In this document: in pieces, positions 1 to 64,000 of the stretch
How positions within the stretch are numbered: position 1 is the stretch's first letter
Layout: each line of letters opens with the position of its first letter
NCBI GenBank assembly: GCA_035236585.1
Contig: CP141139.1
Span: 50,289,217 to 50,353,216, forward strand
Direction of reading: 5' to 3'
Source: Warburgia ugandensis
Taxonomy: Eukaryota; Streptophyta; Magnoliopsida; Canellales; Canellaceae
Length of the DNA stretch: 64,000 nt
Notes under the pieces: generated by a model
Told to the model about the DNA's origin: nothing
The model's database searches: none
What the model saw: the letters and a program-made list of their open reading frames with translations, nothing else
Position numbers and translations under genes: made by a program

Positions 1-910
1 TCACGATAATTAGCACAACCTTATTGTCACCTAATTAGTACAATAGAGCTTTTCCTCCATTCATCTAACATTTTTTTCAATTTTATATTCTTGTCAAACA
101 AGTTTGTCAACCAAACTATGCCATTATCTTCCATATACTTCCAAACCTTTATAGGTATACCAGCAAGCCCCAAGGCATTTCCTTATTTCATCTCTTTCAA
201 GGTCTCTTTTGTAGGACAATTTTCAGTTAGCAATTTATGTAAGTAACTTCCCACCTTTGATTGATCTTATCATCTTTGGCTATTTCTCTTTCATCATCAC
301 TTTTAATAAGTATTTAATTTCATATAAAAAGTACCCAATTAGTGGTCCATATGTTATAAATTATAGTGTTATTCCTAAGATTTTTCCAAAATTTTATAAC
401 ACGTGCATTTCTGATCCAATAATTCAAAAGTTTGATATTTGGAAGGTTCAAGAACTAATCTGGAGTAAATATGTGAATAATCATAATTTTCTAAGATTTA
501 ACTAGGACTTTTATTCTTTTATAGGTATTGAGAAGATTATCCAATGGCCGAGATCAAGGAAGATAAGATTTGAAGATCAAGATCAAAAGAGGCCAAAGGC
601 CTAAATTTCAACATTTCAAAGTTAAATCAAGATTCAAGATCATCTTAAGGCAAGCAAATGAAGTTCAAGAAAGTGATAGGAAGATCCAAAGGTGATTAAA
701 ATGGGCCCATGAAAAAAGCCATATAATTCCACCACCTTTGCATGGGAATTGGAGCCATGAATGAGGTTTCCTAGTTTAACAAAGAAACCTAAGTTAGCCA
801 TTCAAGTCATTCAAGCCTTGAAGCCAGGGGACTTAGCCACTCAAGCCATCAAGCAATGAGTCATCAAGCCATATTAGCCATGCCACATGGAGTCACACTA
901 TTGGAGGAAG

Positions 911-996
911 ATTTCAAGTAATTATCTTATGCTATAATTGTGGAATTTCAAGTAATTATCCTATGTTATAATTGTGGAATTTCAAGAGGATAATTA
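911..996. repeat. 34-bp tandem duplication
   Basis: A 34-bp unit starting atttcaagtaattatc occupies 911-944 and is repeated at 945-978 with two substitutions. A third copy starts at 979 but keeps only the first 8 bases before diverging. It lies upstream of the TATA box at 1491, so it could be a duplicated U3 enhancer-like unit; that role is inferred only. Confidence 0.75.
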
Positions 997-1490
997 GAAG
1001 GTAGTTGGATGAAAATTAAACAAGTAAGGTATGCATGCATAGGTGGATCAATAAAGAGGAAAACCAAGTCAAATTTCCTTATCTTTCCCCCTCTTGCCTC
1101 TCTCTTTCCACTCCTCTATGTGATATATTTTAAGGAAAGGGATTCCATAGCTAATCCCTTAAAAGGTGGCTCCTCTCCCATTCCTTTACTCATATTTAGA
1201 AAGTCAATCTCAACCATCTCACCCCACTTCCTAATCTTCCATCTCCACTCAACGACCTAACTTCCTATGCTAGGGTCCTACTTCTAATTCCCATCCTAAG
1301 TTTCCTATCTTATCTATCTTACCCACATCCTTTTGGTTTTAGAAAGTCCTCCTTATTCCACTTCCTAATTCCATCTTTTTCCACCTTCCACTCACCTTCC
1401 TAGATTACTTGCCTCACCCAACTACCCTACTTTCCAAATATTTATCCCACATTCCCTTCCCATTAGGTATCTTTAGAGGTTGAAACTGCA

Positions 1491-1498
1491 TATAAATA
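1491..1498 (+). promoter_or_regulatory. TATA box of a putative LTR
   Basis: TATAAATA followed by purine-rich gaagagga. It sits after a pyrimidine-rich upstream part and before a long noncoding T-rich segment, the usual order of U3 and R in a plant LTR. Confidence 0.4.
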
Positions 1499-2388
1499 GA
1501 AGAGGATTCCATGCCAATTTACTTCAAGGAGTTCCATGCACTTCTTTTGGACTGGTCCTCCACTTGAATTTCATCCATGGTTCTCTTCCTTCAAGTCTTA
1601 TTCAAGTTGCTCAAGCCTCCTTCAAGTTTAGCACACTTTTCCTTTGGGTTTTGCACTTAATTTCAAGTTGGTGTCTTGTTATTTATTTCCTTGTTTCTTT
1701 GCTTAAGTCTTCTCATTGTGACCTTGTTTTTCTTATTTACGTTCCTTATTTTTCCTTGCTTGTTTGCCTTTCGATTTTAGCTTTAGATCCTTGCATTCAA
1801 GGACCATAACTCTCTTGTAGTTTTAGCCAAGAGATTATAGTCCTTGAATCAAGTTATTGTTCCTTGAATCCCCTTGATTTCATTGCTCATCAATTGCTCT
1901 CATTCTCGTCTTTTCACTCTCTTTTGATTTGGTTCTCTCTTGAATCCACATGCATGCATCTTTGGCTATTAGATAGTGAATGTTAAACTTAATTTTGGGT
2001 TACATTTCCATATTTGAATATGCATAATTTCCCTTTCCAATTTCTATGTAATGTGTGCACAAAAGGTTGTATGAATTTCAATTCAATAAATTATCATGTT
2101 TCATGCGCAATATTCCATGCTCAATTCCTTGAATCGTGCGCACCATGTTGTTGATTGTTCCTTAGTTTTGCATATTTTGTAGATTATTTACTTCATGTTA
2201 AGTTTAAGTTTAGTTTCATCTTAAGATTAGTTTGAGAAAGTTTCCTTAGTTTAGTTTCTAAATTCATGCATGTTTCTATTTTCCTGTTATTTACATTCTT
2301 AGTTCAAATCAAATTTAGTCTCTCTTTGGTTGGGATAAGTGGTTTAAGCAAGATTCAACCAACATACGAAACAGTGGATTCCTCATGG

Positions 2389-2842
2389 GATCCATTAAAA
2401 CTTGTGACTAAGAAAAATGATGGCCGGTATGTCAAAGAAAATTTCAAGGGTAACATAATGTGAAAAAGGGAATATCCAAACCATTCCCCACTTTCTCACA
2501 TCAAAATGACCAAAACTAGGAAAAATCACATCAATCGAAGACATTTTCAACCAACAAACAATACCTACAATAGTGCACATTTCTCCAGCAATAATAGATG
2601 TTTTGGGAGCAAAATTTGAGGTAAAATCCCCCATTTCTCTTTAATCTTTCCATGATTTAAGGTTAATAGGTTAGATTTACGTATTTCCTTCAACTTCCCC
2701 AAATTTTACATTGCTGTCATATGGAAACATAGTCAATGACGAATGTAAGATTCTAGCAATGCGATGGCTAGAAATTTGTGATGAGGCCAATGAATAGAAG
2801 CTATATATTTAGGTTCACATCAACCCAATCTAAGCACCTATA
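2389..2842 (+). repeat. LTR segment shared with 27805-28255
   Basis: Starting at ccattaaaact, this segment can be aligned by eye along its whole length with 27805-28255, with many substitutions and small gaps. Shared blocks include ccattaaaact, aagaaaaatg, cacatcaaaatga, ggaaaaatcaca, ttttgggag, tatttccttcaa and ctatatatt. It is the only long match between the two flanks of element C, and it is read as the same part of the 5' and 3' LTRs. Confidence 0.7.
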
Positions 2843-4786
2843 TCAATGGATCTTCAATCGAAGATCATCCAGCCATTGAAATTCTAACCCCAATGCAATG
2901 CGCAAATGTGAATGTTAGATTTAATAAATCTAACCCTTCAAAACTAAATCAAATCATTGATTCATACTTATGAACATTGATTCACACTATAGTAGTCCCT
3001 AATTACACACATCAATGATTTTGGAGCATGCAATGATCTAAACTATTGATCAAAGCCTAACAGTGTGGATTTGCATGGTCGATAAACCAATTATGGTTAT
3101 TTTATTAATATATAATGGAAATTATAAATCCGTGAACCTGATCTATGATCAAATCAATGGATAGGCACTTTTCAAACCCTTTGTACATTGATCTTTAGCT
3201 AAAAGAGCCCAATCCATGGAAATCTGATTCTCCATTAGTGAATATGTCACCAGAGTAATGAGAATTGAAAACCACTAGCATAACAGTTAGGAAAATAGAC
3301 TTCTTTTCTAATTATTGATTCATGATTCAAAATTTGGAATATCAACATGTTGTTTATGTTAATTAATAAATCAAGCTAAGGGAGGGACCTGAGTGAGCTG
3401 AGAACAATGCTAAAAGAGGTAGGTAGTTTTAACATCAATGTCCTTTTCATAAAATGTAAAAAATGTGAAAAACTATTTCATTATGTTTGAAATATTGTGT
3501 TGATTTATTTTGAAATAAGTGATATGTGTTTTAAAAAAACCTCAAGTGCATGGCTCCAATGTAATATAGATTGTACAAGTTTGGGTAGATCCACAAAGAC
3601 TTTATTAATAAACATATTTAATTAAAGTATATTTTAATCATCTTAACTTAGCCAAATGATTTATTAACTAATGAATCTTAAAAATGCTAGAAATAACAAA
3701 AAGCACATAAAATCTTTAGAAAGTAAATCTAAGCCTAGGGTTTAAAAATCTAATCTTTTATAATTAAGTATTCTTAGGATTACAATCTAAATGTTTACGT
3801 ACACATGCTAATAGACTTTCAATATCACTAAAAACACAAAAAAAATGTCTTTTAAGGCTCTCTTTTTATGTTTTTTAATATTAAATTTTTTTACCTAGTA
3901 ATATAATTACTCAAAGCATTAGCCTATCTTCTTAGGGCATAGGCTATTGAAGATTCTCTTGTATTACTCTCTTTTTACTATACCTAGTATCCTCCTTCAT
4001 GAGCAATTAGTAAAAATCTAATATTAATGTTTATGCACTTTTTAACTTAGAATTATTTAATCTTAATATACCTATTATACACATTTTCATTCTAGTGCTT
4101 AGAGAAACTAATTAATAAACAAGCATAAATAAAACTAAACTATTCTTAACAACTAACATAAGCATCTAAAGAACAAAATCATACAAGAAACATGAACTTA
4201 AGCATGGAAAGAGACTTTATTTCACTAACTTGCATGGAAACATAGAAGATTACAAATAAACAATTAAACAAAAGCAAATAAGAAAAACTATGGATTAGAA
4301 GAATATTGCCCAAGTATTCCTTGATGTCACTCAAAAGAATTTCTCAGCCAACTTCATTGGCCAACACACTAGCTCCGTGCTTTCCCATTGTCCACTTATG
4401 ACATAACCTTGATGCGTCACTCAACTAAGGTTAGGGATCATCCACCACTCAAACCACTAGCCTAAGTAATGATCTCAACACATAGTTTTCATCTAAGGGT
4501 AAATATGAAGGATGGCTAAGAAGATGAAGGATGGTTGTATGAAGGAGATGAGGATAGGGATATGCTTTGGATTAAAAAAAATGGACCCTTGTGGATTGGG
4601 TTGAATAAGAAAATGGAAAGTCATAGTGGAAAGGCTTGGTGTGTTGACTCAAGGTAGTGAAGAGAAAGTGCGTTGGAATGTTAAATAAGAAGGAATCATG
4701 TATGGTTGAAGAGGGCATTTGAGTTATGGTGAAGAGATGGGGAAAATATAAGAAGATGATGCATTGAAGATGGGAAAGGGAGAAAG

Positions 4787-4970
4787 GTTGATGAGTGAGG
4801 TGCTTGAAAAAGACGGGGAAATGAGTGAGGCGCTTAAAAAAGACAAAGGAAAAAGTTGATGAGTAAGCTTCTTGAAAGACAAAAGAGAAAAGAAAGAAGG
4901 TGGTATGGTTCATTGTTTTCAAAAGGGCATGGGGGAGAGGTGTTTGAAAAGACAAGGAGATAGGTGATGA
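4787..4970. repeat. Decayed minisatellite, unit about 33 bp
   Basis: Three or four degenerate copies of a unit reading roughly gatgagtgaggtgcttgaaa followed by an agaca-rich part start near 4787, 4821, 4855 and 4935. The copies differ by substitutions and small indels. An open frame on the minus strand across it is a by-product of the repeat and is not regarded as a gene. Confidence 0.45.
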
Positions 4971-5764
4971 ATAGGAGAGAGATGTGATGCGTTAATGAAA
5001 GATGGGAGAGAAATATAAGTGGGGGATGGCTTGGATGAAAGGATTATTGACATCTTACCTTGGAGTGCTTCTCTCCTAATGGGATGTTACATGTACTCTT
5101 CAAGGATAGAGGATCTCCTTCAAAAGTTCTCTATACTTCTCTCTCTTATGTGTTGAAGACCAATTAGGCAGAAGTGGAGAGTTAAGCCTCCTCTAAATCA
5201 CGTGAAACATCCTTATCTTATGTTGTTTTAAATGATGGGAGGAAGGTGGAAGTTTCCTATTGGAAATCATCCTTATCTTTCTTCTCGCCATCCCTTATCT
5301 CTTCTCTCCCTTGTCCCATATAAGAATCTTCTCTTAAGCAAAAATCATGGATTATCCCTTTCAATTCAATGCTTGGATCTCTTCTTAATAAAAATGTGAT
5401 TCTCACAATTTAGACTATATCATGGAATGGTGGCTAGGGTTTTTATATTTTCTCTACCTTATCTCTCAACCTTTGGATCATATTTCAACCTTAACATTGT
5501 GTGGTTAAGACCTCTTTGAAGTCTCCCACTAAAAGGATGTTATTTAATGCTTCGCTTCTTCTCGTCCATCAGATCAGTATGCCCTAAGCTGAACAGCTAG
5601 GATTCTATTGAAAATTTTCTATCCAAACTAATTTTCCTCATTTATTCTCTCCTTGGATGATTATTTTTATCTTTGACCAATCATATTTAAGAGAAGAACA
5701 TGTTTTCACCTAAGGGGAACATGTATTCTCCTTCTTGAAGAATAGTAGGCAGCCCACTAAAATT

Positions 5765-5980
5765 TTCTCCACCAATCATGGCTCAGTCTTCTCTCTCATG
5801 CACGGCTTCTTCCCATTTCTCAATTCTAACTCAAATGACTTCTCATTGCTTGCTTTATGATGGTCTTGGATATGGAATGATCTCAGCCATTCATCCTTAA
5901 AACTTTTGGATGAAAACTGACTGTAGATTTTTTGTCTTTTGTCTCTCTCTCCTCTCTCCTTATTTTTCTCCACCAATCAT
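5765..5980. repeat. 15-bp direct repeat flanking 186 bp
   Basis: The 15-mer ttctccaccaatcat occurs at 5765-5779 and exactly again at 5966-5980. The 186 bp between end in a pyrimidine-rich run, as a small poly(A)-type insertion on the minus strand with a target duplication might. A local duplication is equally possible. Confidence 0.4.
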
Positions 5981-7911
5981 ACTAATTCATACATATATTT
6001 CATGTGGAATTAAGTGGGTGCATGATAATTGTATGAAAAATTTGTAGTACATAAGTAGGTTGTCCCCATTCTCAAGTGCAAATTGAGAAAGTGAGGGACT
6101 TAAGTCTCCTAGGGGCCTCGGCTTGAGTGTACTTCACATGCATGCTTCCTTGATGTATATGACTCTTAAGCTTTACTCGAAAGCTCCCCATAGGTATTGA
6201 AATGCATGCATGCATGCATGTGTGAAAGTTCTATCACCTTATCTTTTGGTCATGATGACCTCTTTTGTGTAAATAAGGTTTAGCGATGCTTCTAGGGTTT
6301 CTAATTGTACTGAAAGTGATACCATCACCCGTTCTGCATTCTGAACTTTTGGAGTTTACTAAATTTGGAAGGTGTGCCCAAGTTGATGCTTGAACTCTAG
6401 ATTATCCATCTTGTAGGGTTTGCGATGCCAAAAATACCCTTTTTTATAATTGTACCCTAATCCAACAAAAATATGACACTTAACTAGTGATTTTTATGAT
6501 AAAATAAGGGCTAAAATCTATTAAATATAGAGGTATTCTATGAACTAATTCTATACCTATCAACAAGTCGTGAAAACTTATTATGTTGAACTATGTTAAA
6601 AATGAGTTGATTGCATGGTTTATGAAATGATGAAGATGATATTTATGTTTAAACTCAGCAGACTCAAGCCATGTGAGGGTTGCTTTTATTTGGCAGAATA
6701 GTGCCATGAGATTTATCTTGCACAACTTCATTGATATATGATTTGCAACTATTTTATAAGTTGTAGAGGCATGTGTAGGTGTGTAATTTATATTATGTTA
6801 TGACACTGATGGATGCTGTGCTAGAAGAGTTTGGGGACTGATCATCTTCCCACCGAAAACTTCATATATTTGATACCTAGCTACAATATGAAAGAATTAG
6901 ATGGAGAGACATCATGGGTAGGGTCATGGCATATACACCATGTTTCCCATTCACATGGTGTAGTAGTCTACCCATTCTGGTATGGGCGGGATAGCATCAG
7001 ACACAATGTCGCCTTGTTCGATGCATAAAGGGTCCATTATTTTTTAGATTTGAGACTCGTATGTATATAGTAAGATAGCTCAAGAGGTGTGTGAAACCCT
7101 GGGATTTAGTTAACAATGACTACTCATAACAAATGACATATCGCCAAATTTTGAGTGATTTTTATACTCTAAAGACCTTGAGCAAGAGGCCACTCTGAAG
7201 ATATTATCTTGCATATGTTTTATGAAATATACTAATGTGTTTAAGTATGATTTTATTGCTTCTTATCTATTTAGTATTTGATAATGATTCTACTATACAT
7301 GTGTGGATATACATATGCATGAGATGTTGCATTTAGGAGATATGGTATGATCATGTATAGTGTGTACCCATTACTACTATACAAATAGCATGTGTGGATG
7401 CTTTAAGCTAATGTTAATTGAGATGATTTGGCATGGATTTGCACCGTGGAACTAAAATACAATTTTAGTGTTTTATTGTATTGCTATTTGCTTCCTATTC
7501 TTTAGAACTACATAACAAATGGTTGTGGACATCCTTTCGATTTGCAATTGTGTAAGTTGTTTATTTGATGATAAAACTACCTACAGAAGTGCAAGTTGTT
7601 GAGATCTTGTACTTGTTTACAATATCTCATATTTGAAGAAATATAACAAGGGGAGGAAACAAAAAGATAGAACAAAAAGTTGAGTTGCAAAAGAGGTCAG
7701 AAAAGATAATGTCAAATATGTGTACATACTTGTTGATATTATCCTAGAGTTTTTGCAATTACACTATTAAATTATGACTTTGTCTCTTGGACATGTGGAA
7801 ATGTAATGTTAAACCTTGGATAAGTGACTAAGACTTGAAGGATTCTAGCTAAATTGATTCATTTTACTAAGTGTTTTTGTCTGACTAAACTTTTTATTTT
7901 TAAAACATATA

Positions 7912-7914
<3 letters not shown>

Positions 7915-7980
<66 letters not shown>
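7915..7980. repeat. (GT)33 microsatellite
   Basis: An uninterrupted GT dinucleotide run of 66 bases inside the 5' LTR of element C. Confidence 0.98.
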
Positions 7981-7984
<4 letters not shown>

Positions 7985-8296
7985 ATGACTGAATGGAGAC
8001 AGAGTCTCCCTTATTGTTAGTTGTCCATATTATGGTTTATTAGTGACATTGCATTGCTTGCAACAAATGCGCAAGCTATAGAGAAGAATTTTCTAAATTT
8101 TTTCGTAGGATGAGATAATTATTTTAGCATAAAAATTTTTGTTTTATGAATTTAAAAAATGACACTTGGGGTTTACAAAAGTATTTGCATAGAAAATATT
8201 TTCTGTGTTTGTTTCCTAAATTTTTTTCAAAACTTGAGGAGCCACATTTTAGAATAATTTCTGAAAACATCATCTTAAAACCTGGGATCTCACAGT

Positions 8297-8310
8297 TGGT
8301 ACCACAGGCC
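8297..8310 (+). other. Primer binding site of element C (tRNA-iMet type)
   Basis: TGGTACCACAGGCC, two bases after the LTR end at 8294. It resembles the usual plant initiator-Met primer site TGGTATCAGAGC with a few changes. Reverse transcription of the element would have been primed here. Confidence 0.65.
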
Positions 8311-8414
8311 AGGTTAATCCCCTCACAATTAGTCCAACATGTCCAAAAAGTCATAATAGTGCACAAAGTATTATTGTCAAGAATGAGAGAGAAAAGGAAA
8401 CTCGCACCTATTTG

Positions 8415-9253
8415 GGTTGACCTTGAATAGATGGCTAGTCGAAGGATGATGAGGTTGATTGCTGCTACTCCTGTTGCCTCACCTACCTAGTCTTTGGGGC
8501 AGGGTAATTCGGTAGAAGAGATAGTGGCCTAGGTTATTTAGAGCTTATTGTCACACCTATAGCAGTCATCAACATAGACAACAATGCATGAACTAATTCA
8601 ATCATCGACGGGGACACCAACTACAGCACCTGCCCAGACATCATATCAAGCATCTTTTGCAGCAGTAGTAAGCATAGTTGGGGTTGGCTCAGAAGGGTGT
8701 TCCACCAACATAAGCAAGCTACTAGAATAGTTTCAGCAAATAGTTCTGGCATTCTCTGATGCGTGGAGTCAGAGTCAGAGGTGGCTAAGAGATAGATATT
8801 TGAGATGGAGAGGGCCATGAGGGTCTAAGCAGAGGACCAAATGCAGATTGTGAACTCCCTCCTGAAGGGGGAGGCTACATTTTGGTGGTAGACTATTGAG
8901 AGGATACATTCCTCTGCCAACACCAAAATTTCTTGGGAGGCCTTTAAGAAGGCCTATGATAATCAATTCTTTCAATCTCATGCACAAAAAGCAAAGAAAG
9001 GAGAGTTCATATCCTTGAAGTAGGGAGTTGCAATGGTTTAGCAGTAGGTCAGCCATGGTTTAAGGAATTAGGTTTTGGCGATGAGGCCAACTTTAGTGAC
9101 AGAGGCATTTGACATGGCCTCCATGTTGAAAGGGATCTCGTCGATAAGGGTAAGAAGCCTTTCTCTTCGGCGGGGGCATAAAGACCTCACACACAGCAAC
9201 AGTCCACCAAATAGGGCATGAATTTGGATAGAAGTCTCTACCAAAGGTGTAGC
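8415..9253 (+). pseudogene. gag of element C, 5' part, broken
   Basis: Capsid-type gag of a chromovirus, with many stops and frameshifts. The best-kept block is around 8860-9060. One frame reads with the ARDWW-like core position as TFWW, then SWEAFKKAYDNQFF and KKGEFISLK, matching the chromovirus gag pattern of a WW motif followed by a W-E-F-K-F-F block and a K-EF-L-LKQG block. The coding sequence stops at 9253, where the LTR of element A begins. The remainder of gag is expected after 23919 but only fragments are seen. It is not translatable. Confidence 0.6.
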
Positions 9254-9670
9254 TGTTTAATTTTGGCTAAAAGACCCCTAGTTTAGCATCTAATTAAACA
9301 ATCTAACTCATTAATTTGGTAATTTTTTGGATAAAATATAAAAATTAGCTCAAATTGACCATCTAACCATAAATTGTCAAAATTAATGGTTAGATGATCA
9401 ATTGAGCTAAGTGGATGCTTAGTGTATGGTTTAGATGACTCTAATCTAGTCTTTGATTTTGCAGATCAACTAAAGGAGGGGTGGATGGGTCAGATTTAAT
9501 TTCAATGGTGCAGATCAGTTTGAAGATCAATAAGCAAGGGATGAAGGGTTCCTAAAAGAAGAAGGTGTCTTAATAGAAGAGGAGTCCTAATTTGGAAGAG
9601 GAGGAAGTTTCCTAATAGGAAACTAAATCTTAAAGGAAAGAGGTGGAGTAGAATTAGGAAGGGAATAACT

Positions 9671-9677
9671 TATAAAG
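9671..9677 (+). promoter_or_regulatory. TATA box of 5' LTR, element A
   Basis: TATAAAG in the context aacttataaagagggg, conserved at the same place in the 3' LTR (22268-22274). Transcription would start about 30 bp downstream and read through the CT tract. Confidence 0.65.
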
Positions 9678-10008
9678 AGGGGAACCATAGGAGTTGGAAA
9701 GGAGGTTCATGGGGAGTTTTTTTTTTTTTTTTACCTCGGGTTGTTTTCATTGTCTTTTACCTTTCATTCAGTCTCTTATTTCCCTCTATCTCTCACATTA
9801 CTTTTTCTCACAGCCTCACCTTTCTTTTGCACTACTCTCCAATTCACCACACCAGGCTTCATTCTACCTCACCACTTTCCCTGCTCTCTTTTTGATCCAG
9901 TGCATAGCCTAGGAGGCGACTTTCAGAACCGTGCAACGGCACCATTCTTTCATCACCATACCTCATCTCCTTCATTGTTTCCTTCACTCCATTGCATCCT
10001 CCATTTTG

Positions 10009-10118
<110 letters not shown>

Positions 10119-11304
10119 GTTTGAACAGCAAAACTTAGACGTCCAGCTCCACCCTCCACCAGTCGCATGCCCAGACTAAGGTCCAACTCTAGCCCTCCAC
10201 CGATCTTTCCCAGATCGTTTCCCTCTCCCCTATCCTCCATCTTCACTGCCCATCATCCCTCTTCTACCCACCACGCTCTAGCACTCCCTCAGCCCTGCCT
10301 TCATCGCACCTCCTTTTCCACGAGCTAGGAGCTCCCTCATCACCGCCTGCACCAGACGACTTTCCTAGCCGCACCTTTCCACCGGTTTAGCATAGCCCAG
10401 ATTGTCCTAGTCGAAGATGCATAGAAGACCTAGATCCTCCAGCTTTACTCTAGACAATCCAGCATCTCTGCAGCACTGGCCGTCTCTGGCATCCCCATCT
10501 TCTCCTGTGGATTTGGAGTTTACGGGAGTTTTAAGGAAGTTTTGGGGAAATTTTTAGTTTTGCCCTTGGAAGAATATTTCAAATTACATTTTATGTCCTG
10601 TTACAGTTACTATTTGCATTTTATGTTATTCTAGTGTTGATTATTTGTATTCTGTGTTATTCCATAGTTAATTCAGGAACTATCTTATCTATTCATGTTT
10701 AACCAAATCAAAGGTTCTGGTTTAACCACGGAAAAACTCTAATTTATTATCTGTTTTAATTAAAAATTTCAATTAAATTTTCTAACATGTTTTTAGGATA
10801 GTTTCCTATGTAAGTGTTGTTCCTGATCTTCAATTTCGGTTCTAAAAATATATCTAAGCCATTAATTCTTAAATTCTTAAATTTGATTAAATCTCTAAAA
10901 ATTTGATGAATCTGACAAATTCATCCGTCAGATCATTAATCCAGGACACTTTGAATATATTGATGGAGTCTGATCAAGGTATGTATACTAGAATTGAAGA
11001 ATTGGATAGTATTTAAGATAGCGAATTAGATTTTTTTTATTTTTTCTAGTTTTAGTTTTAGTTAAGGTTTTGTTGTTGTTTTTTTTCCTATTCTTTCTAG
11101 AATTAGACCTCTAGAATTTCACTGTTAAACTAAAGATGAAATTTGATTTTTTTCTATTAATTTTTGTCAATTAATTTAAAATTTAAATAATTAAATTTTA
11201 TTAAAAACTTCAAAATCTTAAAGCCCATCCCTGTGGGATCAACCCGTACTTGCATTAGCTATACCACAATAGCCCGTGCATTTTTAAAAAATATCAACAA
11301 ATTT

Positions 11305-11322
11305 TGGCGCCATTATCGGGGA
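11305..11322 (+). other. Primer binding site of element A (tRNA-Asp)
   Basis: TGGCGCCATTATCGGGGA, five bases after the LTR end. It differs at two positions from TGGCGCCGTTGCCGGGGA, the complement of the 3' end of plant tRNA-Asp(GTC), which is the primer site of Athila-type elements. Confidence 0.85.
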
Positions 11323-12565
11323 CCTGCAATGGAGGTTTTTCATAAAATTTAATTAAAAATCCAAAAAATTCAAAAACTCTAAAAAAATAAAAATTATAAA
11401 AATTATAGGAATTACAAAATTTTAGAATTTTAGGCAAATTTTGGTGCATTTTTAATTTTTTTAGTGCATAACCACCTAATTTCTTGAAATTAGTACTTAT
11501 TTCTAATTTTCTTTTTCAGGGAAATAAGAAACTGGGGAAAATTGGCAAGAAAATCTTCATCAAAATGGAAATTTCCCTGCTTTCCTAGAATAGAATTTTT
11601 TTTTTCTTTTGAGTGAATCTTGTAGTGAGGATCCTTGTAAATTGCAATTTCCATTTTAATTTTAAAGGGTTGTATAATACATGACAAGTGTGGGGTAAGG
11701 TGGCCCACACTTGATCTTCATCAGAAACCCCACTGTAAGTTTCCTTACTCATTTATTTTCTAGATTATGGTGCATTTAGAGTAAATTTGCATTGTTTGGT
11801 AGTGTAACTCATATAGAAAACATCTTTTATAATTGTTGCATTTTTAGGGTTTGGCATTAGTTTACCATTTTAATTACATTCTTAGGACACGGTTAATGCT
11901 TTAAGGTTATATATATATGCTGATCCAACTACCATGAAGTGTGAAATTTAATTATTAAGGGTACCCTACCCCTATAAGATCAAAGGTGGATTTCATCACC
12001 ACTCCTTGGCCCACCTAGGATAATCACCTCAAGTGTGCTACCCTACTTTTCAAATCAAATTAAAATCAATCAGAAGAGACATATATGGCCATCACATGCT
12101 TATAGGACCCTCTTACTAAGACGCGATTTATTGTCACTCTAGTGGCTTTTGAGCATTGTGGTTATTGGGGGTTGTCTAATAGAGCCTCGCTCTTCCCTCA
12201 CCTCCTGTTGACATTTGTGAGGTCTAAATGCCTACTTAAATGAGGGTTGTATTAACCACATTGCGCAGAACCTAACTAGTAAGCAATAGTCAAATCTAAA
12301 GGATAAGAGTGCTAGATTAGGCTAATTAAAAGCATTGTCCCCACACAAATTCAAGAAAATCAATATATTCCTTATTAGCCTAAGGTGTTTGACTATGCCT
12401 TTTGCTTGCACCACATAGAGTTAGAGTTAGCATTTAGAGTAGAACATTTTAGATTAGGAATAGTTAATGCAAGGGTGTCGATCTCAGAAACCTGAGCTAC
12501 TACCTTTAAACCCAAAGATTCAACGCATCCAATACCAAGGGGAAAGAAACATAGTTCCTATCCCT
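11323..12565 (+). other. 5' leader of element A
   Basis: An untranslated leader of about 1.2 kb, AT-rich at first and then with blocks conserved in element B (50049-51060). Examples are the stem-loop at 11685, the ccaccactccttggccca-type block near 11998, gagcctcgctcttcc near 12183 and gaggtctaaatgcct near 12220. Conservation between an element with pol and one without suggests cis-acting roles such as packaging. Confidence 0.6.
11685..11713 (+). other. Conserved leader stem-loop
   Basis: CAAGTGTGGG, a 9-base loop, then CCCACACTTG: a perfect 10-bp stem. The same stem with a 9-base loop occurs in element B at 50356-50384, at the same distance class from the primer site. A packaging or dimerisation role is inferred from position and conservation only. 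Confidence 0.7.
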
Positions 12566-13870
12566 ATGGCTGAAGCACCAACAGAGATATAGCACAAAGA
12601 CTATTAGAGATTTTTGTGCGCTGCTCCAACTTAATACCTCATCTTGCATAGCTTTACTTCCCATAATGCTGACCACTTCGAGTTAAAGTCGGGAGTAATT
12701 CAATTATTCCCTACTTTTTATGGTTGAGACTGAGACGACCCATACCTACATATCAAGGAGTCCTTGATATTTGTGCCACATTTAGGTTCTAAAGTTTTTT
12801 GGATGATTTGATTATGCTTAGGTTATTCCCATTCTCACTTAAGGACAAAGCCAAATCATGGCTTAATTCCTTGGAGGTAGGTTCCATAAATAAATGAGAC
12901 CAATTGTCTAAGAAGTTTTTGAACAAGTTCTTCCCTATTCACAAAACAAATGCCCTGTGTCATGAAATTAAAATTTTCCAACAAAGGGATGATGAACAAT
13001 ATTACAAATGTTGGGAATGGTGGGATGAAGAGCTGCAAAAATTTCCTCACCATGGATTTGAGAAATGGCAGCAAGTTCAATACTTCTATGAGGCATTGAC
13101 GCTTGAAAATAGGCAAATGATAGATGCAGCTAGTGGAGGGACCCTCATGTTAAAAGATGAAAGTAAGGCATGGGAATTCTTTCAAACTATAGCCAATAAT
13201 TCTCAGCAATGGGATTATTCAAATAGGAGAGAAAGCACTAACCAGCCCACTAAGAAAGGAGATATCTATGAGATAGGAGTGCATATTGATCTATCCTATA
13301 AGCTCGACTCTGTAGCTAAAAAATTAGGTCGAAGAATGGACAATCTTGAAAATATGTTTCAATCTTTCATGGGTGCTACATTATCCCAAAAACCTCCACA
13401 AGAAGTATGTGCTACTTGTTCTAGTCCATCCCATTTAACCTCAGCTTGTCCATCTAATAAAGTATTCCCTGAATATCTTATAGACTAAGTCTATGCTTTG
13501 AATGCATATCGCCAGCCTAGCAACAACCCATATTCTGAGACCTACAACCTTAGATGGGCTAGGAATCCCAATTCCCTTATCCAAAACTTTCCTCTTAGAA
13601 CTATAGTTCCCCATCAGCTACTGGGCTTTCAACAACCTCTACAACAAAAGAAACCATATTCAGAGGAAAACATCTATACGATGCTGGAAAAAATTGTAAA
13701 AGGTAACGATTACACTAGAAAGGCCTTACAGCAATTGTAAAATGAGAGTAGACAGCTAGCCAATGTCAACTCTCAAGCCATAGCCAAGTTAGAGATGCAA
13801 GTAAGCCAATTATCTGCTAAATTACATAATACAGGAAAGTGTCAATTTCCTAGTCAACCCATCCCTAACC
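12566..13870 (+). pseudogene. gag of element A (Athila-like), broken
   Basis: Likely start at 12566 (ATG GCT GAA). The first 330 bp hold several stops and shifts but still read the capsid text (SGVIQLFPTFYG, FPFSLKDKAKSW). A 194-residue open segment at 12904-13488 covers the capsid C-terminus, from KKFLNKFFP to a zinc knuckle CATCSSPSHLTSAC (spacing C-2-C-4-H-4-C). After a stop an 80-residue segment (13498-13740) and shorter pieces continue to about 13870. The product would be the nucleocapsid and capsid proteins that coat element RNA. It carries at least five in-frame stops, so no full Gag can be made. Its zinc knuckle and flanks resemble gag of element B at 52373-52410. Confidence 0.85.
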
Positions 13871-14268
13871 TTAAGGGTTAATTTGAGATAGGATCAAGTT
13901 CTCAAAACCTTAACCCTCATGAGCATGCCAAGTCCATAACCACCCTTAGGAGTGGTCGTTAGATAGATAACGAAGAAGGGTAGGCTAAGGAAACTATAGA
14001 GGAAAAAGAGGCAACAAGAATATAAGAAAAAGAAAAAAGACAGAACAACCTTGTAGAACCTATAGTGGAGGCACCATATGAGCCTAAAGCCCCCTTTCCC
14101 CAATTACTAAATAAAGCTAGGAAGGGATGAAACTTCAATGAGTTAATGGAGGTATTTAAACATGTACAAATCAATATACCATTGCTCAATGCAATTAAAG
14201 ACATCCCTACCTATGCCAAATTCTCAAAAGAGCTATGTATAATAAAGTGAAAGCTTAATGTGTAAAAG
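13871..14268 (+). pseudogene. gag-protease linker of element A
   Basis: A continuation of the gag reading frame with stops. It has a TTLRSGR block near 13945, an acidic lysine-rich stretch, a PFPQLL block near 14095, and the LMEVFKHVQINIP block that precedes protease in Athila-type polyproteins. It is single copy: the reversed duplicate of protease at 18959 stops exactly where this linker ends, so the inverted duplication starts after it. Confidence 0.65.
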
Positions 14269-14298
14269 AAAGCCTTCCTCACCATACAGGCGAGCTCT

Positions 14299-14859
14299 TT
14301 GATTCAACACAAGACCCCACCAAAGTTTAGAGACCCAGGATGTCCTACAACCACTTGTATCATTGGAGATCATGTCATAGATAGGGCACTTCTTGACTTA
14401 GGGGCTAGTGTTAACTTGTTGCCAGACTGTTATGATCAACTAAAATTGAGTGAGTTAAAACCAACCACTACCACCCTGCAATTAGCTAATAGATCTATCA
14501 AGATACCTCATGGTTTGGTTGAAGATGTTATGATACAGGTGGATAAGTTTTATTACCCTGTTGATTTCATTGTGCTAAACACCCAATCTATATTTGATGT
14601 TGGTAGTCAAATCCCAATCATCCTTAGAAGTCCATTCTTGGCAACGTCCAACGCCATTATTAACTGTAGGAATGGTGTCATGAAACTCTCATTCAACAAC
14701 ATGAAGGTTAAGCTTAATTCTTATAATGTCAATCAACAACATTTAGACCTCAATGATCCCTGTGATGTCAACTTGATAGAGAGTTTAATTAATGAGATTC
14801 ATTCACCATTGTCCATCTCGGACTCACTAGAGGCTTGTCTGGTGAACTTTAATGGATAA
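14299..14859 (+). pseudogene. Protease domain, forward copy
   Basis: A retropepsin-like aspartic protease. This 186-residue open segment starts shortly after the duplication boundary. The active-site region reads LLDLGASVNLLP, where Athila-type proteases have D-[LST]-G-A-S. A second conserved block is IPIILRSPFLAT, normally ILGRPFLAT, so the G-R pair is changed to R-S here. The reversed copy keeps ILGRPFLA. It would mature the Gag-Pol polyprotein. The open segment ends at a stop at 14857-14859. Confidence 0.85.
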
Positions 14860-14865
14860 TTTGAT

Positions 14866-16520
14866 ATAGACAAGTCTATTAAGGAGGTAAACAATCTTTT
14901 AGATGTTACACCAATCATGGATACCTCTAAGTGGGGTCCTTATGTAGAACCACTCCTACTGTCTAAATCTGTTCCCATACCCTCAATAGAGCAACCACCA
15001 TCTTTGGAGCTAAAACCCTTGCCTGATAACTTGAAATATTCATACTTAGACCCAGATGAAACCTTACCTGTAATAATAGCATTAGATTTAGATAAAGAAC
15101 AGGAGGGTAAGCTTTTAGATGTTCTTAAGGAACATAAAACTGCTCTAGGGTGGACAATAGTAGACATAAAAGGGATAAGTCCAACTGTATGCATGCATAG
15201 GATACATCTAGAAGAAAATGCAAAACCTTCTAGGGAAACTCAAAGGTGACTGAACTCCCACATGAAGGATGTAGTTAAAGATGAAGTCCTAAAGCTTTTA
15301 GATGTTAGCGTCATATACCCTATCTCTGATAGCACTTGGGTCATCCTTGTTCAGGTTGTACATAAGAAATCTGGGGTCACGGTAGTGAAAAAAAATTAGG
15401 ATAACGAGCTAGTCCCCACTCGCATGACCATTGGGTGGAGAGTTTGTATTAACTATCAAAAGTTGAATGTGGTCACAAGGAAAGATCATTTTCCTCTACC
15501 TTTCATTGACAAAATGCTAAAGAGGTTAGCCGGCCATAGCTATTACTATTTTCTGGATGGATATTTCATTTACAACCAAATTCCTACATCACCAGAGAAT
15601 TAGGAGAAGACCACCTTCACCTGCCCTTTTAGAACCTTCGCCTACAGACATATTCCTTTTAGGCTTTGTAACAGTCCAGCTACATTTCAAAGGTGTATGT
15701 TAAGCATTTTCTCAGACATGGTAGAAAGATTCCTTGAGGTGTTTATGGATGACTTCTCAGTATATGGGTCATCATTTGATGAGTGCTTGCACCACTTGAA
15801 GTTAGTCCTTGTAAGGTGTCAGGAGAAGAATCTTGTCTTAAATTGGGAAAAGTGTCATTTTATGCTATGGAGTGGGATAGTATTAGGCCACATAATATCA
15901 CCTAATGGGATAGAAATCGATAAGGTAAAAGTGGATTTAATAGCCAACCTTCTTCCACCAAGGATGGCAAAAGAAATTCGCTCCTTTTTAAGACATGCTA
16001 GATTTTACAAACAATTCATCAAAGATTTTAGCAAAATTGCCAAACCCCTATGTAATTTACTTACAAAGGAGGCCATTATTGACTTTGATGAAGATTGTAA
16101 GAAAGCATTTGAGCGACTTAAGGCCCATTGGAGCTATTTTGGAGTAGTGCATTGATAAACTTTCCCATATGATATATTACACTAGTAAAACACTAAATGA
16201 TGAGCAACTCAACTATTCCACTACTGAGAAAGAGTTGTTAGCTGTAGTGTTTGCTTTGAATAAGTTTAGATCTTACCTGTAGGGTCTAAAGTTATAGTAT
16301 ACTCAAATCACACAGCCTTAAAGTACCTCCTTTTTAAAAAGGATGCAAAACCTATGTTGATCTGTTGGATACTACTACTACAAGAGTTTGACTTAGAAAT
16401 TAGGGACAACAAAGGTTGAGAAAATGTAGTAGCAGATCACTTATCCAGATTAGTAGTGGAGCACACTAGCGATCAAGGGCCTATAACTGAGTCATTCCCA
16501 GATGAATAGTTATTGCATGT
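14866..16520 (+). pseudogene. RT-RNase H, forward copy, broken
   Basis: Reverse transcriptase with the linker region (14917-15249), palm motifs (INYQKLN near 15450, YYYFLDGYF near 15545) and the catalytic FMDDF at about 15744-15756, followed by GHIISPNGIEIDK. There are stops near 15247, 15397, 15601 and 16153. The best open segment is 152 residues (15697-16155). After about 16120 the RNase H N-terminal part with its first catalytic Asp is deleted, and the text resumes with the ASKTLND/QLNYSTTEKELL block near 16180, NVVADHLSRL near 16430 and PHHWTK near 16577. The copy is more decayed than its reversed partner. Confidence 0.88.
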
Positions 16521-16592
16521 TTCCCAGTAACCTTGGTATGGAAATATTGTTAATTATCTTGTTACAGGACAAATGCCTCATCATTGGACCAA

Positions 16593-16634
16593 GTAAAATA
16601 TCTAACCTCAGTTAAAAATATCTTTTTGTCTTGT
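16593..16634 (-). other. 42-bp spacer at the centre of the palindrome
   Basis: Read on the minus strand, this spacer continues the coding text of the reversed copy in frame (after TK, the residues QDKKIFLTEVRYF), which is the normal RNase H-integrase linker of the family. It therefore belongs to the reversed copy, and the fold-back breakpoint is at 16592/16593. It would form the loop of a hairpin RNA. Confidence 0.75.
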
Positions 16635-16699
16635 TTGGTCTAATGATGAGGCATTTGTCCTGTAATAAGATAATTAACAATATCTCCATACCAAGGTAA

Positions 16700-18032
16700 C
16701 TAGGAAACATGCAATAATTGTTCATTTGGGAATGACTCAATTATAGGCCCTTGACCGTTAGTGTGCTCCACCACTAATCTGAACAAGTGATCTGCTACTA
16801 CATTTTCTGAGCCTTTCTTATCCCTAATTTTTATGTCAAACTCTTGTAGTAGTAGTATCCAATGGATCGACCTAGGTTTTACATCCTTTTTAGAAAGGAG
16901 GCACTTTAAGGCTGCATGATTTGAGTATACTATAACTTTAGACCCTAACAGGTAAGATCTAAACTTATTCAAAGCAAACAGTACATCTAACAACTCTTTC
17001 TTAGTAGTGGAATAGTTGAGTTGTGCATCATTTAGTGTTTTACTAGCGTAATATATCACATGGGGAAGTTTATCAATGCGCTGCCCCAAAACAGCTCCAA
17101 TAGGCCTTAAGTTGCTCAAATGCTTTCTTATAATCTTCATCAAAGTCAATAGTGGCCTCCTTTGCAAGTAAATTACATAGGGGCTTGGCAATTTTGTTAA
17201 AATCTTTGATGAATCGTCTGTAAAAGCTAGCATATCCTAAAATGGAGAGAATTTCTTTTACTGTCCTTAGTGGAGGAAGGTTGGATATTAAATCCACTTT
17301 TGCCTTATCAACTTTTATCCCATTAGGTGATATTATGTGGCATAATACTATCCCACTCTGTACCATAAAATGGCACTTTTCCCAATTTAAGACAAGATTC
17401 TTCTCCTGACACCTTACAAGGACTAACTTCAAGTGGTGCAGGCACTCATCAAATGATGACCCAAATACTAAGAAGTCATCCATAAACACCTCAAGGAATC
17501 TTTTTACAATGTCTGAGAAAATGCTTAACATGCACCTTGGAAATGTAGATGGACTATTACAAAGCCCAAAAGGCATACGTCTATAAGCGAAGGTTCCAAA
17601 AGGGCAAGTGAAGGTGGTCTTCTCCTGATCCTCTAGTGCTGTAGGAATTTGGTTGTAATCAAAATATCCATCTAGAAAATAGTAATAGCTATGTTTAGCT
17701 AACCTCTCTAGCATTTGGTCAATGAAAGGTAGAGGAAAATGATCTTTCCTTGTGACTACATTCAACTTTTGATAGTTAATACAAACTCTCCACCCAATGA
17801 TCATGAGGGTGGGGACTAGCTCATTATCCTCATTTTTTACTACTGTAACCCCAGATTTCTTAGGTACAACCTGAACAAGGCTGACCCAAGTACTATTAGA
17901 GATAGGATATATGATGCCAACATCTAAATGCTTTAGGACTTCATCTCTAACCACACCCTTCATGTGGGGGTTCAGTCTCCTTTGAGTTTCCCTAGAAGGT
18001 TTTGCATTTTCTTCTAGATGTATCCTATGCAT
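16700..18032 (-). pseudogene. RT-RNase H, reversed copy, largely open
   Basis: A 319-residue open segment (17073-18032) covers the whole RT palm: HRIHLEENAKPSRE at the start, INYQKLN, FHF/LDGYFDYNQIP, MPFGLCNSPSTF, the catalytic FMDDF (about 17472-17490) and ISPNGIKVDKAK. A 177-residue segment (16700-17233) overlaps it in another frame and covers the connection and RNase H, from [19 protein letters not shown] to [10 protein letters not shown]. The RNase H N-terminal part with the first catalytic Asp is missing at the same junction as in the forward copy. It lies opposite to the element's own transcription, so it is not expressed as protein from the LTR. Confidence 0.88.
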
Positions 18033-18122
18033 GCATACGGTTGGACTTATCCCTTTTATATCTACTATTGTCTACCTTAGAGCAGTTTTATGTTTCTTAA
18101 GAACATCTAAAAGCTTACCCTC

Positions 18123-18938
18123 CTATTCTTTATCTAAATCTGATGCTATTATTACAGGTAAGGTTTCATCTGGGCCTAGGTATGAATATTTCAAGTTATC
18201 AGGCAAGAGTTTTAGGTCCAAAGACAGTGGTTGCTCCATCGATGGTATGGGAACAGATTTAGGTGGTGGGAGTGGTTCCACATAAGGACCACACTTAGAG
18301 GTATTCATGATTGGTGCAACATCTAAAAGATTGTTTACCTCCTTAATAGACTTGTCTATATCAAATTATCCATTAAAGTGCATTAGACAAGCCTCTAGTG
18401 GGTCCGAGATGGATAATGATGAATGAATCTCATTAATTAAATTCTCTATCAAGTTGACATCACAGGGATCATCAAGGTCTAAATGTTGTTGAACAGCATT
18501 AAAATCATTAAGCTTAACCTTCATGTTGCCGAATGAGAGTTTCATTACACCATTCCTATAGTTAATAATGGAGTTGGACATTGCCAAGAATGGACGTCCA
18601 AGGATGACTGGGATTTGACTACCAGGATCGGATATAGGTTGGGTGTTTAGCACAATGAAATCAACAAGGTAGTAAAGTTTATCCACCTGTATTAAGACAT
18701 CTTCAACCAAACCACAAGGTATCTTGACAGATCTATCAGCTAATTGCAGGGTGGTAGTGGTTGCTTTTAAATCACTCAGTTTTAGTTGCTCATAGATAGA
18801 GTTTGGCAACAAGTTAACACTAGCACCTAAGTTAAGAAGTGCCCTATCTATGACATGATCTCCAATGACGCAAGTGATTGTAGGACTTCCTGAGTCTCTA
18901 AACTTTGGTGGGGTCTTGTGTTGAATCAAAGAGCTCAC
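18123..18938 (-). pseudogene. Protease and pro-RT linker, reversed copy
   Basis: Protease open segment of 190 residues at 18366-18938, starting SSLIQHKTPPKF. The active-site region is LLNLGASVNLLP, so the catalytic Asp of the D-[LST]-G-A triad is Asn in this copy. The ILGRPFLAMSNSII block is intact. A 61-residue segment at 18123-18308 is the linker to RT (GPYVEPLPPPKSVPIP). The forward copy has Asp at the active site but a damaged ILGRPF block, so the two copies carry different lesions. Confidence 0.85.
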
Positions 18939-18960
18939 CTGTTCAATGAGGAAGGCTTTA

Positions 18961-20035
18961 CATACCAGATAGTGAACATAATCAAATCACCTCCTTTTGC
19001 ATGATCATGCATGTGGGGGTCATTTCAGCCCTAGAAAGATAGTTGCAAAAATTTTACAGTGTGAATTTTATTGTCTTACCATATTTAAGGATGCACATGC
19101 TTACTACAAAGCATGTTTAAGGTGTCAAAGGTTAGGAAGTTTAAGAAGGAGACATATGATGCCCTTAAACTCAATCCTTGTCATAAAACCTTTTGATGTT
19201 TGGGGCATAGATTTTATGGGACCTTTTCCTAATTCTTTTAGAAATCTATACATCTTAGTGGGAGTGGACTACGTGTCCAAGTGGGTGGAGGCTATACCCT
19301 TCAAAACCAATGAACACAAGGTTGTGGTAAAAATTTTAAACGAAAATATTTTTGCATGGTTTAGTACTCCAAGAGCCATAATAAGTGATGGGGGAAAATA
19401 CTTTCATAATAGGGTGTTTGAGAATTTAATGAAAAAGTATGGTGTCAACCATAGGATAGCTACCCCATACCATCCTCAGACTAGTGGTCAAGTAGAGGTA
19501 TCTAATAGGGAAATAAAGCGGATTTTAAACGTATCCAAATAGGAAAGACTGGTCTCTGAGACTTATTGACACTTTATGGGTTTATCGTACAGCATATAAA
19601 ATGCCTATAGAAATGTCACCCAATCGTTTGGTCTATGGAAAGGCCTGCCACTTACCAGTAGAGTTAGAGCACAAGGCATATTGGGCTATCAAAAAGCTAA
19701 ATTTTGACTTAGATTCTGCTGGAACCCACAGAAAACTCCAACTCAATCAAATGAAGGCTGTACATGATAGACATATTTTAAGAAAATCCTTCATACCAAC
19801 TCAAATAGTCTTACTATATAATTCTAAATTGCATCTATTTCAAGGAAAACTTAGATCTAGATGGACCAGACCTTATATAGTATGCACAATCTATCGTCAT
19901 GGAGCCATCGAGATAGAAAAGGATGGAGAAATCCAAAAGGTCAATGGTCAAAGGTTAAAACCTTTCCTAGAACTGCTTGACCTTGAAATTGACGAGATCC
20001 TTTTAGAGACACCTGAGTATCATGATCCACCTTAG
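18961..20035 (+). pseudogene. Integrase of element A, frameshifted
   Basis: It starts with the linker text [12 protein letters not shown] just after the palindrome. A one-base loss just before the zinc-binding HDHACGGHF (18999-19025) shifts the frame. The 181-residue segment (18997-19542) has the H-H-C-C zinc domain (CLRCQRLG), the catalytic Asp in [10 protein letters not shown], the second in ISDGGKYF and Glu in [11 protein letters not shown], so the DDE triad is present. A second one-base shift near 19534 leads to a 144-residue segment (19601-20035) with the C-terminal part (SPNRLVYGKACHLPVELEHKA). It would insert element DNA. Two frameshifts disable it. There is no duplicate of integrase, so it lies outside the inverted segment. 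Confidence 0.88.
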
Positions 20036-21852
20036 ATTACCACTCCAAGAGCCTTGCAGCATATCATCATTGCACTCACCATTATGTCTGGCTGAAGACG
20101 TTAAACTTAACCCTTATTGGGAGGCAACCCAAGGGATTAGAGTCTACATCTCTCAACTTCCATATAGACTCCTCTGTTTTCAAACATTGGGGAGAATGTT
20201 TCATTCAAGTTGGGGGGTGTATATGCACATAGAGATTTTGAACTTTTTTTAGTTAAAAAAATAATAATAATAACAACAACAACAAAAAATTTGAAAATTT
20301 TTGGAATAAAAAGAAGAAGAAGTTTTAAAGTAAAGTTCCCTTACTGTGATGCGAATTGGATGTTTAGAATTTAGTAAATATACTATTTTGACCTCTTAAT
20401 GGGAATGTATATGATTAGTTTTGCATATCATTCATGTGTTGAAGCATTTCATGAAAGTTAATCTCGAAAACCATTTACACACAGCACATAATCAAGACTA
20501 ATATAGAGGTATAACTTAGAGACCCTGAGGAAAACCAGTGGAGACCTATAACCTAGTGAGAGTTTGAGACTATCTTCTTTTAGAGAGTTATAAGTAATTC
20601 CATAAATTCTTTGGTGTACCTGCATTAGTGTGATCTTGTTATCATTGTTTTGGTTAAACATCAAGAATAAATAGGAGTAATAGCTTTAATTTCAGAAATT
20701 TATTGAATTTGATAGGCTTTAAGAAACTTAGGAAATGATATAGGCCATCCTTGCTCAACCTAGAAACATAAAGCCTATCCAATATAGTATACCACTAGTT
20801 AGCTTTTTAAGCCTATTATTAAGCCTTTTCTTTCTTACCCCACTCACCTTAACCCAAAATAACCCAGTAAAAGAAATAACCACTACCTATCTTTAAAATG
20901 AGTAGAGTAGAAAAAATTCAAAAATAGGACAAAAAGTCAAAGAAGTGAGAAACATTAGTTGTCTTTCTTACAAAGAAGAAAAAAAAATTGAAAAAAAAAA
21001 AAAGAGAAAAGAAAGAGAAAGACCAAAATCTGAAAGACAAATTCACTTTAAGTACAAACCCAAAAGAAAAGTTGTCATATCAGATATTCATTGAAGACAT
21101 TCACTCAATTTTGAACCTTTGAAATCTTTATACCTTTTTTTTTCTAAACCTATCCTAAGCCTACATTTCGTCCTAATTAAAGAACTAGTGATCTTAGGTG
21201 AACATAGCCTTAAAGAGGAGATAAAAAGAGAGAATTAAGGTAAAAGACCCCTAATATTCTTGGTGATAACATCCACTCTTAAGGATCACTTTCCTTTTTC
21301 TCATGAGCATTTAAAAGAATTATGTAAACCATTAGCTTGTTGGATTTAATCACATAATGAGGAAAATATGTTTAAACCCCTTATATGAGAGTTTTATTTC
21401 TGAGTGTATATCTGTGAGGATTTGAGGTCAAGGCATATTTCCAATGGAATGTACGCATATCTAGTTAGAAGTCAAGATTTATGTGGCTGTACACACATAT
21501 GCACTCTGAGAAATAGCTCAAATAAAATGTATTTAATATGTGTATGATATGTAAAATTGTCAAATGCACTTCATTAAGTTGTGAGAAACTAGTAAAATTG
21601 CTAACGAATGAGGATTCTTTGAGATAAAATAGGAGGCTCGACCTTATTGAATTTTGTGGGTATATTAACTGCAAACCCTCACGAGGCCTAACTCATCCAC
21701 TATGAGTAACCTAGGGGTTAAGGGCTTGTTGCATGTGCTAAATGTAATCGTGAGTACCTACGAAAGTAGAACCTTGTACCAATTTTGTGTAAAATAGGTG
21801 GCTGCATGTTTTGCTCGGGACTAGCAAAATGCTGGTCGGGGGGTGCGTTAAG
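20036..21852 (+). other. 3' noncoding region of element A
   Basis: 1.8 kb without a credible gene. It begins with the family block tgggaggcaacccaa near 20118, then cattggggagaatgtttca followed by aagttggggggtg near 20190-20220, both also present in element B (53317-53353). After an AAC/AAT run and A-rich sequence (20240-21020), further blocks align with element B (20340-21840 against 53440-54905). No envelope-like frame was found. Confidence 0.6.
21836..21852 (+). other. Polypurine tract of element A
   Basis: tcggggggtgcgttaag directly before the 3' LTR. Element B has tgaggggtgtgttaag in the same place. It would prime plus-strand DNA synthesis. Confidence 0.65.
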
Positions 21853-22267
21853 TGTTTAATTTTGGCTAAAAGACCCCTAGTTTAGCATTTAATTAGACCA
21901 TCTAACACATTAATTTGGTAATTTTTTGGATAAAATATAAAAAATAGCGCAAATTGACCATCCAATCATAAATTGTCATAATTATCAATTAGATGATCAA
22001 TTGAGCTAAGTGGATGCTTAATGTATGGTTTAGATGACTCTAATCTAGTCTTTGGTTTTGCAGATCAACTAAAGGAGGGGTGGATGGCTCAGATTTAATT
22101 TCAATGGTGCAGATCAGTTTGAAGATCAATAAAGCAAGGGATGAATGGTTCCTAAAAGAAGAAGGTGTCTTAATAGAAGTGGAGTCCTAATTTGGAAGAG
22201 GAGGAAGTTTCCTAATAGGAAACTAAATCTTAAAGGAAAGAGGAGTAGAATTAGCAAGGGAAAAACT

Positions 22268-22274
22268 TATAAAG
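22268..22274 (+). promoter_or_regulatory. TATA box of 3' LTR, element A
   Basis: TATAAAG in the same context as at 9671. Transcripts started here would read into element C sequence downstream of 23919. Confidence 0.55.
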
Positions 22275-22627
22275 AGGGGAACTGTGAGAGTTGGAAAGGA
22301 GGTTTTAGGAGAGTTATGGTTTTTTTTCCTTTGCTTGCTTTTCTATTCTTCCTTAGGTTGTTTTCATTGTGTCTTTTACCATTCATTCAGTCTCTTATTT
22401 CCCTCTATCTCTCACGTTACTTTTTCTTGCAGCCTTACCATTCTTTTGCACTACTCTCCAATTCACCACACTAGGCTTCATTCCACCGCACCACTTTCCC
22501 TGCTTTCTTTTTGATCCAGTGCACAGCCTAGGAGGTGACTTTCAGAACTGTGCAACGGCACCATTCTTTCATCACCATACCCCATCTCCTTCATAGTTTC
22601 CTTCACTCCATTGCATCCTCCATTTTG

Positions 22628-22742
<115 letters not shown>

Positions 22743-23919
22743 ATTTGTTATGATCGTAAAACTCAGATGTCCAGCTCCACCCTCCACTGGTTGAACATGC
22801 AAACCAAGGTGCAACTTCAGCCCTCCATCTGTCTTTCTTAGATCGTTTCCCTCTCCCTTATCCTCCATCTTCACCACCCATCATCCCTCTTTTACCCACC
22901 ATGCTCCAGCACTCCCTCAGCCCTGCCTTCATCGCACCTCCTTTTCCACCAGCCAAGACCTCCCTCATCACCACCCGCACTAGATGACTTCCTGGGCCGC
23001 ACCTTTCCACTAGTTCAGCATAGCCTAGATCGTCCCAGTCGACAACGCACAAAAGACCTAGATCGTCCAGCTCTGCTCTAGACAATCCAACATCTCTGCA
23101 GCACCAGCCATCTCCTACATCCTCATCTTCTCCAATGGATTTGGAGTTTACAAGAGTTTTAAGGAAGTTTTGGGGAAAATTCCAGTTTTGCCCTTGGAAG
23201 AATATTTCAAATTACATTTTCTGTCTTGCTACTTTTACTATTCGCATTTTATGTTATTTTTGTTTTGATTATTCACATTCTATGTTATTCTATAGTTAAT
23301 CCAGGATCTATCTTATCTGTTACTGTTTAACCAAATCAAAGGTTTTGGTTTAACCACGAAAAAACTCTAATTTCTTGTTGGTTTTAATTTAGAATTTCAA
23401 TTAAATTTTCTAACATGTTTTTAGGATAGTTTCTTGTGTAAGTGTTGTTCTTGACCTTCAATTTGGGTTTTAAAAATAGATCTAAGCCATTAATTCTTAA
23501 ATTCTATAATTCGATTAGATCTCTAAAAATTTGATGAATCTAACAAATTCATTCGTCAGATCATTAATCCAAGATAGAATATATTGATGGAGCTTGATCA
23601 AGGTTTATGATACCAGAATTGAAGAATTGGACAGTATTTAAGATAGGGAATTAGAGTTTTCTTATTTTTTTCTAATTTTAGTTTTAGTTAAGGTTTTTTT
23701 TTTTTTCTATTCTTTCTGGAATTAGACCTCTGGAATTTCACTTTTAAACTAAAGATGAGGTCTAATTTCTTTTTGTTAATTATTTTTCAATTAATTTGAA
23801 TTTTAAATAATTAAAATTTATTAAAAACTCCAAAATCTTAAAGTGTGTCCCTGTGGGATCGACTTGTACTTGCATTAGCTATACCACAATAACCCATGCA
23901 CTTGCGAAAAACATTAATA

Positions 23920-24600
23920 ATAGGAGGTACTATTCTAGTAAGATTTGGCCTAGGCTAGGATAGAGGCTACCATAGCAACAGTAGCATTAGTAGAGACCAC
24001 CCTTGCAACGCTACATCTATGGTGACATTGGTCACTTAAAAGGGACTGTCCAAAGAGGCAAGGGATAGGCAAATAGATGGCGGAGATAGGATGGATGTAG
24101 TTTTGCACAACCAGGGGTGGGCTTACACCATTACCTTGGGACAGGCATAGGCATCCAATGCAATCGTTGAAGGTACACTTTTGGTTACAAATATGCATGC
24201 AAAGATTTTGTTTGACCCAAGGTTCATGCATTCTTTCATTTCATGATTGCTTGTGTTATGTGTGGATTTGCCTATGCATGCCTTAGGATTTGGGTTTGAT
24301 GTGATGACTCGAGTGGGAAAATTGATTTAAGCTAGATACTTACTTTAGGACATATGCATTGTAATCATGGGTGAGTCGATGGACACAAACCTTATCATTA
24401 TTAGCATGGTGGATTTTGATATTATCCTGAGGATGGATTAGCTGGCAAAAAATTGAGCAATGATGTATTGTCGGAGCAAGTGATCCCTTTTTATGCATTG
24501 GGAAGATGAGTAGTCTCATTTCAAGGAAGACAAGGATGTGATGGGAGCATGCTTCATTTTAGAATTGAAGATAGCCAAACACACTTGGAAGAGGTCTTAG
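23920..24600 (+). pseudogene. gag end and protease of element C, broken
   Basis: Element C resumes right after element A. The nucleocapsid is no longer legible. From about 24145 one frame reads NAIVEGTLLVTN, then the protease active-site region ILFDPRFMHSFIS (24200-24240), where chromoviruses usually have D-[PST]-G-S-T-H-S-F. Gly is Arg and Ser-Thr are Phe-Met, so catalysis is lost. Further on, DFDIILRMD (24410-24440) is the second conserved block (usually VILGMDWL). Several stops are present. Confidence 0.65.
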
Positions 24601-24656
24601 GCATTTTTCCCAATGTGATGGTAGTGGAGGTAGAGAGGCCTCGGATTGATAAGGTG

Positions 24657-25930
24657 GATGTGGGGTCCTAGAGTTCCAAGATGTCTTTCCTAAGAAGCTT
24701 CTTGGACTATTGCCTCAGAGAGAGATTGACTTCACCATTCAGCTATTGTTGCACATAGTTCCTATCTCCAAAGCACCACATACAATGGCAACAATTGAGT
24801 TGAGAGATCTCAAGATATAGCTTTAAGAAATTCTTGACAAGAGATTCATTAGACTAAGTAGATCACCTTAGTGAGCTAGTACTCTTCATGAAGAAGAAGG
24901 ATATATTGATGTGGCTTTACATTGATTTCCACAAATTGAATAGTGTGACACTGAAGAACCACTACCCTTTTACCCCAGATCGACAACCTCCTTCATTAGC
25001 TCCATTCAACACAGATCCTTTTTTAAAATTGATTTGAGATCAAGTTACCATCAATTAAGAATCAGGGAGGAGGATACCTTTAAAATGAAATTCAAGGCTT
25101 ATTACAGTCACTACAAGTTTTGGGTAATGCTGTTTGGATTAGTGAACATGCCTGCATTTTCATGGAGCTCATGAACTGGGTCTTCCAAGCTTACTTAGAT
25201 AAGTTCATGATTGTCTTCATGGATGACATTCTTGTCAATAGCACCTACACATTGTTTTGAGTACCTTACAAACTCATCTTGAAGGACAATGTGGTAGTTG
25301 ACCTGGTGAAGTTGGGGTAGTGATGTGCTGAGAACAACCCAAGATAGTGAATGAGATTTGTAACTTCCTTGGTCATGTAGGCTACTAGTATAGATTCATT
25401 GAGGGACTTTCACGAATTGTACTACCCATGACCATGTTGGCTAGGAAAGACTCTAACTTCATGTGGAGTGACGCCTGTAAGGCAGGCTTTCAAGAGCTTA
25501 AGAGGAGACTCCCATGTACACCAGTGTTGACACTACCTTCTAGTAGTAGAGGATTTGTGGTTTTCTATGAAGCCTTGGTGGAGGATTAGGTTGTGTTTTG
25601 ATGCAATATGGTAAGGTGATTGTCTATGCATCTCGTTAGCTAAAGATGCATGAGGTAAACTATCCCACTCATGACTTGGATGTAGTGGTGTTCGCACTGA
25701 AGATTTGGAGGAACTACCTTTATAGGGAGAGATTTGAGGTTTTCACTGATCATAAGAGCCTCAAATATTTCTTCACATAGAGTGACATGAACATGAGACA
25801 ACAGAGGTGGATGGAATACCTAAGCGAACTATGACTTCAAGATTCAGCATCATTCAAGGAAGGTTAACGTGGTAAGATACGCTTTGAGTAGGAAGTTGGG
25901 GCTAGTGATCACCAACATCTCAATTAGATG
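24657..25930 (+). pseudogene. RT-RNase H of element C, broken
   Basis: Reading across frames: REIDFTIQLL, ISKAPHTMA and EILDKRFIRLS (24710-24860), then [15 protein letters not shown] (25020-25065), the catalytic FMDDILV (about 25217-25237), and RNase H blocks GGLGCVLMQ (about 25580), [17 protein letters not shown] (25660-25712) and [14 protein letters not shown] (25735-25776), then NMRQQRWMEYL. These are the usual chromovirus RT and RNase H motifs in order. At least ten stops or shifts prevent translation. The match to element D is clear but distant. Confidence 0.8.
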
Positions 25931-26890
25931 CGGGTTAATTAATAAAGCTTCAAGAGGACATCAAAGTGATGCAGAGAGATAGACTTTATGTGAAAGGGAA
26001 AGTTTCACTAGAGGACAGGTGGATGTGTGCTTCTAGGGCAGACTTGTGGTTCTAACTGCTGACAATCTAAAATGGGAGCTGCTTTGAGAGGTGCACCAAT
26101 TGTGATAATTCATCTAGTTAAGATGAAAATGTACTAGGACCTGAGGTGATATTTCTAGTGGAACAGGATGAAGAGAGACATTAGTGAGTGTGTGGTGTAA
26201 TGTTTGACTTGTCAACAGGACAAGGTCAAGCATTAGGGGTCGGCTAATATGTTGCAAACGTTACAGCTTCCACAATGGAAGTGGTACCACATTATCATCA
26301 ACTTCATTGTGGGTCTACCCAGGGTAGTGAGTGGGCATTACATTATATGGGTGATCGTGGATCTACTGATGAAGTCTAGCCATTTTCTCTCTATCTGATA
26401 GAATCATTTTGTGGATAGGTTGGGGAGACTTTATGTTGCAGAGATAGTGAGCCTGCATGGAGCACCGATGATGATCATCTATGACATGCATAATAAGTTC
26501 ATGTCAAAATTTAGTACATTCTTCCACCTGTAGAGAGATGATCAGTTGAAGAGGACCATTCAAACTATCGAGGATATGTTGAGGGCATACACGATCGACT
26601 AGAAGACAAGCTAGCATGAGAACCTACCACTTATCGAGTTTGCATACAACAAAAACTTTCACGTGAGCATCAGCATGGCTTCCTATGAGGAACTTTACAT
26701 GATATCATGTCAATCTTTGACTTGCTAGAGCGAAGTTGGCATAGACAACAATTCAAGTTAGAACTTGTTGAGTAGTACACAGAGAAGGTTTGGTTAATAC
26801 AGAGCAGCTTTTGGTTGCACACAGTTGCTAGAAGAGCTATGCCAGTAAAGGATGCCAAGGCGCTAAATTTTCCAATGAGAATCATGTATT
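25931..26890 (+). pseudogene. Integrase of element C, catalytic residues lost
   Basis: The zinc-domain remnant ends in CLTCQQDKVKH (about 26210). In the core, the first Asp of the DDE triad is Asn (INFIVGLP near 26300). The second keeps Asp but in a changed setting (IYDMHNKFMS near 26480). Glu is Lys (DDQLKRTIQT near 26545). ENLPLIEFAYN (about 26617-26650) identifies the end of the core. Known integrases need all three acidic residues, so this copy would be inactive even without its stops. Confidence 0.75.
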
Positions 26891-27245
26891 CTTGAAAATC
26901 TCCCTAATTCATTAGCCCTTTTGAGATCCTAAAGAGGGTTGGAGAGGGTGCATACCAGCTTGCCTTGCTACTGCAGCTTACTAACATTCATGATGTCTTC
27001 CACATGTCTGTGATGGAGAGGTACATGGTGGATCCTTCTTTGTAGTGAGTGCTGGTAGAGTTGAGGTCAGACTTGACCTTTGAAGAGAAGGCAATGTGAA
27101 TTTTGGATTGAAAGCTACAAAAGTGAATGGAAAAAATATTTCCTCGATCAAGGTCCTTTGGCAGCCTCATTCAATTGAGGAAGCTACATAGGAAATCAAA
27201 CAAGGGATGAGATAGACAGATCCTAAACTTTTTGACGATTGACAT
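26891..27245 (+). pseudogene. Integrase tail with chromodomain-like remnant, element C
   Basis: FISPFEILKRVGEGAYQLAL and NIHDVFHMSVMERY (26905-27030) are the integrase C-terminal (GPF/Y) region. It is followed by ELRSDLTFEEKAM, KVLWQPHSIEEATWE and a final DPKLF (27060-27235), matching in order the chromodomain-containing tail of Del/Tekay chromoviruses. Chromodomains steer integration towards particular chromatin. Several stops are present. Confidence 0.65.
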
Positions 27246-27274
27246 AGCTAGAATTTTGAGGACAAAATTTCTCT

Positions 27275-27287
27275 AAGGGCAAGAGAA
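27275..27287 (+). other. Polypurine tract of element C
   Basis: aagggcaagagaa directly before the TGTGACAAGC start of the 3' LTR. Confidence 0.6.
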
Positions 27288-28255
27288 TGTGACAAGCTTA
27301 ATCTTTCATGTCATTTCATGTATTTTCATCAAAATTTTGAATTGCAACAGAATAAGGAATTAAATTTTGTCAAAATTGACTTAATGAATTTTCTAAAAAC
27401 TCAAAATCTAACTTTGAAACCTAAAAATTTGGAATGTGCATAATGAGAGCTTTTCTAATGATACTAAAATGCATAAAATACATATTGGAGGCCGAAAACC
27501 CCAAAATTTTACAAATGAGGCAAGGGGGTCAAAATCGATAATGACACCCTCCTCCATTTGAGTTTACCCAATAACATGAGGGAGGAGGTCAACACGTTGG
27601 ATTTGGCCCATCACGTGGAGCATGAATCCCAATAGTAATAGAGAAGAAGAAGAAGAAGAAGAAGAAGAAGAAGAAGAAGAAGAAGAAGAAGAAGAAGAAG
27701 AGAGGAAAGGAAAGGAGAAGAAGGGAGATAAGGAGAAGGGAGAGGGAGAGGGAGAGGGAGAAAAACCCACCACTGTCACAGGCCACTATTGTCGTCCACC
27801 CACTATCATCCATTAAAACTAGTGGCTAAGAAAAATGGTGATCAATGCATTGAAGACAAGATTTTAAAGAAAATGATGTGGAGAAGGGAAGATCTAAATA
27901 GTTCACAGCCTTCCTCACATCAAAATGATCAAACCCAAGAAAAATCACATAAATCGAAGGTGTTTTGTGTCATTGATCATGCTTGGAATTGTACACGCTT
28001 TTTTGGCAATAATTGACATTTTGGGAGTAAAACAAGAGATCAAAATTCCCAATTTCTCTTCAATCTTGCCATGATCATCGTCTATAGGTTAAATCTACTT
28101 ATTTCCTTCAATTTCACCAAATTTTACACAATTGTCATATGAAAACACAATTGTTGGAGATGATCAAATTCTGGCAACCATCCATGGCTATGGCTAGCTA
28201 ATTTTGGAGAGAATAAAAACTATATATTCAGGTATGTGTCAACCGATCTATGCAC
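27288..28255 (+). repeat. 3' LTR of element C, truncated
   Basis: It starts TGTGACAAGC after the polypurine tract. Its first 500 bp carry the same kind of blocks as the solo LTR at 32198 (for example gggtcaaaatcgataatgac near 27525). A GAA run follows at 27643, then the segment shared with 2389-2842. Alignment to the 5' LTR stops near 28255, with no terminal CA or following host sequence identifiable, so the 3' part is missing or displaced. Confidence 0.65.
27643..27702. repeat. (GAA)n microsatellite
   Basis: About 20 GAA units followed by imperfect GGA-rich sequence to 27760, inside the 3' LTR of C. The Glu-rich and Ser-rich open frames over it are artefacts. Confidence 0.97.
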
Positions 28256-30429
28256 TTGGGTGTCACGCCAAGTCATCATAATCTTCATCATCTCCCACAT
28301 CATCATGCGCACTCTTCTTTACTATTGTCTATTGATTTTTAGTCTCTTCTTCTACTTTAGTAGCAAGCTCTTCTTCCACCTCAACATCAAATTGATCTTA
28401 AACTTTCATTTCTATATAAAATTAATTGAACCACCATGAGGCATTGCCTAAAATATAAAAAAAAGTGATCCTAGAAGATCAAGGCCCAAGAAGGGATAAA
28501 TTGGTGTAGGATGGCTATTCCAATTTTATGAGCATAGTTACACAAGAAATTCTTTAAAGGATTTCCAAGATTAAGCTTGAATTTTAAGTTTTTTAACCCA
28601 CTCAATAAGTTTTAGTAAAAAAGTATGAGAACTAGATATAGTGTATAGTGATCAAAGTTTGTTGAAGAATTACAAAAATGCCACCGTCTAAGAAAATTAT
28701 TTTCTTTAAGGACCTACACTCAATGTTTCGCTAAATAACTTTGGTTTTTAACATTAATATGACATTCTAAAAATTTTAGTCTTCAATAATGGATAAGTAC
28801 CTTTCAGTTTGAAATTTAGAAAATTTGCCCAACCTCCAAAATTCTAATTTTATACTTGGATCAGGAAGTTGATTTTTCTTCTTTTGGGTATAGATCTTAG
28901 GACTACTTTTATTGTAGTCAAATGAGGCCTTTTCTTTATTCAAATGGGGGATGTTTCCTCAAATGATATTATAATATAAATAAGTACTCTTTGTAGACAT
29001 GTACTGCAGCCATATCAATTGTGCCAGTTCACATCATGGACACCAGTGCACTTCAAAGTGGTACCTATCACTCCCAATATTGCTTCAAAAAAGATTACGG
29101 CACCAATGGAACCAAAAACCATGAATGGCTTCAAAATGGAGTTTAGATGGTGTCAATGCACTAAAAGATGTCATTTTACCACAAGAAGCAGTTCCACACT
29201 AGGGGCACGAGATAGCCTTTATGCTCCCAGGTGTTGTTGGACACCCATAATCTCTTCTCAAGCTAAATAATCTCAAAACCAAAGAGATAGTATGGTTTCA
29301 ATCTAAAATAAAATTCAACAGCTAAGACTATCTAACACCTTTCACCCTTGGTCACTGTTGCATTACTTATATAGACAATTTATAACTATGCCTCTAAATG
29401 GTACCACACTATACGATTGCTGGAGTTAGTTACAAGGGTACTTCGGTTTGGGGCACACTTAAAGTAGCTACAAAATTTGTGTCCCAACCTCATTGGCTGA
29501 CAAAAATAACTAATTGGCACCTCAAACTATAAATAGAGGTTCTCCCCTCCTTTCAAAATGGAACAAGGTAGAATCCATAATTCCAATAGGCTCTTGAAGA
29601 TCTTCTCTCCTCCCTAATCATAAGTAAGAAACTTGAATTTTCTTACTAATTCAAGGTGTTTAAGAGAGATATGAGTCTAGGTTCAGCCCTATCCTGTTTC
29701 CCAGGGGTTTCAGCTACAACTGCTATTATCTATACACCCTAGTTTGACACATGGAATTTGCTTTGGCTTTTGAGGATAAAGCTATGACCACTATTGTCTA
29801 TGCTTCAAGACCATGGCTTGGACCATCTTAGCCTTTTCCACTTATGGTGATGACCATGGCTAATCATTATGTGCATAAACAACTTGTCTTATTCATGATG
29901 TTGTTAACTAAAGGATTGACCAATCAGGCCAAGGTCATTCAAGTCTAGGCTGACCAGTGGTTAAATATTGAGCATGGTTCATGTTAACACATTGTCCACA
30001 TAACCAAGCTTAAGATTAAGCCCTTATACCTTATTAGATGTTACCATGGTCTCCTAAGCTATCCATGGCTAGATTATGTACTAATCTTCACTACACAAGC
30101 TTATGGCTCAACCATTATGGGAATGTTATGCCATATTATCTCATGGACCTCTTTATGGCTAGTCATATATTGCTGATGGTCCCTAATCTGCCTCTATAAT
30201 ACCTTTTCAAGGCTTAATCTAGCCTTAGGCCTTTGACATGTAATCAAGGAATGTGATGGATAACCAAAGTTTTTATCTTTTATTATTAAATATAATTAAC
30301 AACCCAAAGGATGTGATATATGTACTCACTTTAATCTTATTAATAAAAACCAACAAGAGCAAAAAAATTGTTTGCATATTTGTAAATGTATGGAATGAGT
30401 ATTTTCCTTATATAGGCACATTCACATGT
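28256..30429. other. Unassigned noncoding stretch
   Basis: No domain was recognised on either strand. A TATA box at 29528 followed by a gene-free leader-like segment suggests an LTR or another promoter-bearing repeat, but no partner copy exists in the window. Confidence 0.3.
29528..29535 (+). promoter_or_regulatory. TATA box in unassigned repeat
   Basis: TATAAATA followed by gaggttctcccc, typical in form of plant LTR promoters. No transcribed feature is identified downstream. Confidence 0.35.
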
Positions 30430-30676
30430 CCAAGATATCCTTATCATCTCTCAAAGCCATTCTCCTAATTGCCACATCCTTGACAAGTAAACTATACAAT
30501 AAGTCCTTCACATTGTTTTCCTAATAACCCAATTGTTCAAAAAAGTCCAAGATGTCAATTCTATACAACAGGTCCCTCTCATAGTTCTCTAAATATGAGA
30601 CCTTCTCTCCCTTGCAGTGTAGGTTAGGCTTACCAATAAATCTCCCACAATGATGAAAATCAATGGTGAACAACAT
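30430..30676 (-). pseudogene. MULE-associated PB1-like domain remnant
   Basis: Minus-strand text beginning MLFTIDFHHCGRFIG, then GEKVSYLENYERDLLYRID and FFEQLGY. It follows the pattern of the N-terminal domain of many plant MuDR-type transposases: a short beta strand, H-H-G-G-x-F, then a G-G-K/E-V-x-Y-V block, a D-rich part and a final L-G-Y. Past a stop, a weak continuation reads RDDKDILDM near 30430. No zinc finger or DDE transposase core is recognisable nearby, and no terminal inverted repeats were found, so this is a fragment at best. It rests on motif recall only. Confidence 0.4.
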
Positions 30677-30748
30677 CTTATAAAAAAATAAAAAATAAAA
30701 GGTCAGCCTCATATGCCTACAAGTATACATAAGGGCACAATTGAACAA

Positions 30749-31226
30749 GGATGGGTCTTGACTACATTAATAAAACAAAAGAATTGAAAAATATCAACAA
30801 AAGAAAACAAAGACAAAAACTACATTCATGTCCAATTTCTAAATCTTCTTTTAGTCACTAATATTTTAACCATTTACATCATAATTCATAGATGATGTAT
30901 GAAAAAATTGGGAATTCTTAACAGTGTTGCACAATAAAAGAGTTGCAAAAAGAGACACCTTGGGTTTTTAAAATAAGTTTAAAAGAATAAAATGCATGTA
31001 AAAGCCAGGATATCCCTATTTGAAAATTTCTTTTTCAAAACCAAAGTTCCTAAAAAAATATTGAACAAATCACCTGAGGGTCAATCCCATTTATTTAAAA
31101 ACCGTACACTCAAGTCATCACCTAACAATCAATTTAAAATATACCTAGGTACAGTCATCCACATCACAAATTATAATGAAGTTTAATAACAATAATAACT
31201 ATTCAACACCATGTTCTTGTTTACAT
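30749..31226. other. AT-rich spacer, nothing recognised
   Basis: A-rich sequence without credible coding potential or repeats up to the SINE. The last bases, ttgtttacat at 31216-31225, are the left copy of a short duplication flanking the SINE. Confidence 0.5.
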
Positions 31227-31404
31227 AAAAGGGTAGAGCAGTGCATGAAGCTACTGTGTATGCAGGGTCCAGGGAAGAGGGGACCACAAAGGGTCTATAG
31301 TATGCAGCCTCACCTTGCATTTTTTGTAAAAGGTTGTTTCCACACCTCAAACCCATAACCTCTAGGTCACATAGTGATAACTCTAACATTGCACCAAGGC
31401 TCAC
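31227..31404 (-). mobile_element. Au-type SINE
   Basis: A tRNA-derived short interspersed element on the minus strand. Its 5' end is at 31404 (GGTGAGCCTTGGTGCAATG). A degenerate polymerase III A box lies at 31387-31397 and a B box (GGGTTTGAGGT) at 31344-31354. These are followed by the diagnostic Au body blocks GTGGAAACAACC, GGTGAGGCTGC, TATAGACCC, GTGGTCCCC and GGACCCTGC, and a T-rich end. This matches the Au SINE family known from many angiosperms, about 180 bp. Similar ttgtttacat words lie on both sides (31216-31225 and, split by LINE 1, 31418-31422 plus 35696 onward), read as its target duplication. Confidence 0.85.
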
Positions 31405-31422
31405 CTTCTTATGCTTGTTTAC
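31405..31422. repeat. Target-site duplication of LINE 1, left copy
   Basis: cttcttatgcttgtttac. The right copy at 35677-35695 has one extra T. Confidence 0.8.
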
Positions 31423-31459
31423 GTTATCATCGTTGTCATCATCATCATCATCACCAAGA

Positions 31460-31665
31460 CCTTATCCCAATTAGGGGTTGGCCACATGAATCTTATTCCT
31501 CCAATCCTCTCTATTAAGTACCATGGCTTCATTTAGTCCCAAAGTAAAGTTTTTAAATCTTACCTTATCCCAATTAGGGGTTGGCCACATGAATCTTATT
31601 CCTCCAATCCTCTCTATTAAGTACCATGGCTTCATTTAGTCCCAAAGTTTTTAAATCTCTTCTGA
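31460..31665. repeat. 103-bp tandem duplication in the LINE 1 3' end
   Basis: The block beginning ccttatcccaattagggg at 31460 is repeated starting at 31563 with nearly identical sequence through cccaaagt. It includes the LINE 3' terminus and the last codons, and copy 1 has a 5-base internal insertion near its end. LINE 2 has a single copy. Confidence 0.9.
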
Positions 31666-32192
31666 CCACTTCAATCCATGTTCTTTTGGGCTTTCCCCTT
31701 GACATTTTAGAACCTTCTACTTGCATTGCCTTACTCCTTCTTATTGGTGCCATTTTCGGTCTCCTTTGGACATGTCCAAACCATCCAAGTCTAATCTCCC
31801 TCATCTTGTTATCTATTGTTGCTACCCTTAAGCTTCATCTAATATTTTCATTCCTAATTCTATCCTTTCTTGTCTTGCCACTCATTCATCTCAACATTCT
31901 CATTTCCATGATGCTCATCATATAAACATGATGTTCCTTAGCTTCCCAACACTATGATCCATAGGGCATGGCAAGCTTATGGCTATCCTATAGAATTTTT
32001 CTTCTAGTTTGAGTGGCACCAACCGATCACACAAAACTCTATATGCACATCTCCATTTGTTCCAACCTACTTTGATTCTCTAGGTAACCTTCCTCTCAAT
32101 TTCTCCATTCTAATCATTGATCCTAAGTACTAAAGGTGGTCTTTTACGAGGATGTCTTAGTTATGAATCTTAACTAATATTCCAGTCCTACT
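31574..32192 (-). pseudogene. LINE 1 ORF, C-terminal part
   Basis: A 76-residue segment (31574-31804) reads IRLGWFGHVQRRP, KPKRTWIEVVRRDLK and NREDWRNKIHV, the C-terminal domain of plant RTE-type ORFs. It is nearly parallel to 60020-60230 of LINE 2. Upstream to 32192 the text is present with stops and shifts. It lies on the minus strand, 3' of the RT part, from which it is separated by the solo LTR. Confidence 0.8.
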
Positions 32193-32197
32193 CCCCT

Positions 32198-35036
32198 TGT
32201 AATATCCTAAATTTTTAGTATAAAATAGGAAATTACTAAATAAATCAATTTAAAAATTTATAGATGGAAATTTTTCCTAAAAACTAAGAATTGGAAAGTG
32301 CTCATCGATACGATTCCAACGCCACCAAGAACGCAAAAAACGGAGCTCAAATGAGGGAGTTAAGAGCCGACAAAGTGGAAAGGGCAATTTGGTCATTTGA
32401 CAGAGACGTGTTAGACAGGGGTCCAAATTGATAATGGCACCCCTGTCTTCCACACATCTCTACCAATCTGGCGAAATCACTGAAGAGACGTGGAAAGATA
32501 TGTGTGAGGAAGAGTTTCTCTTCCCCTAGGACTCTAAACCCTATATCTATTCTTCCCCAGGAGCCAAAACACTCCACCTTGAGCGTTCCTCTGAGTTTTT
32601 ACTTAGAACCCTAGCCCTGCAAAGTTTGTACTTTTTTGGCGAGTGGAACCCCGGCAACACTAGCAACCCCAGCCAAGTGCAAGGTAAGCCTTAAAACCCT
32701 ATTTTTTGTATTTATTAAATAGTTAAAATAAGTAGAAAAGCATTTAAAATTTGGAAAAAAAATTGGATTTCCTGGGAACTCTGTGCACTCTACTATTGGA
32801 GCGTGATTTCACGGATGAAACCATGTCCGTTTGAAAATCGCACCGTCCAACTAGTGCACAAGAGACCCAAGAACAAACCCTTTAAATTTAGGAGAGATCC
32901 AACTATTTAAAAAACATGGTTTTTGGAGAAATCAATGCAAAAGGATGATAGAAATGAAACTAGACAAAATTTTGAACAAAATGACTCAAAAACCAAGTGA
33001 TTTGGACACCTGTAGGGTCACCGGAGATGACCGGAAGTCGGTCGTCTTCTCAGGTGCTGGTTTTCATATCGCTGGTGTAAACCAGTGTAAACCGTGCTGC
33101 CCGTGTAACCCAGTGTAAACTGGGTGCCGGTGTAACCCGGTGTAAACCGGGGCCACCGGTGTAACCCAGTATACACTGGGCGCCGGTGTAACCAGGTGTA
33201 AACCAGGGCTGCCAGTGTAAACCAGTGCACGCGCCCAACACCCTATAAATTAATAAATATTAATTTATGAAGTATTTTCACTTAAAATTGATTTTTGGGA
33301 GCTAGAGGAGTCCAAATCACGATCCGAAAGAAGTGTTGTGACCGTATTGATGATGCGGACCTAGATTTAACTTAAAAACTTATAAATGACCACTTTTTAT
33401 TTAGAAATTTTTTAAAATAGTGATGTGACATGTACAGGTGCACTTGAATATACCAGTTAAAGGGAGTTATTAGCAAGCTAATGGTCTCACATTGAAGTAT
33501 ATGACGACAATTAATGTTTTGCCTTGATTTTTAAACCATGTTTAAACATAGCATCATGTATGATTGTGTTTTAAATTGCAATTATTATTTACTGTGGATT
33601 TCATGCGACTTTGAGCACAGTATGATTATTCAAATTGAAATCTTTTATTGAATAAACTTATTTCAAATGCTTTTATAAGCATGATGTTAATTAGTTATAC
33701 TTAAATAGAGACTTATTTATTATTATATATATAGAAAATGCATGGATTTACATGGAAATAAGAATAAGGGCTTATTAGCTAGTCCTTTTATAGGCTAACC
33801 CCAAGATGAGGGGCATGTCTTGGGGAATTCGAGCTATGAGTGCTATTGAGTTTTAGCATATACATATGATTTTTGTGTTTTATTTGATGACGGGTGCTCT
33901 CGCCCGGTGGGCGTCATGCTAGGAGGGATGGGGCCAGCCACCCACCTTCCGAGATTGTGATGTGATGATATTGTGATGTGATAGACACCTGCCCATAGAT
34001 GGCATTCGGTAGGGGTTTGGTAACATGGATAGTCCACACTACCGGTCTGAGCCTTTTCATGGGGACAAACGCTAAGTCTCCCGTTATGGTGTCGACGGAT
34101 AGCGGTGGTGGTTGATACCCATGGAGGGTTGCCACTGTAGCATGATGGCCCATATTCTTATTATATGTGCATGTATGATGAGCATAGTTATGGATGGTAT
34201 GCCTGAGTGTGACGACACTCAAAGGTTGACTACGAGTACTCCTGATCAGGGATGTTAGTGCGATGTGGTGGGACCCATTACCTTAGGGTGCCCTTATTAT
34301 TATTGTATGCTCATTTACATTGATTTATGCCATGTTTTGACTCTGTGAGATGCATGTTTTAGCATATGAAATAAATTGGCATTTATTTGAACATGGCATT
34401 ATGATATCACTATTTTCATAAATGTTAGACTTTTCATCAGAGCTGTTCATTATTTCTTTTATTTATTATATTAATTGTCTATGTACCTACACAAGCAATA
34501 GCTTGCTGAGGCATTGCTTTGTTTTGCAATGCCTTAAATCTCGAGCGCGACACCAGTAAAGGAAAAGCTGTTGAGAAACTGTGAGAGCTGCTGAAGACTA
34601 TTTTTCCTATAGTTTTAGACAGTGATGTGAGTCATTAAAATAGGGTTATCAATTGGATTTTATTATGGATTGCATACTTTATATTTGGATGTGATTTAGA
34701 TGTTTGGATGTATGTTGGACATTTATATGGGATGTTATGATGGATAGACCTTGGGCCATATTATTATTGTGTTTTGGACATTTGTTTGATTTAAAATAAA
34801 GGCGCCGATTTATTTGATGTTGATTGATACGCTTATTGCTTTAAATCTAATTATGTTTTAAATTTTAAGTATGCCATTTTGAGAAAGGAAAAATAACACC
34901 CAGAGTTTTTAAGATATGTTTTAACAACCAGTCAAATAAAACTTTTCTCATGGGATCCCAAATGCTCTTATTTAAAATGCCATTATTGTAAAATAAAAAA
35001 TAAAAAAAATGTGTCTTAAAAATCGGGGGTGTTACA
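32198..35036 (+). mobile_element. Solo LTR of a chromovirus, with 5-bp target duplication
   Basis: It starts TGTAATATCC and ends GTGTTACA. The 5-bp duplication cccct lies at 32193-32197 and 35037-35041. No internal domains, primer site or polypurine tract are present, so it is a solo LTR left by recombination between the two LTRs of an element. The ends match those of element D (GGGTGTTACA at 47111-47120 and TGTAATAT at 61850), so it belongs to the same broad family. It interrupts LINE 1; removing it and one duplication copy restores the LINE reading (CNFSK on one side, VK on the other). A minisatellite lies at 33066-33235. Confidence 0.93.
33066..33235. repeat. Minisatellite with palindromic units, unit about 33 bp
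   Basis: About five units of a ggtgtaaccc-agtgtaaact-ggg pattern. Single units form small hairpins: CCCAGT gtaa ACTGGG (33112-33127), CCCGGT gtaa ACCGGG (about 33138-33152) and CCCAGT with CACTGGG (about 33166-33181). Stem bases change on both sides together between units. The Tyr-Thr-Gly-rich minus-strand frames across it are artefacts. Confidence 0.8.
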
Positions 35037-35041
35037 CCCCT

Positions 35042-35676
35042 TCTTGCTAAAATTGCATTCCATATATTCTCTCTTAGTTTAGATGATTTTAAATCCTTTA
35101 AATTCTAATGCTTCTCTCTCCATAACTCTAGCTTTGTGTTTACGCCCTCCTTTGTCTCATTAAGTAAGAATATATCATCTACAAATAGCATGCACCATGG
35201 AATCTCCCTATGCAAATGTTTTGTTAACTCATCTATAACCAACGTGAAAATGTATGGGCTCAATGCTGATCCTTTGTGCAATCTTACAGTGATGGAAAAG
35301 TCACCGGTCTCACAACTAGTGGTCTTAACATTTTTTATTGCTCCCTCATTTTAATTATATATATATATATATATATACCACAGCGAAATCTCTTTCTTAA
35401 CCAACACCCTCCATATTAACTCTTTAGGGATTCTATTATAAGCTTTCTCTAAGTTGATAAAGAACATGTGGAGGTCTTTCCTCCTCTACCTATATTTCTC
35501 TATCAATTGTCTTAGTAAGAAAATAGCTTCCATTATAGACCTCCTAAGCATGAAACCAAACTGGTTCTTAGATACATTTGGTTCAAGTCGCAACCTCTTC
35601 TCAATCACTCTTTCAAAAAGTTTCATAGTGTGGCTCATAAGCTTGATTCCCCTATAATTAGTGCAGTTCTATATGT
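35042..35676 (-). pseudogene. LINE 1 ORF, reverse transcriptase part
   Basis: Read on the minus strand: NCTNYRGIKLMSHTMKLFE (near 35610-35670), QFGFM, a DLEKAY-like block changed to NLEKAYNRIP, then IPWCMLFVDDIFLLNET (35150-35210) holding the F-x-D-D catalytic box, here FVDD. Stops and shifts occur throughout. The 13-residue block before MLF that LINE 2 has lost is retained here. The N-terminal endonuclease is absent because of 5' truncation at the target duplication. Confidence 0.85.
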
Positions 35677-35695
35677 CTTCTTTATGCTTGTTTAC
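35677..35695. repeat. Target-site duplication of LINE 1, right copy
   Basis: cttctttatgcttgtttac, matching 31405-31422 with one inserted T. Confidence 0.8.
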
Positions 35696-37213
35696 ATCAA
35701 TAGCCAAAATAAATTGAAACAATGGAAAAAATTTCACTACATCTGGTCTCACTTTGTAACCACTCCTGAATCTCTAGTCCTCAACCCTCATCCTTCAATG
35801 CTGATTTGCATAGCTTTTAGTAATTGAGCATCCATAAGGAGATATAGTTAGCATATAAAATTAAAGTACAAACTCAAAAATCATTGGCATATCATCACAC
35901 AAGCATTCTAATGCATTTTGAAAGCATTTTCTTAATGCAGTAAAATCATACAACTAATGTTTTAGTCATTTCATGCAATACAACAGCAAATCATAAGCAT
36001 CAATATGCAAATGTACATCTTTATCTATAGAGAACATGTAATTAAGTTGACAATTCAAGTAAAGTCAGGATGCATTAAAGAAATAGTCGTCTAGGCACAC
36101 TTTAGTACCTACAAAGTTTCATTAAACTCTCCTTTGCATGTTTGCCAATAAAATCTTGAGCACTCATTTATGTTCATCTATTCAACCATCATATCGCTTT
36201 GCTCCCCACAAGCAAAAAATACTAAATCTCACAAGATCAATTATGCTCAAGCTAGCTCTACTTCAAAGTATTGCTTGACGGTACCCAAGAAGGGACTAAC
36301 CATTGCATCCTTACAGGGCCTATGGCTAGCATCAAAAGGGTGTTGTGATCACCACATTTGGATTGTCTCTCTTTGGGGTTGGGTCATATCACCTCTAGTG
36401 GTTGGAGACCAAGGGTGAACCTATCTAAATCTCCTATCATAGTTCCCATTAGATTCACTAGCCTATTTCATCCCACATATAATTTCCAAAGCTTGTATGT
36501 AAAACTCATCATGCATATAAAATCTTACAAAGCTCTTTTTTAAGCCAAAATCATAGTTAGCTCACTCTTAGGCTAAATTGTCTTGAAATCTAGTTTTTAA
36601 CACCATTTTCAAAACAACAAAACTATGTCCAACTTAGGCCAAAACACAAGCATCACATAGCTTTGAGAAAATAGTTGAAAACTTCAACTTTCAAGTATAT
36701 CATTAGACCAAAACAAACATGATAATAACTCAAATCACTTGTCTTGATTTCTTAAAATCAAGTATTCTATAACTAGTAAACTTCCCAACATCAACTCATT
36801 AAGTACTCAATCTTTGAGAGTCAAAACGTGATTTTCAAAGCTAGTTATTAAGTAAAAAACATTGATAATTATATCATTTTTTCAATCTAATAAAACAAAA
36901 TTAATCATAAGGTTTTTTATTCCAAAAATAGTCCTAAAGAGGACATTAAATTGTTCTCTAAATATTATGTTAAAATCACTATCTTAATGTTTATAAAATC
37001 ATTATCAAAACACTAATTTTCTAGAATCTTAGGTAAATAAATACCCAATCAAGGGATGCATGTTTCACACATTAGAAATAGTATAGTACTATCTTGTTTA
37101 AACCATGAGACACATGTGGTACAATAACTAATTCTCCAAAGTTTCTACCGAACCAAATGCAACCTTTTCCATACTAGAGACAACATCTTTCTCAGACTTC
37201 TTCTCTGACTTAT
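35696..37213. other. Noncoding stretch, possibly a minus-strand LTR
   Basis: No domains were seen. Around 36240-36440, read on the minus strand, it has GC-richer blocks reminiscent of the middle of chromovirus LTRs. The sequence continues on the other side of the copia element at 41718, so both flanks are probably one older repeat. Its last bases, cttat at 37209-37213, are the left target duplication of the copia element. Confidence 0.35.
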
Positions 37214-37514
37214 TGAAAAAATACAATGGGAAGAAAATTCACACTATTTCATTAAGAAAATGTGTGTTTGTGTGTGTGTGAGCACACACACACACATACA
37301 CACAATTTCTACATCATATTTACAAATCAAAATCCCTAGAAAATATGCTATGCTCAAAGAAGTTCTCAAATTTTGAAAATAGAAAATTTTTAGATTTTTT
37401 TGCTGTCGATTATGGAGGATCGTAAATGATTTTTTTGGTGCAATAAATTAGGAATGCCATTCAATTTGGGATTTGCTACTCTTGGAATTGTGGATGCCCA
37501 CAGATTTCCTAATA
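37214..37514 (-). repeat. 3' LTR of element E
   Basis: Plus-strand ends TGAAAAAATAC and CCTAATA. It aligns with 41439-41712. It is 27 bp longer, mainly because of a TG/CA repeat at 37261-37303 absent from the other LTR. Confidence 0.9.
37261..37303. repeat. TG/CA palindromic microsatellite inside one LTR
   Basis: A TG run followed by agca and a CA run, able to fold back on itself. The matching place in the 5' LTR (near 41490) has only tacatatatacaa. Confidence 0.85.
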
Positions 37515-37525
37515 GCCTCCCTTAA
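37515..37525 (-). other. Polypurine tract of element E
   Basis: On the minus strand ttaagggaggc, adjoining the 3' LTR. Confidence 0.65.
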
Positions 37526-37639
37526 ACCGGAGTGGGTTTGGACTCCACAAAGCTTGCCATCGAGGCTATGGGTATCTACCTTGTGCCCCCTTAAGTCGAT
37601 GAAGTGTGAGTTCCAATATGAGTTAGCAATGAGTTGAAT

Positions 37640-39330
37640 GTTTATACCCTAAGCCCCTTTTTCAACAAGTCTACAAACTAATCGTGCGAGGGAACAAAAC
37701 TAAGAGCCAAGAGCTCTCGTTGAACGTGTTCTCTAATAAACTAACAATTCAGCTTGATATGCTTAATCGTTCATGGAATACCAAATTTGATGCAGTGTGC
37801 ATGGTGATATGTTATCGTAGAATAGTGGAATAGGTTTTGTAATAAAGAAGGACAAGTCTTTCAAGACATTGCATAGTCAGACCAATTCTATAGTTGTCAT
37901 CGCCATTGCTCGATATTTGGCCTTGGCTGATGATTGAGATTCCACTTGTTGCATCTTCGATTTCTAGCTAATAGGAGTTTCCCCTTAAAAAAAGAAGCAT
38001 TCCTGAAACTAAATTCTTAGTAGTTTGGCAAGTAGCCAATTTAAATTGCAATATGCCTTCAAGCAAAGAGAGTTCATATTGGAAAAGAAAAGGCCATGTT
38101 CATGATATTTCTTGATATATCGAATCAATCTCTTTGCCATAGCAAGATGGGGAGCTCTCGGTGCCATCATGAATTAGCTTAAAACTTGTGTAGCATATGA
38201 GATGTTTCGTCAAGTCACTATCAAATAGATGAGTCTCCCTACAAGTCTTTGATGTGTAGTCACATCTTCAAATAAGTCCCCTATCTCACTCAATAGATTG
38301 TGTTGCTGTGGAATAGGTGTTTGCACTACCTTTGCATCTTCTAGACCTGCTTCTCTGATAATATCTCCTACATATTATTGTTGTTTTACATAAATATCAT
38401 ATTGACTTCTTGTAACCTCTAACCCCAAGAAATAATGTAAGGGTCTGAGGTCCTTTATTTGGAAACAAGTCTAAAAGTATTTCTTAAATTGAGTACATTT
38501 ATCTCCATTGTTCCCCAACAAGTATAAGATCATCCATATAGATTAATACTACCAAGACACTATCCCCATCTGAAAGTGTGAATAGTAAATGATCCCATAG
38601 ACTTTTCTTAAACCCATAGCTGAGAAGAAAAGTGGAGAGTTTTCCAAACCAATGTCATGGTGCTTGTTTGAGTCCATATAGGGACTTACTCAATTTACAA
38701 GGCAATGAATCATTAGAGACTTTCATACCTTGAGGAGGTTTCATAAATACTTCCTCATTGAGTTCTCCACGTAAAAATGTGTTATCTATGTCCATTTGTT
38801 GTAGTTCTTATCCTTTAATTGATGAAATAGACAACAAGCACCAAATTGTGGTGAATTTAGTCACTAGAGCAAAAGTTTCATTCTAGCCAAGTCCCTCTAC
38901 TTGACTATATCCCTTTGCAACTAGCCGTGCTTTGTACCTCTCGATCGTTCCATCTGCTCTTCATTCAATCATGAATACTCATTTGTTTCCAATCATCCTT
39001 TTCCCTTTTGGTAAGGGAACTAGACTCTATGTGTTATTTAAGTAGAGGGATTTCAACTCTCGATTCATTACTTCTTCCCACACTAGTTTTCCTACAGCAT
39101 TTTCATAGGTATTTGGTTCAACATCAATTTTTTCTAATCCTACATTGTTAGTAGAAGTTTCCACAAGATTTTTACAAAGGAATGAATTTTGAGATACCTT
39201 GTTACGCGATCAGTTGATTGGAATGGTACACTTGGTAGGGGGTCTATGGCCTTCTTGGATGCCATTACATAATCTTCAAATCTTTATGGCATCCTTCTTT
39301 CCTCCTTTGTGGTTTTGAGTTCTCAACTAT
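37640..39330 (-). pseudogene. RT-RNase H of element E, broken
   Basis: Read on the minus strand: LPKGKRMIGNKWVF (about 38990), [33 protein letters not shown] (about 38750-38800), SLYGLKQAP (about 38670), the catalytic YMDDLIL (about 38529-38552), then copia RNase H text with many shifts, including a block ending near 37650. These are the diagnostic copia RT motifs in order. At least ten stops or frameshifts are present, so no polyprotein can be made. Confidence 0.85.
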
Positions 39331-39495
39331 CATTTCTCTTTCAATTGCCCCATTTTCTATTTCAATATCTGATTCTCCCATGCCTTCTTTCATTTTTTCA
39401 TTTTCCTCTAACCCAATTAAGTCTCCTACATCTCCATGTTGGTTTTGAGCATATGTTGACTCTTCAAAGTCAATGACAATCGACAATGGTGGAAC

Positions 39496-40270
39496 CTATA
39501 CACTTTTCAAAAGCTGTACATTTTTTAAAGGAAAAGAATCCTTATAAAATATGACATCTTGAGATTCAAAAAACTTTCTAGCATTGAGTTCCATTACTCT
39601 ATATCCCTTCTTTCTTGTGATGTATCCTAGAAAAACACACTTTCTATATCTTGTGCCAAAATTATCATTTGGCTTAGGTTTGACATAAGTAAAGCACAAA
39701 TATCCAAATACCCCAAGATGATCATATGAGAGTTTTTCTCTAAGTAAAATCTCATATGGGGATTTTCCATTAAGTATTGGTGTGGGAAGAAGATTTATCA
39801 AATGTGTTGTTGCCATTATACATTCTTCTTACTACCTCAAATAAGTGTCTGTGCTTTCTTTCCACCACCCCATTTTGTTTGGTGTGTGCAGACAACTAGT
39901 TTGGTGTATAATTCCTTTATTTGTCTAGAATGAACTTCTTGAAATTCCCATACACAATCTCTTGGGCATTATCTGACTAAACTGATTTCACCTTTGAACC
40001 AAATTGAGTTTGCACCATTTTCAAATTTTGTTCAAACAGTAATGGGGCTTCACTTTTATTTTTAATTAAATGAACCCAAGTACCTCTTGAACAATCATCA
40101 ACAATAGTGAAAAAATAGTGAGTTGTAGAGTGTGTGCTACTTTCATAAGGTCCCCAAGTATCAACATGAACTAAGTCAAATAAGTTTCTTGTTTTACTAT
40201 TAGGAAATGACAATTGAGTTTGTCTAGCCCTATGTCATAAATTGCTAGCTTTTATTTTCAATTGAGACAT
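39496..40270 (-). pseudogene. Integrase of element E
   Basis: The core starts at FPNSKTRNLFDLVHVDTWGPY (78-residue open segment 39977-40213), which holds the first catalytic Asp. The second is in SDNAQE (about 39965) and Glu is in NGVVERKHRHL (about 39850-39880), so the D-D-E triad is present. A 106-residue segment (39496-39816) has the C-terminal domain (GKSPYEILL, FLGYITRKKGYRV). The N-terminal zinc region is degenerate. Segments lie in different frames. Confidence 0.88.
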
Positions 40271-41066
40271 CAAATAAACATTTTTAATCTAGAAAATGGG
40301 ATATGTCCTAACCTCCTATGCAACAATTCCAAGTGATCACAACACCCTTTAGAAAATGGGATAGAGTGTGTGCTAATTTCCTAGAATTTTGCATTTTAAT
40401 AACTTTGAGTTTGACACAACATAGTCAAATGCTTTACTATTTAGAATCCAATTTTGTGAACAAGAAATTTTACCAACAAAGTTTACAATAGGTGTTCCTT
40501 GTTTATCCCCGCTGAGTATGGCCATTAACTGATCAAACTAGGTTTGTCATAACTCAGATGGATTTAGAACAATCTGTTGTTTGCTTGCTTGTTGTTGAGA
40601 ATCCACCCTCTTTCCCTTAGTTTTTGTCACTACTACATTAATGGATGTCTTTGATTGAAAGGTCTTTTTCTTCCCTAGCCAATTTGGAGGATATCTGACA
40701 ATCACAAAATAATTCTCATTTATGTGACATGTCTTCTTACACTATTCACGCTTTGGTTTCTTGTTTGGATCTTGATTCTTTTCCCCTTGGCCTTGTCATT
40801 GTCACGTCTTGTGAACTCAATAGAGAATAGGCAGTTGTTAAGGATGGTAATGGATCTTTACAGAGAATGCTCAATCTTACAACACCATAGGAATCATTCA
40901 ATCTCATTAAAAACTGGTGTCATAGCCAAGACTCTACACGTACAATTTGCACATCCTTGTCCATGAGATTCGGAAAAACTATCAAGTTGATCCCAAAGTC
41001 CCTTCATTTTTGTATAGTAGGCGAAGATTGTCAACTCACCTTGTCTGGTGTTAACAATTTCTCTTT
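40271..41066 (-). pseudogene. Nucleocapsid-protease region of element E, active site lost
   Basis: The protease block reads WILNSKA near 40450, where copia proteases have W-[IL]-[IL]-D-S-G-A. The catalytic Asp is Asn and Gly is Lys. Upstream lies lysine-rich linker text (QSKTSINVVVTKTKGKR) and a CH-like zinc remnant near 40730. Several stops are present. Confidence 0.7.
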
Positions 41067-41420
41067 TCAACTCTTGAATATGAGGCCCACTTCTGGTGAA
41101 AATCTTTCTTCTAAGTCTTTCCAGATGTCATAAGCAGTGTCATGGTATGCAACACTACTATGTAACTCCTTGTTGAGTGAGTTTAACAACCACACAACCA
41201 TCATAGTATTACAAGTCAGCCAATCGTCCTCTTCCAAATCTCCTTCTTTTGGTTTCTGTAATTTTCCATTCGCGAAAACTAGTTTGTGTTTTGATTGCAA
41301 TGCATTGACGATAGTTCTCCTCCATGTCAAATAGTTGGTCCCCTTTAGTAGATGAGACACCAACAAGTCACCTGGTCTATCTGAATTATTCAAATGATAA
41401 TGGGATGGTTTTTCATTCAT
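41067..41420 (-). pseudogene. gag of element E, N-terminal part
   Basis: A 117-residue open segment from the first Met at 41420. It has LLVSHLLKGTNYLTWRRTIVNAL, WLLNSLNKELHSSVAYHDTAYDIW and DLEERFS, the copia capsid pattern. It begins just after the primer site. The frame is lost at 41067 and the rest of gag is degenerate. Confidence 0.88.
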
Positions 41421-41426
41421 GGTTTT

Positions 41427-41438
41427 GGTTTAACACCA
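41427..41438 (-). other. Primer binding site of element E
   Basis: On the minus strand TGGTGTTAAACC, directly after the LTR end. It occupies the place of the tRNA-iMet site TGGTATCAGAGC and matches it in part, with several transitions. Confidence 0.55.
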
Positions 41439-41712
41439 TGAAAAAATACAATGGAAAGAAAATCTACACTATTTCATTAAGAAAATGGAGGTACATATAT
41501 ACAATTTCTACATTATGTTTATAAATCAAAATCCTAAGAAAAAATGCTATGCTAAAAGAGTTTCCAAATTCTAAAAATGGAAAATTTCCATATTTTGCTG
41601 CCAGGGATTATGGAGGATCATAAATGATTTTCTTGGTGCAATGAGCTAGGGATGTCATTCAATTTGGAATTTGTTACTCCTGAAATTGTGGATGCCCATA
41701 GATTTCGTAATA
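41439..41712 (-). repeat. 5' LTR of element E
   Basis: The partner of 37214-37514. The plus strand begins TGAAAAAATACAATGG and ends TTCGTAATA. No TATA box stands out after its decay. Confidence 0.9.
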
Positions 41713-41717
41713 CTTAT

Positions 41718-43070
41718 TCTTAGCCAAATTCAAGAGGCGTACTATTCAAGCGGCTTAGTATTCAAGATACTACTAGAAAACATTCCATGATCACCACATG
41801 AAAGATGCGTCATATACTGTCTATAATATTCATGCTAGAGATACTTCAAAATAAACTTCTGAAACTTCGATATATAAATCCTTCATAACAGATCATGAAC
41901 GCATGCTTAGAGGAAGTAATCCTTAACAGAATATGAGGATCCCAGGAGCATCATTAAAGCATAATGTACACATCTGTAATAGAGGAAGAACGCATGATAG
42001 AACATGTCTAGGATAGCCCTTGGGATACTTTTAGGAAAAAATAGATAATCAAATCTCAAATCCAAGCTAGAACACGTATCTATGCATTTAAATTCTTCAA
42101 GGTAAAACGCATGCTTCAGAGTTCGCAGTTTAGAGGTACCCACCTGAGCAACAGACTCGCTGCATATCTCCCGAGCTTTCCTTTCTTCTCTCCTGGTTGT
42201 CTCTACTGCCACCGACCAGACGTCCTCTTTCTCTCTCTCACTTGGACGGTATGCATCAACTTAATATATGCAGAGACCTCCCTTTTTTATGTAAGTTTCC
42301 CCACGTCTTAGCCTTGCTGCCCAAGGCAGCACACAATTGCTATTCCAAAGATCTGTCTTAGATAACTTTCTAATATTCCACCCAGCTGCCATACAACGTC
42401 TCCTCTCCTAACACCAGTTGTAAGACACCTTTCTAATTCTTCAAATCTCTTTGTCAATCATAATTCTACACGTTCTAATTTCCTACATGTAGGACGTAGT
42501 TTCCCTCTTTGGCTTCTATATCTCTACCCAACTGGATCATCCGATGCAACGCTTCTAATCTTTATGCTCCATGTTTCCTTTGGTTTCCATTTCTTCTATT
42601 GGCTACATGGCATCTTGCTGCATGACATCTTTATCTTATGATGTCTTTCTCTTAGTTTCGAATTTTCTTATTTGTATGATCACGTCTCAGCCACCTTCTT
42701 ATTCTCGTGGCATGAGACGTCTTTAATATTAATTTCCATTTGTAAGTTCCACATAAAATCCCAACCATCCGATCTCTCAACTCGAGATCTAAGACGTCCC
42801 ATTTAGAAACGTTCTAGACTCTCTTATTTGGGTCACTTTAAGTTCTTTTTCCATTGTTTTTGGATGGGTCCCAATTAGAGTCTCCCCACTACCTTTTACT
42901 CTTGGGCCTCCCTAATAGAAAACAACTCCAGCCTAGATCATCATTTGGGATACACAATGTAGCAAAACCTTTCATGCATAGAAAAGCTTCAGCTCTAGCA
43001 AAGAGTATTGAAAAGCAAACTTCACGATGCAATTAACTAATCCTCCCACATTAATTGGTATGACCAGAAA
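41718..43070 (-). repeat. LTR-like promoter region, minus strand
   Basis: Read on the minus strand: U3-like sequence with the block gatcggatggttgggatt (about 42758-42775), a weak TATA-like ttacataaaaaaggg (near 42285-42300), a leader-like GA-rich part, and a possible splice donor after cag at 42140. This order suggests the LTR of a gypsy-type element, of which 35696-37213 would be the continuation. No terminal bases or partner LTR were found. Confidence 0.35.
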
Positions 43071-46000
43071 CCAATTAAATGATGAACAGCAATGGGTGAG
43101 TCAAATCATATTGTACATTGGTCGTTTGACATGAATCGGAACTATCTATTTCTGCAATTTTCGAACAAGCTAAATTCAACGTAAATACCGCAATATAACA
43201 CTTTTACTAACAAAATCATTTTATCCTACAACTACTGTCGATAAGCATGTAGAGGCATTCAATCTACAAGACCTAAATCAAGATCCAAGCCCTTGCCTTT
43301 TTAAAATCATTGCCTTGAAGCAATTCTAGCATTTTCTTCAGTTTCAATTCTGGAGTTATAGTGATAGCGATTTTCTAGGAACAGCGGTTTTGGAACACAC
43401 AAGTACGATTTAGTGTACTGATTAGTTTGTTTTGCTAGCATCAATGCTAGCAGTTCAAAGGGTACTATTATTTACAGATTTGACTTGAGTCTTACCATTT
43501 ATTTGTGGCTTTTTGAAATTTAGGGCCTATTTAAAACAAGTATAATATCCACGCATAAAGCTACCCATATATAACCCTATCCATGATAGTTATCTCCTAA
43601 GCCAAAATAACCATTCGTGGAAACAACATGTCCCACTAAAATCTGATTCTTAAGAACCACCACGAATTTTAAGTGGATACACCTTGATTATACGTTAGAT
43701 GTTGATTAATATATACATGTAATTCTTGGATTACAGATAGATCTTTTGCTTCGACATATCTCATGTAGATTGTAGTGATTTCAAGGATCAAATAAGTGGG
43801 CCCATCAATGTAGGTTTTGTGCCTTGTCCCCTAGTACGTGTATACCGTTGATTTAATTTTAATGAAATGATATGTTTTCTATTACAATTGGTGCTTGCAC
43901 TAAAAAATAATAATTAATCATTCCCTTGAAGCCCTAAAAGATACCCTAGATGCAGGTTTAAGGACACAATGGCCTAAAACAGCTAATATAGCCAAGTAAT
44001 TAGGGTGAGGAATCTCTCCTGTAAGTAGGTCACAAGTTTAAGGTAGTGTATCACATCCCATTAGGGGATGTGGAAAACAGTGTTTGCACATTAAGGGATG
44101 TGTCTTAAAGATACATTTGGGAAGGTATATATAAAGACCTATAGGATATGTTAGTTACTAGTTCAAAATAAAAAATAAGAAAATCATTGAAGCAGCCCTT
44201 GTTTGATGGTTGTTTGGTTTTAGGAGGAATGCTAAATAGATGCTCTATGGGAGAGAATTTAGGAACCACTTTTTAGGGGTCACCTTTACATCATCTAGCT
44301 CTTTCATTTGTTCCTCCAGCTTTGGGTTTCAGCAAGATGATTGGATGAATCTAGCTTCATTGTTGATTATCAAAGTTTCTAGTCCATCTATTTCCAGTTA
44401 CAACTTTTTAAATGATAGAATCCTCCAATCCAAATGCTCTTTGATATATTAGACATCTGTATATGGAGCAATCACATGAATGAATCAGATCATGCAAAGG
44501 TGTAGTCCAAGAAAGAGGTACCCTAACATTCCCATATGGAGTATTTACTTAACATCCTATTTGTGTAAAGCAAAGGAGCAGTTGAAATATCAAAATTGTC
44601 CTCTACTTAACAATATCACGGATGACTTCGATAACATTTGGCCTACGACAAGTAGTTTTTTTTAGTTGAAGGGTTACTTATAGACAAACTAGAGTTCTAG
44701 GACACTTATAAATAGACCAACAAGTTTAGAGGCCAAACTAAAACTAGTGCTCCATCTACTTTCCCATCTTTTATAATGAGGAGTTATATCATTCACTAAC
44801 AAAAGCACGTGCAATTAAAAAAATCAAAAGCCTATAAAAAAGCCTTAATTTTATCAATGGGGGACTGATGATCTTGTTCAAAATGTTGTTGTCACACAAT
44901 CCCATAGAAATATGGGGGGGGCGCGGGAAATGACACATTTCTTACAAAGAATAATATGCTAAAGCAGTAAAACTTGGAGTAACCATTCTTGGCATGGACA
45001 ATAAAATATTGGTTCACCGATGTCCCACCAAAATATAGAGTTGTAGCTGCAAAATCATGACAATGACATACAATTTCTTTACCTAGAGATAAAAGGTTTT
45101 GGGACTTATGCTTTTCATTTAATATTTTAATGGTGAGTAGATCTATGTAGATAGGTCAACGCCGCTTAGGCAGGATAAGTCTATGTTTATTAACTCTGCA
45201 GGATTCATTTGGCATTTGTTTAAAATTCTCAAAAAATTCAGGGTTTAAAAGATGAATTTTCTTTAGCATCTAAATGTAATTAGACCATTGGTTCCAATAA
45301 AGGACCATAACCTAATTCTTCTATCTAATACTTGTCAATTTTTAGATTTTTCGACACCCCTTGGAAGCCCTATTAGCATTCTTTGATGGAGGTGTTTCAA
45401 AAGTTGGCATTGATGGCATATTTAGGATACATTGCTCAAATTTGCCACCTCCATTGGTCAAAAAGACCTAGTTGAGGCTGAGATTATAACTTCCAAATTG
45501 GGTTTCTCTATCAAAAAGACTTGGTCAATATTCTAAGTCTTTTTTTTTTTCTAAGTGATTCAAATATTCTCATCGGTTGGGTTAGAAATCTAGTATTGAC
45601 GAGATCAAAGAATTTTGCATCACAAACCCTTTCGAGAAAATATTGTCCAAAGATTTGCGAACAAGGAAGCTAACTTTGGATGTTAATTTAGATGAACTCT
45701 CTCTCTCTCTCAATTCTACGCTGCAGCCAGCCTCATCACAGTTGCATCATAGATGTCCTTAAAAGTGGGTAGTGGTCCCACTTTTTTTAAGCTTCTTATT
45801 TTTAGATGTTTTAAAGCTAAGAAATAGGCAATTTGTTTCTCTGAGGCTTCTTTTTTTTTTTTTGTTACACATTCTATTTGTTTTACTTCAAAATGTCCAA
45901 AAAATGAAGACTTAGGATAAGCAATAAACAAGATTTTTCATACCTAGGCTATCTATGATGAGACAAATTAGATGAGAGGATTATTTCAAGCAAAAAACTT

Positions 46001-46075
46001 AAAATGTAGGCCCACCTCCAAGTTTTAAGGATGCCATGATGCAATAGTGAAGAGACTAGTCACATCATGTAATCA

Positions 46076-46171
<96 letters not shown>

Positions 46172-46194
46172 ATATAGTGCTCAATAGGAGTATT
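43071..46194. other. Unassigned noncoding stretch
   Basis: 3.1 kb without recognised domains on either strand. It contains a small perfect hairpin TGCTAGCAT-ca-ATGCTAGCA (43433-43452), a TATA-like ggtatatataaag (about 44123-44136), a G9 run near 44925 and a CT run at 46081. These fit decayed repeats rather than a gene. Confidence 0.4.
46081..46167. repeat. (CT)43 microsatellite
   Basis: An uninterrupted CT run of 87 bases, just upstream of the supposed 5' LTR start of element D. Confidence 0.97.
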
Positions 46195-47120
46195 TGTAAT
46201 ATATGTATAACCTATACTAAAATTATTAGGCCAGTTTGCAAGGAAACTTCACCAAACTACTAAATGCCTCAAGCCTGAAAAATGAAAATAGAAATTCATG
46301 CTCATTTCAAATGGATATCCAACCCTTAAACTTCATAAAAATGGTAGCATCAACTAATCAAGGATATACTAAATGTGCCTATAAGGTTCTTAGGGCATCA
46401 AACCCTATCAAACTCAAAACGAATAACAATTCTCCAAACAGGATTCCAACGTATGTCACATCTTCACATCACAAATTGAACTTCTATAAGTTTTTGGGGC
46501 TACATGAGTAGCCAAGAGCTTGGGGACACTATATTTCATCAATATTTAGGCAAGTGTTACACGAGTGGTAGTGAGCCTTAAGTTTATGGCTTTTCATCAA
46601 AGATTTTGGCAGGCACTCCTAGAATTACTATAAGTCCCAAAGATATAGCATTGATTGCTATTCAACATGTACACTATGTGCGTGTGCCGTAAGTCTTAGA
46701 GACCCTGTGCTAGGAGGTTTAGTTGGCCACTACCCTCTGAGATGATATTGATATCAACCCTGCGATGGAAATAGTAGGCAATAGTTGCTAGTTAGATTCC
46801 TTATATAGGGATTCATTTTGACTTATATATAACTTAATTTTGTTGAGACATGGAATGGATTGTAGAACTCTAATTATGAACTATTTTAATTATCTCATTT
46901 GTATGCATGACTTTATACATGACCAGTATGTGATTCTGTAGCATGTATCTTTAATTGCCTTAGGTTAAAAGAATAGCTATTTTACAAATATCAGAAGGTT
47001 TGGCAATTATTTCCAATTCAAAGTTAGAGTATTTCATAGAATTACTTATATAAACTAGGAAATTTTTGTTGCTTTCTAATTTAAAAGTTGATAAATATTT
47101 TCAAAAACTGGGGTGTTACA
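46195..47120 (+). repeat. 5' LTR of element D, start uncertain
   Basis: The right end GGGTGTTACA (47111-47120) is certain from the adjoining primer site and from its identity with the end of the solo LTR. The left end at TGTAATATATGTA matches the first 13 bases of the 3' LTR at 61850, but the sequences diverge after that, so the LTR may extend further left or be rearranged. Confidence 0.4.
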
Positions 47121-47125
47121 GATTT

Positions 47126-47139
47126 TGGTATCATAGTGC
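47126..47139 (+). other. Primer binding site of element D (tRNA-iMet)
   Basis: TGGTATCATAGTGC, close to the plant consensus TGGTATCAGAGC, five bases after the LTR end. Confidence 0.8.
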
Positions 47140-47277
47140 ATGCCATACTGATCACAACTAGAATCACGAGAGGATCAATGTGTTAACACTTAGGAGGCTA
47201 TGTCCAAGAATTAGGTAAGGAACCTTAGTTACAACAACTACTAATGAAGTCTAATTCAAATCTTGGTTGTTTTCAGA

Positions 47278-48100
47278 TGCCTTGTAGTGTGGGTTTGCCA
47301 TCTCTACTAGGTGGATAGATAGTTGACAGGGCTGAGGGCAACAGTAGGGCCCAGAGTGATCCAACCAATGAGGTGGTCAACCTCGTGTTACAGAGGATGA
47401 CTCAGAGGTTATGAACTTCAGCTAGTGCATCTTGCACATATGGGGTATTGGACCCAGAGGGAAATGAGCATCCCCCAGCGAACAACCTTCTTGAGAGCTT
47501 AGGAGAATTGCTCATAAGTTCTTAGGTAGAGATGGTCTAGAGGTAGTTGAGGATAGTAGCATAGTATGAGGTAGAGTTCACTTAACTGCGAAGGTTTGCA
47601 TTGGAGGTATGTTCTTCAGAGCAAAGGATGGCCAAGAAGTTTGTTCAAGGGCTGAACTTCAATTTGAAGTGCCTCATTTTGACTTCACAGTCCAACACCG
47701 TAGCATGGGATGTGAAGCTTGCATCTATATTGGAGTGGGAGTTGATGTACCTGAGCAGAGATAGGGGTAGATTTGGTGGGCCTAAGCCAGTCACTGGAGG
47801 AATTAAGGAGAAGAAGTTTGCTTCTAGTACGATAGTTGCACAACCTACCTAACTAGTACTAGGTTAGTCCAGAGGCAAAGAAAGTGATTAGGGGGTACAC
47901 CAAAGATATCATCACCATCATCTAGGTCAACCCTACTCGAGACGAGGTCGTACATGCTTTGCTTATGGCCAGCAAGGCTACATGGCATGGGATTGTCCTA
48001 AAGTTAGTAGAGTGGGACTACGTCAATGAGATCAGGCACCTCGACAGGACCAAGCACTCAGGAGTCAGGGTGACTATTTATCTTTACTACAGACCAGGCA
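47278..48100 (+). pseudogene. gag of element D, broken
   Basis: ATG at 47278. The capsid part is shortened and carries stops. An 83-residue open segment (47601-47852) has the RMAKKFVQGLNFNLKCLI block, which in chromovirus gag follows the capsid core. The nucleocapsid knuckle at 47955-48000 reads CFAYGQQGYMAWDC: two of the four zinc ligands of C-2-C-4-H-4-C are replaced (Cys by Tyr, His by Met), so zinc binding is expected to be lost. The frame changes several times. Confidence 0.75.
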
Positions 48101-48570
48101 CACACATCTAGCACCATCATGGAAGGTACTCTTCTAGTGACAGACATACTTGGATGTGTACTTATTGATCCTGGGTCCACTCATTCTTTTATAACTCATA
48201 GTTTTGCTACATGTTGGGATGTTCCTTTAAGTAAACTAGGATCTTTATTATAGGTGAGCACATCAATGGGTGAATTGGTGATAGTTTGAGAGTTTGTCTA
48301 GGGCTTATTTATGATTATATCAAGCAAGAGTTTAAGTGCATATCGCATTATGCTAGGCATGACCAATTTTGATGTTATATTGGGTATGAATTGGTTGGCT
48401 AAGCATGGAGCTTTAGTCGACTATAGAAGGAAGCAGATGATACTGTATGTTCCAGATGGAGAGTCACTATATTTTTAGGGGAGATTAGATGGAGTAGGGT
48501 GAGTATCAACTCCACGAGTAGAGTGGCACTTATAGTATCTGGTGGTTGTCATGCTTATTTGGCCTATGTA
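48101..48570 (+). pseudogene. Protease of element D
   Basis: MEGTLLVTDILGCVLIDPGSTHSF around 48118-48190 gives the active-site block with Asp-Pro-Gly, where Del-type proteases have D-[PST]-G-S-T-H-S-F. The second block, FDVILGMNWLAKHGALVDY (about 48368-48425), is well kept. Stops lie between them at about 48255 and 48290. It is better preserved than the same region in element C. Confidence 0.8.
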
Positions 48571-48931
48571 GAGGTGTAGGAGGAACATATGCAGTATATT
48601 GAGGAGAATGATGTGGTGCGTGATTATAGGAATGTGTTCCCTAATGAGTTGCTCAGGTTGCCACTCGGGAGGGAGATGGAGTTCACCATTGAGATGTTGC
48701 CTGAAGCGACTCCTACCTTCAAGGCTCCTTATCTCATGGTTTCATTGGAAATAAAGGAGCTAAAGGTGTAATTGCAAGAGCTACTAGATCAAGGCTTCAT
48801 ACGTCCTAGTGTTTTGTTGTGGAGAGTACCAAACTTGTTTATCAGGAAGAAGATGGCTCACTATGGTTACGTGTGGACTACAGGCCATTGAGCGGGGTCA
48901 CAATGAAGAATAAGTACCCACAACTATTAAG
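48571..48931 (+). pseudogene. RT of element D, N-terminal part
   Basis: A 60-residue open segment at 48589-48771 (VVRDYRNVFPNELLRLP, MEFTIEMLPEATP, KAPYLMVSLEIKELKV) is followed across a stop by LQELLDQGFIRPS, then a frame change and KNKYPQL (about 48905-48925). There the sequence is cut by the LTR of element B. The missing part of the RT, beginning with a LFDQL block, resumes at 55991. Confidence 0.85.
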
Positions 48932-50024
48932 TGTTCAATTTTGGTCCAAATACCCCTAATTTAGTATTTAATTAAACCATCTAGGCCATTAATTTTAAGA
49001 TTTTACATAAAATATTTTATTTTAGCTTTAATTGGCCATCCAACCGTTGAATTGTAAAATTTAGTGGTTAGATGATTATTAAAGCTAATGAATGATTTAG
49101 ATTGTGCTAATTGGGTCCTGTGCATTGCAGATTAATTAACTTAGGCGTGGATGCTCCAGATCGAATCAAAGATATCAGATGAAGAGGATGAAGTTTCAAG
49201 GAAATCAGATGAAATTTGAAGAGTCCTAGTACAGGACAAAGTTGAAGACTTGTAGAGTTCTCGCAAGTCTAGAATTCTAGTGGACCCCATTCTCTCTCTT
49301 ATCTTTTTTTTTCCCTCTTTCTTATCTCTCTTTTCTCTTATCCCTTTCCTCTCTCTTCTCTTTCTCTTCTATCTCTTTTTCTCCCTCTTCTTATACTCCC
49401 CTTCTCCATTCCCCAAGGATGGTTTTTGCCTCTAAGGGGGCTGGCTGGCTCACTCTTTCCACCTCTTCTCCCCTTCTCTCCCTTTCCCTCTTCTCTCTCT
49501 CACGCTCCCTCACTTCTCCTCTTTCTCTCTCACCGCACTCTTCCTCTTCTTCCCCTTCTCTTTCGATTTTCTCCCATGTTTTCCTGGTTTTTGGTTTAAA
49601 ACCAAAATCCTAAAGAATTACGTTTCTGCCCTTGGTAGATCTCAGAAATTACAAATCTGTCTTTTGTTGAAATTCCATCTGTGTTCCCAGAAGAATTACA
49701 TCCATGTCCCCGATTTAATTCCATATGTGTCCCTATGTTATTCTAGTTTTGTTTTATTCACTTTTTGACTATCCAAGGATAGTGCAATCCAGGACTGATG
49801 GTTTAGTTTTATTTTCTGTTTTCTTTGGAATAAATAATTGTGAACATTGGAACAGTTGAATAAATCTAGATTTTAGTTTATTTGTAGTATATTCTTTGTT
49901 TTTATTCTTTTAGTTGAATTTTATTGAAAACTCCATCATTTTAAATCAAGTCTTCGTGGGATCGACCCGTACTTGCATAAGCTACACTACAATAGCCCGT
50001 GCACTTGCGGTTAAACAATCAATA
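48932..50024 (+). repeat. 5' LTR of element B
   Basis: It starts TGTTCAATTTTGG and ends CAATCAATA. The pyrimidine-rich middle (49270-49580) is nearly identical to the 3' LTR: the 64-residue chance open frame at 49419-49613 has the same translation as that at 55385-55579. Its end region shares acccgtacttgcataagcta with the family. Confidence 0.92.
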
Positions 50025-50030
50025 AGTTTT

Positions 50031-50048
50031 TGGCGCCGTTGTCGGGGA
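50031..50048 (+). other. Primer binding site of element B (tRNA-Asp)
   Basis: TGGCGCCGTTGTCGGGGA, one base from the complement of the tRNA-Asp 3' end. It is closer to consensus than the site of element A. Confidence 0.9.
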
Positions 50049-50355
50049 CTTGCAATGGATTTTTTATAAATTTTAATTAAAAATCCAAAAAAATAAAAAA
50101 AAAATTAAGAAATGCATTTTAGGCATTCTTAGGTGCATCTTTAGTCATTTTTAGTGCATAACCACTTTATTTCCTGAATTCGCTACTAATTATTATTTTT
50201 CTTTTTTAGGAAATTGGAATGGAGCTTTATCAATTAAATAGATTTTTCTTGCTTTCCTAGATTAGGAATTTTATTTTTGAGTGAATCTTGTAGTGAGGGC
50301 CCTTTGTAATTTGCATTTTTAATTTTAATTTTTAAAGGGTTGTAATAATACAGGG

Positions 50356-50384
50356 CAAGTGTGGGATAAGGTGGCCCACACTTG
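50356..50384 (+). other. Conserved leader stem-loop of element B
   Basis: CAAGTGTGGG, loop ataaggtgg, CCCACACTTG. The stem is identical to that at 11685-11713 in element A; the loop differs at one position. Confidence 0.7.
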
Positions 50385-51135
50385 ATCTTCATCAGAAACC
50401 TCACTGTAAGTTTTTTCACTCATTTATTTTCTAGATTAGGGTTTGCATTTAGAATAATTTGCATTGTTTGGTAGTATAACTCATATAGGAAGCATATGTT
50501 ATAATTGTTGCATTTTAGGATTTTGCATTAGTTTATTATTTTTAATTGCATTTTAGGACACGTCTAACGCTTTAAGGTGGATTATATGTTGATCGAATTG
50601 TCATGGTGTGTGAAATTTAATTAGTAAGGGCACCCTACCCCCACAAGATCAATGGTGGGTTTCATCACCACTCCTTGGCCCACATAGGATAATTACCTCA
50701 AGCGTGCAACCCCACCATACACTTTAAGTTAAAATCAATTAGAAGAGACCTATAGGGTCAGCACATGCTCGTAGGACCCTCTTAATAGGACACGATTTGC
50801 TGTTACTCCAGTGGCTTTTGATCACTGTGGTTATTAGGAGTTGTCTAATAGAGCCTCGCTCTTCCCCCACCTCCTGTCAACGTTTGTTGAGGTCTAAATG
50901 CCTCCTTACACGAGGGTTGTATTAACCGCTTTGATTAGAACCTAACTGGTAAGCAGTAGTCAACTCCTAAATAGAGTAGGAGCGTTAGCTCAGGGTAATT
51001 AAAAGCGTTGTCCCCACAAAAAATCAAGAAAATCAAAATATTTATGCTTGTTAGCCTTAAGGGATTGCTTGATTGTGTCCTTAATTATGCATCATTTTAG
51101 GCATTTAGGTTGTATTATTCAGGATAGTCCTCTTC

Positions 51136-51277
<142 letters not shown>

Positions 51278-51306
51278 AAAAGAAAAGACATGATCAGTTG
51301 CATCTA

Positions 51307-52491
51307 ATGAATAATTTAAACACTAATCAAAAGGGTAATTTACGCCCTAGCATTAATAGAGAAGATATTTCCCCATGAAGAAACAATCCACTCTTTAATG
51401 ATGATGAACCACCTTTCATCTTTGATAATTATGATGTTTCCTCATGGAAGAGTAATCCTATCTTTAATGCTGATGATCCTCCACCTCTATTTCATGATGA
51501 TATGCGTCAATGGAGGAATCATTCTCAACCACATGGAAATGGGAGAAAGGACCAACATAAAACACATGAGAATAACCAAAATTCTTGTGGGAAGACACTA
51601 AGAGGTTATTTTGCAGCCTAATTATACCAGCACACTTTCATGTATATTTTTACCTCCAAATGCTAGTATGATTGACTTAAAGGTGGGAGTAATTCAATTA
51701 CTTCCCAAATTCTATGGGTTGGATAGTGAGAGTCCTTACATGCATTTAAAAGAATTCGATGAAGTGTGCATGACTCAACACACACAAAACATCGACTTAA
51801 ATATAATAAGACTCAAACTATTTTCTTTTTCTTTAAAGGAAAAGGCTAAGATATGGTTTCATTCAATGCCACCAGGTTCCATACTAACATGGGAAGATAT
51901 GACTAGGAAGTTCTTGAATAAGTTCTTTCCTAGACATAAGACAACTGCTCTTCATTAAAATATAGCGAATTTTACCCAGACGAATAATGAAACTTTCTAT
52001 CAATGCTGGGAAAGATTTAAGAATTATTGTTAACTTGTCCACATCATGGATACAAACTTTGGCATATCATTAGCTTCTTTTATGAAGGACTTAAATCTAA
52101 TATGCGTCAATTTGTTGAAATGATGTGCAATGGTAATTTCTTAAATAAACAACCTGAAGAAGCACAAGAGTATTTGGAATGGTTGGCAGAGAGTGCACAA
52201 ACTTGGGTTGATTCAAAAAAAGTTGGTTTTTCAAGCAAGCTTAAGACCACCACCACATCCTCTAGGGGAGAAATATATGCTATGACTAAAAAAGATGATA
52301 TAAAAATAGCATCCTTAGATAGAACAGTTGAGTCCATGGAAATGAAAAAATGTCTCTCTAAGAAAGTTGAACAGGTGTGTGATATTTGTGAAAGTAATAC
52401 ACACCTCACTCAGGAATGTCCCATTGATGATGAATCGACACATTCTTATGAGCAACATTTTTCCCCTTTAGAGACATATAGTTCCAACTAG
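51307..52491 (+). pseudogene. gag of element B
   Basis: Likely start ATG at 51307. The N-terminal part to 51610 contains a duplicated segment of about 24 residues (NPLFNDDEPP and NPIFNADDPP). The capsid begins near 51668 (LKVGVIQLLPKFYGLDSESPY), runs as a 115-residue open segment to a stop at 51956, then, after a frameshift near 52025, as 154 residues (52027-52491) with YEGLKSNMRQFVEMMCNG and the zinc knuckle CDICESNTHLTQEC (C-2-C-4-H-4-C). Only three or four lesions separate it from an open gag, fewer than in element A. Confidence 0.87.
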
Positions 52492-53170
52492 AGTAATCAT
52501 TCTACTGTCACAAATGAATACAGTGTTTCACAAAAGGCCCAACACCAACCTTATTACCAAAAACAAGGACCACTTGTTCCTAAACCTTACCTTCCTCCAC
52601 ATAAGAGGAAAGTGGGGGATAATTTCCATCAAGTCATGCAATACTAGGAGAAGAAAATTGTTCAAATTAAAGCCCAATTAAAAGAGAACACAAATTCCAT
52701 GACTGAATTGAAGGACATAATGTCTCAAATGCTACATACTATTAATAAAGAGAAATGTCCTATTCCACCAAATGAATATCTTGATGATATGGATGTAGGA
52801 GGCAAGATTAATTCTTCATTTACAGACATGGAACAAACAAAGGCAGTTACCATTATTCATAATGGTAACATAATTGAGCAATCTGGACCTAAAAAGGCTA
52901 AAATAGTATCTAAACTGGTCAAAAAAAGAGATGAATTTTTTATCAAGAAAATGTCACACCCACTAAGCAATATGAAATCCTTGCTCCATTTCCAAAAAGG
53001 CTACATCAAACTCCTACAATTGTCTCTAATTATGTGAAGCAGCTTGAAGATAAATTTATCCTGCCTTGTGATAAAATGAAAATTTTTAAATTGCAAGATA
53101 AATTTATTCATCATTCCTTTGCAGAGGCCCGTCCAGCTTATTTCGTATGGGACCGAGGGAAGTTTTAAAC
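52492..53170 (+). pseudogene. gag C-terminal tail of element B, ends without pol
   Basis: A 112-residue open segment (52699-53037) of lysine-rich coiled-coil-like text (ELKDIMSQMLHTINKEKC), then in another frame APFPKRLHQ at about 53000, the block that in element A precedes the protease. Instead of protease, about 150 bp of unrelated reading (KQLEDKFILPCDKMKIFK) ends at 53168, directly before the 3' noncoding blocks. All of pol, about 4 kb in relatives, is missing at this junction. Confidence 0.7.
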
Positions 53171-54905
53171 TCAGTAATGTTTTTCCTCTGAAAATTTTCA
53201 TTTGAAAATAAAGTATGTAGCGTAGTTTTTACTTTCTTATTTTTCTTTTTTAGATTTTTTCTATATCTCTCAATTTTTTTTGCGTTTCTCAATGCATTAT
53301 CATCATCATACTTTTTAAACATTGAGGACAATGTTTCTGTCAAGTTGGGGGTGTAGAATTCTAGCAAATTCTAGTTTTTTTAGGTTTTTTTAGGCGATTT
53401 CCTTGTTTTTCAAAAAAAAAAAAAAAGAAAAATTTTAGGTCATTTCCTATACTATGATGAGAATTGGATTTTCTAAAGTATAATATGGATAAATTTAGCT
53501 TATCAATGGAATTGAATATGATTAATTCATTATTTTACTCATTTTCTAAAGTATTCCATGAAAGCAATGTCTCAGATCACATATGTACACGTAGTTGCAT
53601 ATAGATAGTCTAAATTGATAAGTGGCCTATAACTTAGAAACCCTGAAGAAATTCAGTGGAGACCTATAACCTAAGTGAGTTTTAGAGTCATTCATCCTTT
53701 TTCAAAGGTTATAAATGTTCCTAATTTTCTTCAGTGTGCTTAAAAAAAAATTGATCCCAAACTCTTAAATTTGGCTAATTACCTGAATAATTAGAATACT
53801 ACCTTTAAAATTCTAGAAGTTCATTGAATTTGATAGATTATAGAAAACCTAGAAAATGATTTAGGCCATCTTTGTTGTTAACCTAGAGATATACAGCCTA
53901 CCCAAAAGTATTTTACAACTAGTTAGCCAACTTGAGCCTTTTATATTAAGCCTTTTCTTTTGTCACCCAAATTACCCTTTAACCATATTAACCCAGTATA
54001 AATTATCCATTGCCTATTTTCTTTGAAAAATAAGTTAGAGATGAATGAAAGAAATATTTTTAGTTGCAATGAAAGTAGAAAAATGGATATGAAGAAAAGA
54101 AATATTTTTCAAAGTGAGTCAAAAATGTGAAAAGAAAGAAAAGTGAAAAAAGAAGAAGAAGATTTTGAAGAATGAAAAGAAACATAGAAAAAGAAATATT
54201 CACTTCATCAAAGAAAAGAAAGAATTGTCAACTTTAGTAGAAGACCTCTACTTATTTTTTGAAGAAACTTTGAATACCCTTATACCCTTTCTTTGGTACC
54301 CTGTCCTAAGCCTATGTTTTGTCCCAGTTAAAGACCTATTGATTCTAGGATGAATATAATCTTGATGAGAAAATGAATAGATAGGATTAAAAGAGTGGTA
54401 TTTCTAAATGTTCCAAGGTAATGGTATCTATTCTAAAAGGATCAAAATAATTAAATTCCTTAGTAACTACCGTTCTTCATGAGTATATATGAGATAAATT
54501 TGCTTTTATTGAATCTTCTAACATAATCAAAAGAGAAATATGAGTTGAACCCTTTATCTCAGAGACTTTATTTCTGAGCGTATGTCATTAGTAAGGATTG
54601 AGGTCAAAACATATTTCAGATGGAGTTCAAAAGTTAGAAGTTTACTTAAAGATAAAGATTATTCTATGTGTAGATTGTATACGCACTCAATCACTCTAAG
54701 ATATGAGCTTAAGTGGAATGTTTTTAGCATATGGGTAGGGTTTTGAATTCTTGAGTCATCTTTATTAGTTTGCTAAAGTTGATGGATTTATTGAAGATAA
54801 TTCTCTCAGAAAAAATGGAGATGACCTGAAAAAAAAAAATTTTGAGTTGATTTTTCGCATCTTTTGCTAGGGACTAGCAAAATGCTGGTTGAGGGGTGTG
54901 TTAAG
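53171..54905 (+). other. 3' noncoding region and polypurine tract of element B
   Basis: It begins with the cattgaggacaatgtttctg and aagttgggggtgtag blocks (53317-53353) that also follow integrase in element A. It continues with A-rich and GA-rich sequence aligning with 20340-21840, and ends with gaggggtgtgttaag (54891-54905) as polypurine tract. No gene was found. Confidence 0.65.
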
Positions 54906-55990
54906 TGTTCAATTTTGGTCAAAATACCCCTAATTTAGTATTTAATTAGAGCATCTAGGCCATTAATTTTAAGATTTTACATAAAATATTTCATTTTAGC
55001 TTTAATTGGCCATCCAACCATCGAATTGTAAAATTTAGTGGTTAGATGATTATTAAAGCTAATGAACGATTTAGATTGTGCTAATTGGGTACTGTGCATT
55101 GCAGATTAATTGACTCAGGCGTGGACGCTCCAGATCGAATCAAAGATATCAGATGAAGAGGATGAAGTTTCAAGGAAATCAGATGGAATTTGAAGAGTCC
55201 TAGTACAAGACAAAGTTGAAGACTTGTAGAGTTCTAGCAAGTCTGGAATTCTAGTGGAACCCATTCTCTCTCTTATCTTTTTTTTCCCGCTTTCTTATCT
55301 CTCTTATCCCTTTCCTCTCTCTTCTCTTTCTCTTCTATCTCTTTTTCTCCCTCTTCTTATACTCCCCTTCTCCATTCCCCAAGGATGGTTTTTGCCTCTA
55401 AGGGGGCTGGCTGGCTCACTCTTTCCACCTCTTCTCCCCTTCTCTCCCTTTCCCTCTTCTCTCTCTCACGCTCCCTCACTTCTCCTCTTTCTCTCTCACC
55501 GCACTCTTCCTCTTCTTCCCCTTCTCTTTCGATTTTCTCCCATGTTTTCCTGGTTTTTGGTTTAAAACCAAAATCCTAAAGAATTACATTTTTGCCCTTG
55601 GCAGATCTCAGAAATTACAAATCTGTCTTTTGTTGAAATTCCATCTGTGTCCCCAAAAGAATTACATCCATGTCCCCGATTTAATTCCATCTGTGCCCCT
55701 ATGTTATTCTAGTTCTGTTTTATTCACATTTTGACTATCCAAGGACAGTGCAATCCAGGACAGATGGTTTAATTTTATTTTCTGTTTTCTTTGGAATAAA
55801 TAATTGTGAACATTGGAACAATTGAATAAATCTAGATTTTAGTTTATTTGTAGTATATTCTTTGTTTTTATTCTTTTAGTTGAATTTTTTTGAAAACTCC
55901 ATCATTTTAAATCAAGTCATCGTGGGATCGACCCGTACTTGCATAAGCTACACTACAATAGCCCGTGCACTTACGGTTAAACAATCAACA
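54906..55990 (+). repeat. 3' LTR of element B
   Basis: TGTTCAATTTTGG to CAATCAACA, the partner of 48932-50024. Immediately after it the RT text of element D resumes. Confidence 0.92.
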
Positions 55991-56804
55991 ATGTATTGGT
56001 AATTTATTTGACCAATTGTAGTCGGTCAGTGTTTTCTCCAAGGTTGATTTGAGGACAAGATTCTATCAACTAAGGATTCAAGATGAGAACATCCATAAGA
56101 TTGCATTCAGGACTTGATATGGCACTATGAGTTTTTGGTGAGGCCATTAGGCTTGACAAATGCACAAGAAGTGTTCATGGACGTGATTGTATTTGTTGAT
56201 GATATACTCATTTAGTTGAGTAGTGTTGAGAAGCATAAAGAACACTTGAGGAGTGTCTTAAGCACAATATGAGCGCATCAATTGTATGCCAAGTTCTCAA
56301 AGTGCAAGTTCTAGTTGGATCAGGTGCACTTACATGGACATGTCATACCCAAGGATGGCTTTGTGGTAGATCCACAAAAGGTAGAAGCAGTGGCTAGTTA
56401 GGAGTGACCCAATACTGTAATAGAGGTATGCACTTTTTTGGGTCTAACAAGCTACTATAGATGATTTATTAAAGGATTTTCCCATATTGCACTGCCTCTG
56501 ACAGCCTTGGCTATAAAGGACTAAAAGTTTGTGTGGACTGATAGTTGTGAGAGGAGCTTCCAGGAATTGAAGGGGAAGCTTATCTCTACACAATGTTATC
56601 TTTGCCACAAGGGATTGGTGGCTTTGTGGTGTATAGTGACGCTTTAGCAAAGGGGCTAGGGTGTATTCTCATGCAGAGTAACAGAGTCATAGCATATGCT
56701 TCTAGATAGTTGAAGAAACATGAGCAGAACTACCCCATGCATGACTTGGAGCTAGCCAATGTGGTTTTCAGATTGAAACTTTGGAAGCACTATTTATATG
56801 GAGA
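55991..56804 (+). pseudogene. RT C-terminal part and RNase H of element D
   Basis: It resumes after element B with LFDQL, then [22 protein letters not shown] (about 56038-56105), the catalytic FVDDILI (about 56187-56210) and EKHKEHLRSVLS. RNase H text follows, with [15 protein letters not shown]-like blocks near 56735-56770, and ends in HYLYGE at 56788-56803. There the RNase H catalytic-loop block ([11 protein letters not shown] in element C) is deleted and LINE 2 follows. It carries many stops. Confidence 0.82.
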
Positions 56805-56823
56805 GACCTCAATATGAGGCATA
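56805..56823. repeat. Target-site duplication of LINE 2, left copy
   Basis: gacctcaatatgaggcata, identical to 60320-60338. Confidence 0.92.
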
Positions 56824-56879
56824 ACTCTGCCAATGCCGGTACTAAGGCCAGATGAAAAAGGAGGAGGTCTGCGTCAAGT

Positions 56880-57145
56880 GCCAGCCAGCAAGGGGGAAGT
56901 TGAAGATGATTTTATTATTTCTTTCTTACAAATGAATACGCATTTGTATATTAGTTTGTGAGGAAGAAATGAAAATCATCTCCAGCTTCTTAAAATATAG
57001 CCACCCTTGTGTCAGGTAGCCAACCGGCAAGGGTGAAGCTAAAGATAATTTTGTTATTGCTTTTCTACTTGCAAATGAATATGCATTTGTATGTTAGTTT
57101 GTAAGGAAGAAATGAAATCATTTTCAGCTTTTTAAAACTATGGCA
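56880..57145 (+). repeat. Two-copy tandem repeat in the LINE 2 5' untranslated region
   Basis: A unit of about 130 bp beginning gccagccagcaaggg at about 56881 and again gccaaccggcaaggg at about 57018. Each has a ttttatta-like core, aatgaatacgcatttgtat or its variant, a gaggaagaaatga block and a final ttaaaa. The copies differ by substitutions and small gaps. Confidence 0.8.
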
Positions 57146-57186
57146 ACCCCAACATGACATGAATCAAAAACTAACATTCCCTCAAG

Positions 57187-57392
57187 CTAGGGCGTTCCCT
57201 ATAAGTGATGCACCGCATTAGATCTCGGGTGTGGTGAAAAATAGGCAAGGGTTGCTAGGGCATTCTCCTAGAAGCGATGTGCTACATCCGATCCCGGGTG
57301 TAGTGAAAAATGGGCAAGGGCTACTAGAGCGTCCCCTCGGAACCGACACGTTGCATCAGAACCCAGGTGCAATGAAAAGTAGACATGGGTTC
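57187..57392 (+). repeat. Three-copy tandem repeat (about 68 bp) before the LINE 2 ORF
   Basis: Units starting gctagggcgttcc (57187), gctagggcattct (57254) and actagagcgtccc (57323). Each ends with a gaaaaatrggcaagggy-type block. They are partly within an open frame (GHSPRSDVLHPIPGVVKNGQGLL), so the repeat could be translated as a short N-terminal extension, but it is more likely promoter-containing leader as in other LINEs. Confidence 0.82.
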
Positions 57393-57410
57393 ATACCATG
57401 GAGGTCGAGA

Positions 57411-58340
57411 AAGGTGATAGTAAATAGGGTATCTCCAGAACATAAGATTCACATCGCTACATGGAATATAGGAACATTGATAGGTAAGAGTTTGAAGTTA
57501 GTAGACGCGATGAAACGTAGGAGAGTCAACATCGCTTGTATCCAAGAAACCAAGTGGAAAGGGGCTAAAGCTAGAGAAATAGATTAGTATAAATTATGGT
57601 ATGTAGGAAAGGAAAATAACAGAAATGGCGTAGGAATAATAGTGGATAAGAAATTAAAGGATAAAGTTGTAGACGTTAAAAGAATCAGTGATAGAATTAT
57701 AATAATAATAATTGTTCTATGAGCGCAGATTATAAATGTTATAAGTACATATGCACCACAAGTAGGGTTATAAGATATAATCAAGAGACAGTTTTGGGAA
57801 GATATGGAGGGAGTTATGCAAGAAATTCCCAACACTGAGGGGATATTTATATGAGCAGACTAAAATGGCCATGTAGGAAAAGATAAGGACGGATATGATA
57901 GAATACACAGAGGGTATGGTATAGGTGAACGAAATGAGATGGGGGAGAATATCCTCGATTTTGCTTTGTCATATAACCTGTCGATTGCAAATATACTCTT
58001 TAAGAAGAGAGATGAACACTTAATAACCTTCAAAAGTGGACTTCATAAAAGCCAAATAGACTTTTTTATACTTAGGAATAATGAACGATCTATATATAAG
58101 GATTGTAAGGCGATACTCAGTGAGAGTTTAACCTCACAACATAGGTTAATGGTTATGGATATCCATATTAAAAGATGGAGTAAAAGAACTGAACTTAATA
58201 CACATCCAAAAACTAAGTGGTGGAATTTAAAAGAAGAGAAAATAACCTCATTCAAAAATAAGTTGATGGTAGAAGGAAATTGGAACTATGAAACAGAAGT
58301 AAATACCATGTGGACTAATATGGCTGAGTCCATTAAATAA
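57411..58340 (+). pseudogene. LINE 2 endonuclease part
   Basis: The APE-like endonuclease begins near 57447 (IHIATWNIGTLIGKS) with the metal-binding Glu in IQETKW (57540-57557). A stop at 57584, then VGKENNRNGVGIIVDKK, STYAPQVG, GHVGKDKDGYDRIHRGYG and ILDFALSYNLSIAN (57950-57995), then QIDFFILR (the D-x-x-x block) and SQHRLMVMDI (57939-58340 is a 133-residue open segment). The final S-D/Q-H motif is SQH. It would nick the target DNA for insertion. At least four stops occur. Confidence 0.88.
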
Positions 58341-60183
58341 GTGGCAAAAGATGTCTTAGGAGCATCTAAAGGTAAAAGGCTATTAGCAAAGGAAACATGG
58401 TGGTGGAGTGAAACAGTGCAAAAGTTATTAAAGAAAAACGGATGCATTTTAAAGCATGGCAGAAGATAAGAAATAATGAAAACTATGAACAATATAAGAA
58501 TACTAAAAACATTGCTAAGAGAATAGTAAGTGAGGCTAAACTTAAAGCATATGATGAGCTTTATAATAGACTTGAAACAAGAGAAGGTGAGAAAGTTTTG
58601 TTTAAACTTATGAAAGTAAGAAAATATAAGGGTAAGGACTTAGATCATGTTAGGTGTATTAAAAGCAATGATCAAAAGGTATTAGCCAAAGATGATGAGA
58701 TCAAACACAAAGATGGGTAACATACTTTCAGAAATTGTTAAATGACACTGTCTCTGAGAATATAGTAATTGAAAATAATATAAATCTAAATAACATTGGA
58801 TATTATAGATGTGAACGTAGGATTAGAATACCTGAAGTAAAAGATTCCTTGAAAAAGATGAAATCAGGAAAGGCCATGGGGCCTAATGGTGTACCAATAG
58901 AGGTTTGGAAGCATATGGGAGATATTGAGGTAGTTTGGTTGACCAAGTTGTTTAACAAGATTATAAAATTAAAGAAAATACCTAATGAGTGGAGGAAAAG
59001 CTCTATTGTACCAATCTATAAGAATAAAGGAGACATTCAAAGCTGCACTAATTATCGAGGGATCAAACTTATGAGCCACACCATGAAATTTTTTGAAAGA
59101 GTGATTGAGAAGAGGCTACGACATGAAACAAGTGTATCGGAGAATCAGTTTGGTTTCATGTCTGGGAGGTCTACTATGAACGCTATTTTCTTACTAAGAT
59201 AATTAGTAGAGAAATATAGGAAGAGGAGGAAAGACCTACACATGGTGTTTATGGACTTAGAGAAAGATTATGATAGAGTCCCTAGAGAGTTAATATGGAG
59301 GGTATTAGGTGGTAAAGGGTTTTTTAGGGGTATATAGACATAATTAAAGATATGTATGAGGGAGCGGTAATAAATGTTAAGACCACTAGTGGCGTGATTA
59401 GTGATTTTCCTGTCACTGTAGGATTGCACCAAGGATTGGCATTGAGTCCATACCTCTTCACATTAGTTATGGATGCTATTTGCAGATGATATAGTCCTAC
59501 TTGATGAGACAAGGGAGGGTGTGAACATAAAGCTAGAGTTATTGAGAGAAGCATTAGAATCTGAAGGATTTAAAATTGGACAAACTAAGATAGAATATAT
59601 GAAATGTAATTTTAGCAAGGAGAGTAGGTGTGGAACAGCAGTCAAGACTGATAACCAAGAAGTCCCCATGAAAGACCACTTTTGGTACTTAGGATCATTA
59701 ATCCATGAGAGTGGAGAAATTGAGAGGGAGGTTACCCAGAGAATCTAAGCAAGTTGGAACAAATGGAGATGTGCATATAGAGTTTTATGTGATCGGCTGG
59801 TGCCACTCAAACTAAAAGAAAAATTCTATAAGATGGCTATAAGGCCGGCCATGCTCTATGAATTAGAGTGTTGGGCAGTTAAGGAACACCGTACTCATAG
59901 GATGAGATTCGCAAAAATGAGAATGTTGAGATGGATGAGTGGTAAGACAAGAAAGGATAGAATTAGAAATGAAAATATTAGAGAAAATTTAGGGGTAGCA
60001 CCAATAGGTAACAAGATAAGGGAGATTAGACTTAGATGGTTTGGACATGTTCATAGAAGACCAACAACTGCACTGGTTAGGAGTGAGGTAATACAAGTAG
60101 AAGGTTCTAAAAGGGCAATGGGAAGGCCCAAAAGAACGTGGATAGAAGTGTGTGAGAAAATATTTAAAAACTTTGGGACTAAA
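58341..60183 (+). pseudogene. LINE 2 reverse transcriptase and C-terminal part
   Basis: Open segments of 92 (58442-58720), 155 (58735-59202), 91 (59473-59748) and 128 residues (59800-60186). Motifs in order: MKSGKAMGPNGVPIEVWK, WRKSSIVPIYKNKGD, NYRGIKLMSHTMK, NQFGFMSGRST, a degenerate [30 protein letters not shown], the catalytic MLFADDIVLLDE (59473-59508) and RLRWFGHVHRRP at the end. About 13 residues between VMD and MLFADD, present in LINE 1, are deleted, causing a frameshift. It primes reverse transcription on nicked DNA in active relatives. It is inactive here. Confidence 0.9.
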
Positions 60184-60255
60184 TGAAGCCATGATATTTA
60201 ACAGAGTGGAATGGAGGAATAAGATTCATGTGGCCGACCCCTAATTGGGATAAGG

Positions 60256-60258
60256 TCT

Positions 60259-60289
<31 letters not shown>

Positions 60290-60319
60290 GGTGGTGGTGG
60301 TGGTGGTGGTGGTGGTGAT
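60256..60319 (+). repeat. Trinucleotide tail of LINE 2
   Basis: Four GAT units followed by about 14 GGT units and gat. It directly follows ggataaggtctt, the LINE 3' end, and directly precedes the target duplication. Confidence 0.92.
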
Positions 60320-60338
60320 GACCTCAATATGAGGCATA
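60320..60338. repeat. Target-site duplication of LINE 2, right copy
   Basis: gacctcaatatgaggcata. In element D it encodes part of DLNMRH. Confidence 0.92.
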
Positions 60339-60475
60339 GACGTTGGCTAGGGTACTTGAAGGATTTTGACTTCACCATACAATACCACCAAGGCAAGGCT
60401 AATGTAGTCGTAAATAGCCTCAATAGGAAGTCAAGGGGTGTGATCACTAATCTCTCTATCTGATCAACTTTCTTG
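60339..60475 (+). pseudogene. RNase H tail of element D
   Basis: RRWLGYLKDFDFTIQYHQGKANVVVN and LNRKSRG, the last block of chromovirus RNase H (usual form R-R-W-L-E-L-L-K-D-Y-D with Q-Y-H-P-G-K-A-N-V-V-A-D-A-L-S-R). The final catalytic Asp of ADALSR is Asn here (VNSLNR). Confidence 0.8.
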
Positions 60476-61645
60476 GATTAGATCTTACAAGCATAGTAGT
60501 CATGTAATGAGATACAAGCACTATGTGGCAGAGAGTGTTTTAAGAATGGAGCCAATGGTGGGGCCAGGTTTTGAGGTAGATTGATGGTGCCAACCATTTT
60601 AGGTTTAAGGCATGAGCTATTGAGGGTAGCTCATCATTCTAAGTTTTCCAAGCACCCAAAGGGTACAAAGATGTACCATGATACAAAGAGAGTGTTTTGA
60701 TGGCCAAGAATGAAGAAGATATTGGCAAGCATGTACCACAGTGCATTACTTGTCAACGGGTCAAGGTAGAGCATCAGAGGCCCGCAGGATTGCTATAGAC
60801 TTTAGAGCTACCGATTTGAAAGTGGGACCACATTAAGATGGATTTCTACCAGGACGTCCAATGGACATGACATGATTTGGGATATGGTGGATCAACTAAC
60901 CAAGTTGGCTTATTTCCTCCCTATTGGACAAAGACAGTCCTTTAAGAGCTTTGCCAAGCTCTACATCAGAGAGATATTTAGCCTACATCAGGTTTCAAGG
61001 GTCATTTTTCAGACAAGGATAGCAGGTTTATGTCCCATTTTAAGTAGAGTATGCAGGTGGGGTTGGGGACCTCCATGCATTTCAGCACCACATTCCATCC
61101 TCACACTGACGGTCAGTTTGAGAGGACAATATAGATGCTAGAGGATATGCTAAGAGCTTGTATACTAGACTTGAAGGGTTGTTGAGATAAGCATCTACCA
61201 TTAGTAGGGTTCACCTACAATAACAATTACCACTCGAGCATTGGTGTGGATTTGGACGAGGTGTTGTATGGCAAACCATTCCATATGCCAACTTGCTAGA
61301 GTGACATAGGTGAGAGGCAATTTGTGAGATCTAAGTTGATAAAGCAGTGTGTAAAGAAGGGGAGATTGAATCACAAACGCTTGATAGCTACACATAGCAA
61401 GCGGAAGAGTTATGCTAATTTGAGGAGGAGAGATTTGGAGTTTCAAGTTGGAGACCACGTCTTTTTGAAAGTATCTTTGACCATGGATGTAATGAGATTT
61501 GGGGTGAAGGGTAAGTTGAGACGTAGATATGTGGGACCATTTGAGATACTTAAGAGAGTCGGAAAGGTTGCCTATAGGTTAGTATTCCCTCTCGCATCTT
61601 GGATTAAGTACCACCCAACTAATAGCCAAACTTGACATTTTAGGA
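60476..61645 (+). pseudogene. Integrase of element D
   Basis: Zinc-domain text HHSKFSKHPKGTKMYHDTKRVF (about 60633-60700), WPRMKKIL, and CQRVKVEHQRPA across frames. In the core, MDFY near 60838 (first Asp), SNGHDMIWDMVDQLTKLAYFLP (60870-60925), SDKDSRFMSHF (about 61009-61042, second Asp) and HPHTDGQFERTI (about 61090-61130, Glu). All three acidic positions are legible but lie in different frames. The C-terminal part runs to KYHPTNSQT at 61635 (103-residue segment 61324-61635). A chromodomain is not clearly seen in the 200 bp that follow. Confidence 0.82.
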
Positions 61646-61838
61646 GTGGTTAGCATGATCCTTGACAGGAAGGAGATGACCTTACGAATCAATAGTATTC
61701 CCCTCATTAAAGTTCTATGCAGTATCATTTGTATGAGGAGGCCACATGAGAAGTTAAGGAGGATGCGAGGCAACATTTTCCATAGATGTTCTGACTTGTT
61801 GATCCACATTTACACAATTTCAAGGATGAAATTTTTAT

Positions 61839-61849
61839 AAGGGGAATAG
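61839..61849 (+). other. Polypurine tract of element D
   Basis: aaggggaatag, directly before TGTAATATATG. Confidence 0.65.
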
Positions 61850-63227
61850 TGTAATATATGTAAATATATAAATTTAATGAATAAAACAATGCATTTACAA
61901 AACAAGGGATAAATTTTTAATTAATTAATTCCTTATATGTCTCATACGTTGATGGAGTGGTAATTACCAACATTGAATGAAAGCATCAGGAAATTAAGTT
62001 GGGGTAACAAATTAAGGATAGATTGTTGAAATGATTCCAAGATTTAGAAACAATTTTCTGAGATAAATGAAAAATAAAAAAATTTCATTAAGTGATCTCC
62101 TAAAAGATAATTGTAATTTAAAAACAGTGTTAAAATGATGAATTAGTAGGCCCCTAGTGGAAGGAAGGTCCTAGCCTAAGCCCAAGTGAGAGCACATGGA
62201 GAAATTCTAGCTAACAAATTATGGTGAAATTTTTAATATAATACTAGTTGGGGTATAATTGCAAAAATTAAACCCTGATAAGCATAAAAATGAGAAATCA
62301 AAAGAATATAGGGATTTTTATTGAAGATATGTTGAGTAGGCCACATACCTTAAAGGAGAAATCAAAACCAACTACATGGGAGCTCTCTCAATGGTAGCTA
62401 TCTTCCCCCTTAAGGCCACTTGCTCACCTCTCCTTACATATTACTTAGATATAAAATGAATTTAACTTTAGCAACTAGAATGAAGTCCAGCCCATGAGTA
62501 GTATGGAAGAAGACAACCTCGCAAGTAGAGCAAGGAGGAACTTGGGGGAAGATTGTTGGAGAAGAGAGGGAAGGTCATGGAGAACCTTGAAATTGAAGGA
62601 GAGAGCTTGGGAAGGTGCCAGGTAAGTTAGAAGCAATGAAGAGCTTCCCTAAGTGAAGTTTCATGCAAGAGAAACTTCCTGCAACTCAAAAAGCCAAACT
62701 TGAAGATCCAGCCACCCAGAAGCTCGGATTTAGGTAGGGTATTCTTTGGAAGATTACTAATGTTAGCTTGGTCTAGGCCAATAAAAAAGATAATGTTTTT
62801 CCTCAGCATTTGTAAGAATTTGATCTCCCTACAACTACAACCAACATGCACAGGATTTCTCACCAATTCACTCTCTCTAGCTGCATGATGATAAATTAAA
62901 TTGATTAATTGATTGCATGAAGTATTTCCATGATCTATAGTTTAGATGCATGACACTAAATGCACATTCTTTTCTTTGGAAATCAAGAGCTCATGACTAG
63001 ATTAAGAATACTCTATTTGAGGACTGCATAAAGATGAAAAATAGGGGGTAGTTCACACATATAACATCCCCTCTAAATCATCTCTTTTGGACATTTCCCT
63101 TCTAGGTTTTTCTTGTTGATGTTCAAGCTTGAAATTTATATGTTAAAAATAGAAACTTTCAGTGCTTCAAATGATGATGAAGTAGTGCTAATTAGTGGGA
63201 TTGTGCACACCATTCTTTTGTAAGACT
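61850..63227 (+). repeat. 3' LTR of element D, probably cut by element G
   Basis: It starts TGTAATATATGTA. It is noncoding, AT-rich at first and then mixed from 62330 to 62640. The expected end GTGTTACA is not seen before the copia LTR at 63228, so the LTR is either truncated or continues beyond element G outside the window. Confidence 0.5.
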
Positions 63228-63390
63228 TGATTGAAAAAGGAACTCAGTGAACTCTTCATTCCATTATTATTAATATATACACAAGTGTTTCTATATTTAG
63301 AGGGATACGATCCCTTGATTTTTTTATGAATTATAGTAAGTTGGGATTCCTACAATTTGTTACTATACATGGTTTTTTATTTCTTTCTAA
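63228..63390 (-). repeat. 3' LTR of element G
   Basis: A short LTR of 163 bp. The plus-strand left end is TGATTGAAAAAGG, and the right end TTTCTAA lies next to the polypurine complement tgcccctcctcaaa. A single copy only in the window, so the left end is inferred from its TG start. Confidence 0.6.
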
Positions 63391-63429
63391 TGCCCCTCCT
63401 CAAACTTGAGGTATTGGCAATGACAATAG

Positions 63430-64000
63430 CTACAGTTTGGAATAGAGAAAGTTGAATCGTGGAGATGGATGAGCCTTTGTAAGAAGGTCAGCAACTTGAT
63501 CGGTGGTGGATATATATAGGAGAGTAGTCATTCCCATCTGATAATGTTGACATCTAAGATGACAGTTAATCTCAATGTGCTTAGTGCATTCATGGAAGAT
63601 GGCATTGTGAGCCATATGAATTGTGCTTTTGTTGTCGCAATATAGATTGGTGGGCTAAGTCTTCAAGATTCTAAGATTTGACAATAATCTTCATATCCTA
63701 GATGACTTCATAGGTAGTGTCAGCAAGAGCCTGATATTCAAATTCTATACTGGATTAGGAGACAATATCTTGTTTCTTACTTTTCCAAAGAGTCACCTAA
63801 AAAGAGAAGGTATCTCTAGTAGACTTACCATCTGTGACATCACCACCCCAATCAGCATTAGAATATGCTCGAAGAGTAGATGATGAGGAGGAGGAAAGTA
63901 AAAGTCCTCAGTGTAGGGTCCCTCAAATATATTGAATAATACGTAGAAGAGAATCATAGTGATTAGTGCGAGGGGCTGAAATAAATTGAGAAACCACATG
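63430..64000 (-). pseudogene. Copia RT end and RNase H of element G
   Basis: Read on the minus strand from the window edge: VSQFISAPRTNHYDSLLRIIQYI, then YSNADWGGDVTDGKST (about 63830-63880) with the RNase H motif (usual YSDADWAGD, first Asp replaced by Asn), FFLGDSL, then a degenerate middle, and a 61-residue open segment (63430-63615) with FHECTKHIEINCHLR and STTDQVADLLTKAHPSPRF. These are the usual copia RNase H blocks in order. Stops and shifts occur between them. The RT palm lies outside the window. Confidence 0.85.

Follow-up and report, generated by a model that had tools for sequence, protein, structure and literature searches.

When a retrotransposon holds its protease-reverse transcriptase-RNase H (pro-RT-RH) block twice, once in each orientation, it must be asked how the second copy was made and whether the hairpin foreseen in its transcript silences the family. 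Such an element lies in the window analyzed here, a stretch of 64,000 nucleotides from Warburgia ugandensis. Self-BLAST gave a palindromic match of positions 14269-18959 with their own reverse complement, and the alignment of the two arms extended over 2321 sites, with 204 differences (8.79%; 155 transitions and 49 transversions) and three gap events. The 4.7-kb head-to-head inverted pro-RT-RH duplication announced by the original prediction is confirmed by both analyses, and self-BLAST found its arm coordinates, 14269-16592 (+) and 16635-18959 (-), to be correct. An LTR pair (9254-11300 and 21853-23920, self-BLAST) flanks the host element, and gag and integrase are present between the LTRs in one copy each, as had been foreseen. 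The parts of the element are the following.

9254..11300, plus strand: 5' LTR, matching 21853-23920 in self-BLAST; 210 of 2033 aligned sites differ
11305..11322, plus strand: primer binding site, possibly of the tRNA-Asp type expected of the Athila lineage (15 of 18 bases agree)
12898..13488, plus strand: gag remnant, single copy (Retrotrans_gag, E 0.0023, under the Pfam cut-off)
14269..16592, plus strand: arm 1, with protease, reverse transcriptase and RNase H remnants in their normal place (self-BLAST, alignment, domain matches)
14857..14859, plus strand: in-frame stop of arm 1, common to arm 2
16114..16142, plus strand: scar that a deletion of 80 nt in RNase H left in arm 1
16589..16592: CCAA, a microhomology of 4 bp at the inner junction that belongs to each of the sequences joined there, as judged from the relatives' connector
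16593..16634, minus strand: 42 bp of RNase H-integrase connector (the so-called spacer), reversed and contiguous with arm 2
16635..18959, minus strand: arm 2, the inverted pro-RT-RH copy (self-BLAST, alignment, domain matches)
17086..17114, minus strand: scar that this 80-nt RNase H deletion left in arm 2; no third one was found in the genome
18959..18960: outer junction, from the end of arm 2 to connector and integrase, with no clear microhomology
18960..20035, plus strand: resumed element, with the connector end and integrase (Integrase_H2C2, rve), frame breaks
21853..23920, plus strand: 3' LTR (self-BLAST and LTR alignment)

A domain search of the element placed RVT_1, RT_RNaseH, rve and Integrase_H2C2 above cut-off and the protease below its own, and the reverse transcriptase matched Ty3-G Gag-Pol (7q5b) with an E value of 8.6e-41. 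The two LTRs and the order protease-RT-RNase H-integrase are those of a Ty3/gypsy LTR retrotransposon. The host is an old and broken Ty3/gypsy element, putatively Athila-like, and its target-site duplication is poor (three of five bases match by eye).

The 42 bp between the arms had been described as a separate spacer, which proved to be a misreading. On the minus strand the reversed arm runs on through 16593-16634, which is sequence of the RNase H-integrase connector found at the same position in the relatives, and hence the inverted block is one contiguous copy of 2367 bp; a foreign spacer was rejected on the same letters. At the inner junction the CCAA microhomology is based on TTTTACTTGG, present in 32 of 39 relatives, and at the outer one 54 nt of connector are missing before 18960. 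When the 1.12-Gb assembly was searched with the junction patterns, the outer one was found at one place at up to three mismatches, and the inner one exactly at its own place and with three mismatches at three others, which, within their 3-kb pieces, look like ordinary copies. No second rearranged place was found in these searches, and a lineage spreading with the inverted repeat was therefore rejected.

The relatives are 39 fetched family copies (L014-L052) in 6.2-kb pieces. The first 20 are 83-90% identical to arm 2 in its main part and 89-93% in the last 0.5 kb, and a connector like that of the locus is present in those read. These ordinary copies are alike in sequence and connector but show no close inverted arm within the 6.2-kb pieces; only L016 matches on both strands, through a reversed neighbour of about 560 bp that is 79-80% identical. 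The 8.79% that separates the arms is about as much as separates arm 2 from the relatives, which would suit an origin of arm 2 in another family member, a piece of which would have been inserted in reverse or joined in that orientation by recombination. Such an origin is hardly credible. In the tree built with the 39 relatives (41 rows) the arms are sisters with support 100/99, and likewise sisters, again at 100/99, with 20 relatives. At least 76 of the 80 columns deleted from both arms are kept in 37 of the 39 relatives, the exceptions being short rows (L043 with none, L020 with 30 columns), and the scar occurs in the 1.12-Gb assembly at exactly two places at up to three mismatches, one per arm; the relatives' sequences and the genome search thus reject the deletion as a family trait. 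Of the 34 relatives that have letters at the place of the stop shared by the arms, 33 lack it and one has a stop; the other five have a gap there. Before the deletion, the differences between the arms fall on codon positions as 63/51/49 of 619 each (chi-square p 0.35), that is, without third-position excess; over the whole arm the split is 84/61/59, borderline at p 0.059 and with an excess at first positions. Tree, deletion and codon test together reject the capture of arm 2 from another copy. Moreover, the private deletion in both arms and their grouping at 100/99 show the inverted repeat to be real and no chance likeness.

The locus and its junctions are known from one place in one assembly, as would be expected if a palindromic read or a misjoin of two copies in opposite orientation had been assembled as one element. 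Such an artefact is very improbable. Between the arms 204 sites are different, in a transition-rich spectrum in which CG sites are hit 4.6 times and CHG sites 3.0 times as often as CHH sites, and this makes an artefact with identical arms unlikely. It would also take two independent misjoins inside a single element, and the private deletion in both arms and the microhomology at the inner junction also speak against it.

The tree and the private deletion place the derivation of the arm copy at the same locus. The account that we favour, with a probability of about 0.8, is that a single microhomology-templated DNA event at this locus, after insertion, duplicated the element's own pro-RT-RH in inverted orientation; the mechanism was probably at the DNA level, and its timing probably later than the insertion. 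A Ty3/gypsy (Athila-like) element would have inserted and gained private lesions, including the 80-nt RNase H deletion. One DNA-level event, most likely a microhomology-primed template switch in break repair or replication, with MMBIR/FoSTeS or filler synthesis at a break as candidate routes, would then have copied pro-RT-RH and 42 nt of connector inverted, the end being joined to the integrase side with the loss of 54 nt, and both arms would have decayed neutrally since. The hairpin would be a by-product, with siRNA activity potential only. An inverted templated copy, a small deletion and junction microhomology form the established pattern of microhomology-templated repair or replication. The locus resembles MMBIR/FoSTeS products, templated insertions and fold-back inversions, as the inverted templated copy adjoins its source, the deletion is small and 4 bp of microhomology lie at one junction; it differs from typical cases in the length of the copy (2.37 kb) and in its place in a plant retrotransposon. 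Several features speak against the favoured account: the outer junction is without clear microhomology, unlike that pattern, the orientation of the 42 bp is unlike that of a simple fold-back hairpin, the target-site duplication is poor, and the codon-position split over the whole arm is borderline. A simple fold-back inversion through an ssDNA hairpin was itself rejected, the 42 bp being oriented as arm 2 and not as the original arm. With the connector reversed, a fold-back that kept the original arm is insufficient, and a fold-back may have been followed by a later flip via recombination between the arms.

Another possible source of the copy is reverse transcription: template switches in the VLP would have yielded the inverted copy, and the element would have inserted already rearranged. 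Microhomology would suit a polymerase switch too, and the divergence of arms (8.79%) and LTRs (10.33%) is not clearly different. By these figures the arms give no impression of being the older of the two. The block bootstrap of this difference extends from -0.7 to 3.6 points, with 9.6% of the resamples at or below zero, and between the two parts of the LTRs there is a strong difference (51/754 vs 158/1178 sites); hence an age difference is not secure. An origin in the particle is nonetheless unlikely, as it needs two switches of template polarity and a parent carrying the RNase H deletion, whose scar is found nowhere else in the assembly. Besides, at columns where at least 85% of the relatives agree, the 13 changes that the arms share show no concentration at third positions (5/4/4 by codon position), while 61 and 58 changes are private to one arm or the other. 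The 39-relative tree gives a stem of 0.013 and tips of 0.055 and 0.060, so that some 18% of the way to the arms falls on the stem (mean tip 0.0576), and this short stem fits a duplication soon after insertion. Of 243 conserved protein columns in two RT-region pieces, loss is confined to arm 1 in 22 and to arm 2 in 20. By these counts both arms have decayed neutrally, without codon constraint, and the inverted copy, under the single-locus DNA event, probably arose in an element copy that was already dead.

The locus had also been proposed as a natural silencer of its family, Mu killer-like, by transcription through the arms, dicing to siRNAs and silencing in trans, a reading that concerns function and leaves the account of origin untouched. 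The hairpin capacity of about 2.3 kb was borne out, with a predicted transcript fold of -3646 kcal/mol minimum free energy and 2187 of 2324 arm-1 bases paired in register. Between the arms there are 27 exact duplex runs of at least 21 nt and 332 identical 21-mers, 287 of which occur in at least one of the 39 relatives, so that siRNAs could match the family. However, in matching the relatives the 21-mers of the arms (49-51%) show no advantage over those of an ordinary copy (median 56%). The exact-match runs fit random scatter (longest 67, null 44-93) and hence give no hint that conversion or selection has kept the duplex intact; gene conversion as the cause of the arms' likeness was rejected on the same run lengths. 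At CHH sites the arms (97/792) show no more C-to-T decay than the LTRs (84/636). Terminal branches are shorter than the arms' mean in 16 of the 39 relatives, one at z = 3.8, and the family thus seems to have kept inserting after the repeat formed; at least one of the 39 copies appears to have done so. Such continued insertion, as suggested by branch lengths, speaks weakly against dominant heritable silencing in trans. With neutral arm decay, no CHH excess over the LTRs and insertion seemingly continued, the silencer role is unsupported and we hold it to be improbable.

In PMC3440606 the structure reported for Mu killer is a partial inverted duplication of mudrA whose centre could not be sequenced, which favours the silencer reading; according to the same paper the Mu killer hairpin model is itself disputed, which weakens it. 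According to that text, Mu killer of maize (acting on MuDR) and the present locus are both rearranged transposons at a single locus, with a partial inverted coding duplication and a fold-back RNA possible in principle (PMC3440606). Such an inverted coding duplication at one locus is what was found here, and the locus is a further case of a known kind of structure. Unlike Mu killer, it is a Ty3/gypsy LTR element and not a DNA transposon, it has single-copy gag and integrase inside two LTRs, its arms are 8.79% diverged, and transcripts, siRNAs and dominant silencing are hypothetical for it. No description of an inverted pro-RT-RH inside an LTR element was found in the literature searched, mostly titles and the beginnings of abstracts, which is no proof of absence. 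A Mu killer-like locus in an LTR retrotransposon, formed near a burst of the family that its hairpin siRNAs, matching pro-RT-RH in many relatives, helped to end, and fading with decay, seems to us most doubtful.

The locus would show the possible birth of a candidate hairpin silencer by one templated repair event, with no transposition needed. The tree, the private deletion tag and the two diagnostic junctions make it datable and testable for siRNA output. If small RNAs arise from it, the Mu killer type of origin would be extended to LTR retrotransposons; if none do, it would serve as a warning that long inverted repeats of dead elements may be mere scars.

In a neighbouring element, an ORF matched eIF3g with an E value of 5.8e-4, below cut-off. 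This ORF is probably gag, because its relatives bear the gag domain and the preceding ORF matches gag.

The Athila-like Ty3/gypsy element at 9254-23920, here called the main element, is dead and bears a self-derived inverted duplication, which was found at one locus. The inverted duplication described in the original prediction is real, and aligning its arms, the check proposed there, gives 2321 sites; the arms differ at 204, of which 155 are transitions, and there are 3 gap events.

Features of the main element and its repeat
9254-11300 and 21853-23920: LTR pair
14269-18959: long palindromic match inside the element
14269-16592, plus strand: arm 1, pro-RT-RH in its normal place
16635-18959, minus strand: arm 2, the inverted copy
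16593-16634: 42 bp between the arms

In Pfam searches both arms gave RVT_1, and arm 2, the one arm scanned over its RNase H part, also gave RT_RNaseH; an integrase core and zinc-binding domain lie 3' of the repeat, and the gag and protease matches stayed under curated cut-offs. The top solved-structure matches to the arm-2 RT are 7q5b, the Ty3-G Gag-Pol, and 4ol8, titled reverse transcriptase/ribonuclease H and nothing more specific.

Family copies were collected by searching the genome (1.12 Gb, 14 contigs) with a 601-bp query spanning the repeat centre. Forty of 4221 candidates were scored, giving the main element itself and 39 further places. Around each of the latter 6.2 kb was taken; these 39 relatives are the sequences that match the query best and no random sample. 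With 41 rows in the tree the arms come out as sisters (support 100/99), on tips of 0.055 and 0.060 with a stem of 0.013, and they do so again with the first 20 relatives. An 80-nt piece of RNase H is missing from both arms. At least 76 of these 80 columns are kept in 37 of the 39 relatives; the other two, L020 with 30 columns and L043 with none, are aligned over only about a quarter of the length. A genome-wide search allowing up to 3 mismatches found the deletion scar at exactly two places, one in each arm. A stop common to both arms is absent from 33 relatives, present in one and unreadable in five. The sister arms, private scar and common stop rule out another family member as the source of arm 2 and indicate that the inverted arm is a copy of the main element's own sequence. 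In relative L016 RT-region sequence of about 560 bp stands reversed (5546-6104, 79-80% identity), some 2.2 kb past the forward-arm end and close to the end of the fetched piece, which is probably a separate neighbouring element; in L021 (2827-3182) the arm-region end is partly duplicated in direct orientation, query 2236-2367 matching twice.

The 42 bp between the arms, originally regarded as a spacer, did not hold up as a separate sequence. On the minus strand 16593-16634 extends arm 2 in frame beyond the arm-1 end, and in family copies its equivalent lies directly 3' of the arm, followed by 54 nt more of connector and then by the sequence that resumes at 18960/18961. Hence the main element reads gag, pro-RT-RH to a point X, inverted sequence from X+42 back to the protease start, and the element again from 54 nt past X+42. 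CCAA, the final four bases of arm 1, also stands 5' of the reversed connector in relatives and, on this sequence comparison, represents a 4-bp microhomology at the inner junction (16592/16593). TTTTACTTGG is present in 32 of the 39 relatives, and the three genome places that match the inner-junction pattern with 3 mismatches, which look like ordinary copies within their 3-kb pieces, fit it too. At the outer junction (18959/18960), compared with family copies, one base matches neither side cleanly and no clear microhomology was seen. An inverted self copy beside its source, with a small deletion, microhomology at one junction and a single locus, is the pattern to be expected if the template was switched during break repair or replication. 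Simple folding back of arm 1 into a hairpin would be insufficient unless a later flip took place, since the 42 bp are oriented as in the arm-2 copy, opposite to the original arm. Template switching during reverse transcription could possibly have produced the inverted copy, but this route requires a parent element already lacking the RNase H segment, and none was found in the assembly.

Divergence between the LTRs is 10.33% (210 of 2033 sites) and between the arms 8.79%; a block bootstrap puts the difference at -0.7 to 3.6 points, and 9.6% of its resamples do not exceed zero. Without the CT repeat 209 of 1932 LTR sites differ (Fisher p 0.029, sites treated as independent). Because of these divergences, with which the stem share (about 18% of the path to the arms) agrees, we read the duplication as equal in age to the insertion, roughly, or a little younger; the stem may in part be older than the insertion. 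Divergence is not even along the LTRs: it affects 51 of 754 sites ahead of the CT repeat and 158 of 1178 after it (p 3e-6), perhaps through conversion or differing base context.

Arm differences at the three codon positions number 63, 51 and 49 (619 sites each) 5' of the deletion (p 0.35) and 84, 61 and 59 over the whole arm (p 0.059), with no third-position excess in either. Two RT-region pieces have 243 protein columns that are conserved in at least 80% of the 120 relatives listed; of these, 20 are kept in arm 1 alone and 22 in arm 2 alone; both arms deviate with the same residue in 8 and with different residues in 3. Where at least 85% of the 39 relatives agree, the arms share 13 changes and have 61 and 58 private ones (14, 60 and 56 against 20 relatives). 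The longest exact-match run between the arms is 67 (null range 44-93) and 27 runs reach at least 21 (null 23-34), which fits a random scatter of changes. None of this points to selection or conversion preserving the duplex.

The hairpin capacity claimed originally was borne out in the predicted fold of the 14269-18959 RNA, where 2187 of 2324 arm-1 bases pair in register; allowing G-U, 2190 of 2321 aligned sites (94%) are pairable. The arms have 332 21-mers in common, 287 of them occurring in at least one of the 39 relatives. From this pairing and these 21-mers, the capacity for a silencing hairpin RNA matching the family is predicted to be present. The arms' own 21-mers match relatives at 1135 of 2304 and 1165 of 2305, which does not exceed what an ordinary copy reaches (median 56%, range 30-72%). 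Transition counts by context (arms versus LTRs) were 97/792 versus 84/636 for CHH, 20/36 versus 24/53 for CG and 38/104 versus 43/114 for CHG, with no extra CHH decay in the arms. The terminal branch is shorter than the arms' mean (0.0576) in 16 of the 39 relatives (L026, z 3.8; L020, z 2.9 at 691 sites; L017, z 2.0; the other 13 below 2), so that, given equal rates, the insertion of one copy or more seems to postdate the repeat. Both the lack of added CHH decay and the shorter branches count against a silencing role. Action like that of Mu killer, the maize inverted partial MuDR duplication, would be putative for the main element, as would every functional feature of that class. The comparison draws on PMC3440606, PMC2725412 and PMC10760457, the first of which questions the Mu killer hairpin model itself.

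A second, younger element lies at 48927-55999, with LTRs 96% identical and an LTR end plus leader stretch 79% identical to the main element. It has a gag domain and no pol domain in the four interior ORFs scanned, and looks like a non-autonomous, gag-only relative. An Rfam snoR71 match at 51947-52052 on the minus strand (40.5 bits, cut-off 40), which adjoins and partly overlaps its gag ORFs, may be due to chance. Another gypsy-type remnant, at 57864-61635, holds a weak RVT_1 (58699-59199) and a Tf2-type SH3 domain (61300-61632), and parts of it match reversed at 31562-32199 and 35040-35689 with 77-84% identity.
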